Shown here: piece by piece, positions 1-64,000 of the stretch
Numbering within the stretch: the first letter of the stretch is position 1
Layout of the letters: every line of letters starts with the position of its first letter
Origin: Nilaparvata lugens
Lineage: Eukaryota > Arthropoda > Insecta > Hemiptera > Delphacidae
Direction of reading: 5' to 3'
Length of the DNA: 64,000 nt
Assembly (NCBI RefSeq): GCF_014356525.2
Contig: NC_052507.1
Location: forward strand, 930,001 to 994,000
The notes under the pieces: model-generated
Databases searched by the model: none
What the model was told of the DNA's origin: nothing
The model's input: only the letters and a program-made list of their open reading frames with translations
Program-made: the position numbers and the translations under genes

Positions 1-261
1 CGACCATATGATTTGGTGATTTTTCAATGAAATCGAATGTACCATTGATGAAATTTGAACATTAATTCTGAAAAATCTAGAAAGAAAATTAAAATTTGGG
101 CTTCCAGGTGCACGAGATTGATATTTTTAGAATCTATGTGCAAAATTTGGAGATCTAAATAATTCCCGTTTTTCCGGTATGCAATCCACAAGTTGACATG
201 TTTTGATGCGAACAAACGAACACACGAACAAACACAACCCTACTCTCTCTTATTATATAGA
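1..261 (-). mobile_element. Helitron-like 5' end fragment
   Basis: Read on the minus strand, this begins TCTATATAATAAGAG directly after an A, as Helitron 5' ends do (TC start, insertion between A and T). The same sequence recurs at 26434-26455 plus 27690-27935, where it is split by another insertion. No coding capacity is visible. The other end lies outside the window. Confidence 0.6.
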
Positions 262-289
262 TAATAGGCACTGGTATGCTATAATCTTA

Positions 290-454
290 AGGTGCGTACA
301 GATATACGCGCCGCAAACATGAGCAATTCACTTTTAATCAGCTGACTATATCAGTATTTTTACAGAAACGGTAAGATACAGATATAAAAAGCTTGGCATC
401 AGCTGATTAGAAGTGAATTGCTCATGTTCGCGGCGCGTATATCTGTACGCACCT
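290..454. mobile_element. 165-bp inverted-repeat MITE (copy 1)
   Basis: The ends aggtgcgtacagatatacgc and its complement form terminal inverted repeats of about 47 bases. The flanks TTA (287-289 and 455-457) look like a 3-base target duplication, as PIF/Harbinger-type MITEs make. A second copy is at 50386-50550. There is no coding capacity, and the superfamily is inferred from the duplication only. Confidence 0.75.
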
Positions 455-621
455 TTATAGGTTGCCCCCTCAATGACCGATTTAAATTCCATGTACGACA
501 CTAGCGCGGCTGCATGTAAGTCTATGCATCTTTAAGGTCTTATTTACATCACATCATTGATCTTCAAAAAGAATATATTTGTTAGATTTGTAGTGATGGC
601 AACATTATTTGATTAGCATTA

Positions 622-969
622 GGGCGGTTTCCGAGCTCAGGATTTAGCTAAGTTCTAGACTTTAAACAGCTGGTGTCAGAAAATTGACTTTCCGAAATGG
701 GGCATAGTCACGTTTTTATGATAATCCTTATTTTCTCATTTCTATAATTGGAAACGTTTCTCCTTGATGAAATTGAACATTTCTAAATGATTCAAAATAG
801 CTGAAACTTAAATTATTTTCTCTTTTCGATTTTGTGTTCAATTTTCTAGTTTTTAGAAATTCAATTCAATCGTGGACTGCTACTGCGCCCCGTTTCGGGA
901 AGCCAATTTTCTGACTCCAGCTGTTTAAAGTCCAGAACCTAGCTCAATCCCAAGCTCGGAAACCGGCCC
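622..969. mobile_element. 348-bp inverted-repeat element in B copy
   Basis: The arms at about 622-710 and 880-969 are complementary (ggtttccgagct, actttaaacagctgg, cagaaaattg). It is flanked by TA on both sides (620-621 and 970-971). Closing the gap restores the B consensus, so TA is the target duplication, as in Tc1/mariner-type MITEs. Confidence 0.75.
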
Positions 970-1137
970 TAGGTGTTGCTACCCTCGTCTGTCATTCGAC
1001 AAAGCCGATAGTGCTGTCCTTTTCTAGCTCTGCAACGTTGACTGGTTGACGTAATAAATTATAGGTTTTCAACAATGCATAAATATAATCAATCAACACA
1101 ATATTTCAATCTCAATTCCAAAAGTTCATAATTAAAT

Positions 1138-1588
1138 CTTCTTCTTCTTCTTCTTACAAACAAGGATTAGGCTTTAACCTGTTCCGACTCACATCTAGCC
1201 AATTATTCAAATAAACATAAAATATCCTATTATTGCCACCGCTTGCGTGGTCTGCTAACATCTCTTTTGCCTACTGGCTGATAATTATAGACTTTAAATG
1301 GTATTCTTTCAGCTGACATCCTTTGAACATGCTCCCTCAATTGATGCCGATTCTCCGTAACTCTTTCATTCATGCTGCAGATTTTCAATTCTTTCCTAAT
1401 ATCTTCATTCCTGAAATGATCTCTTCTGTCACATCCCTTGGTTATTCGGAGAAATCTCATCTCGGCTGCCTGCACTCTACTTTCAAGTGGCTTCGTAGTA
1501 ACCCATGATTCACTACCATAGAGGAGAACTGGAGCGGCCATTACCTTATACAATTTCATAATTGTATCTGTTCTAGCTTTTTTACCCA
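1138..1588 (-). pseudogene. 5'-truncated LINE, reverse transcriptase C-terminus
   Basis: A 119-codon minus-strand frame (1589-1230) reads MAAPVLLYGSESWVTT, AAEMRFLRITKGCDRRDH, IRKELKI, ERIPFKVYNYQP and GRPRKRW-like ends. These are the hallmarks of the region behind the RT domain in common insect LINEs of RTE-like type. The element ends 3' in a (CTT)n run, AAG on its own strand, at 1138-1157. A 13-base duplication, TTCATAATTAAAT, flanks it (1125-1137 and 1589-1601), which proves retrotransposition. It is truncated at the 5' end: no endonuclease or RT catalytic part is present. The initial ATG of the frame is supplied by flanking DNA, so the frame is not a gene. Confidence 0.85.
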
Positions 1589-1696
1589 TTCATAATTAAA
1601 TGATTGAAAAAATATTTTTCTCCACAAATTGTACCGTAACAAATGGCAGAAATGAACAATTCTCAATCAAATTTCTTTGCAATGTTATTATGTAAG

Positions 1697-2945
1697 TATC
1701 GAATAATTATCCTCATCTCATACTATTAAACGAGAGATTTTTGTTTTTATGTTTAGATGTTTAGTTTTCTGGATGTTTGGATGTTTATATGTTTGTATTT
1801 CACCGGATCTCAAAAACTGCTCCAACGATTCTTACGAAATTCAGAACATATTAGGTTTATAATATAAAAATTCGATTGCACTTGGTCTCATCCCTGAAAA
1901 AACTCGTTGAAGGATAATAATTATTCATCTCAGGAAAAACAGCTGATAATAATTATTTCGTCGTCTGTTGAAGATGGAAGTGAGTGAGCGAGCTCATGCA
2001 CTACCTCCGTAAAGAAAGCCGTAGTGCATTCGTGTGACGTCAGCATAGGTAGGGCTTCTACACCAATAAAAACACTAGCTGATATGGATCAGCTGAAATC
2101 AACAAATTTTTATTGGTGTAGCAGCCCTACCTGTGCTGACGTCACCAGACTGCACTACGGCTTTGTTTACGGAGGTTCATGTGTGTGGGAGGACTGTGTA
2201 AAAATTATGACTCAGCTGTTGAACTTTTGTAATCATCCAATCAGTTACTCAGTGCCGGTTGCAAAAAAGCTGGGTTATTTTCAATCCTGATTAATTCCAA
2301 TAGATCCATCATTTTGAATGGTCTTCTCTGATTTTGTTCACGTGAAATTAATCAGGATTGAAATTTAACTGGCTTTTGTGCAACCGGCACTGAGTAACTG
2401 ATTGGATGATTACAAAAGTTCAACAGCTGAGTCATAATTTTTACACAGTCCTCCCACACACATGAACCTCCGTAAACAAAGCCGTAGTGCAGTCTGGTGA
2501 CGTCAGCACAGGTAGGGCTGCTACACCAATAAAAATTTGTTGATTTCAGCTGATCCATATCAGCTAGTGTTTTTATTGGTGTAGAAGCCCTACCTATGCT
2601 GACGTCACACGAATGCACTACGGCTTTCTTTACGGAGGTAGTGCATGAGCTCGCTCACTCACTTCCATCTTCAACAGACGACGAAATAATTATTATCAGC
2701 TGTTTTTCCTGAGATGAATAATTATTATCCTTCAACGAGTTTTTTCAGGGATGAGACCAAGTGCAATCGAATTTTTATATTATAAACCTAATATGTTCTG
2801 AATTTCGTAAGAATCGTTGGAGCAGTTTTTGAGATCCGGTGAAATACAAACATATAAACATCCAAACATCCAGAAAACTAAACATCTAAACATAAAAACA
2901 AAAATCTCTCGTTTAATAGTATGAGATGAGGATAATTATTCGATA
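1697..2945. repeat. 1.25-kb foldback with ~600-bp arms
   Basis: Arms 1697-2300 and 2342-2945 are near-perfect reverse complements with a constant coordinate sum of 4642, so there are no indels over most of the length. The outer part (cgagagatttttg, tttagatgttt, caccggatct) matches a dispersed Helitron-like family at 14289-14442, 15180-15340 and 23050-23265. The centre holds a small MITE. Mirror-image 88-codon frames in the two arms are a by-product of the symmetry. Confidence 0.9.
2249..2394. mobile_element. Small foldback MITE at foldback centre
   Basis: The ends agtgccggttgca and tgcaaccggcact are inverted repeats. The interior carries two inverted copies of an attaatc/gattaat core. It belongs to the same family as 21072-21224, and a decayed relative sits at 15450-15560. 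It sits exactly at the symmetry axis of the 1697-2945 foldback. Confidence 0.65.
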
Positions 2946-3084
2946 GTGAAGTCCTGTAATACAGGAACAGCTGATTTTATAGGCTATATTGAGCATGTGA
3001 TTCTCCAGTATTACAGGACTTTTATGAAACAGGCCCCTGAAGCTTATCTTTTGTTTTATAATTATTTTATGTTGTGACTGCTTG

Positions 3085-3205
3085 TGTTGTCTATGGATCT
3101 CTCCTCCACACGCAGACGTTTAGTCTTTGTGGAGGAATTCCGTAATATTGAGTTTTCCATTGTAAATACTTGAAGGAATGAAAAATATTTGAATTTGAAT
3201 CATCA
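3085..3205 (+). mobile_element. LINE/SINE 3' tail fragment
   Basis: A hairpin with ccacacgcagacg and cttTgtgg arms is followed by about 60 bases and the tail atttgaatttgaatc. The same order (hairpin, about 90 bases, repeated TTTGAA tail) appears on the minus strand at 44690-44825. This suggests a shared LINE 3' end. Only the tail is present. Confidence 0.45.
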
Positions 3206-4230
3206 TCCATACATAATTGAATAACATAGATTCTCAGAATATTCCATGATAATAATATATCATCATCCTTGGTATTTTCCAGACATCACCAAGGAAGAAA
3301 TGTACAAGCTGGTAAACACCAAAACGAAAAAACTCACTTATGGAGTGTTCATTAAATCCAGGGGAGAAAGGAACATGTAATATCTCAAAAATAGAATTCC
3401 AATACATAGCCCGGGCGCAAATGTCATGTATAAGGCACTCCGTGGTCATTTTTGAGTAACAGCCGTGGAAGATGTCTCAATTATTCCTTCGTTAGATCTA
3501 GCATAATAAGGATCGTGATGATGATAAATCGAAATCACAGGCAAACACCTCGGAAACGAGATGGCCGCAAAAATTCTCAGGGTTTTGCTATATTGCTTGT
3601 ATTTCAATAACCGTTCAAGATATTCAACCGTATTTTTAGACAAAAATATTTTAAAAATTTACTTCTACAGTTTTAGTTTTATGAAATTATCCTCTAAAAT
3701 ACATATTTTTTAGTTATAACCTTCAAAAGCCCAAAAAAGATTTTTTTTCTAAATTTGTTCAAATTTCATTCCATAATAACTTTTTCTTTGCAAGAGATAC
3801 AGAGAAATTTTGAATCTATGAAATTTAGAGCGTTTTTTCAACTTTGTAACGATATATCTTTATGCGCTGTACGTCAAAAAATGAGTTCTCCAGCGCCCTC
3901 CAAAGAAAAGCCTGCATTATTTCTGGTGCGTTTTTCCATACGCATGAGGTAACAAGCTAGAACTATAAAATCGATTTTTCATGACTACTTTGAGATAGAG
4001 ACTTGCAAATGGTCTCAATCTCTTCCTTATTATGTGTAGAAAGAGAATATCCATGATGGCAATCTCAAAAATGAAAAAAACAAGATGGCAGCAAAAATAT
4101 ATCGATTTTCAAGAAATCGTCAGTAGCTCTAATAATGTCGAGGATATTGGATCGATTCAGCCATCTGAAAGCTTCAAAATATTCATACAACAATATCCAA
4201 AAGATTTATCCAATTCCACCAACTTTTAAT
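3206..4230. other. No recognisable gene or repeat
   Basis: AT-rich sequence with only short open frames (up to 71 codons) that overlap each other and show no familiar motif. Nothing here recurs elsewhere in the window. Confidence 0.5.
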
Positions 4231-4892
4231 ATGCCGAATATAACTTCAAACTCTTGAAATTTGCAGTTACTTGCCTTACGTATTGTCTTTCATATATTGT
4301 TCACTAAATTGTATTGCTCAAGCCTGGTTTCTATTCTGTAGTTTTGAAACATCCCAACTACACGACAAGCTATGACAGCTTGTTGAGCAATTTTTACTAC
4401 TTGTCCTTTTTTACAATTTTTGTTTCTATTTCGGCGCAAACTGCATGAAAGTGTGTGCAATTACAACGTAGATCCCGCTATAGAGTTAAAATCTTGATAT
4501 CAATTTATAAGCATTCAGTCAAAGCTATCTTACGAATATTTACTCTCAATAAAGTCAACTTTTTTTTTCATTTTTCAGTACCACTTTGCAAGCTTTACAA
4601 AAAGCCTTTCCTGGAAAAACTAGTGTTCTGGGAAAAGATGTGAACGAGCGGTTCAATTTTTACTATTTTTTCAGATTTCATAGAAAAATAATATACACAC
4701 TACAAGGTGAGAAAAAATATACAGTTGATGCTGCCTTAAGCTTTATTATTTATTATTAATTTATTCTTACAATAATTACATCATAAGAATTATAAGGAGA
4801 GGAGGAATAACTTCAATATCTTTTGAAAATAGAATTATAGTACCCTTTAAAATTGATAAAATATTGAAAACCAAGAATATAAATTGTAATGT

Positions 4893-4929
4893 CACTACTA
4901 GTTTCGGTGATCACACCATAGTCAGGTTA
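4893..4929 (-). ncRNA. Degenerate hammerhead ribozyme motif
   Basis: On the minus strand, stem II and GAAAC-UAGU are kept, but the first core strand reads CUGACUA in place of CUGANGA and stem I pairing is damaged. It was probably inactive. A more decayed copy is at about 15108-15145 in the second repeat unit. Confidence 0.45.
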
Positions 4930-6068
4930 TGAAAATCAATATTTAGTATTCATGGTGTCACAAAGTGAATTTTTGTGACGGATGGAGAGCCGTCGTCTAG
5001 TGTAAAATTAGCGAATTTATTCTGTTTTAGAATTAGAATAGGGTCGACGACTTCCAGATATATATTGTTGGACTTGTAGTAGTGTATGCACATCATCACC
5101 ATCGTCGCCAATCCCTATGAATCATCAGCAGCGGATTCATCATAACCAGAAATTTCCAGATCTTGTTTACCACTCTGAGCGTTCTCGTATTTTGTATTGC
5201 ATTAGCAGCATCCGTATCATCAAAACGATAAGCGACTACCGAGTTGAGTCGGTATCATTCTTCTTGTAATTTCTGGTGAGAAATATTGTTTACCGGCCTG
5301 ATTTAGTGTAGCAATTAGTATCATTGTCATCATTAGCTGCACCCTTAGCATCAGCACTAGTGGATTCAAACCCTGTCACATGACCAGTGGCGTGATCGTC
5401 TTTTCAGACTCTCATTGGTCGGCAATCTCTTTTCCCCAGGCCTCCTAATTTTCAGCGACCCGGTGCTGCTTCAAGAAGACCTGGGAGAGAAGCAGTTGTT
5501 CGGTGAACGGGTTTGTGTACAGCTGCGTTCCAAGCGGCGCTCCTAATAGTGGTGTACTAGAGGGTTAATATTCTATTCTGTATTTTAGTGAATGGAATAT
5601 TGTATGTCGAATTGCCGACTGTATTTGAAGGTGGATTTTCCTGGGGGATTCTCTGTCCTTGTAGGTCTCATTTAGGGCAGTTGTTCGGTGGTTGAGTGTG
5701 AGATTGGGTCGCAAATCTCCTCTCCTTACGACGTTACCGATACTAATTATTATTCTATCTTGTGTTAACATAGAATATTGTAGGTCGAGTTCCGAACAAC
5801 ACGGAGTTAGAACTCCCTTGTGGGTTTTTCTTTCTTATCAGCTATTTTTCCTAAATTCGTATCACTGGGGGTGAACGTGTTATCCTTGGTTTGAAACCTG
5901 TAAGGGATCTCAAGTTTGTGCTACAAATAGTTGAGTGGGGAATTTAGCTAGGCTCTTAAGCAGATAGAACATTTCTTGTATGGATGTTATTATAATATCT
6001 TCTTTCTTATAAATTTGTTATGCTTTTGTAGTGCAGAGCGAACGAAGCTTGGTCCCTGATATTTTTTA

Positions 6069-6102
6069 TAACCTGACGATGGTGAGATCACCGAAACTAG
6101 TA
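6069..6102 (+). ncRNA. Hammerhead core, stem I broken
   Basis: The order is CTGACGA (6073-6079), a GGTG/CACC stem II hairpin, GAAA (6093-6096), then CTAG-TA. This is a complete hammerhead core, but the bases after the predicted cut (CCAT) do not pair with the upstream TAAC. An identical copy is at 15727-15760. It faces the degenerate motif at 4893-4929 in inverted orientation. Confidence 0.5.
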
Positions 6103-6231
6103 CCATTTTAATTCTTGTTTTTTTATATTTTATTAATTTTAAAGGGTACTATAATTCTATTTTATAAATACAAGAAAGTAGCTTTCAGTTCATACATTTA
6201 AAAAAACTTTAATATACCGTGGTTTACATCT

Positions 6232-7037
6232 TCAAAAAAAAAATCTGGTGTGGCGCACTCACACAACTCTCCTTGCCGTTATGAAATTTGATCACCTGAC
6301 GCTAGTGTTCACGCGCATCTCAAGTCTACTATTCAAAGATTTGAGCCAGCTGGTGACAGGGTAATAACGCTGGAGACACACATGAGGTCTGCTATCTCTT
6401 CATAGTGAATGATTTGATAGAATCAACAATAATTTGAAATTGAATAATCACATTTTCTCGAATTTAAAGCTTATTTTCAATTTTAGGTGAAAATGTTACT
6501 GAACATTAATTGTAGGGATTTTCATGCTCAATCTACTACACTTGATTTTTTTTGTTTCAACCGTATCTGAAGCCTGATAATTGGGAATCTATCTGCATTG
6601 ATGGGGCGGAGCTCCTGAAATTTTTACAGATATGGGACTTGTGGCAGTTGATAGAGCTTATCGATGACTAGTTTAGGTATGAATTTGATCAAAATCGTTG
6701 GAGCCGTTTCCGAGAAAATCACGAAAAACCCTGTTTTTGACAATATTTTCGCCATTTTAGCCGCCATCTTGAATTGCATTTGATCGAAATTGTTCGTGTC
6801 GGATCCTTATAGTGAAAGGACCTTAAGATCCAAATTTCAAGTCATTCCGTCAATTGGGAGATGAGATATCGTGTACACAGACGCACATACACTCACACAC
6901 ACACACACATACATATACCCAAAAACCAGTTTTTTGGACTCAGGGGACCTTGAAACGTATAGAAATTTAGAAATTGGGGTACCTTAATTTTTTTCGGAAA
7001 GCAATACTTTCCTTACCTATGTTAATAGGGCAAGGAA
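6232..7037 (-). repeat. C-family repeat with CA microsatellite
   Basis: It has the ends atctggtgtggcgcactcac and ggcaaggaaagt, with an internal CA run at 6894-6910. Copies are at 15895-16695, 19430-19915 (partial), 23868-24912, 26459-27690, 29237-30243, 33748-35095 and 54855-55757. No protein is encoded. A 38-base flank (tttaatataccgt..ttacatcttc) is repeated on both sides (about 6200-6236 and 7038-7075). Confidence 0.75.
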
Positions 7038-7381
7038 AGTAAAAAACTTTAATATACCGTAGTTTACATCTTCAAAATATAGTTCAACTTGATTAATATA
7101 ACCACCAATATTACTAGGAAAGTGCATATCGGTACATGCACACAATACAGGACTAGAAAGAATTGTATGAAAATATAATTTAAAAAAATTAAAAGGAGGA
7201 CAATCCATATGGGAGATGAATATTTTAATATTTGTGATTCAAAATCCATGATAGATGAAAAGCGTGTAACATTTGCATTGACTGCATTGATTTGTTCTTT
7301 GAATGTCTTCCGGTTTTTATAAATGTGTAAATTGACAATCATTTAATGCACTCATACATTTTATGAATAAAAATTATTCAA

Positions 7382-7570
7382 TTGATTGGAAGTGACCGTA
7401 ATCGTCTGAATGTTCCAGATGCTGTTGAAAAGATCGATCACCTCTTGATAGATCATTATTATGAAAGAGAGATTAAGTCTTATAACAAGGATGAAGAAAA
7501 TCGTAAGAGAAGAGCGATAAGGAGAAAGAGAAGACAGATAACTCCATCTTCAAGCTCGTCATTCATGTAA
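7382..7570 (+). CDS. 62-codon basic ORF in triplicated unit, unknown
   Basis: An open frame of 62 codons ends at TAA, with a charged middle (KDEENRKRRAIRRKRRQ) and a serine-rich end. Its first codon would be TTG, with no ATG nearby. It is therefore more likely the last exon of something, captured by the repeat, than a free-standing gene. An AATAAAT poly(A)-like signal lies about 190 bases downstream. Identical frames occur at 17038-17226 and 20261-20449. I do not recognise the family. Identity between copies reflects recent duplication and does not by itself prove selection. Confidence 0.3.
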   Translation: MIGSDRNRLNVPDAVEKIDHLLIDHYYEREIKSYNKDEENRKRRAIRRKRRQITPSSSSSFM

Positions 7571-7966
7571 AAACAAAATTTTCTATTATCAGGAATCATA
7601 ATATACTTTGATCAGAGACTCAATACTTTATAATATATTAAGCATGAAGATAAGATACATCGGTTATTCTAAGCGATGGTATATATAATTTATCATTATA
7701 CTGATATAATACTTATACCCGCCAACTCTTATGTGAGCCAACTTATTTCATATTCCTGTAATAAATACTATTTACAAACTTCATTCACTGATATGGGATT
7801 AAAGTTTTTTATAATAAAATTAGTAAAAATGTATAATACAAACAAACAAAATTATGGAATTAGTAAATAAATATTAATGTTCTATTAAGGATAATAATAA
7901 GAAAGGTTATTTTTAGAAAAATGAAAAACAGTAAAGAGTGGAATGAAGAATAAATAGTTTCAATAT

Positions 7967-10963
7967 TTACAGTCTAACTAAATTTTCACAATTTTCCACT
8001 CCAATATCAACCAACCAGGAAAATAAACTTTTCTTGAACCTGTGTCTATTGAATTCTTCCCTAATGTAACTTGGTATTGAATTATAAATTTTTGGTCCCA
8101 AATATGTGTAGTTTCTTTGCCCAAATGTAGTGTTCATCCTTGGTACTATTGAATACGTGTTTCTCTGCCTTGTTTGATGGTTATGATCTGCCAGTCTTAT
8201 GTGTTCGTTGTTTCTCCTCATTCGCGTGATGATAGCCTGGATGTAGAGTTGTCTTACACTCAGTACTTTACTGTCCTTGAAAAGAATGTTCGTGGGGAAT
8301 TGATTCTCCTTGAAGCCTATTATTTTTAGTATTCGTTTTTGAAGTTTATAGAGAGGTTCAACATGTGTAAAATTCGTAGCTCCCCAGATAATTATGACGT
8401 ATCTTAAAATTGATTGCACTAAAGAAAAATAAACAGTTTTTAATGTCTCATAGTTGAGGATTTTACGGAGTTGATAGAATTTGTAGAGAAGCTTCCTGAT
8501 CCGGGTAATTGATAGATTAATGTGCTTGTCCCATTTGAATTTGTTGTCCACTATTGTTCCTAAATATTTTATTTCATTGACTTGTTGAATTGAAGGGCAA
8601 TCACACGGGTTGTTGGTGCTTCCACAGTGATGCAGGATTATTGAAGAATCCGGTGGTCTCGTCCGTTCTGTCAGAGAAAAGGCTAAAAATTTCGTTTTTG
8701 TTGCATTTACTGTAAGCAAATTTTCTCTTAACCATTTATCGACTTTGATCAATTCTTCCTGTGCCAGATTAAAAACTTCCTCCCAGGTGTTTCCTTCAAA
8801 TAGTATACACGTATCATCAGCAAAAGCTATTACTCTTCCTCTTATCTTAATTGAACATAGCTCATTTGCATATGCCAAATACAGAATTGGCCCAAGAACT
8901 GTTCCTTGGGGAATCCCAAACTTCATCGTTTCCTCTGAACTGAGATGTTCTTCAACTTTGACTTTTTGACGCCGGTCACAGAGGTATGATCTAAACCATG
9001 CTAGAGGAACTCCTCTAATTCCCATGGCTTCTAATTTCTTCAGCAGCAAACTGTGATTAACAGTGTCAAAAGCTTTTGCTAGGTCCAGGAACACTGCTGC
9101 ACATTTTTTGTTATTTTCTAGCTTATCTGTGACAAAATTTGACAATTCTAATACCGCATCTTCTGTACTCCTCCCCTCACGAAAACCAAATTGATTCCTA
9201 GATAGTAAGTTGTTTTTTTCCATGTAATTCACAAGACGTTTCTTTACCAGTTTTTCCAAAATCTTAGAAATATTGCTTATAAGTGAAATAGGCCTGTAAT
9301 TGGTGGCATTTGTTTTGTCGCCTCCTTTATGTAATGGTCTAACACATGTCTCTTTCATAGCTTTTGGAAAAATTCCTTTTGACAGACTTAAATTAAATAT
9401 GTGAATTAATGGTTTTACAATTACATTTTTTATCGACTTCAATGTTCTATTATTGATTCCATCAAGTCCTGGAGCACTGTCATTTCGCAAACTACTAATA
9501 GCTTCAAGAAGCTCATCTTCAGTTACTGGGTGAAAGTAGATGGAGTGTAGAGTTCTTGTAACAGGTTTATATTGGGATATGATTTGGTCTAGTGGTTTTC
9601 TTAAGGAATCTATTATTGTCTCCGCCATTTCTTCACCTACATTTGTGAAAAAGTTATTCATGTGGTTGAGCACAGTTTCTGGATTTTCCTTTAGATTGAA
9701 AATCCTATCATCTATTTTAATAGCATTCAATTTCATTTTTGTTTTTGATTTAGAGTCAGTAGCATCTTTGATTACTTTCCACATTTTTTTATTATCCTTT
9801 CCAGCTTCATACAATTTCTCTCTATAGTATTGGTCCTTTGTTTCATGAATTAAAGCTGTGAGTGTATTCCTATACCGACGATAGAAGTTGGTTAAGTTAA
9901 TGTTGTTTGGGTCTTCCTTTCTTCTTTTGTTGAGTAGATTTCTGGTTCTTATTGCTGCTACTATACCTCTGGTGATCCATGGTTTGATGGGTTTGTACTT
10001 CTTCTGCCGCCGATGCTGCTTGATATTATTTTGTATATGTTGTCTCAGAGTTGATAAGAAGGTGTCATAAGATGTATCTGGATTATTATCTTCTAAAACA
10101 TGAATCCACTCCTCATTCAGTAGTTCATTCTTCAAGCTATTAATGTCTATTTTCTCGTTTATTTCATGTGTTCCAGTTTCATTTGCACTATTTCTCGAAA
10201 TATGTTGCACTCCTAGAATTGTGGTGAAGTGGTCAGTTATTGTTGATTCATAAATGATTGGAAAAAGATTATCTCTGGAGTTGGTAGCAATGTGATCTAT
10301 GCAAGAAGCAGTTTCTGTTGTAGTTCTGGTTGCTTGTTTAATGCAGAGTCTGAGCCCATGCTCGCTTAGAAGATCGCAGTAGTCATTCAATTGATGATGT
10401 GGACGAATTTGAAGGGTGTTAATATTCATGTCTCCGGCACATATGACTTGTTGCCCTCTTAATTCATTCAGGATCGATTCCAAGTCACTCAGGAAATCTG
10501 TAATATCATTGAAGGACGGTGATCTGTATATTGCAAGGATGTTCCACTTTTTGTCTGCTGCATCCAACCGAATATGTAGGACATTTGCCTGGTTAATATG
10601 TAGCTCAACACATTGTACATTTATACTATCTTTAACATAAACAACTACACCATCATTTTGTAATGGGTTGTTTATGGTGGAAAATACATCATATCCTCGA
10701 ATGGACTGGAGTACAAATTCAGTCCTAATCCAGCATTCGGTTAGAATAATAACATCAAAAGAAAAATTAATGTCGCACAATTGAATCATCAGCTCATCAA
10801 AATTTCTTCTGATACTCCTTATATTGAGACAGAAGATGCTCAAATCACAAGAACTCAATGCTGCACAAAGTTGTTGACTGTTGTTGATCACTTCATCGTT
10901 TATTTCTTCAAAATAATCAAGATCCTCGAAGCTGAGCAAATTTGATAAGTTGTTGTTACTCAT
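7967..10963 (-). CDS. LINE ORF2: AP endonuclease and reverse transcriptase
   Basis: This intact 998-codon frame would copy the element's RNA into a nicked chromosomal target. The endonuclease covers roughly residues 43-250: FCLNIRS (44-50), LTECW with E76, AIYRSPS (144-150), GDMN (177-180), CIDHI (221-225) and TITDHF (241-246). The reverse transcriptase covers about 537-800: NYRPISL (555-561), FLDLAKAFD with D627, GIPQGTVLGP (683-692) and the FADD active site (714-717). A long thumb/C-terminal region follows, with WGATNF- and QKRILKIIG-type motifs. There is no RNase H. The pattern fits the Jockey/CR1 supergroup, and the exact clade is not settled. Its ATG lies inside the last codons of the helicase ORF (ATGAGTAA, 8-base overlap), suggesting translation by reinitiation after the helicase stop. 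Confidence 0.93.
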   Translation of the reverse strand: MSNNNLSNLLSFEDLDYFEEINDEVINNSQQLCAALSSCDLSIFCLNIRSIRRNFDELMIQLCDINFSFDVIILTECWIRTEFVLQSIRGYDVFSTINNPLQNDGVVVYVKDSINVQCVELHINQANVLHIRLDAADKKWNILAIYRSPSFNDITDFLSDLESILNELRGQQVICAGDMNINTLQIRPHHQLNDYCDLLSEHGLRLCIKQATRTTTETASCIDHIATNSRDNLFPIIYESTITDHFTTILGVQHISRNSANETGTHEINEKIDINSLKNELLNEEWIHVLEDNNPDTSYDTFLSTLRQHIQNNIKQHRRQKKYKPIKPWITRGIVAAIRTRNLLNKRRKEDPNNINLTNFYRRYRNTLTALIHETKDQYYREKLYEAGKDNKKMWKVIKDATDSKSKTKMKLNAIKIDDRIFNLKENPETVLNHMNNFFTNVGEEMAETIIDSLRKPLDQIISQYKPVTRTLHSIYFHPVTEDELLEAISSLRNDSAPGLDGINNRTLKSIKNVIVKPLIHIFNLSLSKGIFPKAMKETCVRPLHKGGDKTNATNYRPISLISNISKILEKLVKKRLVNYMEKNNLLSRNQFGFREGRSTEDAVLELSNFVTDKLENNKKCAAVFLDLAKAFDTVNHSLLLKKLEAMGIRGVPLAWFRSYLCDRRQKVKVEEHLSSEETMKFGIPQGTVLGPILYLAYANELCSIKIRGRVIAFADDTCILFEGNTWEEVFNLAQEELIKVDKWLRENLLTVNATKTKFLAFSLTERTRPPDSSIILHHCGSTNNPCDCPSIQQVNEIKYLGTIVDNKFKWDKHINLSITRIRKLLYKFYQLRKILNYETLKTVYFSLVQSILRYVIIIWGATNFTHVEPLYKLQKRILKIIGFKENQFPTNILFKDSKVLSVRQLYIQAIITRMRRNNEHIRLADHNHQTRQRNTYSIVPRMNTTFGQRNYTYLGPKIYNSIPSYIREEFNRHRFKKSLFSWLVDIGVENCENLVRL

Positions 10964-12023
10964 TATTTAAACTCTCATTAATCCCTTCCATTCTTCTTTC
11001 ATTCCAGCTTAAGAGAAACTCTTCACTAACATCCTTTAGTTTTCGAATTAGGGTCAGCACTAAATCTTCTTGCCCTGTTGTGATATATCTGAAGGTTTGT
11101 GTGTGTCTGCTCATTGCTACTATTACATGTTGTGTGCTGTTATATATTCCAAGTTGTTTTTTATTGTTCCTTATCAGAACTACATTCTTGTGAGTTAAGC
11201 CCTGTGCTTCATGAATTGTATGGACTTTAACTGAAGGGTGAAGTTTTGATTGCAGCTCTTCTAGCACTGTTTTCTTCTCGAGCTGAGTGAATGTAAGAAT
11301 CAGAGTGTTAGGTTCAAGTGGTCCAAGTTCTCCATTTGTTATTGGAGGTCTGACGGATAACAGGACCTCATTTTTCGTACTAATGTCCTGGTAGTAGCTG
11401 GAAAGGATGTAGCAGACGTCTATTGGACACCTTCTAGTTACTGTTTGATGGATTCTCTTCTCACAGAGAGATGAAATGTGTGACCATTCAGCTGTTAATT
11501 TACTTCTCTCTATGTAAGGTATTTGGTTTGAATCTCCTAGCAGAATAATCTCAGAAGCACCAGCGAGAGATGAGACAAATCCCACGAAACCTGCATGCAT
11601 TAATACTGCTTCATCTATGAAAACACGTTTGTACTGCTTTTTTGATCCGTTTATTATAAAAGATGAAACTGTTCTATAATCCTGTTTAATTATTCTTTCA
11701 TATTTATTTTTGTGAATTCTATTCACCTCTTGCCTAATTTCATTTATTCCAGCTCTTGTCTGACACAAAATGAGATCTTTACCTGGTGTATGTTGCTGAA
11801 GGATAAAGTGAGTTTTACCACACCCTGGAACTCCATCCATCCAAGTTATTTTTGGCATCTTACAATTTGTGATGTCAACTTTTAGAATATTCTTCAGCAG
11901 CTCAGCATTCAGCATGATTTGGGTGTCTCTACTGACTAGAATATACTTTTCCTTAGTTAAGAATGACTTTGTTGTTTCATTGTAGGGTACGTATTTTCCT
12001 TCATTTTCTAAACAGAAGCCCAT
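10956..12023 (-). CDS. Superfamily 1 helicase, RNA-virus (alphavirus-like) type
   Basis: An intact 355-codon frame carries all the motifs of the helicase of alphavirus-like plus-strand RNA viruses: I/Walker A GVPGCGKT (64-71), II VFIDEA (134-139), III LLGDSNQIPY (161-170), IV TRRCP (196-200), V HTIHEAQGLTHKNVVLI (268-284) and VI VAMSRHTQTFRY (302-313). The segment before Walker A (KITWMDG) also matches the tobamo/virga style. It should bind and hydrolyse NTP and unwind RNA. All key residues are present, so activity is plausible. It lies between the gag-like and RT ORFs of the LINE. It overlaps the upstream ORF by 16 bases and the RT ORF by 8. The frame is open upstream of the ATG back to a TAA near 12056, which leaves open that it was once continuous with the preceding ORF. 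From memory, such helicases are reported in insect TRAS/R1 and Jockey LINEs. Confidence 0.92.
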   Translation of the reverse strand: MGFCLENEGKYVPYNETTKSFLTKEKYILVSRDTQIMLNAELLKNILKVDITNCKMPKITWMDGVPGCGKTHFILQQHTPGKDLILCQTRAGINEIRQEVNRIHKNKYERIIKQDYRTVSSFIINGSKKQYKRVFIDEAVLMHAGFVGFVSSLAGASEIILLGDSNQIPYIERSKLTAEWSHISSLCEKRIHQTVTRRCPIDVCYILSSYYQDISTKNEVLLSVRPPITNGELGPLEPNTLILTFTQLEKKTVLEELQSKLHPSVKVHTIHEAQGLTHKNVVLIRNNKKQLGIYNSTQHVIVAMSRHTQTFRYITTGQEDLVLTLIRKLKDVSEEFLLSWNERRMEGINESLNNE

Positions 12024-12889
12024 TCGATATGTAGTGGATGTCGGCCACAGAAAGTCTTAAGTCGATTGTCGTAGATGTTCATCTCGTTTCGCCTTATCTC
12101 TTGAATACATGCTGCTGAAGAAGAGATATTACTATTCAGTGATGATAGTACTCCCCTATATAAATCCGCATTCAGAACATCATACTGTTGAATAAAGTTC
12201 CTGAGTTCTATCATACTGTTCAAATAAGCATAAAGAATAGAATCATACGGTAGGTATCCTTTTGGACAATCTTCAGAGCCATCGTTTTCATGTGGTATAT
12301 CCAAGAACTTTAGATTGTTTATTCCTCTGTAATAGAATACATAATTCAGGTTTTTAGTTTTAATTACTAAACTTAAAATGTCCAAGCATGTAAACTCGGA
12401 GTCAATATCAAAAGAATCTATTCCAATCGTAATGTTGTATTTATTTATCGATGCATATTCGTCTATTACCAGTAAGAGGTCACGGATACCTAATTGAGCC
12501 TCATTGTTATTATTTTGCGCTAATATCAATGTCAATGAATTTTTAACAAGATGAAAACGAATTGAGCTATTATTTACGTTCCGTAAATAAACAGTAGGTA
12601 AGCTATTGTATTCATCTTGACTCAGCGTTTTCTTCTTGATTGAATGTGCAACGCCTTCTGAAATACGTAAACAATTTTTATTCCAGCGAGCTAATGATAA
12701 ATTAAAATCTGTATATTGACCAAAGCTGAAAATCAAAGACGTCCTACTTTTCGCTGACTGTTTTATTAATTCTGTTTTTTTAATAGATGATAGGAAATCT
12801 TGAATATCTATTTTTATATTTGATGCTGTGAATTTATTTGATGATTTTGAGCTGGAAATTCTATTTTTAATCTTTTTAAGCACTTCCAT
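12008..12889 (-). CDS. LINE ORF of unknown function before helicase
   Basis: A 293-codon frame starts at the first ATG (12889). It is open five codons further, to a TTG at 12904. No known domain is recognised. The N-terminus is lysine/serine-rich and the middle has hydrophobic strand-like stretches (LTLILAQ, IRDLLLVIDEY, ITIGIDSFD). The end, FCGRHPLHIEW, overlaps the helicase start by 16 bases. It follows the zinc-knuckle ORF with a 14-base overlap counted from the ATG. It could be the virus-derived segment that normally precedes the helicase in a viral replicase, or a domain of the LINE's own ORF1. A single indel near 12050 could have separated it from the helicase frame. It has no in-frame stop over 880 bases of AT-rich DNA, which supports real coding. 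Confidence 0.7.
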   Translation of the reverse strand: MEVLKKIKNRISSSKSSNKFTASNIKIDIQDFLSSIKKTELIKQSAKSRTSLIFSFGQYTDFNLSLARWNKNCLRISEGVAHSIKKKTLSQDEYNSLPTVYLRNVNNSSIRFHLVKNSLTLILAQNNNNEAQLGIRDLLLVIDEYASINKYNITIGIDSFDIDSEFTCLDILSLVIKTKNLNYVFYYRGINNLKFLDIPHENDGSEDCPKGYLPYDSILYAYLNSMIELRNFIQQYDVLNADLYRGVLSSLNSNISSSAACIQEIRRNEMNIYDNRLKTFCGRHPLHIEWASV

Positions 12890-14141
12890 AATTTGTTCGA
12901 TCAATTGATTGTTGCAATGCTTTCACATAGCTGGGACACTTTAGATAGTTTACTTTGTGGTCTGAGGGTTTATCAGCTCTTTTGCAGTTAAAACATACTG
13001 GAGGTTTATCGATTGAAGGGCAGGTTTTGATGTTGTGCCCTGTGATGGAGCAATGACCACAGATATCTTCTTCCTTTTTACAATGTTTTGTGATGTGCCC
13101 ATAGACTTGACATTTATAGCACCTTTGCACTGCATGATAATCATTAACTCTACATGATGTCATATCTATAAATATTTTTTTCTTATTAATTATTGCTTTC
13201 CTAATTTCGGGTTCACATTCTACTACCCAATGCACGGAATCCTTGTTTTTCGGCCCTAATTTGAATGATGGCTTGCAACCTTCTTCAAATTTTTGTTTTT
13301 CTATTCCTGAATTGACAAAATTTTTGTTATATATTTCTTCAGTTACCTCTTTGTTAGTGAGATCAGATGGAACATCATAAACAATTATCCTGGGTTTTTA
13401 TTTTGGGGCTCAGTTATCTTGATTTGATCATTATTCACAGCTTTATTCTTCAATAATTTCTTTTTGTCCTCTAGAGAATCCAGAACAATGAGTAAACCTC
13501 CTCCTCTAACGGGTACTGTCTTTTTTATTTTAATGTTATCCTTTCTCGCGATGTTGGTTTTCAGTGTTCCTTTTATTTTTCACTGTCTTGTTTCTCATTA
13601 CCGGTGGAATTTGAGGGTTTAATTAAGACTACCTGTTCTTTTGGAAGGATTTTCCTGACTTGATTATTGGACTGGGGATCGCTTGAAGTAGCTTTTTTCG
13701 GTAGTTGTATCATGTCTGCGTAAGTAATAGGCCTGTCTTTATTTTTAATTTCCTGAACAGATTTGCTTATGTCCTGTAATGAGTCATGAATTTTCGGATG
13801 CCCTAAAGTATCACTTATTTGGCTAATAGTAACTGCTCTCGTTTCTACTTTCACGATTACCAATGCTAATTTTTGAACTAATTCTAAGAAATTATCATAT
13901 TCGGCTCTGGAAACCTTGTTTTTTTAAATTCTGACGAAGCCCATTCCTTGAATTCCGAAGAGATACTCTTCATGTTCATTATGTCTGTGTTGAATTCACT
14001 CAGCAATAATTGTTCAACAGTTTCCATTTTACCTGGTTGTTCTCGTACTTTGAGTCCTTGGTTCCCTGGAAAGTTATCCTCTTCTTCCTCCTCCTCGAAT
14101 TGCGGGATCAGTCCATCCGGTGGTTTGGTTGGTGACCTCAT
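12876..14141 (-). pseudogene. LINE ORF1 (gag-like, CCHC zinc knuckles), frame-broken
   Basis: This is the RNA-binding ORF1 protein of the LINE. It starts at ATG 14141 with an acidic stretch (QFEEEEEEDNF), then a helical segment (ISSEFKEWASSEF), the TYADMIQLPKK motif typical of this ORF1 class, and three knuckles. Two knuckles are canonical CX2CX4HX4C (CYKCQVYGHITKHC and CGHCSITGHNIKTC), and a third is longer (C-x2-C-x8-H-x6-C). The reading frame changes by -1 three times, each time at or beside a run of A on the coding strand: 13919-13925 (7 bases), 13576-13580 (5) and 13395-13399 (5). No other stops intervene. These may be true indels, assembly errors in homopolymers, or slippage. The frame ends with TAA at 12876 inside the start of the next ORF. 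Confidence 0.75.
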
Positions 14142-14287
14142 CTATCCGACGACGATGACGTATGAAGATAGCTGCTGTATGGTTATGTTCCAGTGACCCA
14201 CTTATTGATGAACGATGATTGTTTTGAAAACTATCACTACGGTGAAACTAAACTACTAAGATGTTTACTCTACGAGCGCTACTGTAA
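14142..14287 (-). other. LINE 5' leader
   Basis: About 146 bases lie between the inferred element start and the ORF1 ATG. LINEs of this type carry their promoter inside the leader, but I could not identify a clear initiator or downstream promoter element here. Confidence 0.4.
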
Positions 14288-14442
14288 GACTTCTGTTCAT
14301 ATGTTTGGATGTTCAGATGTTTAGATGTTTAGATGTTTATATGTTTATATTTCACCGGATCTCGAAAACGGCTCTAACGATTCTCACGGTATTCAGAACA
14401 TAGTAGGTTTACTATATAAAACATCAATTGCACTAGGTCTCA
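14288..14442. repeat. Helitron-like repeat fragment
   Basis: Matches 15204-15340 and the arms of the 1697-2945 foldback (tttagatgtttatatg, caccggatctcgaaaacgg, gcactaggtctcat). It abuts the LINE on the left and the second copy of the large repeat unit on the right. Confidence 0.7.
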
Positions 14443-15726
14443 TATGCCGAATATAACTTCAAACTCTTGAAATTTGCAGTTACTTGCCTTACGTATTGTC
14501 TTTCATATATTGTTCACTAAATTGTATTGCTCAAGCCTGGTTTTTATTCTGTAGTTTTGAAACATCTCAACTACACGACAAGCTATGACAGCTTGTTGAG
14601 CAATTTTTACTACTTGTCCTTTTTTTACAATTTTTGTTTCTATTTCGGCGCAAACTGCATGAAAGTGTGTGCAATTACAACGTAGATCTCGCTATAGAGT
14701 TAAAATCTTGATATCAATTTATAAGCATTCAGTCAAAGCTATCTTACGAATATTTACTCTCAATAAAGTCAACATTTTTTTCATTTTTCAGTACCACTTT
14801 GCAAGCTTTAAAAAAAGCCTTTCCTGGGGAAACTAGTGTTCTGGGAAAAGATGTGAACAACCGGTTCAATTTATACTATTTATTCAGTCTTGAAAAAAGA
14901 AAATATACACACTACAAGGTGAGAAAAAATATACAGTTGATGCTGCCTTAAGCTTTATTCTTTATTATTAATTTATTCTTATTACAATAAGTACATCATA
15001 AGAATTATAGGGAGAGGAGGAATAACTTCAATATTTTTTGAAAATAGAACTATAGTACCCTTTAAAATTGATAAAATATTAAAAACCAAGAATATAAATT
15101 GTAATGTCACTACTTGTTTCGGTGATCACACCATAGTACGGTTATAAAAATCAATGTTTAGTATTCATAAGAAAACATTTATCCTATAATATTAAACGAG
15201 CAACTTCTGTTCATATGTTTAGATGATTAGATGTTTATATGTTTATATTTCACCGGATCTCGAAAACGGCTCTAACGATTCTCACGTAATCCAGAACATA
15301 GTAGGTTTACTATATAAAACATCAATTGCACTAGGTCTCATTCCTGGGAAAACTCGCTGAAGGACATTAAAATGATGATTATTATTCATCCTTGGGAAAA
15401 CAGCTGATAATAATTATTTCGTCGAGTGTTGGTGATGGAAGTGAGTGAATTTCAATCCTGATTAATTCCAGTAGATCCATCTTTTTTAATTGGTCTTCTC
15501 TGATTTGGTTCACGTGAAGTTAATCAGGATTAAAATTCAACCGGCTTTTGTGCGACTCTGGGACTTGGTGAGGGAAATTTTTGCATTCCTCTGAGAATTA
15601 ATCTCAATTTACTTTGATCAGATAGAACATTTCTTGTATGGATGTTATTATAATATATTCTTTCTTATAAATTTGTTATGCTTTTGTAGTGCAGAGCGAA
15701 CGAAGCTTGGTCCCTGATATTTTTTA

Positions 15727-15760
15727 TAACCTGACGATGGTGAGATCACCGAAACTAGTA
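15727..15760 (+). ncRNA. Hammerhead core, stem I broken (duplicate)
   Basis: Identical to 6069-6102 through the large duplication. CTGACGA, stem II, GAAA and CTAG-TA are present, but the stem I partner is lost. Confidence 0.45.
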
Positions 15761-15894
15761 CCATTTTAATTCTTGTTTTTTTATATTTTATTAATTTTAA
15801 AGGGTACTATAATTCTATTTTATAAATACAAGAAAGTAGCTTTCAGTTCATACATTTAAAAAAACTTTAATATACCGTGGTTTACATCTTCAAA

Positions 15895-16695
15895 AAAAAA
15901 ATCTGGTGTGGCGCACTCACACAACTCTCCTTGCCGTTATGAAATTTGATCACCTGACGCTAGTGTTCACGCGCATCTCAAGTCTACTATTCAAAGATTT
16001 GAGCCAGCTGGTGACAGGGTAATAACGCTGGAGACACCATGAGGTCTGCTATCTCTTCATAGTGAATGATTTGATAGAATCAACAATAATTTGAAATTGA
16101 ATAATCACATTTTCTCGAATTTAAAGCTTATTTTCAATTTTAGGTGAAAATGTTACTGAACATTAATTGTAGGGATTTTCATGCTCAATCTACTACACTT
16201 GATTTTTTTTGTTTCAACTGTATCTGAAGCCTGATAATTGGGAATCTATCTGCATTGATGGGGCGGAGCTCCTGAAATTTTTACAGATATGGGACTTGTG
16301 GCAGTTGATAGAGCTTATCGATGACTAGTTTAGGTATGAATTTGATCAAAATCGTTGGAGCCGTTTCCGAGAAAATCACGAAAAACCCTGTTTTTGACAA
16401 TATTTTCGCCATTTTAGCCGCCATCTTGAATTGCATTTGATCGAAATTGTTCGTGTCGGATCCTTATAGTGAAAGGACCTTAAGATCCAAATTTCAAGTC
16501 ATTCCGTCAATTGGGAGATGAGATATCGTGTACACAGACGCACATACACTCACACACACACACACACATACATATACCCAAAACCAGTTTTTGGACTCAG
16601 GGGACCTTGAAACGTATAGAAATTTAGAAATTGGGGTACCTTAATTTTTTTCGGAAAGCAATACTTTCCTTACCTATGTTAATAGGGCAAGAAAA
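15895..16695 (-). repeat. C-family repeat with CA microsatellite (duplicate)
   Basis: Equivalent to 6232-7037, with small length differences in the CA run (16551-16567). Confidence 0.75.
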
Positions 16696-17037
16696 GTAAA
16701 AAACTTTAATATACCGTAGTTTACATCTTCAAAATATAGTTCAACTTGATTAATATAACCACCAATATTACTAGGAAAGTGCATATCGGTACATGCACAC
16801 AATACAGGACTAGAAAGAATTGTATGAAAATATAATTTAAAAAAATAAAAGGAGGACAATCCATATGGGAGATGAATATTTTAATATTTGTGATTCAAAA
16901 TCCATGATAGATGAAAAGCGTGTAACATTTGCATTGACTGCATTGATTTGTTCTTTGAATGTCTTCCGGTTTTTATAAATGTGTAAATTGACAATCATTT
17001 AATGCACTCATACATTTTATGAATAAAAATTATTCAA

Positions 17038-17226
17038 TTGATTGGAAGTGACCGTAATCGTCTGAATGTTCCAGATGCTGTTGAAAAGATCGATCACCTC
17101 TTGATAGATCATTATTATGAAAGAGAGATTAAGTCTTATAACAAGGATGAAGAAAATCGTAAGAGAAGAGCGATAAGGAGAAAGAGAAGACAGATAACTC
17201 CATCTTCAAGCTCGTCATTCATGTAA
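17038..17226 (+). CDS. 62-codon basic ORF, second identical copy
   Basis: Same protein as the frame at 7382-7570, carried by repeat unit copy 2. Function unknown. The TTG start argues that it is a captured exon and not a complete gene. Confidence 0.3.
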   Translation: MIGSDRNRLNVPDAVEKIDHLLIDHYYEREIKSYNKDEENRKRRAIRRKRRQITPSSSSSFM

Positions 17227-17420
17227 AAACAAAATTTTCTATTATCAGGAATCATAATATACTTTGATCAGAGACTCAATACTTTATAATATATTAAGCA
17301 TGAAGATAAGATACATCGGTTATTCTAAGCGATGGTATATATAATTTATCATTATACTGATATAATACTTATACCCGCCAACTCTTATGTGAGCCAACTT
17401 ATTTCATATTCCTGTAATAA

Positions 17421-18068
17421 ATATCATATAAAAAATTCCTAAACTGTTTTATTCTTTATTCTTGAAGCCTCAATTTTATCATTACAGTAATGATATGAGA
17501 AGAAGGAGAAAAATCCTATGGAAGGAAAAATTTGTTGAATACTTGGAGCCTTAATATTACAGTAATGATATGAAAAGAAAAAGAAAAATCTGGTGTTGTA
17601 CACTCACACAACTTTCCTTGCTCATTGACCTGTAAGCCTCGTTCTTAAACGAGAATAATTTAGGGGAATAACATAATGACGATTGGCGGCAACATATTTT
17701 AAACTACGATCAGACTACTGTTTATGTGTATATTATAATATTAATTGTTTTCAGAGTACTTTTTCCTTTGTGTAAATAATTGTGGAATAGATGATTTTTT
17801 AAAAGTCGTCATAACAGCTGTTCTACAGATGAAATATCTCGAATCATGTGTTCTTTTTATAAACTCTGCTCTACCCACCTACCTCAAGCACGAGAGGGAG
17901 GTTATAATAGTTATTTGTGCAACTAGTGTGCAAAGTGACAGTTTGCTGCACCGAAAGAAACGTTTACGCCCGAGCCGTAGGCAAGGGCGGAATGGCTTCT
18001 TGAGTGCAGCAGACGAACTTTGCTCACGTATTTCACATTAAACTTTTCCTACAGTTACCATTGAATAT
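17421..18068. repeat. Duplicated segment, ending in D-family repeat
   Basis: Matches 20641-21060 and 21226-21290. The D-family start (aatagttatttgtgcaact) is at 17911. The D copy continues after the LINE insertion at about 19277. Confidence 0.7.
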
Positions 18069-18079
18069 GAGAACTGGTT

Positions 18080-19265
18080 CGTTCGTTCGTTTGTGTCAGG
18101 TGATTATACTTGTATTATATGCCTAAATTAGAATAGTAATCCACTGTTATAGCAGCTTCGTCATTAAAATTAAAGAGGTCTTGTCGATTGCATGCTGGTG
18201 CAAGACGGCACTTTAGGAGGTGTCATCTGACTGGATGTCTCCACAGTCACAATAAGGATCATCAATCTGCCTCCAAGTAGTGCGGTTTTCTTTAGTGCAA
18301 GCACACTCTGCTCTAAGGCGGTTCAGAGTTTTCCATTTACTGTACGGTAGCTCTGCTCCTGCTGTCAGTTGCTCCCTCAGCACTGAGTCAGTGGCATCTG
18401 CACCCTCATGCCAGAGTCGAATTCTTTCTTGTGGTGCTGAGGAGCCCAGCTCCTGTGTCTCTGTTAGAAAGCTGCGACGGGACTTCAAACGGTGAATTGC
18501 AGGGGTATGGCCAAACATTGGATGCCTTTCATCATTAGCTTGGCGAGTTCGCTCGGCCCTACCTGCTATCTCTCTCCGGATTGATGGAGGGGCTATCCCA
18601 CTCAGTTGGTAGAGGTAGTGAGTTTTAGTTGGTTTTAGGCAGCCAGTCACAATCCGGCAGCTTTCGTTGAGAGCCACGTCTACCTTCTTAGCATGGGCTG
18701 AGCGACCCCACACAGGACAAGCATATTCACCAGTGGAGAAACACAGGGCTAAGGCTGTTGTTCGCAGGGTGTGAGCATCAGCACCCCAGGCAGACCCAAC
18801 CAGCTTGCGTAAGAGTGCATTTCTGGAGTTGACCTTCTTTTTCGTTTTTTCACAGTGAGCTTTGAATGTCAGGCTTCTGTCCAATTGAACACCAAGATAA
18901 GTTGGGTTTGCCACATGTGTCAGCTGCTGGCCAGACCAAAAGATTTTAAGCTCCCTTTGGGCTTCTTTGTTTCTGAGGTGGAAAGCACTTACTACAGTCT
19001 TTGTTGTGTTCACCTTCAGGAGATTTGCTTTGTAGTATTTGACTAACTCTGGAATGAAACTATTCAGCTTGTCTTCGACTTCTTTAAAGGTGTTTCCTTT
19101 GGCTGCTACTGCCAGGTCATCAGCATAAATGAAATGTTTTGTGCTGTCTCCAATAGGTTGGTCATTCACAAAAACATTGAAAAGGGCACTCGCGCTCTCA
19201 AAGAGTTTCACCAAAGTTTTATATTAGCAGTTGGAGAACAAAATGCAGCCATACAGGTGATACAA
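18080..19265 (-). pseudogene. 5'-truncated LINE with RT fragment (YADD)
   Basis: A 333-codon minus frame (19214-18213) begins within the RT domain. It has FNVFVNDQP, the HFIYADDLAVAA active site, YLGVQLDRSLTFKAHC, EYACPVWGRSAHAK, CRIVTGCLKPT and IAPPSIRREIA. This is the second half of a LINE RT of a type common in invertebrates. Near 18215 a frameshift moves the end into another frame (HLLKCRLAPACNRQDL) that stops at 18115. The endonuclease and the first RT blocks are missing. The 3' end on the element strand is AACGAACGAACG. An 11-base duplication, GAGAACTGGTT (18069-18079 and 19266-19276), flanks the insertion, which split a D-family repeat. Confidence 0.88.
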
Positions 19266-19276
19266 GAGAACTGGTT

Positions 19277-19429
19277 GATTATATGATTATGGGTAAAATG
19301 ATGGCTGAAATCCATCAAATGTTTGTGTGTGTGTGATGCTGTTATTAATAACAACCTTAACTTAATTCATTTAAAAATTAATAATCCAATTGAAGTTGAA
19401 AATCTCAGCCAAAGTTCTCATTTTTATTC
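19277..19429. repeat. D-family repeat, remainder
   Basis: atgattatgggtaaaatgatggctgaaatccatcaaatg continues the D copy started at 17911 and matches 36030-36070 and 61850-61880. The rest is AT-rich, with no feature. Confidence 0.5.
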
Positions 19430-20640
19430 ATTCAACCGTATCTGAAGCCTGATAATTGGGAATCTATCTGCATTGATGGGGCGGAGCTCCTGAAATTTTT
19501 ACAGATATGGGACTTGTGGCAGTTGATAGAGCTTATCGATGACTAGTTTAGGTATGAATTTGATCAAAATCGTTGGAGCCGTTTCCGAGAAAATCACGAA
19601 AAACCCTGTTTTTGACAATATTTTCGCCATTTTAGCCGCCATCTTGAATTGCATTTGATCGAAATTGTTCGTGTCGGATCCTTATAGTGAAAAGACCTTA
19701 AGATCCAAATTTCAAGTCATTCCGTCAATTGGGAGATGAGATATCGTGTACACAGACGCACATACACTCACACACACACACACATACATATACCCAAAAA
19801 CCAGTTTTTTGGACTCAGGGGACCTTGAAACGTATAGAAATTTAGAAATTGGGGTACCTTAATTTTTTTCGGAAAGCAATACTTTCCTTACCTATGTTAA
19901 TAGGGCAAGAAAAGTAAAAAACTTTAATATACCGTAGTTTACATCTTCAAAATATAGTTCAACTTGATTAATATAACCACCAATATTACTAGGAAAGTGC
20001 ATATCGGTACATGCACACAATAAAGGACTAGAAAGAATTGTATGAAAATATAATTTAAAAAAATTAAAAGGAGGACAATCCATCCATATGGGAGATGAAT
20101 ATTTTAATATTTGTGATTCAAAATCCATGATAGATGAAAAGCGTGTAACATTTGCATTGACTGCATTGATTTGTTCTTTGAATGTCTTCCGGTTTTTATA
20201 AATGTGTAAATTGACAATCATTTAATGCACTCATACATTTTATGAATAAAAATTATTCAATTGATTGGAAGTGACCGTAATCGTCTGAATGTTCCAGATG
20301 CTGTTGAAAAGATCGATCACCTCTTGATAGATCATTATTATGAAAGAGAGATTAAGTCTTATAACAAGGATGAAGAAAATCGTAAGAGAAGAGCGATAAG
20401 GAGAAAGAGAAGACAGATAACTCCATCTTCAAGCTCGTCATTCATGTAAAAACAAAATTTTCTATTATCAGGAATCATAATATACTTTGATCAGAGAATC
20501 GATACTTTATAATATATTAAGCATGAAGATAAGATACATCGGTTATTCTAAGCTATGGTATATATAATTTATCATTATACTGATATAATACTTATACCCG
20601 CCAACTCTTATGTGAGCCAACTTATTTCATATTCCTGTAA
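19430..20640. repeat. Repeat unit copy 3 (partial)
   Basis: Matches 6575-7768 and 16229-17420 nearly exactly, including the C-family end with its CA run (19771-19785), the junction at 19910 and the 62-codon frame. It begins abruptly inside the C repeat. Confidence 0.85.
20261..20449 (+). CDS. 62-codon basic ORF, third identical copy
   Basis: Same protein as 7382-7570 and 17038-17226. Function unknown, and probably not an independent gene. Confidence 0.3.
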   Translation: MIGSDRNRLNVPDAVEKIDHLLIDHYYEREIKSYNKDEENRKRRAIRRKRRQITPSSSSSFM

Positions 20641-21071
20641 TAAATATCATATAAAAAATTCCTAAACTGTTTTATTCTTTATTCTTGAAGCCTCAATTTT
20701 ATCATTACAGTAATGATATGAGAAGAAGGAGAAAAATCCTATGGAAGGAAAAATTTGTTGAATACTTGGAGCCTTAATATTACAGTAATGATATGAAAAG
20801 AAAAAGAAAAATCTGGTGTGGTACACTCACACAACTTTCCTTGCTCATTGACCTGTAAGACTCATTCTTAATCGAGAATAATTAAGGGGAATAACATAAT
20901 GACGATTGGCGGCAACATATTCTAAACTACGATCAGACTACTGTTTATGTGTATAAATATATGATATTAATTGTTTTCAGAGTACTTTTTCCTTTGTGTA
21001 AATTGTGAAATAAGATGATTTTTTAAAAGTCGTCAAAACAGCTGTTCTAAACAGATGAAATATCTCGACTA

Positions 21072-21224
21072 AGGCCCGGTTGCACAAAAGCCGGTTAAAT
21101 TTTAACCGTGATTAATTTTACGAGAACCAATCACAGAAGGCGTTTTTGAAAAGACGGTTTCTTTGATTGGTTCTCGTGGAATTAATCTCGGTTAAAATTT
21201 AACCGTCTGTTGTGCAACCGGCAC
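21072..21224. mobile_element. 153-bp foldback MITE (cggttgcac ends)
   Basis: The ends ccggttgcacaaaagccggt and its complement extend as inverted repeats of about 55 bases (ttaaattttaaccg, attaat, gaaccaatca). The duplicated segment at 17840 lacks it, giving an empty site. Flanking TA (21070-21071 and 21225-21226) is the probable target duplication. Confidence 0.8.
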
Positions 21225-21289
21225 TATGTGTTCTTTTTATGAACTACTGCTCTACCTACCTACCTCAAGCACGAGAGGGAGGTTATAAA

Positions 21290-21926
21290 GTCCATTTCTC
21301 AAAGATGGAGTGGACCCCCCATCAGTTTCTCAGGAAGGAGACTCATGCCAGTTGATAGAGCTGATGAATACTATACAGGGTATGAATTTTATAAAAAAAA
21401 TCGTTAGAGCCGTTTTCGAGAAAAACTTGAAAAACATGGTTCCTTAGTAATTATCCGCCATTTTTCTCAAGAATATTACGGAGCTCCTGTAATTTCCCTA
21501 GAAATGAGAATCAGTTGATAGAGCTTATGAATAGCTATCCATGGTATAAATTTGAAGAAAATCGTTGGAGCCGTTTTCGAGAAAACCGTGAAAAACTTTG
21601 TTGGTTAGTAATCATCCGCCATTTGTTCCGTCATCTTGAATTGAATTTTATTGAATTTCTTACTGTCGGATCCTCATGGTATAAGGACCTTAAGTTTAAA
21701 ATTCTAAGTCAATCGGTTAATTAGGAATGTAATCGTGTTCACAGACATACACACCCTGAATTTTATAATAAAAATGCTTATCATGATCTATCGACACTTG
21801 AAAATGCCATCGATACCCAAATATTTTAAAAAACAGATGAATTCTCAGTGATATAATTCAGCAGTGTATTACTATCATTCAATATTCATTTTTACACGGC
21901 CTATTTCACTGAAAATCAATGAGAAA
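21290..21926. repeat. C-related insertion in D/duplicated segment
   Basis: Absent from the matching place at 17906-17911. It contains C-family interior (cgttggagccgttttcgagaaaa, ggtataaggacctt) in several diverged tandem pieces, then unassigned AT-rich sequence. Confidence 0.55.
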
Positions 21927-22480
21927 TAGTTATTTGTGCAACTAGTGCGCAAAGTGACAGTTTGCTGCACCGAAAGAAACGTTTACCTCGTTTACCTCGC
22001 CTACGGCTCGGGCGGAATGGTTTCTTGAGTGCAGCAGAGGAACTTTGCGCACGTATTTCACATTAAGTTTTTCCTACAGTTACCATTGAATATGAAAAGT
22101 GGGTAATTATGGGTAAAATTGCCTGAAATGTCCATCAAATGTTTTTCTGTGTAGTTTTATTATTGATAAAAACCTTAATCCTAAAATCCTAAAGTCCTCG
22201 TTGTCCTTGGTTATAATATCTAATGAATAATAATTAGCGCGTTGTGCTTGGTTGCACCTCTGCTCACTATAGCAGCCACAGCAGTCACTGTTACCAACTT
22301 CATTTTGATTTTGCTGCACTGTTGCTCCATATAACCTACTAAGTATTTTGCGTTGCCATGTTGCAAATCTGGAGTGCAGAAAAATTTTTCCCGCACTAGA
22401 GCGGAAAAGTGATTCTTTGCGTTCTGTAATCAGTGCAGCAATGGCCACTTTTCAACGTAACTGTAGGAAAAATATATAGT
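21927..22480. repeat. D-family repeat, full-length copy
   Basis: Runs from aatagttatttgtgcaactag to aactgtaggaaaaatata. Both ends carry tagtgcgcaaag-type motifs in opposite orientation (the second end is decayed here), suggesting inverted terminal repeats. Other copies are at 35855-36548 and 61672-62193. No protein is encoded; the 113-codon frame inside is not conserved in the other copies. Confidence 0.6.
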
Positions 22481-23049
22481 GAGGTCCACGTTATGATAGC
22501 AGTTGCCCTGCTACCAATTTTGTCCAAAAAGGTTTGATAGTTTTATCCTATCACCCAAGGAAAGTCATCGGTTCCAATTATACTCACATCTTGGGAAATC
22601 ATGAATGGATTTAACGCCTATGAATAAGAAGTCCAGTTCAGAGCAAATCAAATTATAATTTTCATAAAGCTTGGGCAATTGAAAACGAAAATTTATTGAA
22701 CAGAACAATTTGATACTTAAAACAAAAGATTCTTACAAGCTAAAATACTCATCTGTTCATATTGAACTCATTTATTTGGCTACAGGCTTTCAAAATTACA
22801 CAAAACATTCAACACAAATTGAGAAAATTATAAACATATTCAGATCTCAATTGAAACATTTTAAACTTCACTTATATAGAAAAATTTCAAGAGAACGAAA
22901 ACACATCTACTACAAGCCAGCAGCCATTTTTCTTGAGAGAAGAGCCTGAAGGTTTTGGGAGACGCCTAGACATGTCATCAATTGCCAACCCCACTAATAA
23001 AGAATACAAGTTTACAATTCTTACTATCCACAGACAACGAAAGTCTCAG
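22481..23049. other. B-element end, then nothing recognisable
   Basis: 22479-22500 is a diverged B-family terminus (tagtgaggtccacgttatga). The rest is AT-rich with unconvincing short frames. Confidence 0.45.
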
Positions 23050-23268
23050 CTGTTTCAGCCAAGGATGAATTATCCTTTTAAAGTCGTTCAGCAAGTTTTC
23101 CCAAGGATGAGAGACCTAGTGCAATCGAATTTTTATATCATAAACCCACTATGTTCCAAATATTTCGTAACAATCCTTTGAGCCGTTCTCGAGATCTGAT
23201 GAACATAAATAACCAGATATAAGAATATAAACAGATATACAGAAATTGCTCGCTTAATATAATAGGAA
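23050..23268 (-). mobile_element. Helitron-like 5' end fragment
   Basis: On the minus strand it reads TCCTATTATATTAAGCGAGC followed by the caccgg/ctcgag-type interior shared with 14288-14442 and 15180-15340. The TC start fits a Helitron 5' end. Confidence 0.55.
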
Positions 23269-23867
23269 AGAAATTGAAATTCTTCACAAACTAAGCTTCG
23301 ATTGAGCAAAATTACAGCCGAGATATGAAAGTTCAAAGACATACATCACCGGGAAAACAAAATTAGATTTCAATCTCATTCAACATTATACTCAAATTTA
23401 CTCGATAAAGGTCAATTCTAAAAAAATATATAAGGATACAAAACATAGAGCTGTCAATTTTACACAAACTGATTCAAAATTTTATACAAAATCGTGTAAC
23501 AAACAACATACTTATAATAGATCAACGACATCTTTGTCGAACCATATTATTCAATTTTCAACATAAAATCCAAATTGAATCAGACTGCTATGTACTAATT
23601 CGGGTACTATTCAAAAGTGATCATTAACAAGTAGTTAGTATTGGAAGGAAGCATTGAAGAGTATTATATCCATTTTATTAGGAAACAGTCGTTTTGATAA
23701 GAAAATTCTCAAGTATAAGAAAGATAGACATTGAAATTCTTTACAAACTAAGGTTTGATTGAGCAAAATCGATGTACATACAGCAGAGTTGTGATAGTAC
23801 AAATACCTCATCATATTGAGAAGACAAGAGTAGTTTTCAATAAATTAGGAATTTGGCAAAAGAGATT
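23269..23867. other. AT-rich, no gene; short internal direct repeat
   Basis: A phrase around ttgaaattcttcacaaactaag (about 23273) recurs at about 23733 with gattgagcaaaat. Nothing else was recognised. Confidence 0.4.
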
Positions 23868-24912
23868 GATCCAGTTTTTACTGTCCTTGTCCTATTACAA
23901 TAGGTAAGGAAAGTATTGCTTTCCGAAAAAAATTAAGGTACCCCAATTTCTAAATTTCTATACGTTTCAAGGTCCAATGAGTCCAAAACATGATTTTTGG
24001 GTATTGGTCTGTGTGTGTGTATGTGTGTGTGTCTGTGAACACGATAACTCACAAAAAAGAACACAATAGTCGATATTTCATCTGTAGAACAGCTGTTTTG
24101 ACGACTTTTAAAAAATAATCGAATTTCACAATTTACACAAAGAAAAAAGGTACTTTGAAAACAATTATATATATTATATACATATACGCAGTAGTCTGAT
24201 CATAGTTTCAAATATGTTGCCGCCAAAAACTGGTTTTTGGGTATTGGTCTGTATGTGTGTGTGTGTGTGTGTGTGCGTCTGTGTACACGATATCTCATCT
24301 CCCAATTAACGGAATGACTTGAAATATGGAACTTAAGGTCCTTTCACTATAAGGATCCGACACGAACAATTTCGATCAAATGCAATTCAAGATGGCGGCT
24401 AAAATGGCGAGAATGTTGTCAAAAACAGGGTTATTCGTAATTTTCTCAGAAACGGCTCCAACAATTTTGATCAAATTCATACCTAAAATAGTCATCGATA
24501 AGCTCTATCAACTGCCACAAGTCCCATATCTGTAAAAATTTCAGGAGCTTCGCCCCATCAATGCAGATAGATTCCCAATTATCAGGCTTCAGATACAATT
24601 GAAACGAAAAAAATCAAGTGAAGTAGATTGAGCATGAAAATCTCTACAATTAATGTTCAGTAACATTTTCACCTAAAATTGAAAATAAGCTTTAAATTCG
24701 AGAAAATGTCATTATTCAATTGCAAATTATTGTTGATTCTATTAAATCATTCACTATGAAGAGATAGCAGACCTCATGTGTGTTTCCAGCGTTATTGCCC
24801 GGTCACCAGCTGGCTCAAAACTTTGAATAGTAAACTTGAGATGCGCGGGAACACTAGCGTCAGGTGATCAATCTTCATAACGGCAAGGAAAGTTGTGTGA
24901 GTGCGCCACACC
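23868..24912 (+). repeat. C-family repeat, compound copy
   Basis: Starts tttttactgtccttgtccta and ends ggaaagttgtgtgagtgcgc then accagattttt. It contains two GT runs (24010-24033 and 24250-24275), the second after a partial internal insertion. T-runs flank both ends. Confidence 0.7.
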
Positions 24913-25160
24913 AGATTTTTGATCATAACTTTTGAACGGATCACGATAGCTAAATTTTTCAAAAAACATTTCATTCAGAAGAAGAAATTTACTTTGAGAT
25001 TATAATATATTTAAGAATTTCGAAACCTCTGTAGGTTTTTGTCAGTTAAGAAGCTAAAAAAATAGGAAAAAATAATTTCCAGGTGTCTTTCTCATAAATA
25101 TTGTTTTTCTATAACTTCTGAAGCTTCTTTGAAACTTTTTATAGCTTCATTCTCAGCCAC
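24913..25160. other. AT-rich, no gene
   Basis: Includes cttctgaagcttctttgaaac, whose complement recurs beside the B fragment at 35790-35860, so this stretch travels with the next B piece. Confidence 0.4.
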
Positions 25161-25163
25161 CTA

Positions 25164-25330
25164 TATAGTGAGGTCCACGTTATAATGGCAGTATTTGATT
25201 AACATTGTTGTTGCTATCCTTGTCTATCATTCGACAAAGCAGGTAGTGCTTTATATCCCTTCCCAGCTCCGCAGTGTTGCAAGATCGTTTTTTAGACATT
25301 TAGAAATGTATTGTTGTTGGCACAAGGCAG
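25164..25330. repeat. B-family fragment
   Basis: Starts with the B terminus (tatagtgaggtccacgtt) and runs through tatttgattaacattg and tatcattcgacaaagc. An inverted relative with the same outside flank lies at 35690-35860. Confidence 0.65.
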
Positions 25331-25628
25331 CCCCCGGCGGGAATCTCTGAACAGCTGTTGTTTGTTGCCAGCTTAGTCGTTGTTTTTTTTGTCGTCACAT
25401 CGAATTTTGAAACGTGGCCTCAGCTCTAGGTGGATCCATAGAACAACACCTGCTGTTACAGTACGGGTCTTGTACCTTTGCCTATCTGCAGAGTGCCACT
25501 AGACTACAATACTACCCGTTCAAAAATCTGGCGTGGCGCACTCACACAACTTTCCATGCCGTTATGAGAATTGATCAACTGACGCTAGTGTTCACGCGCA
25601 TCTCAAGTGTACTTATGAACAACCAGCA

Positions 25629-25853
25629 GGTAACCCGTGCTTCGCAAGGGTCTATATTAAAACTTGACGTAATGAAATCCAGAAGAATTGAAAATAGGCC
25701 TATAAGAATCCTCGGTTGATTAAGAATTTATAAGCAGCATTTCAAGTAAATCAGTCCAGTAGTTCAGACGTGATGATACGTCGAACATAATTTCCCTATC
25801 CTCTACACGTGTATACGTCTTTAAGCCAGTTCTTTCCTCTATTATAGTATTGA
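25629..25853 (-). mobile_element. G-family (Helitron-like) short element
   Basis: On the minus strand it begins near atactataatagaggaaaga and ends gcgaagcacgggttacctgc. Relatives are at 25905-26430, 47235-47445, 47457-47670 and 59986-60226. The start and end style suggests a nonautonomous Helitron. No coding capacity. Confidence 0.55.
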
Positions 25854-25904
25854 AGATGATAGATAGATGGATATATCATCCATTTATCTATCATCCTCTA
25901 TACT

Positions 25905-26430
25905 ATAATAAAGGAAATGAATGAGAATAAATTTTGAAAGGTTTGAGATATCGATGTGCGGTTTTCACCATACTTTTTCTCTGGAAATCCTGTATCGGTA
26001 TCATGTATCATATGACCACCTCTCAATTAAAAAAGAAGTTGAATTCAAAATGGTGGTTCCAAAATGGCGGAAAAAATTTGGGTGCGACGGAAAACCTGTT
26101 TTTATCATTCGAAAAGGATCCCCAAATCATACCTATCTTCTAATTTCCCTTTTAAGAGAAATGTTCTGCTGCTTCCTTACAATAACTGAAAGTATGACAA
26201 ATAATTGAAAACTTGACAAACTGATAAATTGATGTGATCAAATATTGAAGAATTTAAAATAGGTTTATAACCTTCCTCAGTTAAGCAAGAATCTATTTTA
26301 TGCAAAATATCAAGTCAATCAGTCCAATAGTTCAGACGTGATGATGCGTCAAATATAATTTTCCTATACTACTTTACACCTCTATACGTGTATTAATAAT
26401 CCAGTTCTTTAATATAATAATATTTTTTAA
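25905..26430. repeat. G-family copy, diverged
   Basis: Contains tactataataaaggaaatg at the start, then gaaaacttgacaaactgat, gcaaaatatcaagtcaatcagtc and cagacgtgatgatgcgtc. The 95-codon frame inside is not supported by any motif. Confidence 0.45.
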
Positions 26431-26433
26431 TTC

Positions 26434-27935
26434 CGACCATATGATTTGGTGTTTTTTTTACTTTCCTTGCCCTACTACCATAGGTAAGGAAAGTATTGCT
26501 TTCCAAAAAAAATAAGGTACCCCAATTTCAAGTTTTCTATACGTTTCAAGGTCCCCTGAGTCCAAAAACATGATTTTTGAGTATTGGTCTGTGTGTGTGT
26601 ATGTGTGTATGTGTGTGTGTGTGTGTGTATGTGTGTGTGTGTATGTCTGTGAACACGATAACTCCATTCCTAATTAACCGATCGACTTGAAATTTTAAAC
26701 TTAAGGTCCCTATACCATGAGGACCCGACAATAAGAAATTCAATAAAATTCAATTCAAGATGGCGGAAGAAATGGCGGATAATTACTAAAAAACCATGTT
26801 TTTCACGTTTTTCTCGAAAATGGCTCTAACGATTTTCTTCAAATTTATATCATGGATAGCTATTTATAAGCCCTATCAACTAGCATAAGTCTCATTTCTG
26901 GGAAAATTTCAGGAGCTCCGTAATATTCTTGAGAAAAATGGCGGAAAATGACTAAAAAACCATGTTTTTCACGGTTTTCTCGAAAACGGCTCCAACGATT
27001 TTCTTCAAATTCATACCATGGATAGCTATTTTTAAGCCCTATCAACTGGCATAAGTTTCATTTCTGGGAAAATTTCAGGAGCTCCGTAATATTCTTGAGA
27101 AAAATGGCGGATAATGACTAAAAATCCATGTTTTTCACCGTTTTCTCGAAAACTGCTCTAACGATTTACTTCAAATTCATACCATGGATCATAAGCACTA
27201 TCAAATGACATGAGTTTTTTCCTTGGAAAATTGCAGGAGCTCCGTAATATTCTTGAGAAAAATGGCAGATAATTACTAAAAAACCATGTTTTTCACGATT
27301 TTCTCAAACATGACTTGACCGATTTTTTTCAAATTCATACCCTGTATAGTTATATATCAGCTCTATTTACAAGCATGAGTCTCCTCCCTGAGAAACTAAT
27401 GGGGGGTCAAGCCCATCCTTGAGAAATGGACTTTGTAACCTCCTTCTCGTGCATGAGGTAGGTAGGTAGAGCAGTTCATAAAAAGAACACATAGTCGAGA
27501 TATTTCATCTGTAGAACAGCTGTTTTGACGACTTTAAAAAAATGACGACTAAAAAAATCATTGAATTTCACAATATACACAAAGGAAAAAGTACTCTGAA
27601 AACAATTATATATACACATATACAAAAGTCTGATCGTAGTTTCGAATATGAGCAAGGAAAGTTGTGTGAGTGTACCACACCAGATTTTTTATTAAATCGT
27701 ATGTACTATTAATGAAGTTTGAACATTAATTCTGAAAAATCTAGAAGGAAAATTGAAATTTGGGCTTCCAGGTGCACGAGATTGATATTTTTAGAATCTA
27801 TGTTCAAAATTTGGAGATCCAAATCATTCCCGTTTTACTGGTATGCAATCCACAAGTTGACATGTTTTGATGCGAACAAACGAACACACAAACACACGAA
27901 CAAACACAACACTCTCTCTTATTATATTATAGAAG
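26434..27935 (-). mobile_element. Helitron-like fragment split by C repeat
   Basis: The pieces 26434-26455 and 27690-27935 together match 1-261, giving a clear pre-insertion reference. The 5' start on the minus strand is near 27935. Confidence 0.6.
26459..27690 (+). repeat. C-family repeat inserted in Helitron
   Basis: Starts actttccttgccctactacc and ends with accacaccaga, inserted at a T-run of the Helitron-like host. A GT run lies at 26589-26645. The middle holds about three diverged tandem units of some 140-150 bases (ccatgtttttcac..ggatagctattt..ggagctccgtaatattc). Confidence 0.75.
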
Positions 27936-28660
27936 ATCTGAGCCAGCTGGTGACAGGACAATAACGCTGGAGACATACGAGGTCTGCTATCTCTTCATAG
28001 TGAATCATTCAATAGAATCAACAGTTGCCAACAGTTTGCAATTGGATAATCACATCTTCTCGAATTTCGAGCTTATTTTCAATTCTAGGTGGAAATGTTA
28101 CTGAGCATCAATTGTAGAGATTTTCATGCTGAATATTTTCCACTCGAATGTTCCAGTTTGAGTTGTATATGAAGCCTGATATTTGGGAATCTAAAATCAA
28201 ACTTTGCATAGATGGGGCGGAGATCCTGAAATTTTTACAGATATGGGACTTCTGGCAGTTGATAGAGCTTATCGATGACTATTCTAGGTACGAATTTAAT
28301 CAAAATCGTTCAAGCCGTTTTTGAGAAAATCGCGAAAAACAATGTTCTTGACAACATTTTCTTCATTTTAGCCGCCATCTTGAATTGAATTTTATTGAAT
28401 TTCTTACTGTCGGATACTTTTGGTATAAGGACCTTAACTTTAAAATTTCAAGTCAATCGGTTGATTAGGAATGGAGTTATCGTGTTCACAGACACACACA
28501 CACCCACACACACATAGAGACCAATACCCAAAAACCACTTTTTTGGACTCAGGGGACCTTGAAACGTATAGAAATTTAGAAATTGAGGTACCTTCATTTT
28601 TTTCAAATGCAATGGTTTTCTTACCTATGGTAATAGGACAAGGAAAGTAAAAACATAGAA
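27936..28660 (-). repeat. C-family repeat, partial
   Basis: gagccagctggtgacagg, then the common interior, a CA run at 28493-28515, and the ggcaaggaaagt-like end (gacaaggaaagtaaaa). Confidence 0.65.
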
Positions 28661-28851
28661 CATTTTAGAAACTGTATCTTTCCTTAAGCAACAGATGCTC
28701 TTTTGTATCTCCTCAAAAACAATGTGTTGCATCCGAAAGGATAAACAAGGAGCTTTTTGGAGCTACGTCTTTTTGCACAATCTATCAGCTATAGTGAGGT
28801 TCACGTTATAATGGCAGTGTTTGATTAGCAATGGTATTGTTATCCTTGTCT

Positions 28852-29231
28852 TCTTCTTCTTCTTCTTCTTCTTCTGGTTCCTTCTCCTTTTGGAGGTTGG
28901 AAATCATCACGACAATTTCCACTTTATTGATTGCAGCCTTGAATAGTTCCCTTGAGTTGCAGCCATACCATTCTCTTAAACTACGCAGCCAGGATATCCT
29001 TCTTCTTCCCACACTCTCTTTTCCATGATCCTTTCTTGCAATATAAGTCTCAACAGCTCATACTTTTCACCCCTCATTACATGACCCAAATAATGCAATT
29101 TTCTTCTCTTTATAGTCGCAACAACTTCACATTCCTTTGCCATCATTAACATTACATCCCTATTTGTCACTTTTCTTATCCATGGTATTCTCCACATCTT
29201 TCTATAGCACCACATTCCTAATGCCTCGATG
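28852..29231 (-). pseudogene. LINE 3' fragment (RT C-terminal region)
   Basis: On the minus strand, a frame with RKMWRIPWIRKVTNRDV, IKRRKLHYLGHVMRG and KYELLRLILQ shifts frame near 29005 into RRRISWLRSLREWYG and ELFKAAINKV. This is the order of the region after RT in a common arthropod LINE. The 3' tail is a GAA run (28851-28875 as TTC). A 12-base duplication, TTATCCTTGTCT (28840-28851 and 30260-30271), flanks the whole insert. A C repeat at 29237-30243 interrupts the 5' side, leaving about 12 LINE bases (30249-30259). Confidence 0.85.
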
Positions 29232-29236
29232 TTTTT

Positions 29237-30243
29237 ACTTCCCTTGCCCTATTACCATAGGTAAGGAAAGTATTGCTTTCCAAAAAAATTAAAGGTACCC
29301 TAATTTCTTGTTTTCTATACGTTTCATTACTTTCCTTGCCCTATTACCATAGGTAAGAAAAGTAGGCTATTGCTTTTCAAAAAAATTCAAGGTACCCCAA
29401 TTTCATGTTTTCTATACGTTTCAAGATACCTGAGTCCAAAAACATGATTGTTGGGTGTTGGTCTGTGTGTGTGGGTGTGTGTGTGGGTGTGTGTGTGTCT
29501 GTGAACACGATAACTCCATTCCTAATTAACCGATTGACTTGAAATTTTAAACTTAAGGTCCTTATACCATAAGTATTCGACAATAAGAAATTCAATAGAA
29601 TTCAATCCAAAATGGCGGAAGAAATGGTGGATAATGACTAAAAAACAATGTTTTTCACGGTTTCCTCGAAAACGGCTCTTACGATTTTCTTCTAATTTAT
29701 ACCCTAGATAGCTATTTATAAGCCCTATCAACTGACATGAGTCTTATTTGTGGGAAAATTGCAGAAGTTCCGTAATATTCTTAAGAAAAATGGCGGATAG
29801 TTACTAAAAAACCATGTTTTTCACGATTTTCTCAAACATGACTTGACCGATTTTTTTCAAATTCATACCCTGTATAGTTATATATCAGCTCTATTTACTA
29901 GCATGAGTCTCCTCCCTGAGAAACTAATAGGGGGTCCACCCGATCCTTGAGAAATTTACTTTGTAAATTCAAAGTTTTACTAGTTTATTCAAAAGAACAC
30001 ACGTCGATATTTTATTTGTAGAACAGCTGTTTTGACAACTTTTAAAAAATCCTCAAATTTCATAATTCAAACAAAGGAAAATGTACTCTGAAAACAATAG
30101 CCTAACAATAGTATAATAGTAGTTTCAAAAGAAAATATTTAGTCGCCAATCGGCATAATGTTATTCCCCTAGATTATCCTTGTTCAAGAATGAGGCTTAT
30201 AGATCAATGAGTAAGGATATTTGTGTGAGTGTCCCACACCAGA
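29237..30243 (+). repeat. C-family repeat nested in LINE
   Basis: Starts acttcccttgccctattacc and ends cccacaccaga, with TTTTT on both sides (29232-29236 and 30244-30248). The left end is doubled in tandem (29237-29327, then 29328 onward). A GT run lies at 29463-29500. Confidence 0.8.
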
Positions 30244-30618
30244 TTTTTGAGGTTTGAGTTTATCCTTGTCTATGATTCAACAAAGCGGATAGCGCTATCT
30301 CTTCCACGCTTTACTCTGTTGCCAGATCGTCTATTGAAAATGTAGAATTGATAATTGATTAACAAAATATTTCATCTTAATTATGAAAATTCATTATGCA
30401 ATTACTGAAAAATATAATCTCTTGCTTGAAATACAAAACTAATTATTTTTAACGAGAATGAACAGTTAACATTACATCAATAAACCTGTATCAGCTACCA
30501 TCTATAGAAGGCATTGACAAGACGTTGAAAAGGATCAAGAAAAGGTCAAGAAGAGGATCGGCGAGGTTGTTCTATCTTTCACCACTCACATTATGGCGTG
30601 GACTTCACTATAGACTAC

Positions 30619-30839
30619 AATAGTACCCGTTCGAAAACATACATTTTTGAAAATGTATCATTCCATAAGCAACAAATGCTCTTTTGTATCTTCACAAATG
30701 CAACGGATTGCATCCAAAAAGATACACAGAAGCAGTTTTTCGAAGCTATGACTTTCTAGGTCAAGCACAACACATTCTATCAGCTAAACACACACGCGAC
30801 CCATTAACGACACATTAACACACGACCGGAATTGATTGA
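30619..30839. other. No gene recognised
   Basis: Low-copy AT-rich sequence. tacaatagtacccgttcgaaaac recurs at 25505-25525 and 50833-50855 in diverged form. Confidence 0.4.
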
Positions 30840-30841
30840 TT

Positions 30842-31275
30842 GAGTACATTATTGACCGAGCGAAGTGAGGTCTAAGATTCAAGTCGACGGTTTGGCATTT
30901 CTCTTAATGTGTTAAAATGTTTATAATTTTATATGTTGCGCATTTACGGCGGAACGCGGTGATAGATTTTCATGAAATTTGACAGGTATGTTCCTTTTTA
31001 ATTGCGCGTCGACGTATATACAAGGTTTATGGAAATTTTGCATTTCAAGAATAATATAAGATGAAAAAAGAGCCTCCTTCATACGCCGATATTAGAGTAG
31101 AAATCAGACTATAGAATTATTCATCATAAATCAGCTGACAAGTGATCACACAGATGTGTGGAGAAGCAGCCAGTCTACTTCTGTATTCCCATAAGGTCTA
31201 TAGTTTCAATCAGGTACTTGTGGATGAGAATACTGCGTGAGGTCTACTGTTCACAGAACTACTAGTTTATGTAGA
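30842..31275. repeat. H-family repeat
   Basis: Starts acattattgaccgagcgaag and ends gaggtctactgttcacagaac then tactagttt. It matches 50325-51283. The CTAGT end is compatible with a Helitron 3' end, but no terminal hairpin is evident. Confidence 0.55.
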
Positions 31276-32475
31276 TTTACAATATATACTGGCTTATACA
31301 CTCATATATGATAGCTTACGATACAAAATTATAGATGAATTTACATAATATAGACTGAAAAAAATTAATGAACTGTATTATGATGTGAAAAAAGCGATTC
31401 GGAATAACTATAGATAATATTGTAATGCAATATTCCAAATTGCTTTTTTCACGGGGGAGAGAGAGAGATAGTGAAGGAGAGGGAGAGAGTGAGTGAGAGA
31501 GAGTGATAGAGGTAGATAGCCTGATAGAAAGATTCGATTAGATTCGATGGAAAGAAAGAGAGAGAGAGAGAGTGAGTGAGAGAGAGTGTAGGGGAGAGAG
31601 AGAAAGAGAGATTGATTGATTGATTGATTATATGCCTATATTAGGGTGGAGTTAGGACTCCTGGTCCTCTCTACCACACAACCCTTTACAATAGAAGAAA
31701 AATTCACATAAGAAAACAGAGAAAATAGATTACATATTATGTAATAAGATTATATAAGATTAATATAAGTGAATAAAACTCTCAATGAAAATACAATTAC
31801 ATATAATAAAAGAGAATTTTAAACTAAATTTATTAATACACCTGGAAACAATATTTCAAATTCCACTAAATAAATCATATAGGAAAACCTATCAGAAATG
31901 AAGAAATGGAGATCTAATCAAGTTGCCATTCACTCACACATGCACACAAAACAACCCTATAGAGAAAGATTTTACAAAGTATAATAATTATCATAAAACA
32001 ATATAAGATGAAATATTTTGTGTCTGTAGTTGCATAAAAGGTAAAAATGAGTTAAATTTATGTAGATTGATACAATGTAAATAGACAATAAAAATAGAGA
32101 GGATGGGAGAGAGAGAGAGAGAGTGAGGGAGAGAGTGAGAGAGAGAAAGATAAGGTGAGAAAAAAAGCTCGATGATGTAACAAACACTTCTCAGGGATGG
32201 AAACGGAAAGTAATGAAGCCGGAATCATTTAGGGAAACACGTCGGAAGAAAGAAATAGAGGTTTCTTCCTCTTCTGGTTTTTTCCTAGGGATGCATTGGA
32301 AGGAAATGAGGAGTCAACTTTGCAGTCTTCAGTAGTGCAGGTGTCTGTTCTCAAATCGCCCGAAATGTAAATTGAGCAAGATTTGCAAATTCGGTAGAGG
32401 CCTTTGTGAGGAGGTGCTGAAGAGGAGATTTGATTCAGACTTTTTGTTTATCTTCCCAGTCTTCTCCTTCACAAT
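31276..32475. repeat. GA-rich tracts and AT-rich spacer
   Basis: Imperfect GAGA tracts lie at 31452-31512, 31553-31613 and 32107-32150. Between them is AT-rich sequence, with a short tgattgattgatta run at 31612-31630. No coding signal. Confidence 0.6.
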
Positions 32476-32760
32476 CTTCGCCTCCTCCTCCTCCTCCTCC
32501 TTCTCCTCCTTTACCTCCTTCTCCTTTCCCGGTCGTGTGTTAATGGGAAGGATATTTTATATCCTTCTAAAAGAATCGACAATTATTTGTTGAAACACCG
32601 CCTATCGTTATTCTAATTGCATTCTATATTTATTCACATTGATTAATTATTTATTCTTTGTGAATTTCGTTGAAAAACTAGCATTATCGTCAATTAATGT
32701 AAATTAGTGTATAAGCCAGTAAATAATGTAACATACATAAATAAAGAAATAAAACAAAAT

Positions 32761-32945
32761 AAATCTTATAGCACCCTTTATTCTTTAAAAAACATTAAAA
32801 TAGTTGAACAACTAGTTTCGGTTTACACCATCTTCAGGTTCTAAAATAAAATAAAATTCAATAACTGTTTACAAATTGATATCAACTATTTCAATGTTTT
32901 TTAAAGAATAAAGGGTGCTATAAGATTTATTTTGTTTTATTAATT
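32761..32945. repeat. Inverted-arm element with hammerhead
   Basis: aaatcttatagcaccctttat at 32761 and its complement ending at 32935 pair as arms of about 45 bases (ttctttaaaaaacattaaaatagttga). The loop region contains the hammerhead motif. Confidence 0.7.
32806..32841 (-). ncRNA. Hammerhead ribozyme, complete core
   Basis: On the minus strand: GAAC (stem I), CUGAAGA core (32837-32831), stem II GGU-GUAA-ACC, GAAA (32819-32816), palindromic stem III CUAG, then U-U at the cut (32811-32810) and GUUC, which pairs with GAAC. All conserved core bases are present. The short palindromic stem III resembles the minimal type found in Penelope-like elements and retrozymes, which act as dimers. Confidence 0.65.
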
Positions 32946-33339
32946 TAAAAGCAGCCCATGTCAATAAGTATTTTATAAATAAAGAAATCTAATCTTCTCC
33001 TCCTTCTCCTCCTTCTCCTCCTTCTCCTCCTCCTTCACAACCTCCTCATGCGGCTTGAATAAAACTTTTTTCATCTTCTCCTTCTTCCTCTTCTCTCTTC
33101 TTATTCGTCTTCTCCGCTTCTTCTTCTTCTTCTTCTTATCATCTTCTACTTGTCACCTTGTTCCCCTTCTTATCAATACTTGCTCTCTTTTTTTTCTCCT
33201 CATCGTCTCATCATCACCTACATCATCTCCTCCTTCTCCTCCTCCTCCTCATCCTTCTCCTCCTCCTCGAGTGGCTGGAATGGAAATTGCAAATTCAATT
33301 TAAACAAAACGCAGATTGGGATTGGAGTCTGGCAGATAT

Positions 33340-33437
33340 AGGTTGCAAAAGCGTTTATGCATAGACATGCTTGCCCTTACTAACATTCAACAATGATTCA
33401 AGTCACTTCACGAGCCGCTCTTATCAGTTTTTAATCT
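33340..33437. other. Unassigned spacer
   Basis: ctggcagatataggttgcaaaagcg is echoed in reverse complement at 36780-36830 beside another B end. No gene. Confidence 0.35.
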
Positions 33438-33745
33438 ATAGTGAAGTCCACGTTACAATGGAAGTGGAGGAAGATAGTAGATAAACGTTGCCGATCCTCT
33501 GTCTTGTCAATGCCTTCTACAGATGTTAGCTGATACAGGCTTATTGGTTACCAATATTAACTGTTCATTCTCGTTTAAAATAATCAATTATATTCTATTT
33601 AGCAAGAAATTATAATTCTCAATAATTTTCTTGTAAAAATTACCATTTCCGAGTAAAATCGGATATAATTTTGAGATCTCACAACTGCTGATTTGTCTTG
33701 GATCAATTAATCGTCTAATAGTCCTAATATATCTGTTAACCAATT
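33438..33745. repeat. B-family fragment
   Basis: Begins with the B terminus (tatagtgaagtccacgtt) and the usual gttgccgatcctctgtcttg and attctcgtttaaaataatc interior. It lacks the other end. Confidence 0.7.
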
Positions 33746-33747
33746 TT

Positions 33748-33900
33748 TACTTTCCTTGCCCTATTACCATAGGTAAGGAAAGTATTGTTTTCCGAAAAAA
33801 ATTAAGGTACCCCAATTTCCAAATTTCTATACGTTTCAAGGTCCCCCCCCGAGTCCAAAAAAGTGGTCTTTGGGTGTTGGTCTGTATATGTGTGTGTGTG

Positions 33901-33938
<38 letters not shown>

Positions 33939-33971
33939 TGTGTGTGTGTGGTGTGTGTGTGTGTTGTGTGT

Positions 33972-34044
<73 letters not shown>

Positions 34045-34047
34045 TGT

Positions 34048-34114
<67 letters not shown>

Positions 34115-34292
34115 GTGTGTGTGTGGTGTGTGTGTGTGTGTGTGGTGTGTGTGTGTGTGGTGTGTGTGTGTGTGTGTGTGTGTGTTGTGGTGTGTGTGTG
34201 TGTGTGTGTGTGTTGTGTGTGTGTGTGTGTGGTGGTGTGTGTGTGTTGTGTGTGTGTGTGGTGTGTGTGTGTGTGTGTGTGTGTGTGGTGTG

Positions 34293-34334
<42 letters not shown>

Positions 34335-34344
34335 TGTGTGTGTG

Positions 34345-34405
<61 letters not shown>

Positions 34406-35095
34406 GTTGTGTGTGTGTGTGTGTATGTGTATGAGTGTATGTGCGTCTGTGTACACGATAACTCGTCTCCCAATCAACGGAATGACTTGAAATTTGGAAC
34501 TTACGGTCCTTTCCCTATAAGGATCCGACACGAACAATTTCGATCAAATGCAATTCAAGATGGCGGCTAGAATAGTAAAAATATTGTCAAAAACAGGGTT
34601 TTTCGCGATTTTCTCGAAAACGGCTCCAACGATTTTGATCGAATTCATACCGAGGATAGTCATTGATAAGCTCTATCAACTGCCACTAGTCTTATATCTG
34701 TAAAAATTTCAGGAGCTTCACCTCATCTATGCAAAGTTTGATTTTAGATTCCCAATTATCAGTCTTCGGATACAATTTGAATAAAAAAATCCAAGTGGAA
34801 AAGATTGAGCATGTAAATCTCTACAATTAAATTCAGTAACATTTTCACCTAAAATTGAAAATAAGTTCGAAATTCGAGAAAATGTGATTATTCAATTGCA
34901 AACTGTTGGCAACAGAACTGTTGATTCTATTAAATCATTCACTATGAAGAGATAGCAGACTCCGTGTGTCTGCAGCGCTATTGTCCTGTCACTAGCTGGC
35001 TCAGATCTTAGAATAGTGGACTCGAGATGCGCGTGAACACTAGCGTTAGGTGATCAATTTTCATAACGGCAAGGAAAGTTGTGTGAATGCGCCAC
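33748..35095 (+). repeat. C-family repeat with giant GT tract
   Basis: Standard C ends (tttttactttccttgccc and ggcaaggaaagttgtgtg..accagattttt) with T-runs at both flanks. The internal GT microsatellite is hugely expanded. Confidence 0.8.
33885..34441 (+). repeat. ~555-bp GT microsatellite
   Basis: Almost pure GT dinucleotides with scattered single-base interruptions (GG and TT). It creates long artefact frames of Val-Cys and His-Thr repeats on both strands. In other C copies the same tract is 15-60 bases. Confidence 0.95.
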
Positions 35096-35143
35096 ACCAG
35101 ATTTTTTTCAATCACAGTTAAGCTCCTGCAGAATTTCAATAGC

Positions 35144-35527
35144 TATAGTGAGGTCCACGTTACAACGGCAGTGGAGAAAGATAGGAGATCAACGTTGCCG
35201 ATCCTCTGTCTTGTCGATGCTCTCTATAGACGGTAGCTGATACGTGTTCATTAATGTAATATTAACTGTTTATTATAGTTTAAAATAATCAATTATATTC
35301 CACCACCAAGAAACTATATATTGAATAATTTCATAATTAATATGAAATATTTTGTGGATTAATTATTATCAATTCTTTTGTTAATGTTATGTTAACATTG
35401 TTAAAAGACGATCTGGCAACAGAGCGAAACGAGAAAGAGAGAGCGCTATCCGCTTTGTTGAATGATAGACAAGGATAGCAACACCATTGCTATCAAACAC
35501 TGCAATTACAACGTGGACCTCACTATA
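35144..35527. mobile_element. B-family element, complete copy
   Basis: 384 bases between tatagtgaggtccacgtta and its complement (taacgtggacctcactata). The terminal repeats are about 29 bases with mismatches. The order of the interior (gccgatcctctg, gtagctgatac, cgatctggcaacagagc, tagacaaggatagca) defines the family. No transposase is present. It is a nonautonomous inverted-repeat element of unassigned superfamily. Confidence 0.85.
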
Positions 35528-35854
35528 GGCATAATACAGTGTGTTCGAAAAGAATGGCACCACCTCTTTCTGACTTTGCTCTGTTGCCATATCGTCTATC
35601 AACAATGTAGAATTAATAATCAATTAACAAAATATCTCATCTTGATTATGAAAATTCATCGTGAAATTATTGGAAATAGTTATTTGTGCAACTAGGAGCT
35701 AGGAAGGGATATCACTACCTGCCTTGTCTAATGATAGACAAGGATAGCAACACCAATGTTAATCAAATACTGCCATTATAACGTGAACCTCACTATATAG
35801 GTGGCTGAGAATGAAGCTATAAAAAGTTTCAAAAAAGCTTCAGAAGTTATAGAA
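35528..35854. repeat. B-derived fragments
   Basis: Contains tctgttgccatatcgtctatc and a reverse B end (ccattataacgtgaacctcac, to about 35796). A stub of the D family lies at 35672-35695. The tail agaatgaagctataaaaag matches the flank of 25164. Confidence 0.6.
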
Positions 35855-36548
35855 ATTAGTTATTTGTGCAACTAGTGCGCAAAGTGACAGTTTGCTGCAC
35901 CGAAAGAAACGTTTACGCATGAGCCGTAGGCGAGGGCGGAATGATTTCTTGAGTGCAGCAGAGGAACTTTGCACAAGTATTTCACATTAAATTTTTCCTA
36001 CAGTCACCATTGAATATGAGAAGTGGTTGATTATGGGTAAAATGATGGCTGAAATCCATCAAATGGTTGTCTGTATAACTTTGTTATTGATAACAACTTA
36101 AATTTATTTTTAACTTTATAATGAATTTGAAAATTAATAATCGATTATTTATTCAAATTAAGAATTAAATTAATTCAATCAATTTGAAAATTTGAATAAT
36201 TTTGAGTAAATCTTAATTTCTAAATCATTTTTCAACCAATCAATTTATGAATGAAAAGAATATTATTTGAAATAATGAATAATTAATAATATTCAAAATA
36301 TATAATTTTATGAGTTCTCATTTCTATTTAATCGAAAATCAGAAAAAAAGGTAGAGCAAATTCGCATTCAAAATACACACCAACAATGTCAACAGCTGAT
36401 TGGGATGGCTGCAAGATAATTCGCAAAGTAAAACAGTACAACAATACACAAAGTAAAACTTTGCGCACTAGAGCGGAAAAGCGATTCTTTGCGTTCTGTA
36501 ATCAGTGCAGGAATGGTCACTTTTCAAGGTAATTGTAGGAAAATATAT
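35855..36548. repeat. D-family repeat, full copy
   Basis: Runs from attagttatttgtgcaact to gtaattgtaggaaaatatat. tagtgcgcaaag near the start and ctttgcgcacta near the end are inverted. The interior is very AT-rich. It is inserted next to B-family sequence. Confidence 0.65.
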
Positions 36549-36716
36549 TGATTTCCTGCTATATAGGATATAATTGATCATTTTAAATGAGAATAAACAG
36601 TTAATATTGAAAATCAATAAGCCTGTATCAGCTACCATCTATAGAAGGCATTGACAAGACAGAGGATCGTTGTTCCCCTATCTTCTCCTATGCTATTGTA
36701 ACGTGGACCTCACTAT
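36549..36716. repeat. B-family end fragment
   Basis: aacagttaatattg, gtatcagctaccatctatag and the terminus gtaacgtggacctcactata. Confidence 0.7.
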
Positions 36717-36874
36717 AGATTGAAAACTGATAAAAACGGTTCGTGACGTGACTTAGTTCATTTTTGGAAGTTTGTAGGAGCAAAGCATGCCTATGCAAAA
36801 ACGCTTTTGGAACCCATCTGCCAGACCTTATCTTTCTCCACTACCATTATAACGTGGACCCAACTATAGTTGAA
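36717..36874. other. Spacer beside B ends
   Basis: Mirrors 33340-33437. Ends with another B-type end at 36845-36868 (ccattataacgtggacccaac). No gene. Confidence 0.35.
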
Positions 36875-37927
36875 AATGCTTTTTTGCCCCACTTGAATGT
36901 AATGAGCTGGTTTACGTGCGTCATATGGAGGCCGAAAGTGATTGTTTTCTGACCAGGCCGGTAAAACTTTACGGCCCTAGGGCTGTAAAATGACCTTGAA
37001 TAACAGCTGATCGTGTCCGATCTCACAAAAATCATAGAGATAATCTCATAACGACTGTAATAATCTATATAATTATGTATCGTGAATCGCGGTATCATGT
37101 CTATAATATATTTTATGAATTACTGTTTCATAATTTAATATTTATTATTGTGTTTTTGATATCAAACAATAGAATACGATGATATCTCCATAGCCTCAAC
37201 AATATAATGTTGGCTGCATTGTCCATTGTCAGAAAGATAAGTATCGCAAGTCTTTAAAAGTGAAGAATCGGATTTGAAATCAAAGTACAATAATTGTATC
37301 AATATTTAAAAGTGAGGTAGAGTGATAATTGTTTCTTTTTTATTATCGAATTCCACTTCTTAATGCAATACAATCAACTATAATAACAAGAAAATACAGC
37401 AGAGATCTGAAGTTTAAGGTAAGCCTACTGGTGAAACTCAGCCTTGACTAAAAAGTTCCTAGTAATTTTTCCGTAATTCATTATTAAAACTTTTAGATAA
37501 TTTTTCTTTGATATTGAACCATATAGAGAAAACATTAGGCCCACTCAAGATTGAATCTTCGAATGTTTTCTCTATGATTTCAGAGCAATATTTTGTTGTG
37601 AAAATGCTGGCAAACCGGCTTCAAATTAATATGCCGCTATACACTATATTATAGTAGCCTACATACGTTACCTGACTTAATTCAGAGTGAAAATTTTATT
37701 GTGAAACAGATAATAATATTAATTTTAATAATATAAGTCATGAGCCAAAGTCTGTTGTACCTTTGACTATAGAAAGAACCTTCTTCTATAGAAAGAACAA
37801 CCTTCTTTCTATAGTCAAAGGTTGTACGCTTTTTAGGAGTGAAGTGAACTTTTTTAGAAGTCTAGTTTACAGTATTACGTGTATGCTAAGAGTTATCAGT
37901 CAGGCCTCTTCCTTCAACAATACCCAA

Positions 37928-38015
37928 TAGCCGAGAGCATTAAGGCGTAATACAACTGAACTAAGCTCAGTGAATAACAAACACGATCTATGTTCGAATC
38001 TCGGTCAATGACATT
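37928..38015 (+). ncRNA. tRNA-like A/B box module (left arm)
   Basis: tagccgagagcattaaggcg resembles the A-box region of type II (Leu/Ser) tRNAs, and tgttcgaatct 44 bases later resembles a B box. The right-arm counterpart is closer to consensus. A good acceptor stem is not apparent, so this is a tRNA-derived promoter or relic and not a working tRNA. Confidence 0.45.
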
Positions 38016-38699
38016 TTTTTTTGTTGATGAATTTCGACTTTTATTAGCTATTTTTTATATTAGTTAACATAATTTAAATTTCAATCAATTTCTTAGATAT
38101 ATTTTGAGACAAAACTGTGAAATATGCAATTATATTAATTTTTTCATCACATTATTTCAAAATAGTAATGAAAAATCTATTCATCCATCTATCCATAAGA
38201 TATTGCACCGGGCACAAAAGCGCGAGCTATAAAAATTCAAACAATTATTCGAAATATTAATAGTATAAAAATATGGTCACTATTGTAAATTATTAATTAG
38301 TAATATTGAAATTAATTGACAGTAAAAGTTGTCATAACCAAGATTCAAACTATCAAAATAGGCTGTTTGAATTTTATTAATTTTTCAATTTCTTATAAAT
38401 ATTGGGAAGTTTTTTTTTTGGTGTGGTGAAAAACAGCGTTCGCAACACGGGAAAAATGTTTCCCGGCTCTCGAACGCTTCAAGTTCTCGACTTTGTCTCG
38501 AACTTGAAAACCGCGATCTCGAGCCGGAAAACGTACATTTTCGACCCTAGGTGCGAAATATACTATTTCGCCCCACTAGAATGTAATGAGCTGGTTTTCG
38601 TGCGTCATATGGAGGCCGAAAATGACTGTTTTCTGACCAGGCCGTAAAAATAAGGCTGTAAAATAACCTTGAAGTCAGCTGATTCTGATTTGATGTGGA

Positions 38700-39130
38700 T
38701 GTGTTTACAAAATAGTTTATGAAACGGAATCAGTTCATGCTTCTAGAATTGAATAAAGCATTTTGCAATAAGATACTATCATTCTTTCTGGATAAATGAA
38801 ATACAAATACAATATTGTAAACTATTCAAATTCAATTTTCTGAGTATAATATAATCTAACCTCAAACCTGCGTTTAATCATCCTGCGTTTAATCGTTTAT
38901 CACGAAACCTGGTGGATAATTTTGGAACTACTTGGGCAATATCCATGGTGCTGAACGTTTTTACAAATAGTTTATGTAACGGAATCAGTTTATGCTTCTA
39001 GAATTGAATAAAGTATTCTGAAATAATATACTATCATTTTATTTGGATGAATGAAATACAGATAAGATATAAATATTATAAACTATTCAAATTCAATTTT
39101 CAGAGTAGGATAGAACTTCTAACCTAAACT
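38700..39130 (+). repeat. Direct repeats in foldback loop
   Basis: Two diverged copies of about 165 bases (38702-38868 and 38955-39125) share agtttatg.aacggaatcag, gcttctagaattgaataaag and aaactattcaaattcaattt. The remaining loop to 39456 holds nothing recognised. Confidence 0.7.
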
Positions 39131-40007
39131 TCCGAAGTCCATGACAACAAGCATTGTTGACGTTGACATTCAGATTGGTCAAATTTCAAGTGTGCTAAAA
39201 CAGCTAATCAAAAAACTTTTCATTATTTTTGTTTATTATTCAATAGTTAAAACATTTATAATAATATCATCTTATTGTCATTTGAAGGAAAAAATCATGA
39301 ACTCAACCTCCCACATACTTGAACATAATATTTTAGGTTATTTATACAAATCAGAATAAAAAAGAAAAATACTTGAACAATTCCCTGATATTCAGATTAT
39401 CTTAGATTCGCTAGAGCTAGACCTTCCACTTTTGCTTTTGGATGTGCTTAATAATAGTATATTTCGCACCTAGGGCCGAAAATGAGATATTTCCGGCTCG
39501 AAATCGGTTTTTAAGTCCGAGGCCGTAGGCCGAGGACTAGAAAAGATTGAGAGCCGGAAATACATTTTTGCCCATGGTGAGAACGCTATTTTTCGCCACA
39601 CCAAAAAAAAACTTCCCAATATATAAGAAATTAAAAAATAAATAAAATTCAAACAGCCTATTTTGATGGTTTGAATCTTGGTTATGACAACTTTCACTGT
39701 CAATTAATTTCAATATTACTAATTAATAATTTACAATAGTGACAATATTTTTATAGGCCTACTATTAATATTTCGAATAATTGTTTGAATTTTTATAGCT
39801 TCGGCTTTGCGCCTGGTGCAATATCTCATGGATAGATGGATGAATAGAATTTTCATTACTATTTTGAAATAATGTGTTTAAAAAATTAATATAATTGCAT
39901 ATTTCACGTTTTTTATCTAAAAAATTGATTGAAATTTAAATTACGGTAACTAATATAAAAAAAAGCTAATAAAAGTCGAAATTCATCGACAAAAAAAAAT
40001 GTCACTG

Positions 40008-40092
40008 ACCGAGGTTCGAACCTAGATAATGTTTGTGATTCACTGAACTTAGAGTTCTGATGTCTCACGCCTTTACGCCCTCGGCCATTGCA
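40008..40092 (-). ncRNA. tRNA-like A/B box module (right arm)
   Basis: On the minus strand, tggccgagggcgtaaaggcg (40087-40068) is followed by aggttcgaacct (40023-40012). These are near-consensus RNA polymerase III A and B boxes of a Leu/Ser-type tRNA. It is the counterpart of 37928-38015. It could drive polymerase III transcription of a SINE-like RNA. Confidence 0.5.
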
Positions 40093-41105
40093 TATTTTTA
40101 ATCAAAGAGGCCTGTAAGTCAGGTAACGTATGTAGGCTACTATAATATAGTGTAGCCTATAGCGGTAAACTTGAAGTCGGTTTGCCGGCATTTTCACAAC
40201 AAAATATTGCTCTGAAAATAGTTAAATCATAGAGAAAACAATCGAAGATTCAATCTTGAGTGGGCCTAATGTATTCTCTATATGGTTTGATATTGAAGAA
40301 AAATTATCTAAAAGTTTTAATAATGAATTAAGGAAAAATTACTAGGAATTTTTCAGTCAAGGCTGAGTTTCACCAGTAGGCTTACCTTAAACTTTAGATC
40401 TCTGCTGTATTTTCCTATTATTATTGTTGATTGTATTGCATTAAGAAGTGGAATTCGATAATAAAAAAGAAACAAATATTACTCTACCTCACTTTTAAAT
40501 ATTGATACAATTATTGTACTTTGATTTCAAATCCGATTCTTCACTTTTAAAGACTTGCGATACTTACCTTTCTGACAATGGACAATGCAGCCAACATTAT
40601 ATTGTTGAGGCTATGGAGATATCATCGTATTCTATTGTTTGATATCAAAAACACAATAATAAATATTAAATTATGAAACAGTAATTCATAAAATATATTA
40701 TAGACATGATACCGCGATTCACGATACATAATTATATAGATTATTACAGTCGTTATGAGATTATCTCTATGATTTTTGTGAGATCGGACACGATCAGCTG
40801 TTATTCAAGGTCATTTTACAGCCCTAGGGCCGTAAAGTTTTACCGGCCTGGTCGGAAAACAATCACTTTCGGCCTCCATATGACGCACGTAAACCAGCTC
40901 ATTACATCCAAGTGTGGCGAAAACAATTATTCTCATATTTATATTGTTTATTTCCCTGTGTGAAGAAAAATGGCGTTTGCACCACGGGCAAAAATGTTTT
41001 TCCGGCTCTCAATCTTTTCTAGTCCTCGGCCTACGGCCTCGGACTTGAAAACCGATTTCGAGCCGGAAATGTCTCATTTTCGGCCCTAGGTGCGAAATAT
41101 ACTAT

Positions 41106-41410
41106 TAATAAGGCGGGAACAAGTTACACATCTCTTCCAGCGAGTCTATCATTTGAGATGAAATTGAACTGGTCAGACGGTTGGGTTTAAATTAATGCTA
41201 ATTTATGCAACGAAAACACAGCATCGATAAGTTATTCAGGCAGGTGCAGCTTTGCTTTCTCAAAAGATTCATTGGATCAATAATCATGTGTGGAACTTTA
41301 AGGTCGCAGCCGATAAGAAATAACGAGCAAAACTTTGATTAACAGCTGATAAGGATGCCTTGTATAGTTGATCATTGTTGAGAGTGAGAAAGGACATCAA
41401 TGCTTGCCAT
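41106..41410. other. No gene recognised
   Basis: About 300 bases of unassigned sequence between the foldback and the first B element. Confidence 0.4.
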
Positions 41411-41412
41411 CC

Positions 41413-42128
41413 TATAGTGAGGTTAACGTTATAATGGCAGTGTTTGATTAGCAATGGTATTGCTATCCTTTTCTATCATTCAACAAAGCGGATAGAGATA
41501 TCTCTTTCTCGCTTTGCTCTGTTGCCAGATTGTCTTTTAAGAATGTAGAATTGATAAGAAATTAACATAATATTTCATCTTAACTATGTAAATTCATTAT
41601 GAAATGATTGAAAAATATATAGTGAGGTCCACGTTATAATGGCAGTAATTGATTAGCAATGGTATTGCCATCCTTGTCTATCATTCAACAAAGCCGATAG
41701 CAATATCTCTTTCTCGCTTTGCTCTGTTGTCAGATTGTCTTTAACAATGTAGAATTGATGAGTAATTAACAAAATATTTCATCTTAATTATGGAAATTCA
41801 TTATGAAATGATTGAAAAATATAATTTTCTTGCTTGAGAAAAATTTAAAGTGAGGTCCACGTTATAATGGCAGTGTTTGATTGGCAATGATATTGCTATC
41901 CTTGTCTATCATTCAACAAAGCGGATAGCGATATCTCTTTCTCGCTTTGCTCTGTTGTCAGATTGTCTTATAAAAAATTGATAAAATTGATAATTGTTTA
42001 ACAAAATATATTATCTCAATTTATTATGAAATTATAAAAACAAAATTTCTTGCTTAGTAAAATATAATTGATTATTTAAACGAGGATGAACAGTTAATAT
42101 TCCATCAATAAACCTGTATCAGTTACCG
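41413..42128. repeat. Three B-family left halves in tandem
   Basis: B termini at 41414, 41615 and about 41848 are each followed by gattggcaatg or gattagcaatgg, then tatcattcaacaaag and tctttctcgctttgctctg. Head-to-tail partial copies of about 200-230 bases suggest amplification of the end. Only the last runs on towards the other end. Confidence 0.75.
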
Positions 42129-42139
42129 TCTTAGTAATT

Positions 42140-42780
42140 ATCCGCCATTTTTTCTTGAATTGAATTTCTTATTGTCGGATCCTCATGGTATAAGGACCTT
42201 AAGTTTAAAATTTCAAGTCAATCGGTTAATTATTAGGAATGGAGTTATCGTGTTCACAGACACACACACACACACACAGACCAACACCCGAAAATCATGT
42301 TTTTGGACTCAGGGGACCTTGAATCGTATAGAAAACATGAAATCGGGGTACCTTAAATTTTTTTGGAAAGCAATATTTTCCTCACCTATGGTAATAGGGC
42401 AAGGAAAGTAATAAAACGTATAGATAACATGAAAGTAGGGTACCTTAAATTTTTTTGGAAAGCAATACTTTCCTTACCTATGGTAATAGGGCAAGGAAAG
42501 TAAAAATGAGTGTATAATAAGAGGCCCTTAAATAAAATAAAACGTATAGATAACATGAAATTATGGTACCTTAAATTTTTTTGGAACGCAATACTTTCCT
42601 AACCTATCTATGGTAATAGGGCAAGGAAAGTAAAAATGAGTGTATAATAAGAGGCCCTTAAATAAAATAAAACGTATAGATAACGTGAAATTATGGTACC
42701 TTAAATTTTTTTGGAAAGCAATACTTTCCTTACCTATGGTAATAGGGCAAGGAAGGTAAAAATGAGTGTATAATAAGAGG
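42140..42780. repeat. C-family end with tandem amplification
   Basis: A C copy with CA run (42258-42277) is followed by repeated ends: about 42300-42411, 42412-42505, 42539-42640 and 42667-42770. Each has cgtatag..gta(cc)ttaaattttt..ggaaagcaata..ggtaatagggcaagga. Units 3 and 4 share the spacer aaaatgagtgtataataagag. Confidence 0.75.
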
Positions 42781-42789
42781 CCCCTTAGA

Positions 42790-43163
42790 GCTTTGCAATC
42801 TACACTGTACGGTGGCGACCCTAGCGGCGTCTCCGGCAACTAACGCCAGTGATTTCGTCGAACTCGTCTGTCTACCCTCAGTTGATAGCGAGCGCGTGTA
42901 GGGTGAACAACTAAGTCGTTGCTCTCTCGTCCCCGTGTCGTTCCAGTGTGGTTATACCGGCTAGTTCTCTAATCAATCATTAAAATCAATCGACCAATCA
43001 TTATCAGTGAAGTGCTGTTGTGAATTCAGTTCAAGACCGCTGTGTTCAAACGTTTTTACGTCGATATTTGTGTCGAAACGATTCAAAATAGTGCGTTTGT
43101 TTTGGATACCGGCATCTGGAGAGGAGTATTCTACACTGGTACATACTACACAACACTGAAAAG
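42790..43163 (+). other. Candidate 5' non-coding exon with splice donor
   Basis: This stretch is markedly richer in G+C and CpG than its surroundings and is not repeated in the window. It ends ctgaaaag|gtaggaaa, a good donor with GT at 43164. Sequence immediately after is intron-like. A weak initiator (tcagtt, 42878) is present. No long frame is present, so it would be an untranslated first exon of a plus-strand gene whose coding exons lie elsewhere. There is no matching acceptor that I can assign here. Confidence 0.3.
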
Positions 43164-43282
43164 GTAGGAAAATTTCCTTGATGTTTCAACCCTATCCATG
43201 CTTTTGAGATTGTTCAGACTAGTTAGTATGTAGCTCTGGAAATTTTAAAATCAAGAGACTTAATGGGCCACATAAATAAAGT

Positions 43283-43683
43283 TGAGCATTTGCTTATACT
43301 TCTACAATACTGAGCATTTATGCTTCATTTTCTATGAATAAACGTGAGCAAAACCTCCGGCTCATGCTAATCAAAAAAATAATTTGAGCATTTCCTCAAA
43401 ATTGTATGAATAAACTAGAGCATTTGCTCAACTTTTGAAGCAAATGCTTCAAAAAAATAATTTGAGCATTTGCTCAAAATTGTATGAATAAACTAGAGTA
43501 TTTTCTCAGAAGTTGAGCAAATAACTTTTGAAGCAAATGCTTCAAAAAAGGTGAGTCTAGTCTAGAGCAGCAATTGCTCAAAATTGTATGAATAAACTAG
43601 AGCATTTGCTCAACTTTTGAAGCAAATGCTTCAAAAAAGGTGAGTCTAGTCTAGAGCAGCTTATCAGCTTTTGCTCATAGTGA
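43283..43683 (+). repeat. Array of palindromic gagcatttgctc motifs
   Basis: Repeated words aattgtatgaataaactagag, gagcatttgctc (self-complementary) and gaagcaaatgcttc (self-complementary), with ggtgagtctagtctagagcag at 43550 and 43638. There are about three diverged tandem units of 100-120 bases. Confidence 0.8.
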
Positions 43684-43684
43684 A

Positions 43685-43865
43685 ATGGCTCAACTAATTC
43701 GTGTGAGGAAGAGGAAACTATACCAGATACGATCACAACCAATAGTTGAGAACTATAAAACTCTTTTTAGATTCAACAATGATATTATATCAACCTTATT
43801 CCTACAGAAGAATAAATACGAAAGATACCTATCGGATAGAGTTCCAATGGGGCAGAGCCCTGTAA
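43685..43865 (+). other. Short ORF before B element, unknown
   Basis: ATG at 43685 opens about 60 codons (MAQLIRVRKRKLYQ, LFRFNNDIISTL) before running into the B element, where the frame ends at 43951. The latter part is repeat sequence. Composition is protein-like but no family is recognised. It might be a transposase N-terminus or chance. Confidence 0.2.
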
Positions 43866-44230
43866 TGAGGTCGACGTTATACTGGAAGTGGAGAAAGATA
43901 GGAGAACAACGTTGCCGATCCTGTCTTGTCAAAGCCTTCTGTAGACGGTAGCTGATACAGGTTTATTGATGTGATATTAACTGTTCATTCTCGTTTAAAA
44001 TAATCAATTATATTTTATTAAGCAAGAAATGATATTTTTCAGTTATTTCATAATTAATCTTCATAACTAAGATGAAATATTTTGTTGATTGATTATTAAT
44101 TCTACATCTTTAAAAGACGATCTGGTAACAGAGCAAAGCGAGAAAGAGATAGCGCCATCCGCTTTCTTGAATGATGGACAAGGATAGCAATACCATTGCT
44201 GAACAAACACTGCCATTATAACGTGGACTT
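43866..44230. mobile_element. B-family element, complete copy
   Basis: From aatgaggtcgacgttatactgg to ccattataacgtggactt, with the same interior order as 35144-35527. The ends are slightly decayed. Confidence 0.75.
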
Positions 44231-44689
44231 CTAGTTCTTTGTAACTCTGGGAATTTTTAAATCGAAAGACATAATAATTATATTATAAAGGTTTTCTATC
44301 CAATGATCTGTCGATTTATATGATATGGATATTCATATTGCGATAAGGTAAAAATTCTTTCTCAGTGTTTCAGCTTATCAATGTTTTGAGATTGTCTACA
44401 ATAGGTACATCTTTGAAACTCTGGGGAATTTAAATCGAAAGACATAATATATTACATGCGTTTTCAAGCCAATGATCTGTTGATTATAAAATAATCATAT
44501 ATGATTATTACCTATTGTCTACAATAGGTACATCTTTGAAGCTCTGTGGAATTTTAAAATCAAAAGACATAATATATTATCACATGAGTTTTCTAGCCAA
44601 TGATTTGTTGATTATATGATTTATAGATATCCATATTGCCGATTAGGTACGAATTCTTTTTCAGTGTTTCAACTTCATTAATTTTTCAA

Positions 44690-44825
44690 ATTCAAATTCA
44701 AATTCAAATTCAAATTCAAATTGAGTTTATTCACAGAAATCATTACATACAGTACACATGTATAAATAATATAAATACTTGTGAATTTTCCCCACATAGA
44801 CAAGTCTGTGTGTGGGGAAAGAGTT
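44690..44825 (-). mobile_element. LINE/SINE 3' tail with (TTTGAA)n
   Basis: tcaaat repeats (44685-44720), then tgagtttattcac on the plus strand and a hairpin (ttccccacatagac..gtgtgtgggga). Reversed, this is a 3' end with GTGAATAAACTCA and a TTTGAA tail, as LINEs of the CR1/Jockey kind have. It is related to 3085-3205. Confidence 0.55.
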
Positions 44826-45502
44826 CTAATTAAAAAAAATTGATACTAAAAAGAAAATTATAAATATTTACAATACAGTACAATTTGAAAAATAAAAGTT
44901 GGTTAAATGTGGTGGAGAAAGTATATGTTTTGAATTGAAGTAGTACAATATAACTTTTATGGTATATAGCTTTAACATGGCACACAAAATAAAATTTAGA
45001 ACTTCAACAATGATAAATTATGAGCAATATATTGATGATATATATACTTTCATATAATTATATGATGATGTTAGATAAGATTTTTATCTAATTCATATAT
45101 ATGATGATGAATACAAGAAAAATATATACATAGTATCAAAATCGGTAAGAGGAGTAGATGAGCTGATCAGCGACATCCCTGCCGGTTTCAAATAACCACA
45201 TATTTGAAAATCGTTTGTATATGTTAAGGCTAAGGGGTTCTATTTGCTTTATGTAGGCGGGTTTTGTTTGAGATTGTCTACAATAGGTACCTCTTTGAAG
45301 CTCTGGGAATTTTAAAATCGAAATATATTAAGTTATATGCGTATGTTGGCTGTATTATATTATACCATAGATATCCATATTGTTTATTAGAGGATTTTGA
45401 ACTGACATAACCACAGCTTTATTGAAGCATTCCCGAGAGACCAGTATCGGTTGTTACGGTTCTTTGTAACTCTGGGAATTTCTAAATCGACAGACATGAT
45501 CT

Positions 45503-46213
45503 TCTATCTATATATGAGTGATGGCACTCACTGACTGACTGACTGACTGACTGACTCACTCACTCACTCACTCACTCACTCACTCACTCACTCGCATAAC
45601 TAAAAATCTACCGGACCAAAAACGTTCAAATTTGGTAGGTATGTTCAGTTGGCCCTTTAGAGGCGCACTAAGAAATCTTTTGGCAATATTTTAACTCCAA
45701 GGGTTGTTTTTAAGGGTTTAAAGTTTGTCTTTTAGCATGTATATTCTTCTTCTCCCAATCTCTTAATTATAATTGAAATTTCCATATCATATGTTACTAT
45801 AGAATTATAATCTAGATAGAGTACCTCTTCGAAACAGTTGTTAACTGGCAACTAAATTAATAATAATTTTGTCAGGTTGGCATTAAGTTGAGTTGACTTT
45901 GTTAGGTTGGCACCAAGTTGAAGATTTAAATGCATTTATCGCGGAAAAATTGATTGGGCACTGCTACTTCAATCCTGGGAATATTATATTTCTAGCCGTC
46001 AGGCTCGCTTCGCTCGCCGTATCCGTTTAGCCAGACGTTTAGTCTGGACCCCCGACTGGATTGTCCTAACATATGATAAAAATGCTCAAATGAAAAATGC
46101 AGGCTAACGAAGCGAGCCTGCTGATTTCATTCTTGGACGATCCAGTCGGGGGTCCAGGGGGCGGAGCCCCCTGGCTAGACGGATACGGCGAGCGAAGCGA
46201 GCCTGACGGCTAG
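45503..46213 (+). mobile_element. Nonautonomous Helitron, copy 1
   Basis: The 5' end TCTATCTATATATGAG is followed by a CTGA/CTCA microsatellite (45529-45593), then ctaccggaccaaaaacgttc. The 3' end is ggcgagcgaagcgagcc, then tgacggCTAG with T following (46214), matching the Helitron CTRR-T rule with a terminal hairpin. No Rep/helicase is encoded. The last ~220 bases (from about 45994) begin with the inverted version of the 3' end. Confidence 0.85.
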
Positions 46214-46554
46214 TATATTATAAGCGTTTTCTAGCCAATGATCTGTTGATTATATGATTGATAGATATCCATATTGACGATTAGGTACGAATTCTTTTTC
46301 AGTGTTTCAACTTCGTCAATTTGTTTGAGATTGTCTACAATAGGTACATATTTGAAGCTCTAGGAATTTTAAAATCGAAATAAATTATGTTATATGCATA
46401 TGTTGGCTGTATTAAAGGCTGGATTATATACTATGTATATCCACTAAGAAGATTTTGAGCTCACATAACCACAGGTCTATTGGAACATTTTTGAGACTAG
46501 TATCGGTTGTTACACTATCATCAATTTACAGCTCAGACTTTGTGAAAGATCTCT

Positions 46555-46930
46555 ATATTGAGGTCAACCTTTAAATGGCAGTGAAAGAACATAGGAGAAC
46601 AGTGTTACCGATTCCCTGCCTAGCCACTGCCTAGAGAATAGCTCATAACGGTATATCTGATGTAATATTAACTGTTTATTCTTGTTAAAAATAATCAATT
46701 ATGTAATTTAATGGTCAAGAAAATATACTCTTCAATGCTTGAATTATACATTTCCATGATTTAGATTGAACATTCTGTTAATTGATTCTATATCTACGTT
46801 ATCAAAAAACGATCTAACAACGTTTTGTAGCTAGAAAAGGATAGCGTCATCTGCTTTGTGGAATGATAGACAAGGATAGATAGCACCAATGTTAATTAAA
46901 TACTGCCATTATAACGTGGACCTAACTATA
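46555..46930. mobile_element. B-family element, diverged copy
   Basis: From ttgaggtcaacctttaaatgg to ccattataacgtggacctaac, including acgatctaacaacg and tagacaaggatag. Confidence 0.7.
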
Positions 46931-47234
46931 GCTGGCCGGCTGTAGCATAGTTGTTTTTCCTGTTTCAAGCTTTTAGAGTTCAAGGGTGAATGGAGCATTA
47001 TCGTAACATATTTCTTCAAAAGACGAATAAATAATTCTATTCCGGCAATATGGATAACAAGTTATGCGGGCTATATAGGCCCGAGTTGGATTGAGTAATT
47101 TGAATGAAAAAAGACTAAGAAATTGTCAAAAATTGTCTTTTTTCATTCAATATGAATAATTACCACAATATCAACTTCTCAACTACACAAAAATTGAGTA
47201 ATTTCTTCAGACATTCACACATATTCTCGTCATC
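46931..47234. other. Spacer with short hairpin
   Basis: tgaatgaaaaaagac (47102) pairs with gtcttttttcattca (47135). The following aatatgaataattaccacaat repeats inside the palindrome at 47649-48204. Confidence 0.5.
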
Positions 47235-47648
47235 TATACTATAATAAAGCAAAGAATTGGCTTATACATGTACGGGATAAGAAATTCACGAATGACGCAT
47301 CATCACGTCTGAACTACTCAACTGATTAACTTGAAATTTGGCATATAGATTCTTAATCTACCGAGATTATTTTAAATTTAACAAGATCTCATTAGGTCCA
47401 GTTTGTCAAGTTTTCAATGGCCCTTGCGAAGCACGGGTTACCTGATAGTGATATAAAAAAGGAAAGAAGTGGCTTATACATGTACGGGACAGAAAATTCA
47501 CGAATTACGCATCATCACGTCTGAACTACTGGACTGATTAACTTGAAATTTTGCAAATAGATTATCAATTTAACAAGGATGGTTATAATCCTATTTTTAA
47601 TTCTTCAAGATTTTGGCAGGTCAAGTTTTAAAATAGACTCTTGCGAGG
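47235..47648 (+). mobile_element. Two tandem G-family short elements
   Basis: The first (47235-47446) starts tctatactataataaagc and ends gcgaagcacgggttacctga then tagt. The second (about 47455-47648) repeats gtggcttatacatgtacggg and ends gcgaggcacgggttcctgc. No coding capacity. Confidence 0.65.
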
Positions 47649-47774
47649 CACGGGTTCCTGCGAGTAAATAAATGAATTTTTGTGTAGTTGAGAAGTTGAT
47701 ATTGTGGTAATTATTCATATTGAATGAAATAGACTAAGAAATTGTCAAAAAACCACAGATTGATTGATACTTAT

Positions 47775-47814
47775 AGAAAGACCGGTTTCGTTTATTACAC
47801 CATTGTCAATCTCT
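47775..47814 (-). ncRNA. Degenerate hammerhead motif (left arm)
   Basis: Mirror of 48039-48078, with the same core changes. Confidence 0.4.
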
Positions 47815-48038
47815 GAAAGACTAAAACTGAATACAAGAGCAGCAGAATTTATACTAGTAGGCGAGTACTGCTATTGGTCAAGGGTATGAACGCCTGCCAT
47901 TGGCCCAGCTAGACAGTCTCCTCCCACTCAATGGGAGGTGGGAGCTGGGCCAATGGCAGGCGTTCATGCCATGGACCAATAGCAGTACTCGCCTACTAGT
48001 ATAAATTATGCTGCTCTTGTATTCAGTTTCAGTCTTTC

Positions 48039-48078
48039 AGAGATTGACAATGGTGTAATAACCGAAACCGGTCTTTCT
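48039..48078 (+). ncRNA. Degenerate hammerhead motif (right arm)
   Basis: AGAGA (stem I), TTGACAA in place of CTGANGA, stem II GGT..ACC, GAAA (48064-48067), palindromic stem III CCGG, T-C cut site, then TTTCT, which pairs with AGAGA. Two core bases are changed (C3 to U, G8 to A), so it is probably inactive. A direct copy is at 48324-48363. Confidence 0.45.
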
Positions 48079-48204
48079 ATAAGTATCAATCAATCTGTGG
48101 TTTTTTGACAATTTCTTAGTCTATTTCATTCAATATGAATAATTACCACAATATCAACTTCTCAACTACACAAAAATTTATTTATTTACTAGCAGGTAAC
48201 CCAT

Positions 48205-48410
48205 TGAGTGGGAGGAGACTGTCTAGCTGAGCCAATGGCAGGCGTTCATGCCCTTGACCAATAGCAGTACTCGCCTACTTGTATAAATTCTGCTGCTCAT
48301 GTATTAATTTAGTTTTAGTTTATCAGAGATTGACAATGGTGTAATAACCGAAACCGGTCTTTCTAAGTATCAATAAATCTGTGGCTTTTTGACAATTTCT
48401 CAGTTTTTTT
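48205..48410 (+). repeat. Third copy of palindrome arm (direct)
   Basis: gtgggaggagactgtctagct, ggcaggcgttcatgcc, gcagtactcgcctact and the degenerate hammerhead repeat the right arm with about 5% differences. Confidence 0.8.
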
Positions 48411-49117
48411 CATTTGAAATAAATAAATATTAAAAGACACCGAATGTGGGTAAACAGGCTTCAGAAAGAATAATTTCAAATTTCAACATTGGTTTCACTG
48501 GGAAGCATCGCATTCATATATAAGGAATTCCGTTTGTTTGAATCTCATGTTGAATTTGCTAGAAAAGGAGAGCGCTACCTGCTTTGTAGTATGCTAGACA
48601 AGGATAGCAACACCAATGTTGATCTAATACTGCCATTATAATGTGGTCTCTCCATAACACAAATGAAACAAAAGGTTTATTTGATTACATAATTATTATT
48701 GACAGCCGAGACATAACCTATGGCTTCTCTCTAGTTAGAATCTTGTGAAAATGAGAGAGAGATTTATCCTTGAATAACATCATACACGTCTCATTTAACG
48801 AATTCTGACACTGTAAAGTGGATTTCACTGTATATATTTATCTTCAGATAATCACTTCCAACTTGATAAACGTACAAAAAATCTGACGGTGTAGCCAATT
48901 ACATTGTTGTATCTGATTTATTGTGTAAAGATATCCATGTTTCACCTGTTAAGGGAACAGGTTTTTGTTGGAACAAGTGTGAACCTACTTGTTTTACAGC
49001 TGCTTCTTGTTGTTGAAAAAATATTCAAATTGCAGTGGGCCTCAATTTATATTTTTGAGCTGTTATTAGTAGAGCCTTATCAGTTTGTTTTCAAACCCAT
49101 TCTTCCAGGGACTACCA
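48411..49117. other. B-family end and unassigned sequence
   Basis: B remnants at 48560-48655 (agacaaggatagcaacacc, ccattataatgtgg). The rest shows only a low-complexity hydrophobic frame with no motif. Confidence 0.4.
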
Positions 49118-49736
49118 TCTATGTATATAAAAGCGAAATGGCACTCACTGACTGACTCACTCACTCACTCACTCGCAGAACTAAAAATCTACCGGACCAA
49201 AAACGTTCAAATTTGGTAGGTATGTTCAGTTGGCCCTTAAGAGGCGCTCTAAGAAATCTTTTGGCAATATTTTAACTCTAAGGGTGGTTTTTAAGGGTTT
49301 AAAGTTCGTCTTTTAGCATGTATATTCTTCTTATTCTCTTAATTAAAATTGGAAAAAGGCCATACCATATGTAAATATAGAACTATAATCTAGAGAGAGT
49401 ACCGAAACAGTTGTTAACTGGTAAATAAATTAATAATTTTGTCAGGTTGGCATTAAGTTGAGTTGACTTTGTTAGGTTGGCACCAAGTTGAAGATTGAAA
49501 AGCATTTATCGCGGAAAAATTGATTGGGCACTGCTACTTCAATCAGAGCTATTCCTGGGGATATTATATTACTAGCCGTCAGGCTCGCTTCGCTCGCCCG
49601 ACTGGATCGTTCTAACATTTGATAAAAATTCTCAAATGAGAAATGCAGGGGAGCGAAGCGACCCTGCTGATCTCATTCTTGGACGATCCAGTCGGGGGTA
49701 GACGGATATGGCGAGTGAAGTGAGCCTGACGGCTAG
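49118..49736 (+). mobile_element. Nonautonomous Helitron, copy 2
   Basis: TCTATGTATATAAAAGCG after A (49117). CTAG at 49733-49736 before T. It has an internal deletion relative to copy 1 in the 3' palindromic block. Interior words (ctaccggaccaaaaacg, tcaggttggcattaagttg) are shared with the other copies. Confidence 0.85.
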
Positions 49737-49865
49737 TATAATATACAGTCATGATTTAGTAGCTGTTACTATTCCATAATTATTAGGAATGCAAGGTTCA
49801 AAGGTGTGAAATAAACACGTTATATCCTCCAAACGTATCATATAAATAAGCCGGATTAAGTCTAA
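49737..49865. other. Unassigned spacer
   Basis: Nothing recognised. Confidence 0.4.
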
Positions 49866-50241
49866 ATTGAGGTCGACGTTATAATGGCACTGTTTGATTA
49901 GCAATGGTATTGCTATCCTTGACTATCATTCAACAAAACGGATAACGCTATCTCTTTCTCGCATTGCTTTGTTGCCGGATCGTCTATTAACAATGTAGAA
50001 TTGATAATTAATCAACAAAATATTTCATCATAGTTATAAAAATTCATTATTCAATTATTGAGAAATATAATTTCTTGCTTAGTAAAATATGATTAATTAT
50101 TTTAATGGAGAACGAACAGTTGATATTACATTAATAAACCTGTATCAGCTACCGTCTATAGAAGGCATTGACAAGACAGATGACCGGCAACGTTGTTCTC
50201 CTATCTTTCTCCACTGCCATTATAACGTCGTCCTCACTGTA
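49866..50241. mobile_element. B-family element, complete copy
   Basis: From attgaggtcgacgttataatgg to ccattataacgtcgtcctcac. The interior has tatcattcaacaaaacgg, gttgccggatcgtc and gtatcagctaccgtctatag. Confidence 0.8.
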
Positions 50242-50324
50242 GTAGAAACATTTTCATTCTTATTCAAAAAATGTTCATTGATCACAATTATTCATTGATC
50301 ATATTGGTCAAGTATCACAATCAC

Positions 50325-51283
50325 AATATTATTGACCGAGGGAAGTGAGGTCTAAGATTCATTGATCGAGCGTGGTGTAGTCTTAAGGTGCGTACAGTTA
50401 TACGCGCCGCGAACATGAGCAATTCACTTTTAATCAGCTGACTATATCTGTATTTTCACAGAAACGGTAAGATACAGATATAAAAAGCTTGGCATTAGCT
50501 GATTAAAAGTGAATTGCTCATGTTCGCGGCGCGTATATCTGTACGCACCTTAAGATTCAAGTCGATGGTTTTGCATTTCTCTTTATGTTTATATGTTTAT
50601 ATTTTTATTTATATATTTTTTTATATTTATGTTTTCATGTTCCGCATTTACAGTGAAGCGCAACAATAGATTTGCATGGAATTTGACAGGTATGTTCCCA
50701 TTTTGAATTTCGCGTCGATGTATACATACGGTTTTTTGAATTTTTTCATTTTAAAGGAAATACAAAAAGCCAATATTACCGTAAAAATCAGACTTTCGAA
50801 ATATTCATCATAAATCAGCTGTCTAGTGGACTATAATAGTACCCGTTAAAAACATCGAACATCTTGAAAATTTATTATTTCATCAACGTTGTAGACAGTT
50901 GCAGCCAGACCTGATAACAGCGCTCACACTCACATTCCGGGACGACACGTCACGGTACGATAGGACAGAAAGCTCTATGTTAATTTAGGATTTTTTCTAA
51001 ACATTTTGAATTGATAAATGTTTTATTAATTTTTGAGAAAACATAACAACAGGTCAATTAAAGAGAGTAAATTGTATTTTGAAAAGTGAAAGTGACATAA
51101 CCAACATTTTGATTTGGACAGTATATAAATTGTGAATGGGACAGTTTTGGGCATGAGCCTGTCGTGACTTTCCTCATGTTTTGTACACAATGTGATAGAT
51201 AAATAAATATGACATTCATAATAAATATAATGTAATAACTTACTGAGCGCGAGGTCTATTGCTCACAGAACTACTAGTTATCT
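50325..51283. repeat. H-family repeat with nested MITE
   Basis: Matches 30842-31275 at both ends (ttattgaccgag.gaagtgag, gaggtctattgctcacagaac then tactagtt) with a longer middle. A 165-base MITE at 50386-50550 interrupts it. Confidence 0.6.
50386..50550. mobile_element. 165-bp inverted-repeat MITE (copy 2)
   Basis: Nearly identical to 290-454, with arms aggtgcgtacag.tatacgc. Flanked by TTA/TAA. Confidence 0.75.
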
Positions 51284-51900
51284 TTCTTTGAATAATATTA
51301 ATCAATACGGTAAATTGAATAATTGTCCAAAAACAGTTTTAGTAGGATTATAAGTTAGTAAAAGAGCCGAAACCTGCTATTTTTTGCGGGAGATTTATAA
51401 CTTGAGCTGAGGGGTGGTGCTCTATGCTGTAGTTATGAAGTGCTGAATAAATCTTTCCAAGGAATATCAGGCCTGCTTTTTGACACGCTTTTCCTCTTTT
51501 TCCTTAAAATAGGTTGTGAAACTCTCTCACTCCCTCTCACTCATTCACTCTCACTCTCTCACTATCTTTCTCACTCTCTTTCCATCTATCACTCTTTCCC
51601 TCTTTCTCTCTCTCACCCACTCTCTCTCACACTCTTTCTCTCTCACACTAACTTTTCCTCACTACTATTTATCTTTGTTGGCTCTTTTAGGTTTATTGCT
51701 GGTGGCGGATATATTTTGAAGCTTTTACACCCAACCACTAGGGCACTGATGGCTGTATATTTATATGTTTCTCTGTTTATAACACAAATATATCTTTGTG
51801 TCAACCGGTATTTAGCTCGAACTCTATTTCTCTTTTTCCAAAACAACGTCTCTTCGATTTTCCTCTTTTACATCCTACTTTTACTATTGTACACTATACT
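51284..51900. repeat. TC-rich tract in unassigned DNA
   Basis: Imperfect TCTC/CACT tract at 51519-51650. The 155-codon frame over it is leucine/serine-rich from composition and has no motif. Confidence 0.5.
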
Positions 51901-52528
51901 ATCGTGAGGTCCACGTTCTAATGGCAGTATTTGATCACTATTTGAGTTTCTATCCTTGTCTATCATTCGACAAAGTAGATAGTGCTATCCTTCTCCTGCT
52001 CTGCAATGTTTCGGGATCGTTTTTTAGCAATTTTAAAATAGTATAATATCAATTTCCCACCTCTGCAACGTTGCCAGCTTGTTTTGTTTCATATTTTGAC
52101 ATTATTTGTACATACTCCTTCCATTGATTACGGTTTTCAGTGGCTTTTTCATTCAATAAAGCTTCTTGAATCCAGTTCAGAGGACAGACATGTATTCTTT
52201 CACATTGATCAATTCAATAATTTTTTAATAATAGCGCTCATCGAATTTCCATCTAGCTGTTTACCCTGTTGTCATAGCATATTTACAGTAGCAGAAGTCT
52301 TCGGGGTGAATTACAGCATTTAATTTGGATATCCGTTTAATAATAATAAACGATCAATTAAAAATAAATATAAATGTTTATTTCCCCAAAAACTGAAACT
52401 ACAACATCAATTACACAAAATATTAGATAAAATTACAATATTACATACAATAGTTAGTTACAAAAAATTCTTATAATGTGTCCTCTACTTGTTTAGTTTT
52501 TTCTGTGTGGAAATTACCTTGACATACT
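51901..52528. other. B-family start, then unassigned
   Basis: 51902-52080 is a diverged B left half (tcgtgaggtccacgtt, tatcattcgacaaagtag, gctctgcaatgtt). The rest, to 52528, is AT-rich with nothing recognised. Confidence 0.5.
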
Positions 52529-52724
52529 ATAGTGAGGTCCACGTGATAATGGCAGTGGAGAAAGATAACAGAACAACGTTGCCGATCCTTCGTCTTGTCA
52601 ATGCCTTTTATGGAGGGTAACTGATACCGGTTTATTGATGTAATATTAACTGTTCATTCTCGTTTAAAATAACCATTTTTTTCTTTAAATATTAAACCTT
52701 TTAAATGGAAGTTGAATATAATTG

Positions 52725-53385
52725 TTAACCCTACAGAGACACACTTTATGCTAACACAGTAGACACACTGGGGTGTTTAACACCCCAATTTATTTTTGCG
52801 TTTTTCTTTGAAAAATATGAAAAAAACAAGTACTTAGACCATATTTCATCATTTCTCAATCATTCTTGTTCTAAGTGCATACAGAAATCAAAAGTAAAGC
52901 ACTGCTTATCAATATTTATACTAATTTTAGAAGGACTTATGTTCCGCCTAAGTGTTGGAGCTCCTAATCCGGTTTGAACGAATGGCTTGATCATTGCCAA
53001 TGACAACTTCATCAAAAACTTACGTCTCTCCATTTTATTGCTTTGAATTTCAAGTTGTAGAGAATCATAGCATTCATTCCAATCTGATCCATCATCACTT
53101 ACCACATTAGTAGTGACAATACAAGTGAATCTTTGTAATAAAAGTGTTTGATAAAAGTCCTACGTAAAAGACACTCTGGGGTGTTAGACACCCCAAATGA
53201 AAAACAAGATGAGCTGGTGACCTTGTAGAATGCTATTACTGACTGGAAGTGGTGAAGAGTAGTTGACAATACTACAAACCTAATTTAGACTGGGCATGAA
53301 TTCCCATCTGTTTGATATTGTCAACTGCAGAACAGAAAAAAATCCCTGGGGTGTAAAACACCCCAGTGTGTCTCTTTAGGGTTAA
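52725..53385. mobile_element. piggyBac-like nonautonomous element
   Basis: TTAA (52725-52728) is followed by CCCTACAGAGACACAC, and the other end is GTGTGTCTCTTTAGGG followed by TTAA (53382-53385). TTAA duplication with CCCTA-type termini is diagnostic of piggyBac. A minus-strand 81-codon frame (53105-52860) with MERRKFLMKLSLAMIKPFV and GAPTLRR resembles the late part of a piggyBac-like (PGBD) transposase. The catalytic part is gone. Three ggggtgt/acacccc palindromes lie at 52769, 53176 and 53346. Confidence 0.82.
52860..53105 (-). pseudogene. piggyBac transposase remnant
   Basis: An 81-codon remnant with DWNECYDSL, a KMERRKFLMKLSLAMIKPF segment and GAPTLRRN, in the order seen near the C-terminal half of PGBD-type transposases. 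There is no DDD catalytic region and no CxxC-rich zinc tail, so it is inactive. Confidence 0.5.
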
Positions 53386-53795
53386 AATGTGTACTACAGG
53401 GTGAAGTTCTTGGCAGGAGAGGTGTTGGTAGAAGACGAATTTCCTGGATGAAGAATTTGGGAACATGGTTTGCAGTGTCCACCCTGGAACTTTTTTAGAG
53501 CGGCTGTCAACAAAGTTATAATTGCCAGAATGATTTCCAACATTCGGTAACGGATAGGCACCAGAAGAAAAAGAATATATTCATCAAGCAAGAAATTAAA
53601 ATTTTACAATGATTCCATAATGAATTTCCATGATCAGGATTGAATTTTGTTAGTTTATTATAATTCTACATTGTTAAAAAACGATCTGGAAACAGAGCAA
53701 AGCGAGGAAGAGATATCGCTTTGTTGAATGATAGACAAGGATATCAATACAATCGCTAATCAAACACTGCCTTTATAACGTGGACCTCACTATAG

Positions 53796-54414
53796 GACAA
53801 ATGAAAATTCCTCAACACATTTTTCTCACAACATTATCGGAAAATACAGCCCGATTTCCTCCAGGGAAACAGGTTTTCCCTGTTGGGAAATGTCCAGCGA
53901 GTGGTCAGGTAATTTTTACGCCTGACATGAAATTCTTTACTCTACTGAGCCAACCCACGATCCCTTCTTAAGCCCTTCTTGTTAATCTTTCCCTTCCTAA
54001 CAAAGTTCTTGGCAAACCACGTGTGTGTACATACGCGCATGCGTGACGTATCCACGTTTTCCTAATCCTGTGTCCTTTCCCTAAACCCTTCTCCAAGGGA
54101 TCCCTGGTCCCTGCTTCCCTTGGCACGTGACTGGACTCCTTAGTGAGTCCTTTCCCTTCCCTAGAGTCGTTAGGCGCAATAACACATGGTTCCTGAATCC
54201 TCTTGTCAAAAATTATTGCCGTCTCAAGTTGAGATCATAATGGAGAAACAACCCCAAACACTGAAATTCTTGCAGGGGAGGCTTTGTTTATTTGATATTG
54301 CACTGAATTTCTCCATCCACCTGGATTGTGGTTGAAGAAAAGCATCTTATTCGATCTTGTTATTTTTGAAGGGAGCATCTTATTTTAAAAGGTCATGTTT
54401 TTTGGCGGTGTCGC
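53796..54414. other. Low-copy sequence, no gene
   Basis: Less AT-rich than the neighbourhood, with cttccc-type words. A 63-codon frame (53780-53971) starts inside the B end and is not supported. It could be ordinary intergenic DNA. Confidence 0.4.
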
Positions 54415-54668
54415 TTTATTGAGGTCCTCGTTATAATGGCAGTGGAAAAGATAGGAGAACAGCGTTCCCGATACACTGCCTTCTATAGATGATAGCTGAT
54501 AATCTGATCCAATATCAACTGTTTATTCTTGTTAAAAATAATCAATCACAACGATCTGGCAACGTTCTGGATTTGGAAAAGAACAGCGCTATCTGATTTG
54601 TCGAATAATAGACAAGAATAGCAACACCAATGTTAATGAGATGTCACTATGACGTGGACCCCATTGTA
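54415..54668. mobile_element. B-family element, short copy
   Basis: From ttgaggtcctcgttataatgg to actatgacgtggaccccattg. Internal deletion relative to 35144-35527. Confidence 0.7.
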
Positions 54669-54780
54669 GGCATTATAGGAATTTTTAAAATGTATGAATT
54701 CAGGACTACTTGTATTAATATAAAATAGAATTATAGTACCCTTTAAAATTAATAAAATGATAAAACAAGAATAAATATTG

Positions 54781-54818
54781 TAACTACTAGTTTCGGTGAT
54801 TACACCATCGTCAGGTTA
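54781..54818 (-). ncRNA. Hammerhead ribozyme, complete core
   Basis: On the minus strand: UAAC stem I (54818-54815), CUGACGA (54814-54808), stem II GGUG-UAAU-CACC, GAAA (54794-54791), palindromic stem III CUAG, then U-A at the cut (54786-54785) and GUUA (54784-54781), which pairs with UAAC. All core bases fit. The predicted cut is between 54785 and 54784. Confidence 0.7.
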
Positions 54819-54854
54819 TGGAGAATCATAACCCAATTTTCGAAAAAAATTAAA

Positions 54855-55527
54855 AACTAGAAATCTGGTGTGGCGCACTCACACAACTTTCCTTGCCGTT
54901 ATGAATATTGATCACCTAACGCTAGTGTTCCCGTGCATCTCAAGTCTACTATTCAAAGATTTGAGCCAGCTGGTGACAGGGCAATAACACTGGAGACACA
55001 CGAGGTCTGCTATCTCTTCATAGTGAATGATTTAATAGAATCAACAGTTGCCAACATTTTGCAATTGAATAATAACATTTTCTAGAATTTCGAGCTTATT
55101 TTCAAATTCAGGTGAAAATTTTACTGGACATTACTTGTAGAGATTTTCATGCTCAATCTTTTCCACTCAATTTTTTTTGTTTTAATTGTATCTGAAGCCT
55201 GATGATTGAGAATCTAAAATCAAACTTTGCATAGATGGGGCGGAGCTCCTGGAATTTTTACAGATATGGGACTTGTGGCAGTTGATAAAGATTATCGATG
55301 ACTATTTTAGGTATAACTTTAATCAAAATCGTTGGAGCCGTTTTCGAGAAAATCGCGAAAAACCCTGTTTTTGACAACATTTTCGCTATTTTAGCTGCCA
55401 TCTTGGATCGCATTTGATCGAAATTGTTCGTGTCGGATCCTTATATTGTAAGGACCTTACGTTCCGAATTTCAAGTCATTCCGTTAATTAGGAGATGAGA
55501 TATCGTGTACACAGACGCACATACACT

Positions 55528-55621
<94 letters not shown>

Positions 55622-55757
55622 GACCAATACCCAAAAACTACTTTTTCGGACTCAGGGGACCTTGAAACGTATATAAATTTAGAAATTGGAGTACCTTAAT
55701 TTTTTTCGGAAAGCAATACTTCCCTTACCTATGGTAATAGGGCAAGGAAAGTAAAAA
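54855..55757 (-). repeat. C-family repeat with 100-bp CA tract
   Basis: Ends atctggtgtggcgcactcac and gggcaaggaaagt. The CA tract runs 55531-55617. Inserted inside the hammerhead-bearing inverted pair. Confidence 0.8.
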
Positions 55758-55871
55758 ATCTCAAATAAATCAGTTAATAGATAGGGTGAGCTACTGAAAT
55801 AATTTACTTGAAAATGTTATTTGAAATAAACAATCTATTAGTAACTTAAACATCAATTGGAAATTTTTTCA

Positions 55872-55909
55872 TAGCCTGACGATGGTGAGATCACCGAAAC
55901 TAGTAGCTA
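55872..55909 (+). ncRNA. Hammerhead ribozyme, complete core
   Basis: TAGC stem I (55872-55875), CTGACGA (55876-55882), stem II GGTG-AGAT-CACC, GAAA (55896-55899), stem III CTAG, T-A at the cut (55904-55905), then GCTA, which pairs with TAGC. Relative to 54781-54818, both sides of stem I have changed together. Confidence 0.7.
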
Positions 55910-55957
55910 CAATATCTTTTCTTGTTTTATTATTTTATTAATTTTAAAGAGTACTAT

Positions 55958-56327
55958 AATCTATTCTATTTCATGAATTATAGGGAGACGCTGGTCATTT
56001 CTTTTTCCCCCTCTAAATAATGCAAATAAGATAGATCAAAATAAAATGGTAGAATAATCTTTAATATGTGAAAAGCTTTACCACATTACACATCACAATA
56101 TGATGATAAATTTCATTATAGATTCCCATAAACCGCATAGTAGTTACTGCTCCCAGACAATTATATATTCATAGCTTTTCATGAAAAACTTTGAAAATAG
56201 TATTTTATGTTATAAATTGTCCACGTATATTTGCTCCATGGCGTAGGCCTATAAGGCACTCGTTGACTATCAATTTGAGAGCTTCAATCGTTGAAAATCC
56301 ATATGGGTACCAATGAATGGATAAACT
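55958..56327. other. No gene recognised
   Basis: AT-rich, unassigned. Confidence 0.4.
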
Positions 56328-56546
56328 ATAGTGAGGTCCACGTTATAATGACAGTGAATAAAGATGGAAAAATAGCGATGACGATTCTCTGCATAATTCA
56401 ATTATATTTCTACACTGTCAAAAACATACTTGGTATCGTTGTGGACCTAGAAAAGGATAGTACCACCGGCTTTGTCGAATGATAGACAGGGATAGCAAAA
56501 CCAAAGTTGGTCAAATACTGTCATTATAACGTGGACCTCACTATAG
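56328..56546. mobile_element. B-family element, short complete copy
   Basis: 219 bases from ctatagtgaggtccacgtta to taacgtggacctcactatag. These are perfect terminal repeats over about 20 bases. The internal part is deleted. Confidence 0.85.
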
Positions 56547-56986
56547 TAATTAATTGAATTTATTCCAATTGTATTTCCGGAAAAACACAGTGAAAAAATT
56601 GGAGTTTATAGATTATAAAACAAGTCTTGGCATTATTCTCAGTAACAAAAAACATAAATCTAAATTTCAAATTGTGATATATCAGGCTCTGGCAATTTTC
56701 TCTGAAGGCTGCAGAAAGTTATATATAAAATGCAGGAAAAATCACGTCAAATGGGCAATTTGTCACTGTCACTTGCAGACTGCAGGCATATTGGTTTGAC
56801 GGGGAAAAAGTTGGGGAAATTTTTCCATGGCATTGAAGAACAATTTTCGTTGAGAATACTTTGATGGATTATTCGTGGATTGATTTACCATTATATTGAT
56901 AGCTATCCATCATGGATCAATGGAAAATTCTCTTTCTTCTTCACATTCCTCACACATGTTATATGTCCTTGAATAAATATAACCAT
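56547..56986. other. No gene recognised
   Basis: An 81-codon frame (56554-56799) has no motif. The remainder is unassigned. Confidence 0.35.
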
Positions 56987-58942
56987 ATAGGAACGATAGT
57001 ACAAGAGATATCCCATGGTATAGGGCGTTTATGCCCTAGTCCGAGTATTTATTTTTTGTGAAGCTATGTGACACTGGTAGTATCTCATACTGTGCGTTCT
57101 TACACTCTCACCCCAACAAAACAGTAATAACAGACAGTAGTCGACAGTAATCGGCTTCAGTTACAAAAAATAGGCTCGAAATTTGGAACATAAACTACCT
57201 TTATCATGGTATATCTTATTATGAATTCTTGTGACGCTATGTGACGCTGGTATTCTCTCATACTGTGCCGTTCTTACACTCTCACCCGGCCAAAACAGAC
57301 AGTAGTCGACAGTAATCGGCTTCAGTTTCAAAAAATAGGCTCGAAATTTGGAACATAAACTACCTATAAACCATTGAATATCTTATTATGCAATTTTTGT
57401 GAAGCTATGTGACGCTGGTAGTCTTTCATACTGTGCCGTTCTTACACTCTCACCCGGTCAAAACAGTAATAAAAGACAGTAGTCGACAGTAATCAGCTTC
57501 AGTTACAAAAAATGGGCTTGAAATTTGAAACATAAACGACCTATACCAAGGGATATCTTCTTATGCTATTTTTGTGAAGCTATGTGACGCTGGTAGTCTT
57601 TCATACTGTGCCTTTCTTGCACTCTTATCCATCCAAAACAGTAATAATAGACAGTAGTCGACAGTAATCAGCTTGAGATGACAAAAATAGGCTTGAAATT
57701 TGGAACATAAACTACCTTTATCATGGGATATTTTCTTATGCTATTTTTGGAAGCTATGTGACTCTGGTAGTCCCTCGTACTGTGCCGTTCTTACACTCTC
57801 ACCCGGCCAAAACAGACAGTAGTCGACAGTAATCGGCTTCAGTTTCAAAAAATAGGCTCGAAATTTGGAACATAAACTACCTTTATCATGGTATATCTTA
57901 TTATGAATTCTTGTGACGCTATGTGACGCTGGTATTCTCTCATACTGTGCCGTTCTTACACTCTCACCCGGCCAAAACAGACAGTAGTCGACAGTAATCG
58001 GCTTCAGTTTCAAAAAATAGGCTCGAAATTTGGAACATAAACTACCTTTATCATGGTATATCTTATTATGAATTCTTGTGACGCTATGTGACGCTGGTAT
58101 TCTCTCATACTGTGCCGTTCTTACACTCTCACCCGGCCAAAACAGACAGTAGTCGACAGTAATCGGCTTCAGTTTCAAAAAATAGGCTCGAAATTTGGAA
58201 CATAAACTACCTATAAACCATTGAATATCTTATTATGCAATTTTTGTGAAGCTATGTGACGCTGATAGTCTCTCGATTTGTGCCGTTCTTACACTCTCAC
58301 CCCAACAAAACAGTAATAACATACAGTAGTCGACAGTAATCAGCTTCAGTTACAAAAAATGGGCTTGAAATTTGAAACATAAACGACCTATACCAAGGGA
58401 TATCTTCTTATGCTATTTTTGTGAAGCTATGTGACGCTGGTAGTCTTTCATACTGTGCCGTTCTTGCACTCTTATCCATCCAAAACAGTAATAATAGACA
58501 GTAGTCGACAGTAATCAGCTTGAGATGACAAAAATAGGCTTGAAATTTGGAACATAAACTACCTTTATCATGGGATATTTTCTTATGCTATTTTTGGAAC
58601 TATGTGACTCTGGTAGTCCCTCGTACTGTGCCGTTCTTACACTCTCACCCGGCCAAAACAGACAGTAGTCGAGAATAATCGGCTTGAGTTAACAAGAAAA
58701 CGGTTTGATATTTGGATCATAAACTACCTTTATCATGGTATATCTTATTATGCTATTTTTGTGAAGCTATGTGACGCTGGCAGTCTTTCATACTGTGCCG
58801 TTCTTACACTCTCACCCCAACAAAACAGTAATAATAGACAGTAGTCGACAGTAATCAGCTTTAGTTAACAAGAAAACGGCTTGAAATTTGGAACAAGAAG
58901 GACCTATATCATGGGATATCTTCTTATGCTATCTTTCCTCTA
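56987..58942. mobile_element. Inverted-repeat element with tandem-satellite interior
   Basis: The ends ggaacgatagtacaagagata then tcccatgg, and their inverse at 58912-58942 (catgggatatcttcttatgc then tatctttcc), match those of the 270-base element at 63550-63820. The interior is about 11 tandem units of 165-175 bases. Confidence 0.75.
57050..58910 (+). repeat. ~170-bp tandem repeat array (~11 units)
   Basis: Unit marks: gctatgtgac(gctggta) at about 57063, 57246, 57407, 57581, 57761, 57918, 58085, 58251, 58427, 58605 and 58761, with ccgttcttacactctcaccc and gacagtagtcgacagtaatc in each. Some neighbouring units are near-identical (57745-57900 with 57905-58080), giving higher-order homogenisation. 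The 145-codon minus frame is a read-through of three units and is not a gene. Confidence 0.9.
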
Positions 58943-59249
58943 TGATATAATTGGAAGAAAGATTAATATCTTTATAAACTTTCTACTCCTTTACCGATTG
59001 ATTTTCTTTTGTAAAAAATCAACTTTTCGTAAATAAATATAAACATGTAGGAACTTCCAATAAATTTAGAAACTATGTAGAAACTTACAATAATAAGGGA
59101 ATCATTGTAATTAATCAGGAATGTTAAACAATAATTATTGAATTATTGATTAATCCCAATATTATTGATTTGATATTGTGATTGTGGAATGTAATAAATA
59201 AATAAATATTTGTATCACGGACATTATCAGTGGCTGTTCTGTATCACAG
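58943..59249. other. AT-rich, no gene
   Basis: Nothing recognised. aacatgtaggaacttccaat and aaactatgtagaaacttaca form a weak local duplication. Confidence 0.4.
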
Positions 59250-59953
59250 AATACAAATATAGCAAAATATAAAAGCGAAATAGCACTCACTCACTGACTG
59301 ACTGACTGACTGACTGACTGACTGACTCACTCACTCGCAGAACTAAAAATCTACCGGACCAAAAACGTTCAAATTTGGTAGGTATGTTCAGTTGGCCCTT
59401 TAGAGGCGCACTAAGAAATCTTTTGGCAATATTTCAACTCTAAGCGTTGTTTTTAAGGGTTTAAAGTTCGTCTTTTAGCATGTATATTCTTCTTCTCCCA
59501 ATCTCTTAATTATAATTGAAATTTCCATATCATATGTTACTATAGAACTATAATCTAGATAGAGTACCTCTTCGAAACAGTTGTTAACTGGCAACTAAAT
59601 TAATAATTTTGTCAGGTTGGCATTAAGTTGAGTTGACTTTGTTAGGTTGGCACCAAGTTGAAGATTTAAATGCATTTATCGCGGAAAAATTGATTGGGCA
59701 CTGCTATTTCAATCCTGGGAATATTAAATTACTAGCCGTCAGGCTCGCTTCGCTCGCCATATCCTTTTAGCCAGACGTTTAGTCTGGACCCCCGACTGGA
59801 TTGTCCTAACATATGATAAAAATGCTCAAATGAAAAATGCAGGCGAGCGAAGCGAGCCTGCTGATCCCATTTTTGGGCGATCCAGTCGGGGGTCCAGGGG
59901 GCGGAGCCCCCTGGCTAGACGGATATGGCGAGCGAAGCGAGCCTGACGGCTAG
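59250..59953 (+). mobile_element. Nonautonomous Helitron, copy 3
   Basis: Shares tataaaagcgaaat.gcactcac, the CTGA run (59292-59333) and the full interior with copy 1. It ends gcgagcctgacggCTAG at 59953 before T. The extreme 5' end is altered (no clear TC). Confidence 0.8.
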
Positions 59954-59985
59954 TACAAATATATTTGTATTCTGTGTCTGTATGC

Positions 59986-60226
59986 ATAAACTAGGAGGTA
60001 GCCAAATCTCCTAAAGGGTCTAATTTCAAACCTTGACAAATTGAAAACTTGACGTACCGAAATCTTGAAAAATTTAAAACAAGCCTATAACTATCCTCGG
60101 TAAATTAAGAATCTATATGCAAAATTTCAACTAAATCAGTTGAGTAGTTGAGACGTGATGATGCGTCGTTCGTGAGTTTCCTCTCCCGTACATGTATAAG
60201 CCAATTCTTTCCTTTATTATAAATAG
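59986..60226 (-). mobile_element. G-family short element
   Basis: On the minus strand it starts near tttataataaaggaaagaat and contains gtatgcgtc-like and cttgaaatt-type words in the same order as 47235-47446. The 3' end is decayed. Confidence 0.5.
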
Positions 60227-60290
60227 ACTACTCCACATAGCAGGATAGGATGATACGGATCCTCCTATAGATTATTATAGTAGAGAGAAC

Positions 60291-61136
60291 TATAGTGTGG
60301 TCCACGTTATAATGGCAGTGTTTGATTAGCAATGCTATTGCTATCCTTGTCTATCATTCAACAAAGCGGATAGCACTATCTCATTCTCGCTTTGCTCTGT
60401 TGCCAGATCGTCTTTCAACAATGTAGAATTGATAATTAATTAATATAGTATTTTATCTCAATTATGAAGTTTCATTATGAATAGCGCTATATGTTTCTCG
60501 ATTTGCTCTGTTGCCAGATCGTCTTTCAACAATGTAGAATTGATAATTAATTAATATAGTATTTTATCTTAATTTTATTTATTTTTTATTTTATTTATTT
60601 ATAATAAATTGTCACAAACACGATATTTGGAAAGAGGAACAGGCAATTGCCCAAAACTTCTTCAATTCCTTGATTTTGGCACATAAATAGTCCAAAGTGA
60701 GGTTAAGTTTAAAATTTCTGTTTTCACCAAAGATTAACACTCAGAGAATACGTATTCGAGATATGACTGATGAATTTTGAATTTCGAAGGGTTGATAAGA
60801 GCCGGAAATAACACTAAACAATCCGAAAATTTCAATAATATTGAAATAAACTTGAAAATTTTGAGCAGAAAAATTAAAACTACTATCACTGCAACTATCA
60901 GCTGATTTTTTCTCTTTTTTGAAGATTTTGAAGATTCATTATGAAAATATAGAAAAATATAATCTCTTGCTTGATAAAATATAATAATTGATTATTCCAA
61001 ACGAGAATGAACAATTAATATTACATCAATAAACCTGTATCAGCTACCGTCTATGGAAGGCATTGACAAGACAGAAGATCGGCTATGTTGATCTCATAAC
61101 TTTCTCCACTGCCATTATAACGTGGACATCACTTTA
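60291..61136. mobile_element. B-family element with insertion
   Basis: Left terminus ctatagtgtggtccacgtta and right terminus ataacgtggacatcacttta. The segment gctctgttgccagatcgtct then tcaacaatg is locally duplicated (60395-60475 and 60502-60575). An AT-rich insert (60570-60925) begins with a ttatttatttt run; ataaattgtcacaaacacgat and tttttctcttttttgaag suggest a SINE-like piece. Confidence 0.7.
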
Positions 61137-61366
61137 GTAGGTGTGACCAACCCGTATCCAAAAGCCAAGTTATTGAACGGAAGTCAAAGCAACCTAACAA
61201 TATTCTAGCTGACATTGACGGTATCTGATGTTTTTTGGCCTGGGGCCCTCTTCATCTATTCTCTCATTCTCTTTTTTGGGGGACCGAGTGTGTCCAAAAC
61301 ATTGTCTTTGTGTTCTTTGGCAGATGCTATGTTGTGAAACAATCCCTTTGACAAAGGCCCGCATCT
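61137..61366. other. No gene recognised
   Basis: Unassigned spacer. Confidence 0.4.
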
Positions 61367-62552
61367 CTAGTGAGGTCCACGTTATAATGGCAATGTTTGA
61401 TTAACATTGGTGTTGCTATCCTTGTCTATTATTCCAGAAAGCAGATAGCGCTATCTCTTTCTCGCTTTCCTCTGTTGCCAGACCGTATTTTAACAATGTA
61501 GAATTAATTAATAAACAAAATATTCCATCTTAATTATGAAAATTCATTATGAAATTATTAGAAAATATAATTTCATACTTAAAAAATATCATTTATTATT
61601 TTAAACGAGAATGAACAGTTAATATTGCATCAATGAACATGTAGCGCTATCCTTTTGAAATCATTGGAAATAGTTATTTGTGCAACTAGTGCGCAAAGTG
61701 ACAGTCTGCTGCACCGAAAGAAACGTTTACGCACGAGCCTTAGGCGAGTGCAGAATAATGGTTTCTTGAGTGCAGCAAACGAACTTTGCGCACGTATTTC
61801 ACATTAAATTTTTCCTACAGTTACCATTGAATATGAAAAGTGGGTAATTATGGGTAAAATTCCCTGAAATCCATCAGTAGTTTTTCTATGTAATTTTATT
61901 AATAATAAAAACCTTAATTTATTCAAAATTGAATAATAATAATTAAATTAATCAAGGCACATAATGGCAAGGCAACGCCGTTCTCCACTGCCATATTATA
62001 ACGTGGACCACAGTCAGTGTTACCAACTTAATTTTGATTTTCCTGCACTGGTGCTCCATATAACCTACTAACTGTTTTGCGTTGTCATGCTGCAAATCTT
62101 GAGTACGCAAAGTGAGCGGAAAAGTGATTCTTTGCGGCCTGCAATTAGTGCAGAAACGGTCACTTTTCAAGGTATCTGTAGGAAAATATAATTTCTTGCT
62201 TAATAAAATATCATTTATTATTTTAAACGATAATGAACCGTTAACATTGCATCAATGAACATGTAGCGCTATCCTTTTCTAGCTCCACGAAGTTGCCAGA
62301 TCGTTTTTCAACAATGTAGAAATATAATCAATTGAAAAAATATAGAAATTGACAATTCAATCATTGAAAATATATTTTCCGAACAAATAAAATGTAATTG
62401 ATTATTATTTGAACAAGAATGAACAGTTAATATTACAACAGATACACCGGTGTCAGATATCTTCTAAGGAAGGCAGTAGCAAGGCAGTGAATCGGCAACC
62501 CTGTTTCCCTATCTTTCTCCACTGCCATTATAACATGGACCTCACTGTACCC
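61367..62552. mobile_element. B-family elements with nested D repeat
   Basis: B starts at 61369 (tagtgaggtccacgttataat). A D repeat (61672-62193) is inserted at a GGAAA-type site and itself contains a short B-like end (61984-62008). B interior then resumes twice (62180-62260 and 62270-62545), ending ccattataacatggacctcac. Confidence 0.65.
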
Positions 62553-63235
62553 TCATCTCTGTTGGCCAAAAAAAACTCCAAATGATAAAGTTGTTTCCTG
62601 TTGAAATATGGTGGTAGGTACAAGTCCGACTAAATTTGACTGACCAGTTTGAATGAAAATGAAGATATTGTCGAAAATTTTACATCTGTTTCTTGAAAAT
62701 AAAGTTATTCTGACTGGACCATTTGTATGAAAATGAAGCTACACACGACTGAAATGATGTTCTCCATACCGCATACTTCAAAAAAGAAATTCAAATATTT
62801 TAATTCTATTCTATTGTACTCCACTAGAAACCTCTGCGAGGAAAATGTTATTCTTATATCCTTCACAGGACTACTATGATCACAGAACAAAATATTTTAT
62901 CTCAATTATGAAATTAATTATTTAAAAGTATATTAAGACATAACCTCATTTTTGACTTTTAATTTTACTTAAATTTGGGAGAGAAATAGTACAAGATATT
63001 CTTAGCTTTTCTCTCCCGATCTGTGCTTCATTGCGAAAAAGAATAAAGAATATAGAATAAAGAATATTCTCATGACGAATTATGATAATTATTGATTATT
63101 TTTAACAAGAATGAACAGTTAATCAGATATACCAGTATTAGATATCTTTTATAGGAGGCAGTGACAAGGCAGAGAATCGGCAACGCAGTTCTCCTATCTT
63201 TCTCCACTTCATTATAACGTGAACCTCACAATACA
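62553..63235. repeat. Unassigned DNA ending in B-family end
   Basis: 62553-62940 has no feature. 63100-63233 is a B right half (agaatgaacagttaat, cagagaatcggcaacg, cattataacgtgaacctcac). Confidence 0.5.
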
Positions 63236-63549
63236 AGTTAAGCACATCAGGTCAGTCTGAATTGGAAGGGATAGGATTGGAACTCCAACTTTGCTTTCAG
63301 AATAATTAAAGTTTCAATCTTCATAGTTCTGTTACGAATAGATCAACTGCAATTAATGTTTCAGAGAATAATTAAACTGTAGCCTCCTTCCTTGATTGAC
63401 ACTATCTAAATTAGGCCTATCATTGTGTTTGTTAGTTGTTGTTCATTCAAGTCCAGAATATGATTTATTTCATTTATTGGATTATTAATGTCTCATATTT
63501 GATGGGAGAATTTTATACTCCTGAACTCTTTTTTAGTAATGTCATATCA
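63236..63549. other. No gene recognised
   Basis: Unassigned AT-rich spacer. Confidence 0.4.
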
Positions 63550-63820
63550 TAGAGAAACAATAGCGTAAGTAGATATCCCATGGTATAGGGAATTTATGTC
63601 GCAACTTTTACTGTTATCTCAAGCCGATTACTGTCGGTTATTGTCAATTTTTACTGTTTTGTTGGGGTGAGAGTGGATGAACGGCACTATTTGGGAGACT
63701 ACCAGCGTCACACAGCTGCTTGGGAAAGAACTATGTGAACTATCGGCTTGGGATAACAGTAAAAGTTGTGACATAAACGCCCTATACCATGGGATATCTA
63801 CTTATGCTATCGTTTCTCTA
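63550..63820. mobile_element. 270-bp inverted-repeat MITE
   Basis: The arms (tagagaaacaatagcgtaag and the inverse of cttatgctatcgtttctcta) extend about 80 bases through gatatcccatggtataggg. The centre includes ttttgttggggtgagagtg, matching the satellite interior of 56987-58942. It is the unexpanded form of that element. Confidence 0.8.
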
Positions 63821-63852
63821 CGGTCATATCGACAAAATTGCTATGCTATCAT

Positions 63853-63968
63853 TGGTTAACGATTGGTTAACGTATCTGATTGGTTAACGGTTAGTTAACG
63901 TATCTCATTGGTTAACGATTGGTTAACATATCTCATTAGTTAACGATTGGTTAACGTATCTCATTGAT
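63853..63968 (+). repeat. Short tandem repeats (ggttaacg)
   Basis: Units of about 33 bases built from attggttaacgattggttaa and cgtatctcattg, three to four copies, with self-complementary gttaac in each half-unit. Confidence 0.85.
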
Positions 63969-64000
63969 TGTGTTCAACTCACAACTGCTATGTAGTTCTA

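What the first reader, a model, noticed from the sequence alone, without database searches (positions are those of the whole stretch)
10956..12023. RNA-virus-type helicase gene inside a LINE
Seen: all SF1 motifs of the alphavirus-like helicase (GVPGCGKT, FIDEA, GDSNQIPY, RRCP, HEAQGLTHKNV, AMSRHTQ) in an intact frame between a zinc-knuckle ORF1 and an endonuclease-RT ORF. Known: cellular LINEs do not normally carry a helicase, while plus-strand RNA viruses of the tobamo/virga/negevirus kind do. From memory (not checked), virus-like helicases have been reported in TRAS/R1 LINEs of Lepidoptera and in ORF1 of Jockey LINEs of Hemiptera and Orthoptera. Inference: this is a capture from an RNA virus that is now part of a young, possibly active element. 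It may help strand displacement during target-primed reverse transcription or counter RNA silencing.
Basis: partly seen in the sequence, partly recalled or inferred. Interest (0 to 1): 0.92.

Follow-up and report, generated by a model that had tools for sequence, protein, structure and literature searches.

The report
Virus-type helicase gene inside jumping gene
A jumping gene (LINE) in what looks like an insect genome carries a helicase gene of the kind found in plus-strand RNA viruses; such elements have been published, but here the helicase is a reading frame of its own beside an extra unknown gene.

Summary
The helicase is real. On the minus strand, ATG 12023 to stop 10956 encodes 355 aa with all quoted SF1 motifs (Pfam Viral_helicase1, E 9.5e-42; tobamovirus replicase helicase, 36% identity over a 299-aa stretch). 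It lies directly upstream of, and overlaps by 8 nt, an open endonuclease-RT frame of 999 codons. The kind is already published: Morozov et al. 2017 (PMC5563155) report dozens of Nilaparvata lugens sequences whose helicase ORF abuts or overlaps a Jockey ORF2. Each of the three downstream frames starts 8-16 nt inside the previous one. The gag-like zinc-knuckle region changes frame three times, so this copy is probably not autonomous unless the assembly is wrong; 'young, possibly active' is weakened, though helicase and RT frames are open. Other copies could not be sought: the own-genome search was unanswered 13 times and the protein database was switched off. Best reading: a damaged copy of a hemipteran-type Jockey LINE with a captured virga-like helicase, expressed by stop-start reinitiation and acting on the element's RNA. 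Function is inferred, not shown.

The parts
10956..12023 (-). Helicase ORF, ATG to stop (355 aa), SF1 viral type; the stop-to-stop frame begins at 12056
   Evidence: Pfam Viral_helicase1 E 9.5e-42; tobamovirus-type replicase helicase 135 bits, query 49-347; ATG position
7967..10963 (-). Endonuclease-reverse transcriptase ORF (ORF2 type), open from ATG 10963 to stop 7967; overlaps the helicase frame by 8 nt
   Evidence: RVT_1 E 1.3e-39; endonuclease profiles E 3.8e-5 and 1.9e-4, both below the Pfam cut-offs; LINE-1 ORF2p and R2 are the best solved matches
12008..12889 (-). Orphan ORF, ATG to stop (293 aa; 304 codons stop-to-stop from 12922), between zinc-knuckle ORF and helicase; its ATG lies 14 nt inside the preceding frame, and the helicase ATG lies 16 nt inside its end
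   Evidence: nothing above cut-off in Pfam (best UPF0231 E 0.05 and RSS_P20 E 0.22, both chance level), nothing in PDB at E up to 5, PHROGs best E 0.19
12876..13397 (-). C-terminal part of the gag-like ORF1 with three zinc-knuckle-like motifs (two CX2CX4HX4C and one CX2CX8HX6C)
   Evidence: read by eye from the translation; Pfam zinc-knuckle matches weak, E 0.076 and 0.094, below cut-off
13385..14141 (-). N-terminal gag-like region, open only in pieces: 14141-13884, 13923-13573, 13579-13385, then 13397-12876; each next piece is in a new frame, all three changes in one direction. A further 57-codon open stretch (14247-14074, another frame) may or may not belong to it
   Evidence: frame numbers; no ATG near the start of the second, third or fourth piece (first Met at codon 71, none, 79); Pfam only DUF7018 E 0.0099, below cut-off, for the second piece
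7768..7966 (-). Probable 3' UTR of the LINE; 3' end set where the flanking direct repeat stops
   Evidence: Local alignment of 7600-7767 with 17256-17423; BLAST extends the same repeat to 7790, so the end is uncertain by about 20 nt
14142..14286 (-). Probable 5' UTR or 5' end of the LINE; the exact 5' end is not determined (a different repeat begins at 14287-14310)
   Evidence: no target-site duplication found

Best explanation
It is a copy of a Jockey-type LINE (non-LTR retrotransposon), most likely of a hemipteran insect, that carries a helicase taken from a virga-like plus-strand RNA virus. Shown: the order gag-like zinc-knuckle ORF, orphan ORF, helicase, endonuclease-RT on one strand, with each downstream ATG lying 8-16 nt inside the preceding frame. 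Inferred: the element's RNA is read as a chain of cistrons by termination-reinitiation, as reported elsewhere for the SART1 LINE, so helicase and RT are made in small amounts from the same RNA. Because the helicase is a separate protein not joined to the RT, I think it more likely works on the element's RNA before integration (opening structured or double-stranded LINE RNA, with protection from RNA silencing as the likeliest benefit) than on strand displacement at the target. This copy itself is probably non-autonomous because its gag-like region has lost a continuous frame.
For: Helicase profile and solved-structure matches; Walker A, Walker B and motif VI residues shared with the tobamovirus helicase. 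RT frame open over 999 codons with LINE RT matches. Published elements with the same helicase/ORF2 neighbourhood in N. lugens, overlap 2 nt (PMC5563155 section 7). Stop-start overlaps of 14, 16 and 8 nt formed by the first ATG of each frame, and no such ATG at the three frame changes inside gag. SART1 precedent for overlapping stop-start coupling (PMC5972666 passage). Silencing suppression, called weak but detectable, for LINE-encoded helicases, assayed with the Plutella one (PMC6338049 passage; PMC4686597 passages).
Against: Only one copy was seen; other copies could not be searched. No RNA structure beyond chance up- or downstream of the three junctions (6 stretches of 150 nt, z 0.03 to 0.92), whereas the review seen says SART1 needs a downstream structure. 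The three junctions do not share one frame step (+1, -1, +1 by the frame numbers), so they could be unrelated accidents. The gag frame changes show that this copy has frame damage or assembly error, so the orphan/helicase frame break may also be damage. The silencing evidence comes from a TRAS element, not a Jockey one. Jockey membership of this RT and the hemipteran host were not tested.
Confidence: 0.55

Rival explanations
1. The helicase is the C-terminal domain of one long ORF1 protein (gag, middle region, helicase), as the published 'helicase in ORF1' wording suggests, and the separate frames seen here are frame damage or assembly errors in this copy.
For: The gag-like region has three frame changes of one direction next to A-rich stretches, so damage or sequence error is present in this copy. 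The zinc-knuckle and helicase ORFs lie in the same frame (frame 2). PMC5563155 speaks of helicase sequences 'integrated into ORF1'.
Against: At the three ORF junctions an in-frame ATG lies just before the preceding stop, whereas at the three gag changes none does. Runs of seven A in the RT, orphan and zinc-knuckle ORFs did not lose frame. PMC5563155 describes in N. [quoted passage not shown]
Confidence: 0.33
2. The helicase mainly helps reverse transcription (strand displacement or removal of RNA from RNA-DNA hybrid at the target site), as the first reader and the 2017 authors suggest.
For: Viral SF1 helicases can unwind RNA, RNA-DNA and DNA duplexes (PMC5563155 section 10, citing Lehmann et al. 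2015).
Against: The helicase here is a frame of its own, not fused to the RT. [quoted passage not shown]
Confidence: 0.2
3. The helicase serves the insect: its expression helps turn viral RNA into DNA or small RNAs and so defends against RNA viruses (published hypothesis).
For: Proposed in PMC6338049 (passages).
Against: Nothing found in this window speaks for host use: the copy is embedded in repeats. This is weak evidence, since expression could not be examined.
Confidence: 0.08
4. A one-off chimera or assembly join of a viral endogenous element next to a LINE.
For: Only one copy seen; surroundings are repeat-rich with 99% direct repeats that could confuse an assembler.
Against: The frames abut with overlaps of 8 and 16 nt on the same strand, and the same helicase-ORF2 neighbourhood is published in several insects.
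Confidence: 0.05

Closest known systems
SF1H-coding Jockey-like LINEs of Hemiptera and Orthoptera (Morozov et al. 2017, PMC5563155; Nilaparvata lugens, Homalodisca vitripennis, Ceuthophilus)
   Same: Virus-type SF1 helicase ORF directly upstream of, and overlapping, an EN-RT ORF2; full set of helicase motifs
   Different: Here the overlap is 8 nt (2 nt in the N. lugens contig named in the text), and a zinc-knuckle gag-like ORF plus a 304-codon orphan ORF lie upstream. The parts of the paper that I saw (abstract, sections 6, 7, 10, passages elsewhere) do not describe such upstream ORFs in these elements; its Figure 4 could not be viewed
SF1H-coding TRAS/R1 LINEs of Lepidoptera (Lazareva et al. 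2015, PMC4686597)
   Same: Same type of viral helicase in a LINE
   Different: There the helicase is a C-terminal domain of ORF2; here it is a separate frame before ORF2
Tobamovirus replicase helicase (PDB 3vkw, 3wrx; tomato mosaic virus by recall)
   Same: 36% identity over a 299-aa stretch, with the SF1 motifs
   Different: Part of a replicase protein; the orphan ORF finds neither this chain nor any other PDB chain at E up to 5
SART1 LINE (overlapping stop-start coupling; PMC5972666 passage)
   Same: Downstream cistron begins inside the end of the upstream one
   Different: SART1 has one such junction (UAAUG) with a downstream RNA structure; here there are three longer overlaps and no structure above chance

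Membership tests
Viral superfamily 1 RNA helicase (PF01443) | Full-length profile match above the curated cut-off | tested here: met
   143.8 bits against 21; profile 3-228 of 228
Viral superfamily 1 RNA helicase (PF01443) | Walker A (GCGKT), Walker B (DE), GD..Q, RCP, HE.QG, SRH motifs (motif list recalled) | tested here: met
   Invariant columns of the alignment with the tobamovirus helicase stretch
SF1H-coding Jockey-like LINE (PMC5563155) | Helicase ORF adjacent to or overlapping an EN-RT ORF2 | tested here: met
   ATG 10963 of RT lies inside the helicase frame that stops at 10956
SF1H-coding Jockey-like LINE (PMC5563155) | RT falls in the Jockey clade in a tree | not tested
   No reference LINE RT set was within reach; only general LINE RT similarity was shown. 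No RNase H profile appears at E up to 0.1; that Jockey elements usually lack it is recalled
SF1H-coding Jockey-like LINE (PMC5563155) | Multi-copy in the host genome and transcribed | not testable with these tools
   The genome search unanswered 13 times; no RNA data
SF1H-coding TRAS/R1 LINE (PMC4686597) | Helicase fused to the C-terminus of ORF2 | tested here: not met
   RT ORF ends at 7967 with no helicase match at E up to 0.1; helicase is upstream in its own frame
SART1-type coupled translation | Overlapping stop and start codons | tested here: inconclusive
   Frames overlap by 14, 16 and 8 nt, but these are longer than the UAAUG of SART1 and were seen in one copy only
SART1-type coupled translation | RNA structure downstream of the junction | tested here: not met
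   Three downstream stretches of 150 nt, z 0.03, 0.27, 0.33

The most novel reading that the evidence does not exclude
The element family is a four-cistron LINE (gag, an unknown protein, a virus-derived helicase, EN-RT) whose cistrons are chained by stop-start overlaps, so that the captured helicase came with, or was later joined by, a second accessory gene of unknown origin; this would be a LINE organised and translated more like a compact RNA virus than like other two-ORF LINEs.
Probability: 0.3. Interest if true: 0.65.

Novelty: new member of a known kind. Interest (0 to 1): 0.38.

Why it matters
If other copies show the same layout, the published statement 'helicase in ORF1' should be refined: the helicase would be its own cistron between a conventional gag-like ORF1 and ORF2, with an unknown partner gene. 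That makes two questions testable: how a eukaryotic RNA yields four proteins, and whether a captured viral helicase helps a LINE at the RNA stage or at reverse transcription.

Tried and rejected
Codon-usage scoring to show that the orphan ORF is coding: a first score was positive for the own frame of each of the 6 ORFs tested and negative for the two other forward frames of each, but with stop codons made neutral the helicase itself scored no better than random window stretches (585 of 2000 null stretches at least as good; orphan ORF 39 of 2000 in frame, 239 of 2000 against the best of six frames). The method has no power here and I do not use it. The evidence that the orphan ORF is coding is its length only (304 codons against a maximum of 208 in 300 simulations).

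AlphaFold2 on the orphan ORF alone: mean pLDDT 35.1, unusable; no fold search was made. RNA structure at the junctions: nothing. Relatives: helicase in viral contigs (9 stretches matched a pattern, 0 confirmed) and genome contigs (39, 0 confirmed); RT in viral contigs (3, 0 confirmed) and genome contigs (29, 0 confirmed); these tools warn that records near the window's own genome may be left out. The alignment query gave 1 confirmed contig of 71 stretches, matching 44 residues around Walker A. A Walker-A DNA pattern gave 42 stretches (L002-L043; L037 is the same contig as L001). By tblastn against all 43 loci only that contig was better than E 0.001; 10 more loci matched at E 0.004 to 0.048 over 29-44 residues around Walker A, and 18 more at E 0.065 to 0.82. 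So no helicase tree was built. Target-site duplication: no shared word of 8 or more between 14200-14480 and 7700-7860. Host species: the window reads as a repeat-rich insect genome; GC 34.8% and a recalled planthopper repeat suggest Nilaparvata or a relative, but no tool confirmed this.

Considered and rejected: an ordinary cellular helicase (no cellular chain among 6 PDB matches at E up to 10; the next best Pfam profile after Viral_helicase1 is AAA_19 at 27.3 bits, just above its cut-off of 25.1, against 143.8 bits).
Full report
Observation. Stop-to-stop it runs 12056..10956 (366 codons), and its first ATG is at 12023. It matches Pfam Viral_helicase1 over nearly the whole profile (143.8 bits, cut-off 21, E 9.5e-42); the next profile, AAA_19, reaches 27.3 bits (cut-off 25.1), and the other six of the eight families listed at E up to 0.1 stay below their cut-offs. 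Against all PDB chains at E up to 10 there are six distinct sequences: two called 'Replicase large subunit' (135 bits each; tomato mosaic virus by recall), one called 'helicase' (68 bits) and one 'Protease nsP2' (66 bits), both of alphavirus type, and two nidovirus-type entries, 'Helicase nsp13' and 'PP1b', at E 1.6 and 2.2 (the virus names of 6jim and 6jds are recalled). The MAFFT alignment with the tobamovirus stretch gives 36% identity and shares the Walker A, Walker B, GD..QIPY, RCP, HE.QG and SRHT residues. The viral type is therefore well supported; the direction of transfer is taken from the literature.

Surroundings. Downstream, overlapping by 8 nt, is an EN-RT ORF of 999 codons (RVT_1 E 1.3e-39; endonuclease matches E 3.8e-5 and 1.9e-4, below the Pfam cut-offs) whose best solved relatives are LINE-1 ORF2p and R2. 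It is longer than the longest of six frames in any of 300 simulated elements (maximum 208). Before it lies a frame with three zinc-knuckle-like motifs (13397..12876; read from the translation; Pfam matches below cut-off). Further upstream the gag-like region is open only in pieces with three frame changes in one direction.

Junctions. The first ATG of each of the three downstream frames lies inside the end of the frame before it: 14 nt (12889 to 12876), 16 nt (12023 to 12008) and 8 nt (10963 to 10956). At the three frame changes inside gag no such ATG exists. I read the former as cistron junctions and the latter as damage or assembly error, but the steps of the three junctions differ in direction (frame numbers), and no RNA structure above chance was found in six stretches around them. 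With one copy this remains an inference.

Ends. The 3' end of the LINE is about 7768, where a 99% direct repeat (copy at 15619-17446) breaks off at 7767 by local alignment or 7790 by BLAST. The 5' end is not determined (at or below 14286). No target-site duplication was found in the flanks searched, and the continuation of the interrupted repeat is not seen on the 5' side in the self-comparison (whose printed list was cut in the middle). So the insertion is not a clean, obviously recent one, although two long frames remain open.

Literature. Lazareva et al. 2015 (PMC4686597; start of abstract in a listing, and passages seen) reported tobamovirus-like helicase domains at the C-terminus of ORF2 of TRAS LINEs. 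Morozov et al. 2017 (PMC5563155; abstract, sections 6, 7 and 10, and passages seen) reported helicase ORFs in Jockey LINEs of Hemiptera and Orthoptera, including dozens of sequences in Nilaparvata lugens where the helicase ORF is very close to or overlaps ORF2, by 2 nt in the contig named. Morozov et al. 2019 (PMC6338049; passages seen) proposed antiviral roles and called the silencing suppression weak but detectable. I saw no later report of this layout in the listings of seven searches: 33 papers, 15 listed; 2; 6; 3; 4; 0; 181, 15 listed; of these papers I opened only PMC5563155, PMC6338049, PMC4686597 and PMC5972666. Subscription papers and Repbase are outside the library, and the figure showing the ORF layout could not be viewed. 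The SART1 precedent for stop-start coupling was seen as a passage in PMC5972666.

Mechanism. Identity (LINE with captured viral helicase) I hold at about 0.9. Separate cistrons made by reinitiation: about 0.5. RNA-stage role of the helicase (unwinding, silencing protection) rather than a role in reverse transcription: about 0.4 against 0.2. None of the functional steps is shown here.

What could not be done.

Verdict. A genuine member of a published kind, in a partly damaged copy, with one detail that I did not find described (an orphan ORF and chained overlaps) and that deserves a check in other copies.

Noticed in passing
window 18213-19223, minus: Second LINE fragment: 336-codon open frame with the C-terminal part of a reverse transcriptase (RVT_1 E 1.2e-4, below cut-off).
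   Followed up: partly
window 5961-7790, 15619-17446 and 19420-20669 (matches continue to 21068): Direct repeats of 1.2-1.8 kb at 98-99% identity on both sides of the LINE and further on; the first copy is cut off at about 7767 by the LINE's 3' end.
   Followed up: partly
window 1697-2945: Nearly perfect 1.25-kb palindrome (97% self-complementary), possibly a foldback transposon.
   Followed up: no
window 57053-58936: Tandem array with units of roughly 170 bases, of which an open stretch of 162 codons is a by-product.
   Followed up: no
window 33800-34500: Long CA/GT microsatellite that opens many frames of no meaning.
   Followed up: no
L037 (7,035-base IMG/VR contig, same as L001), around 1954-2082: The only IMG/VR contig with a helicase match better than E 0.001 to the LINE helicase (44 residues, 41% identity, E 7.6e-5); not studied further.
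   Followed up: no
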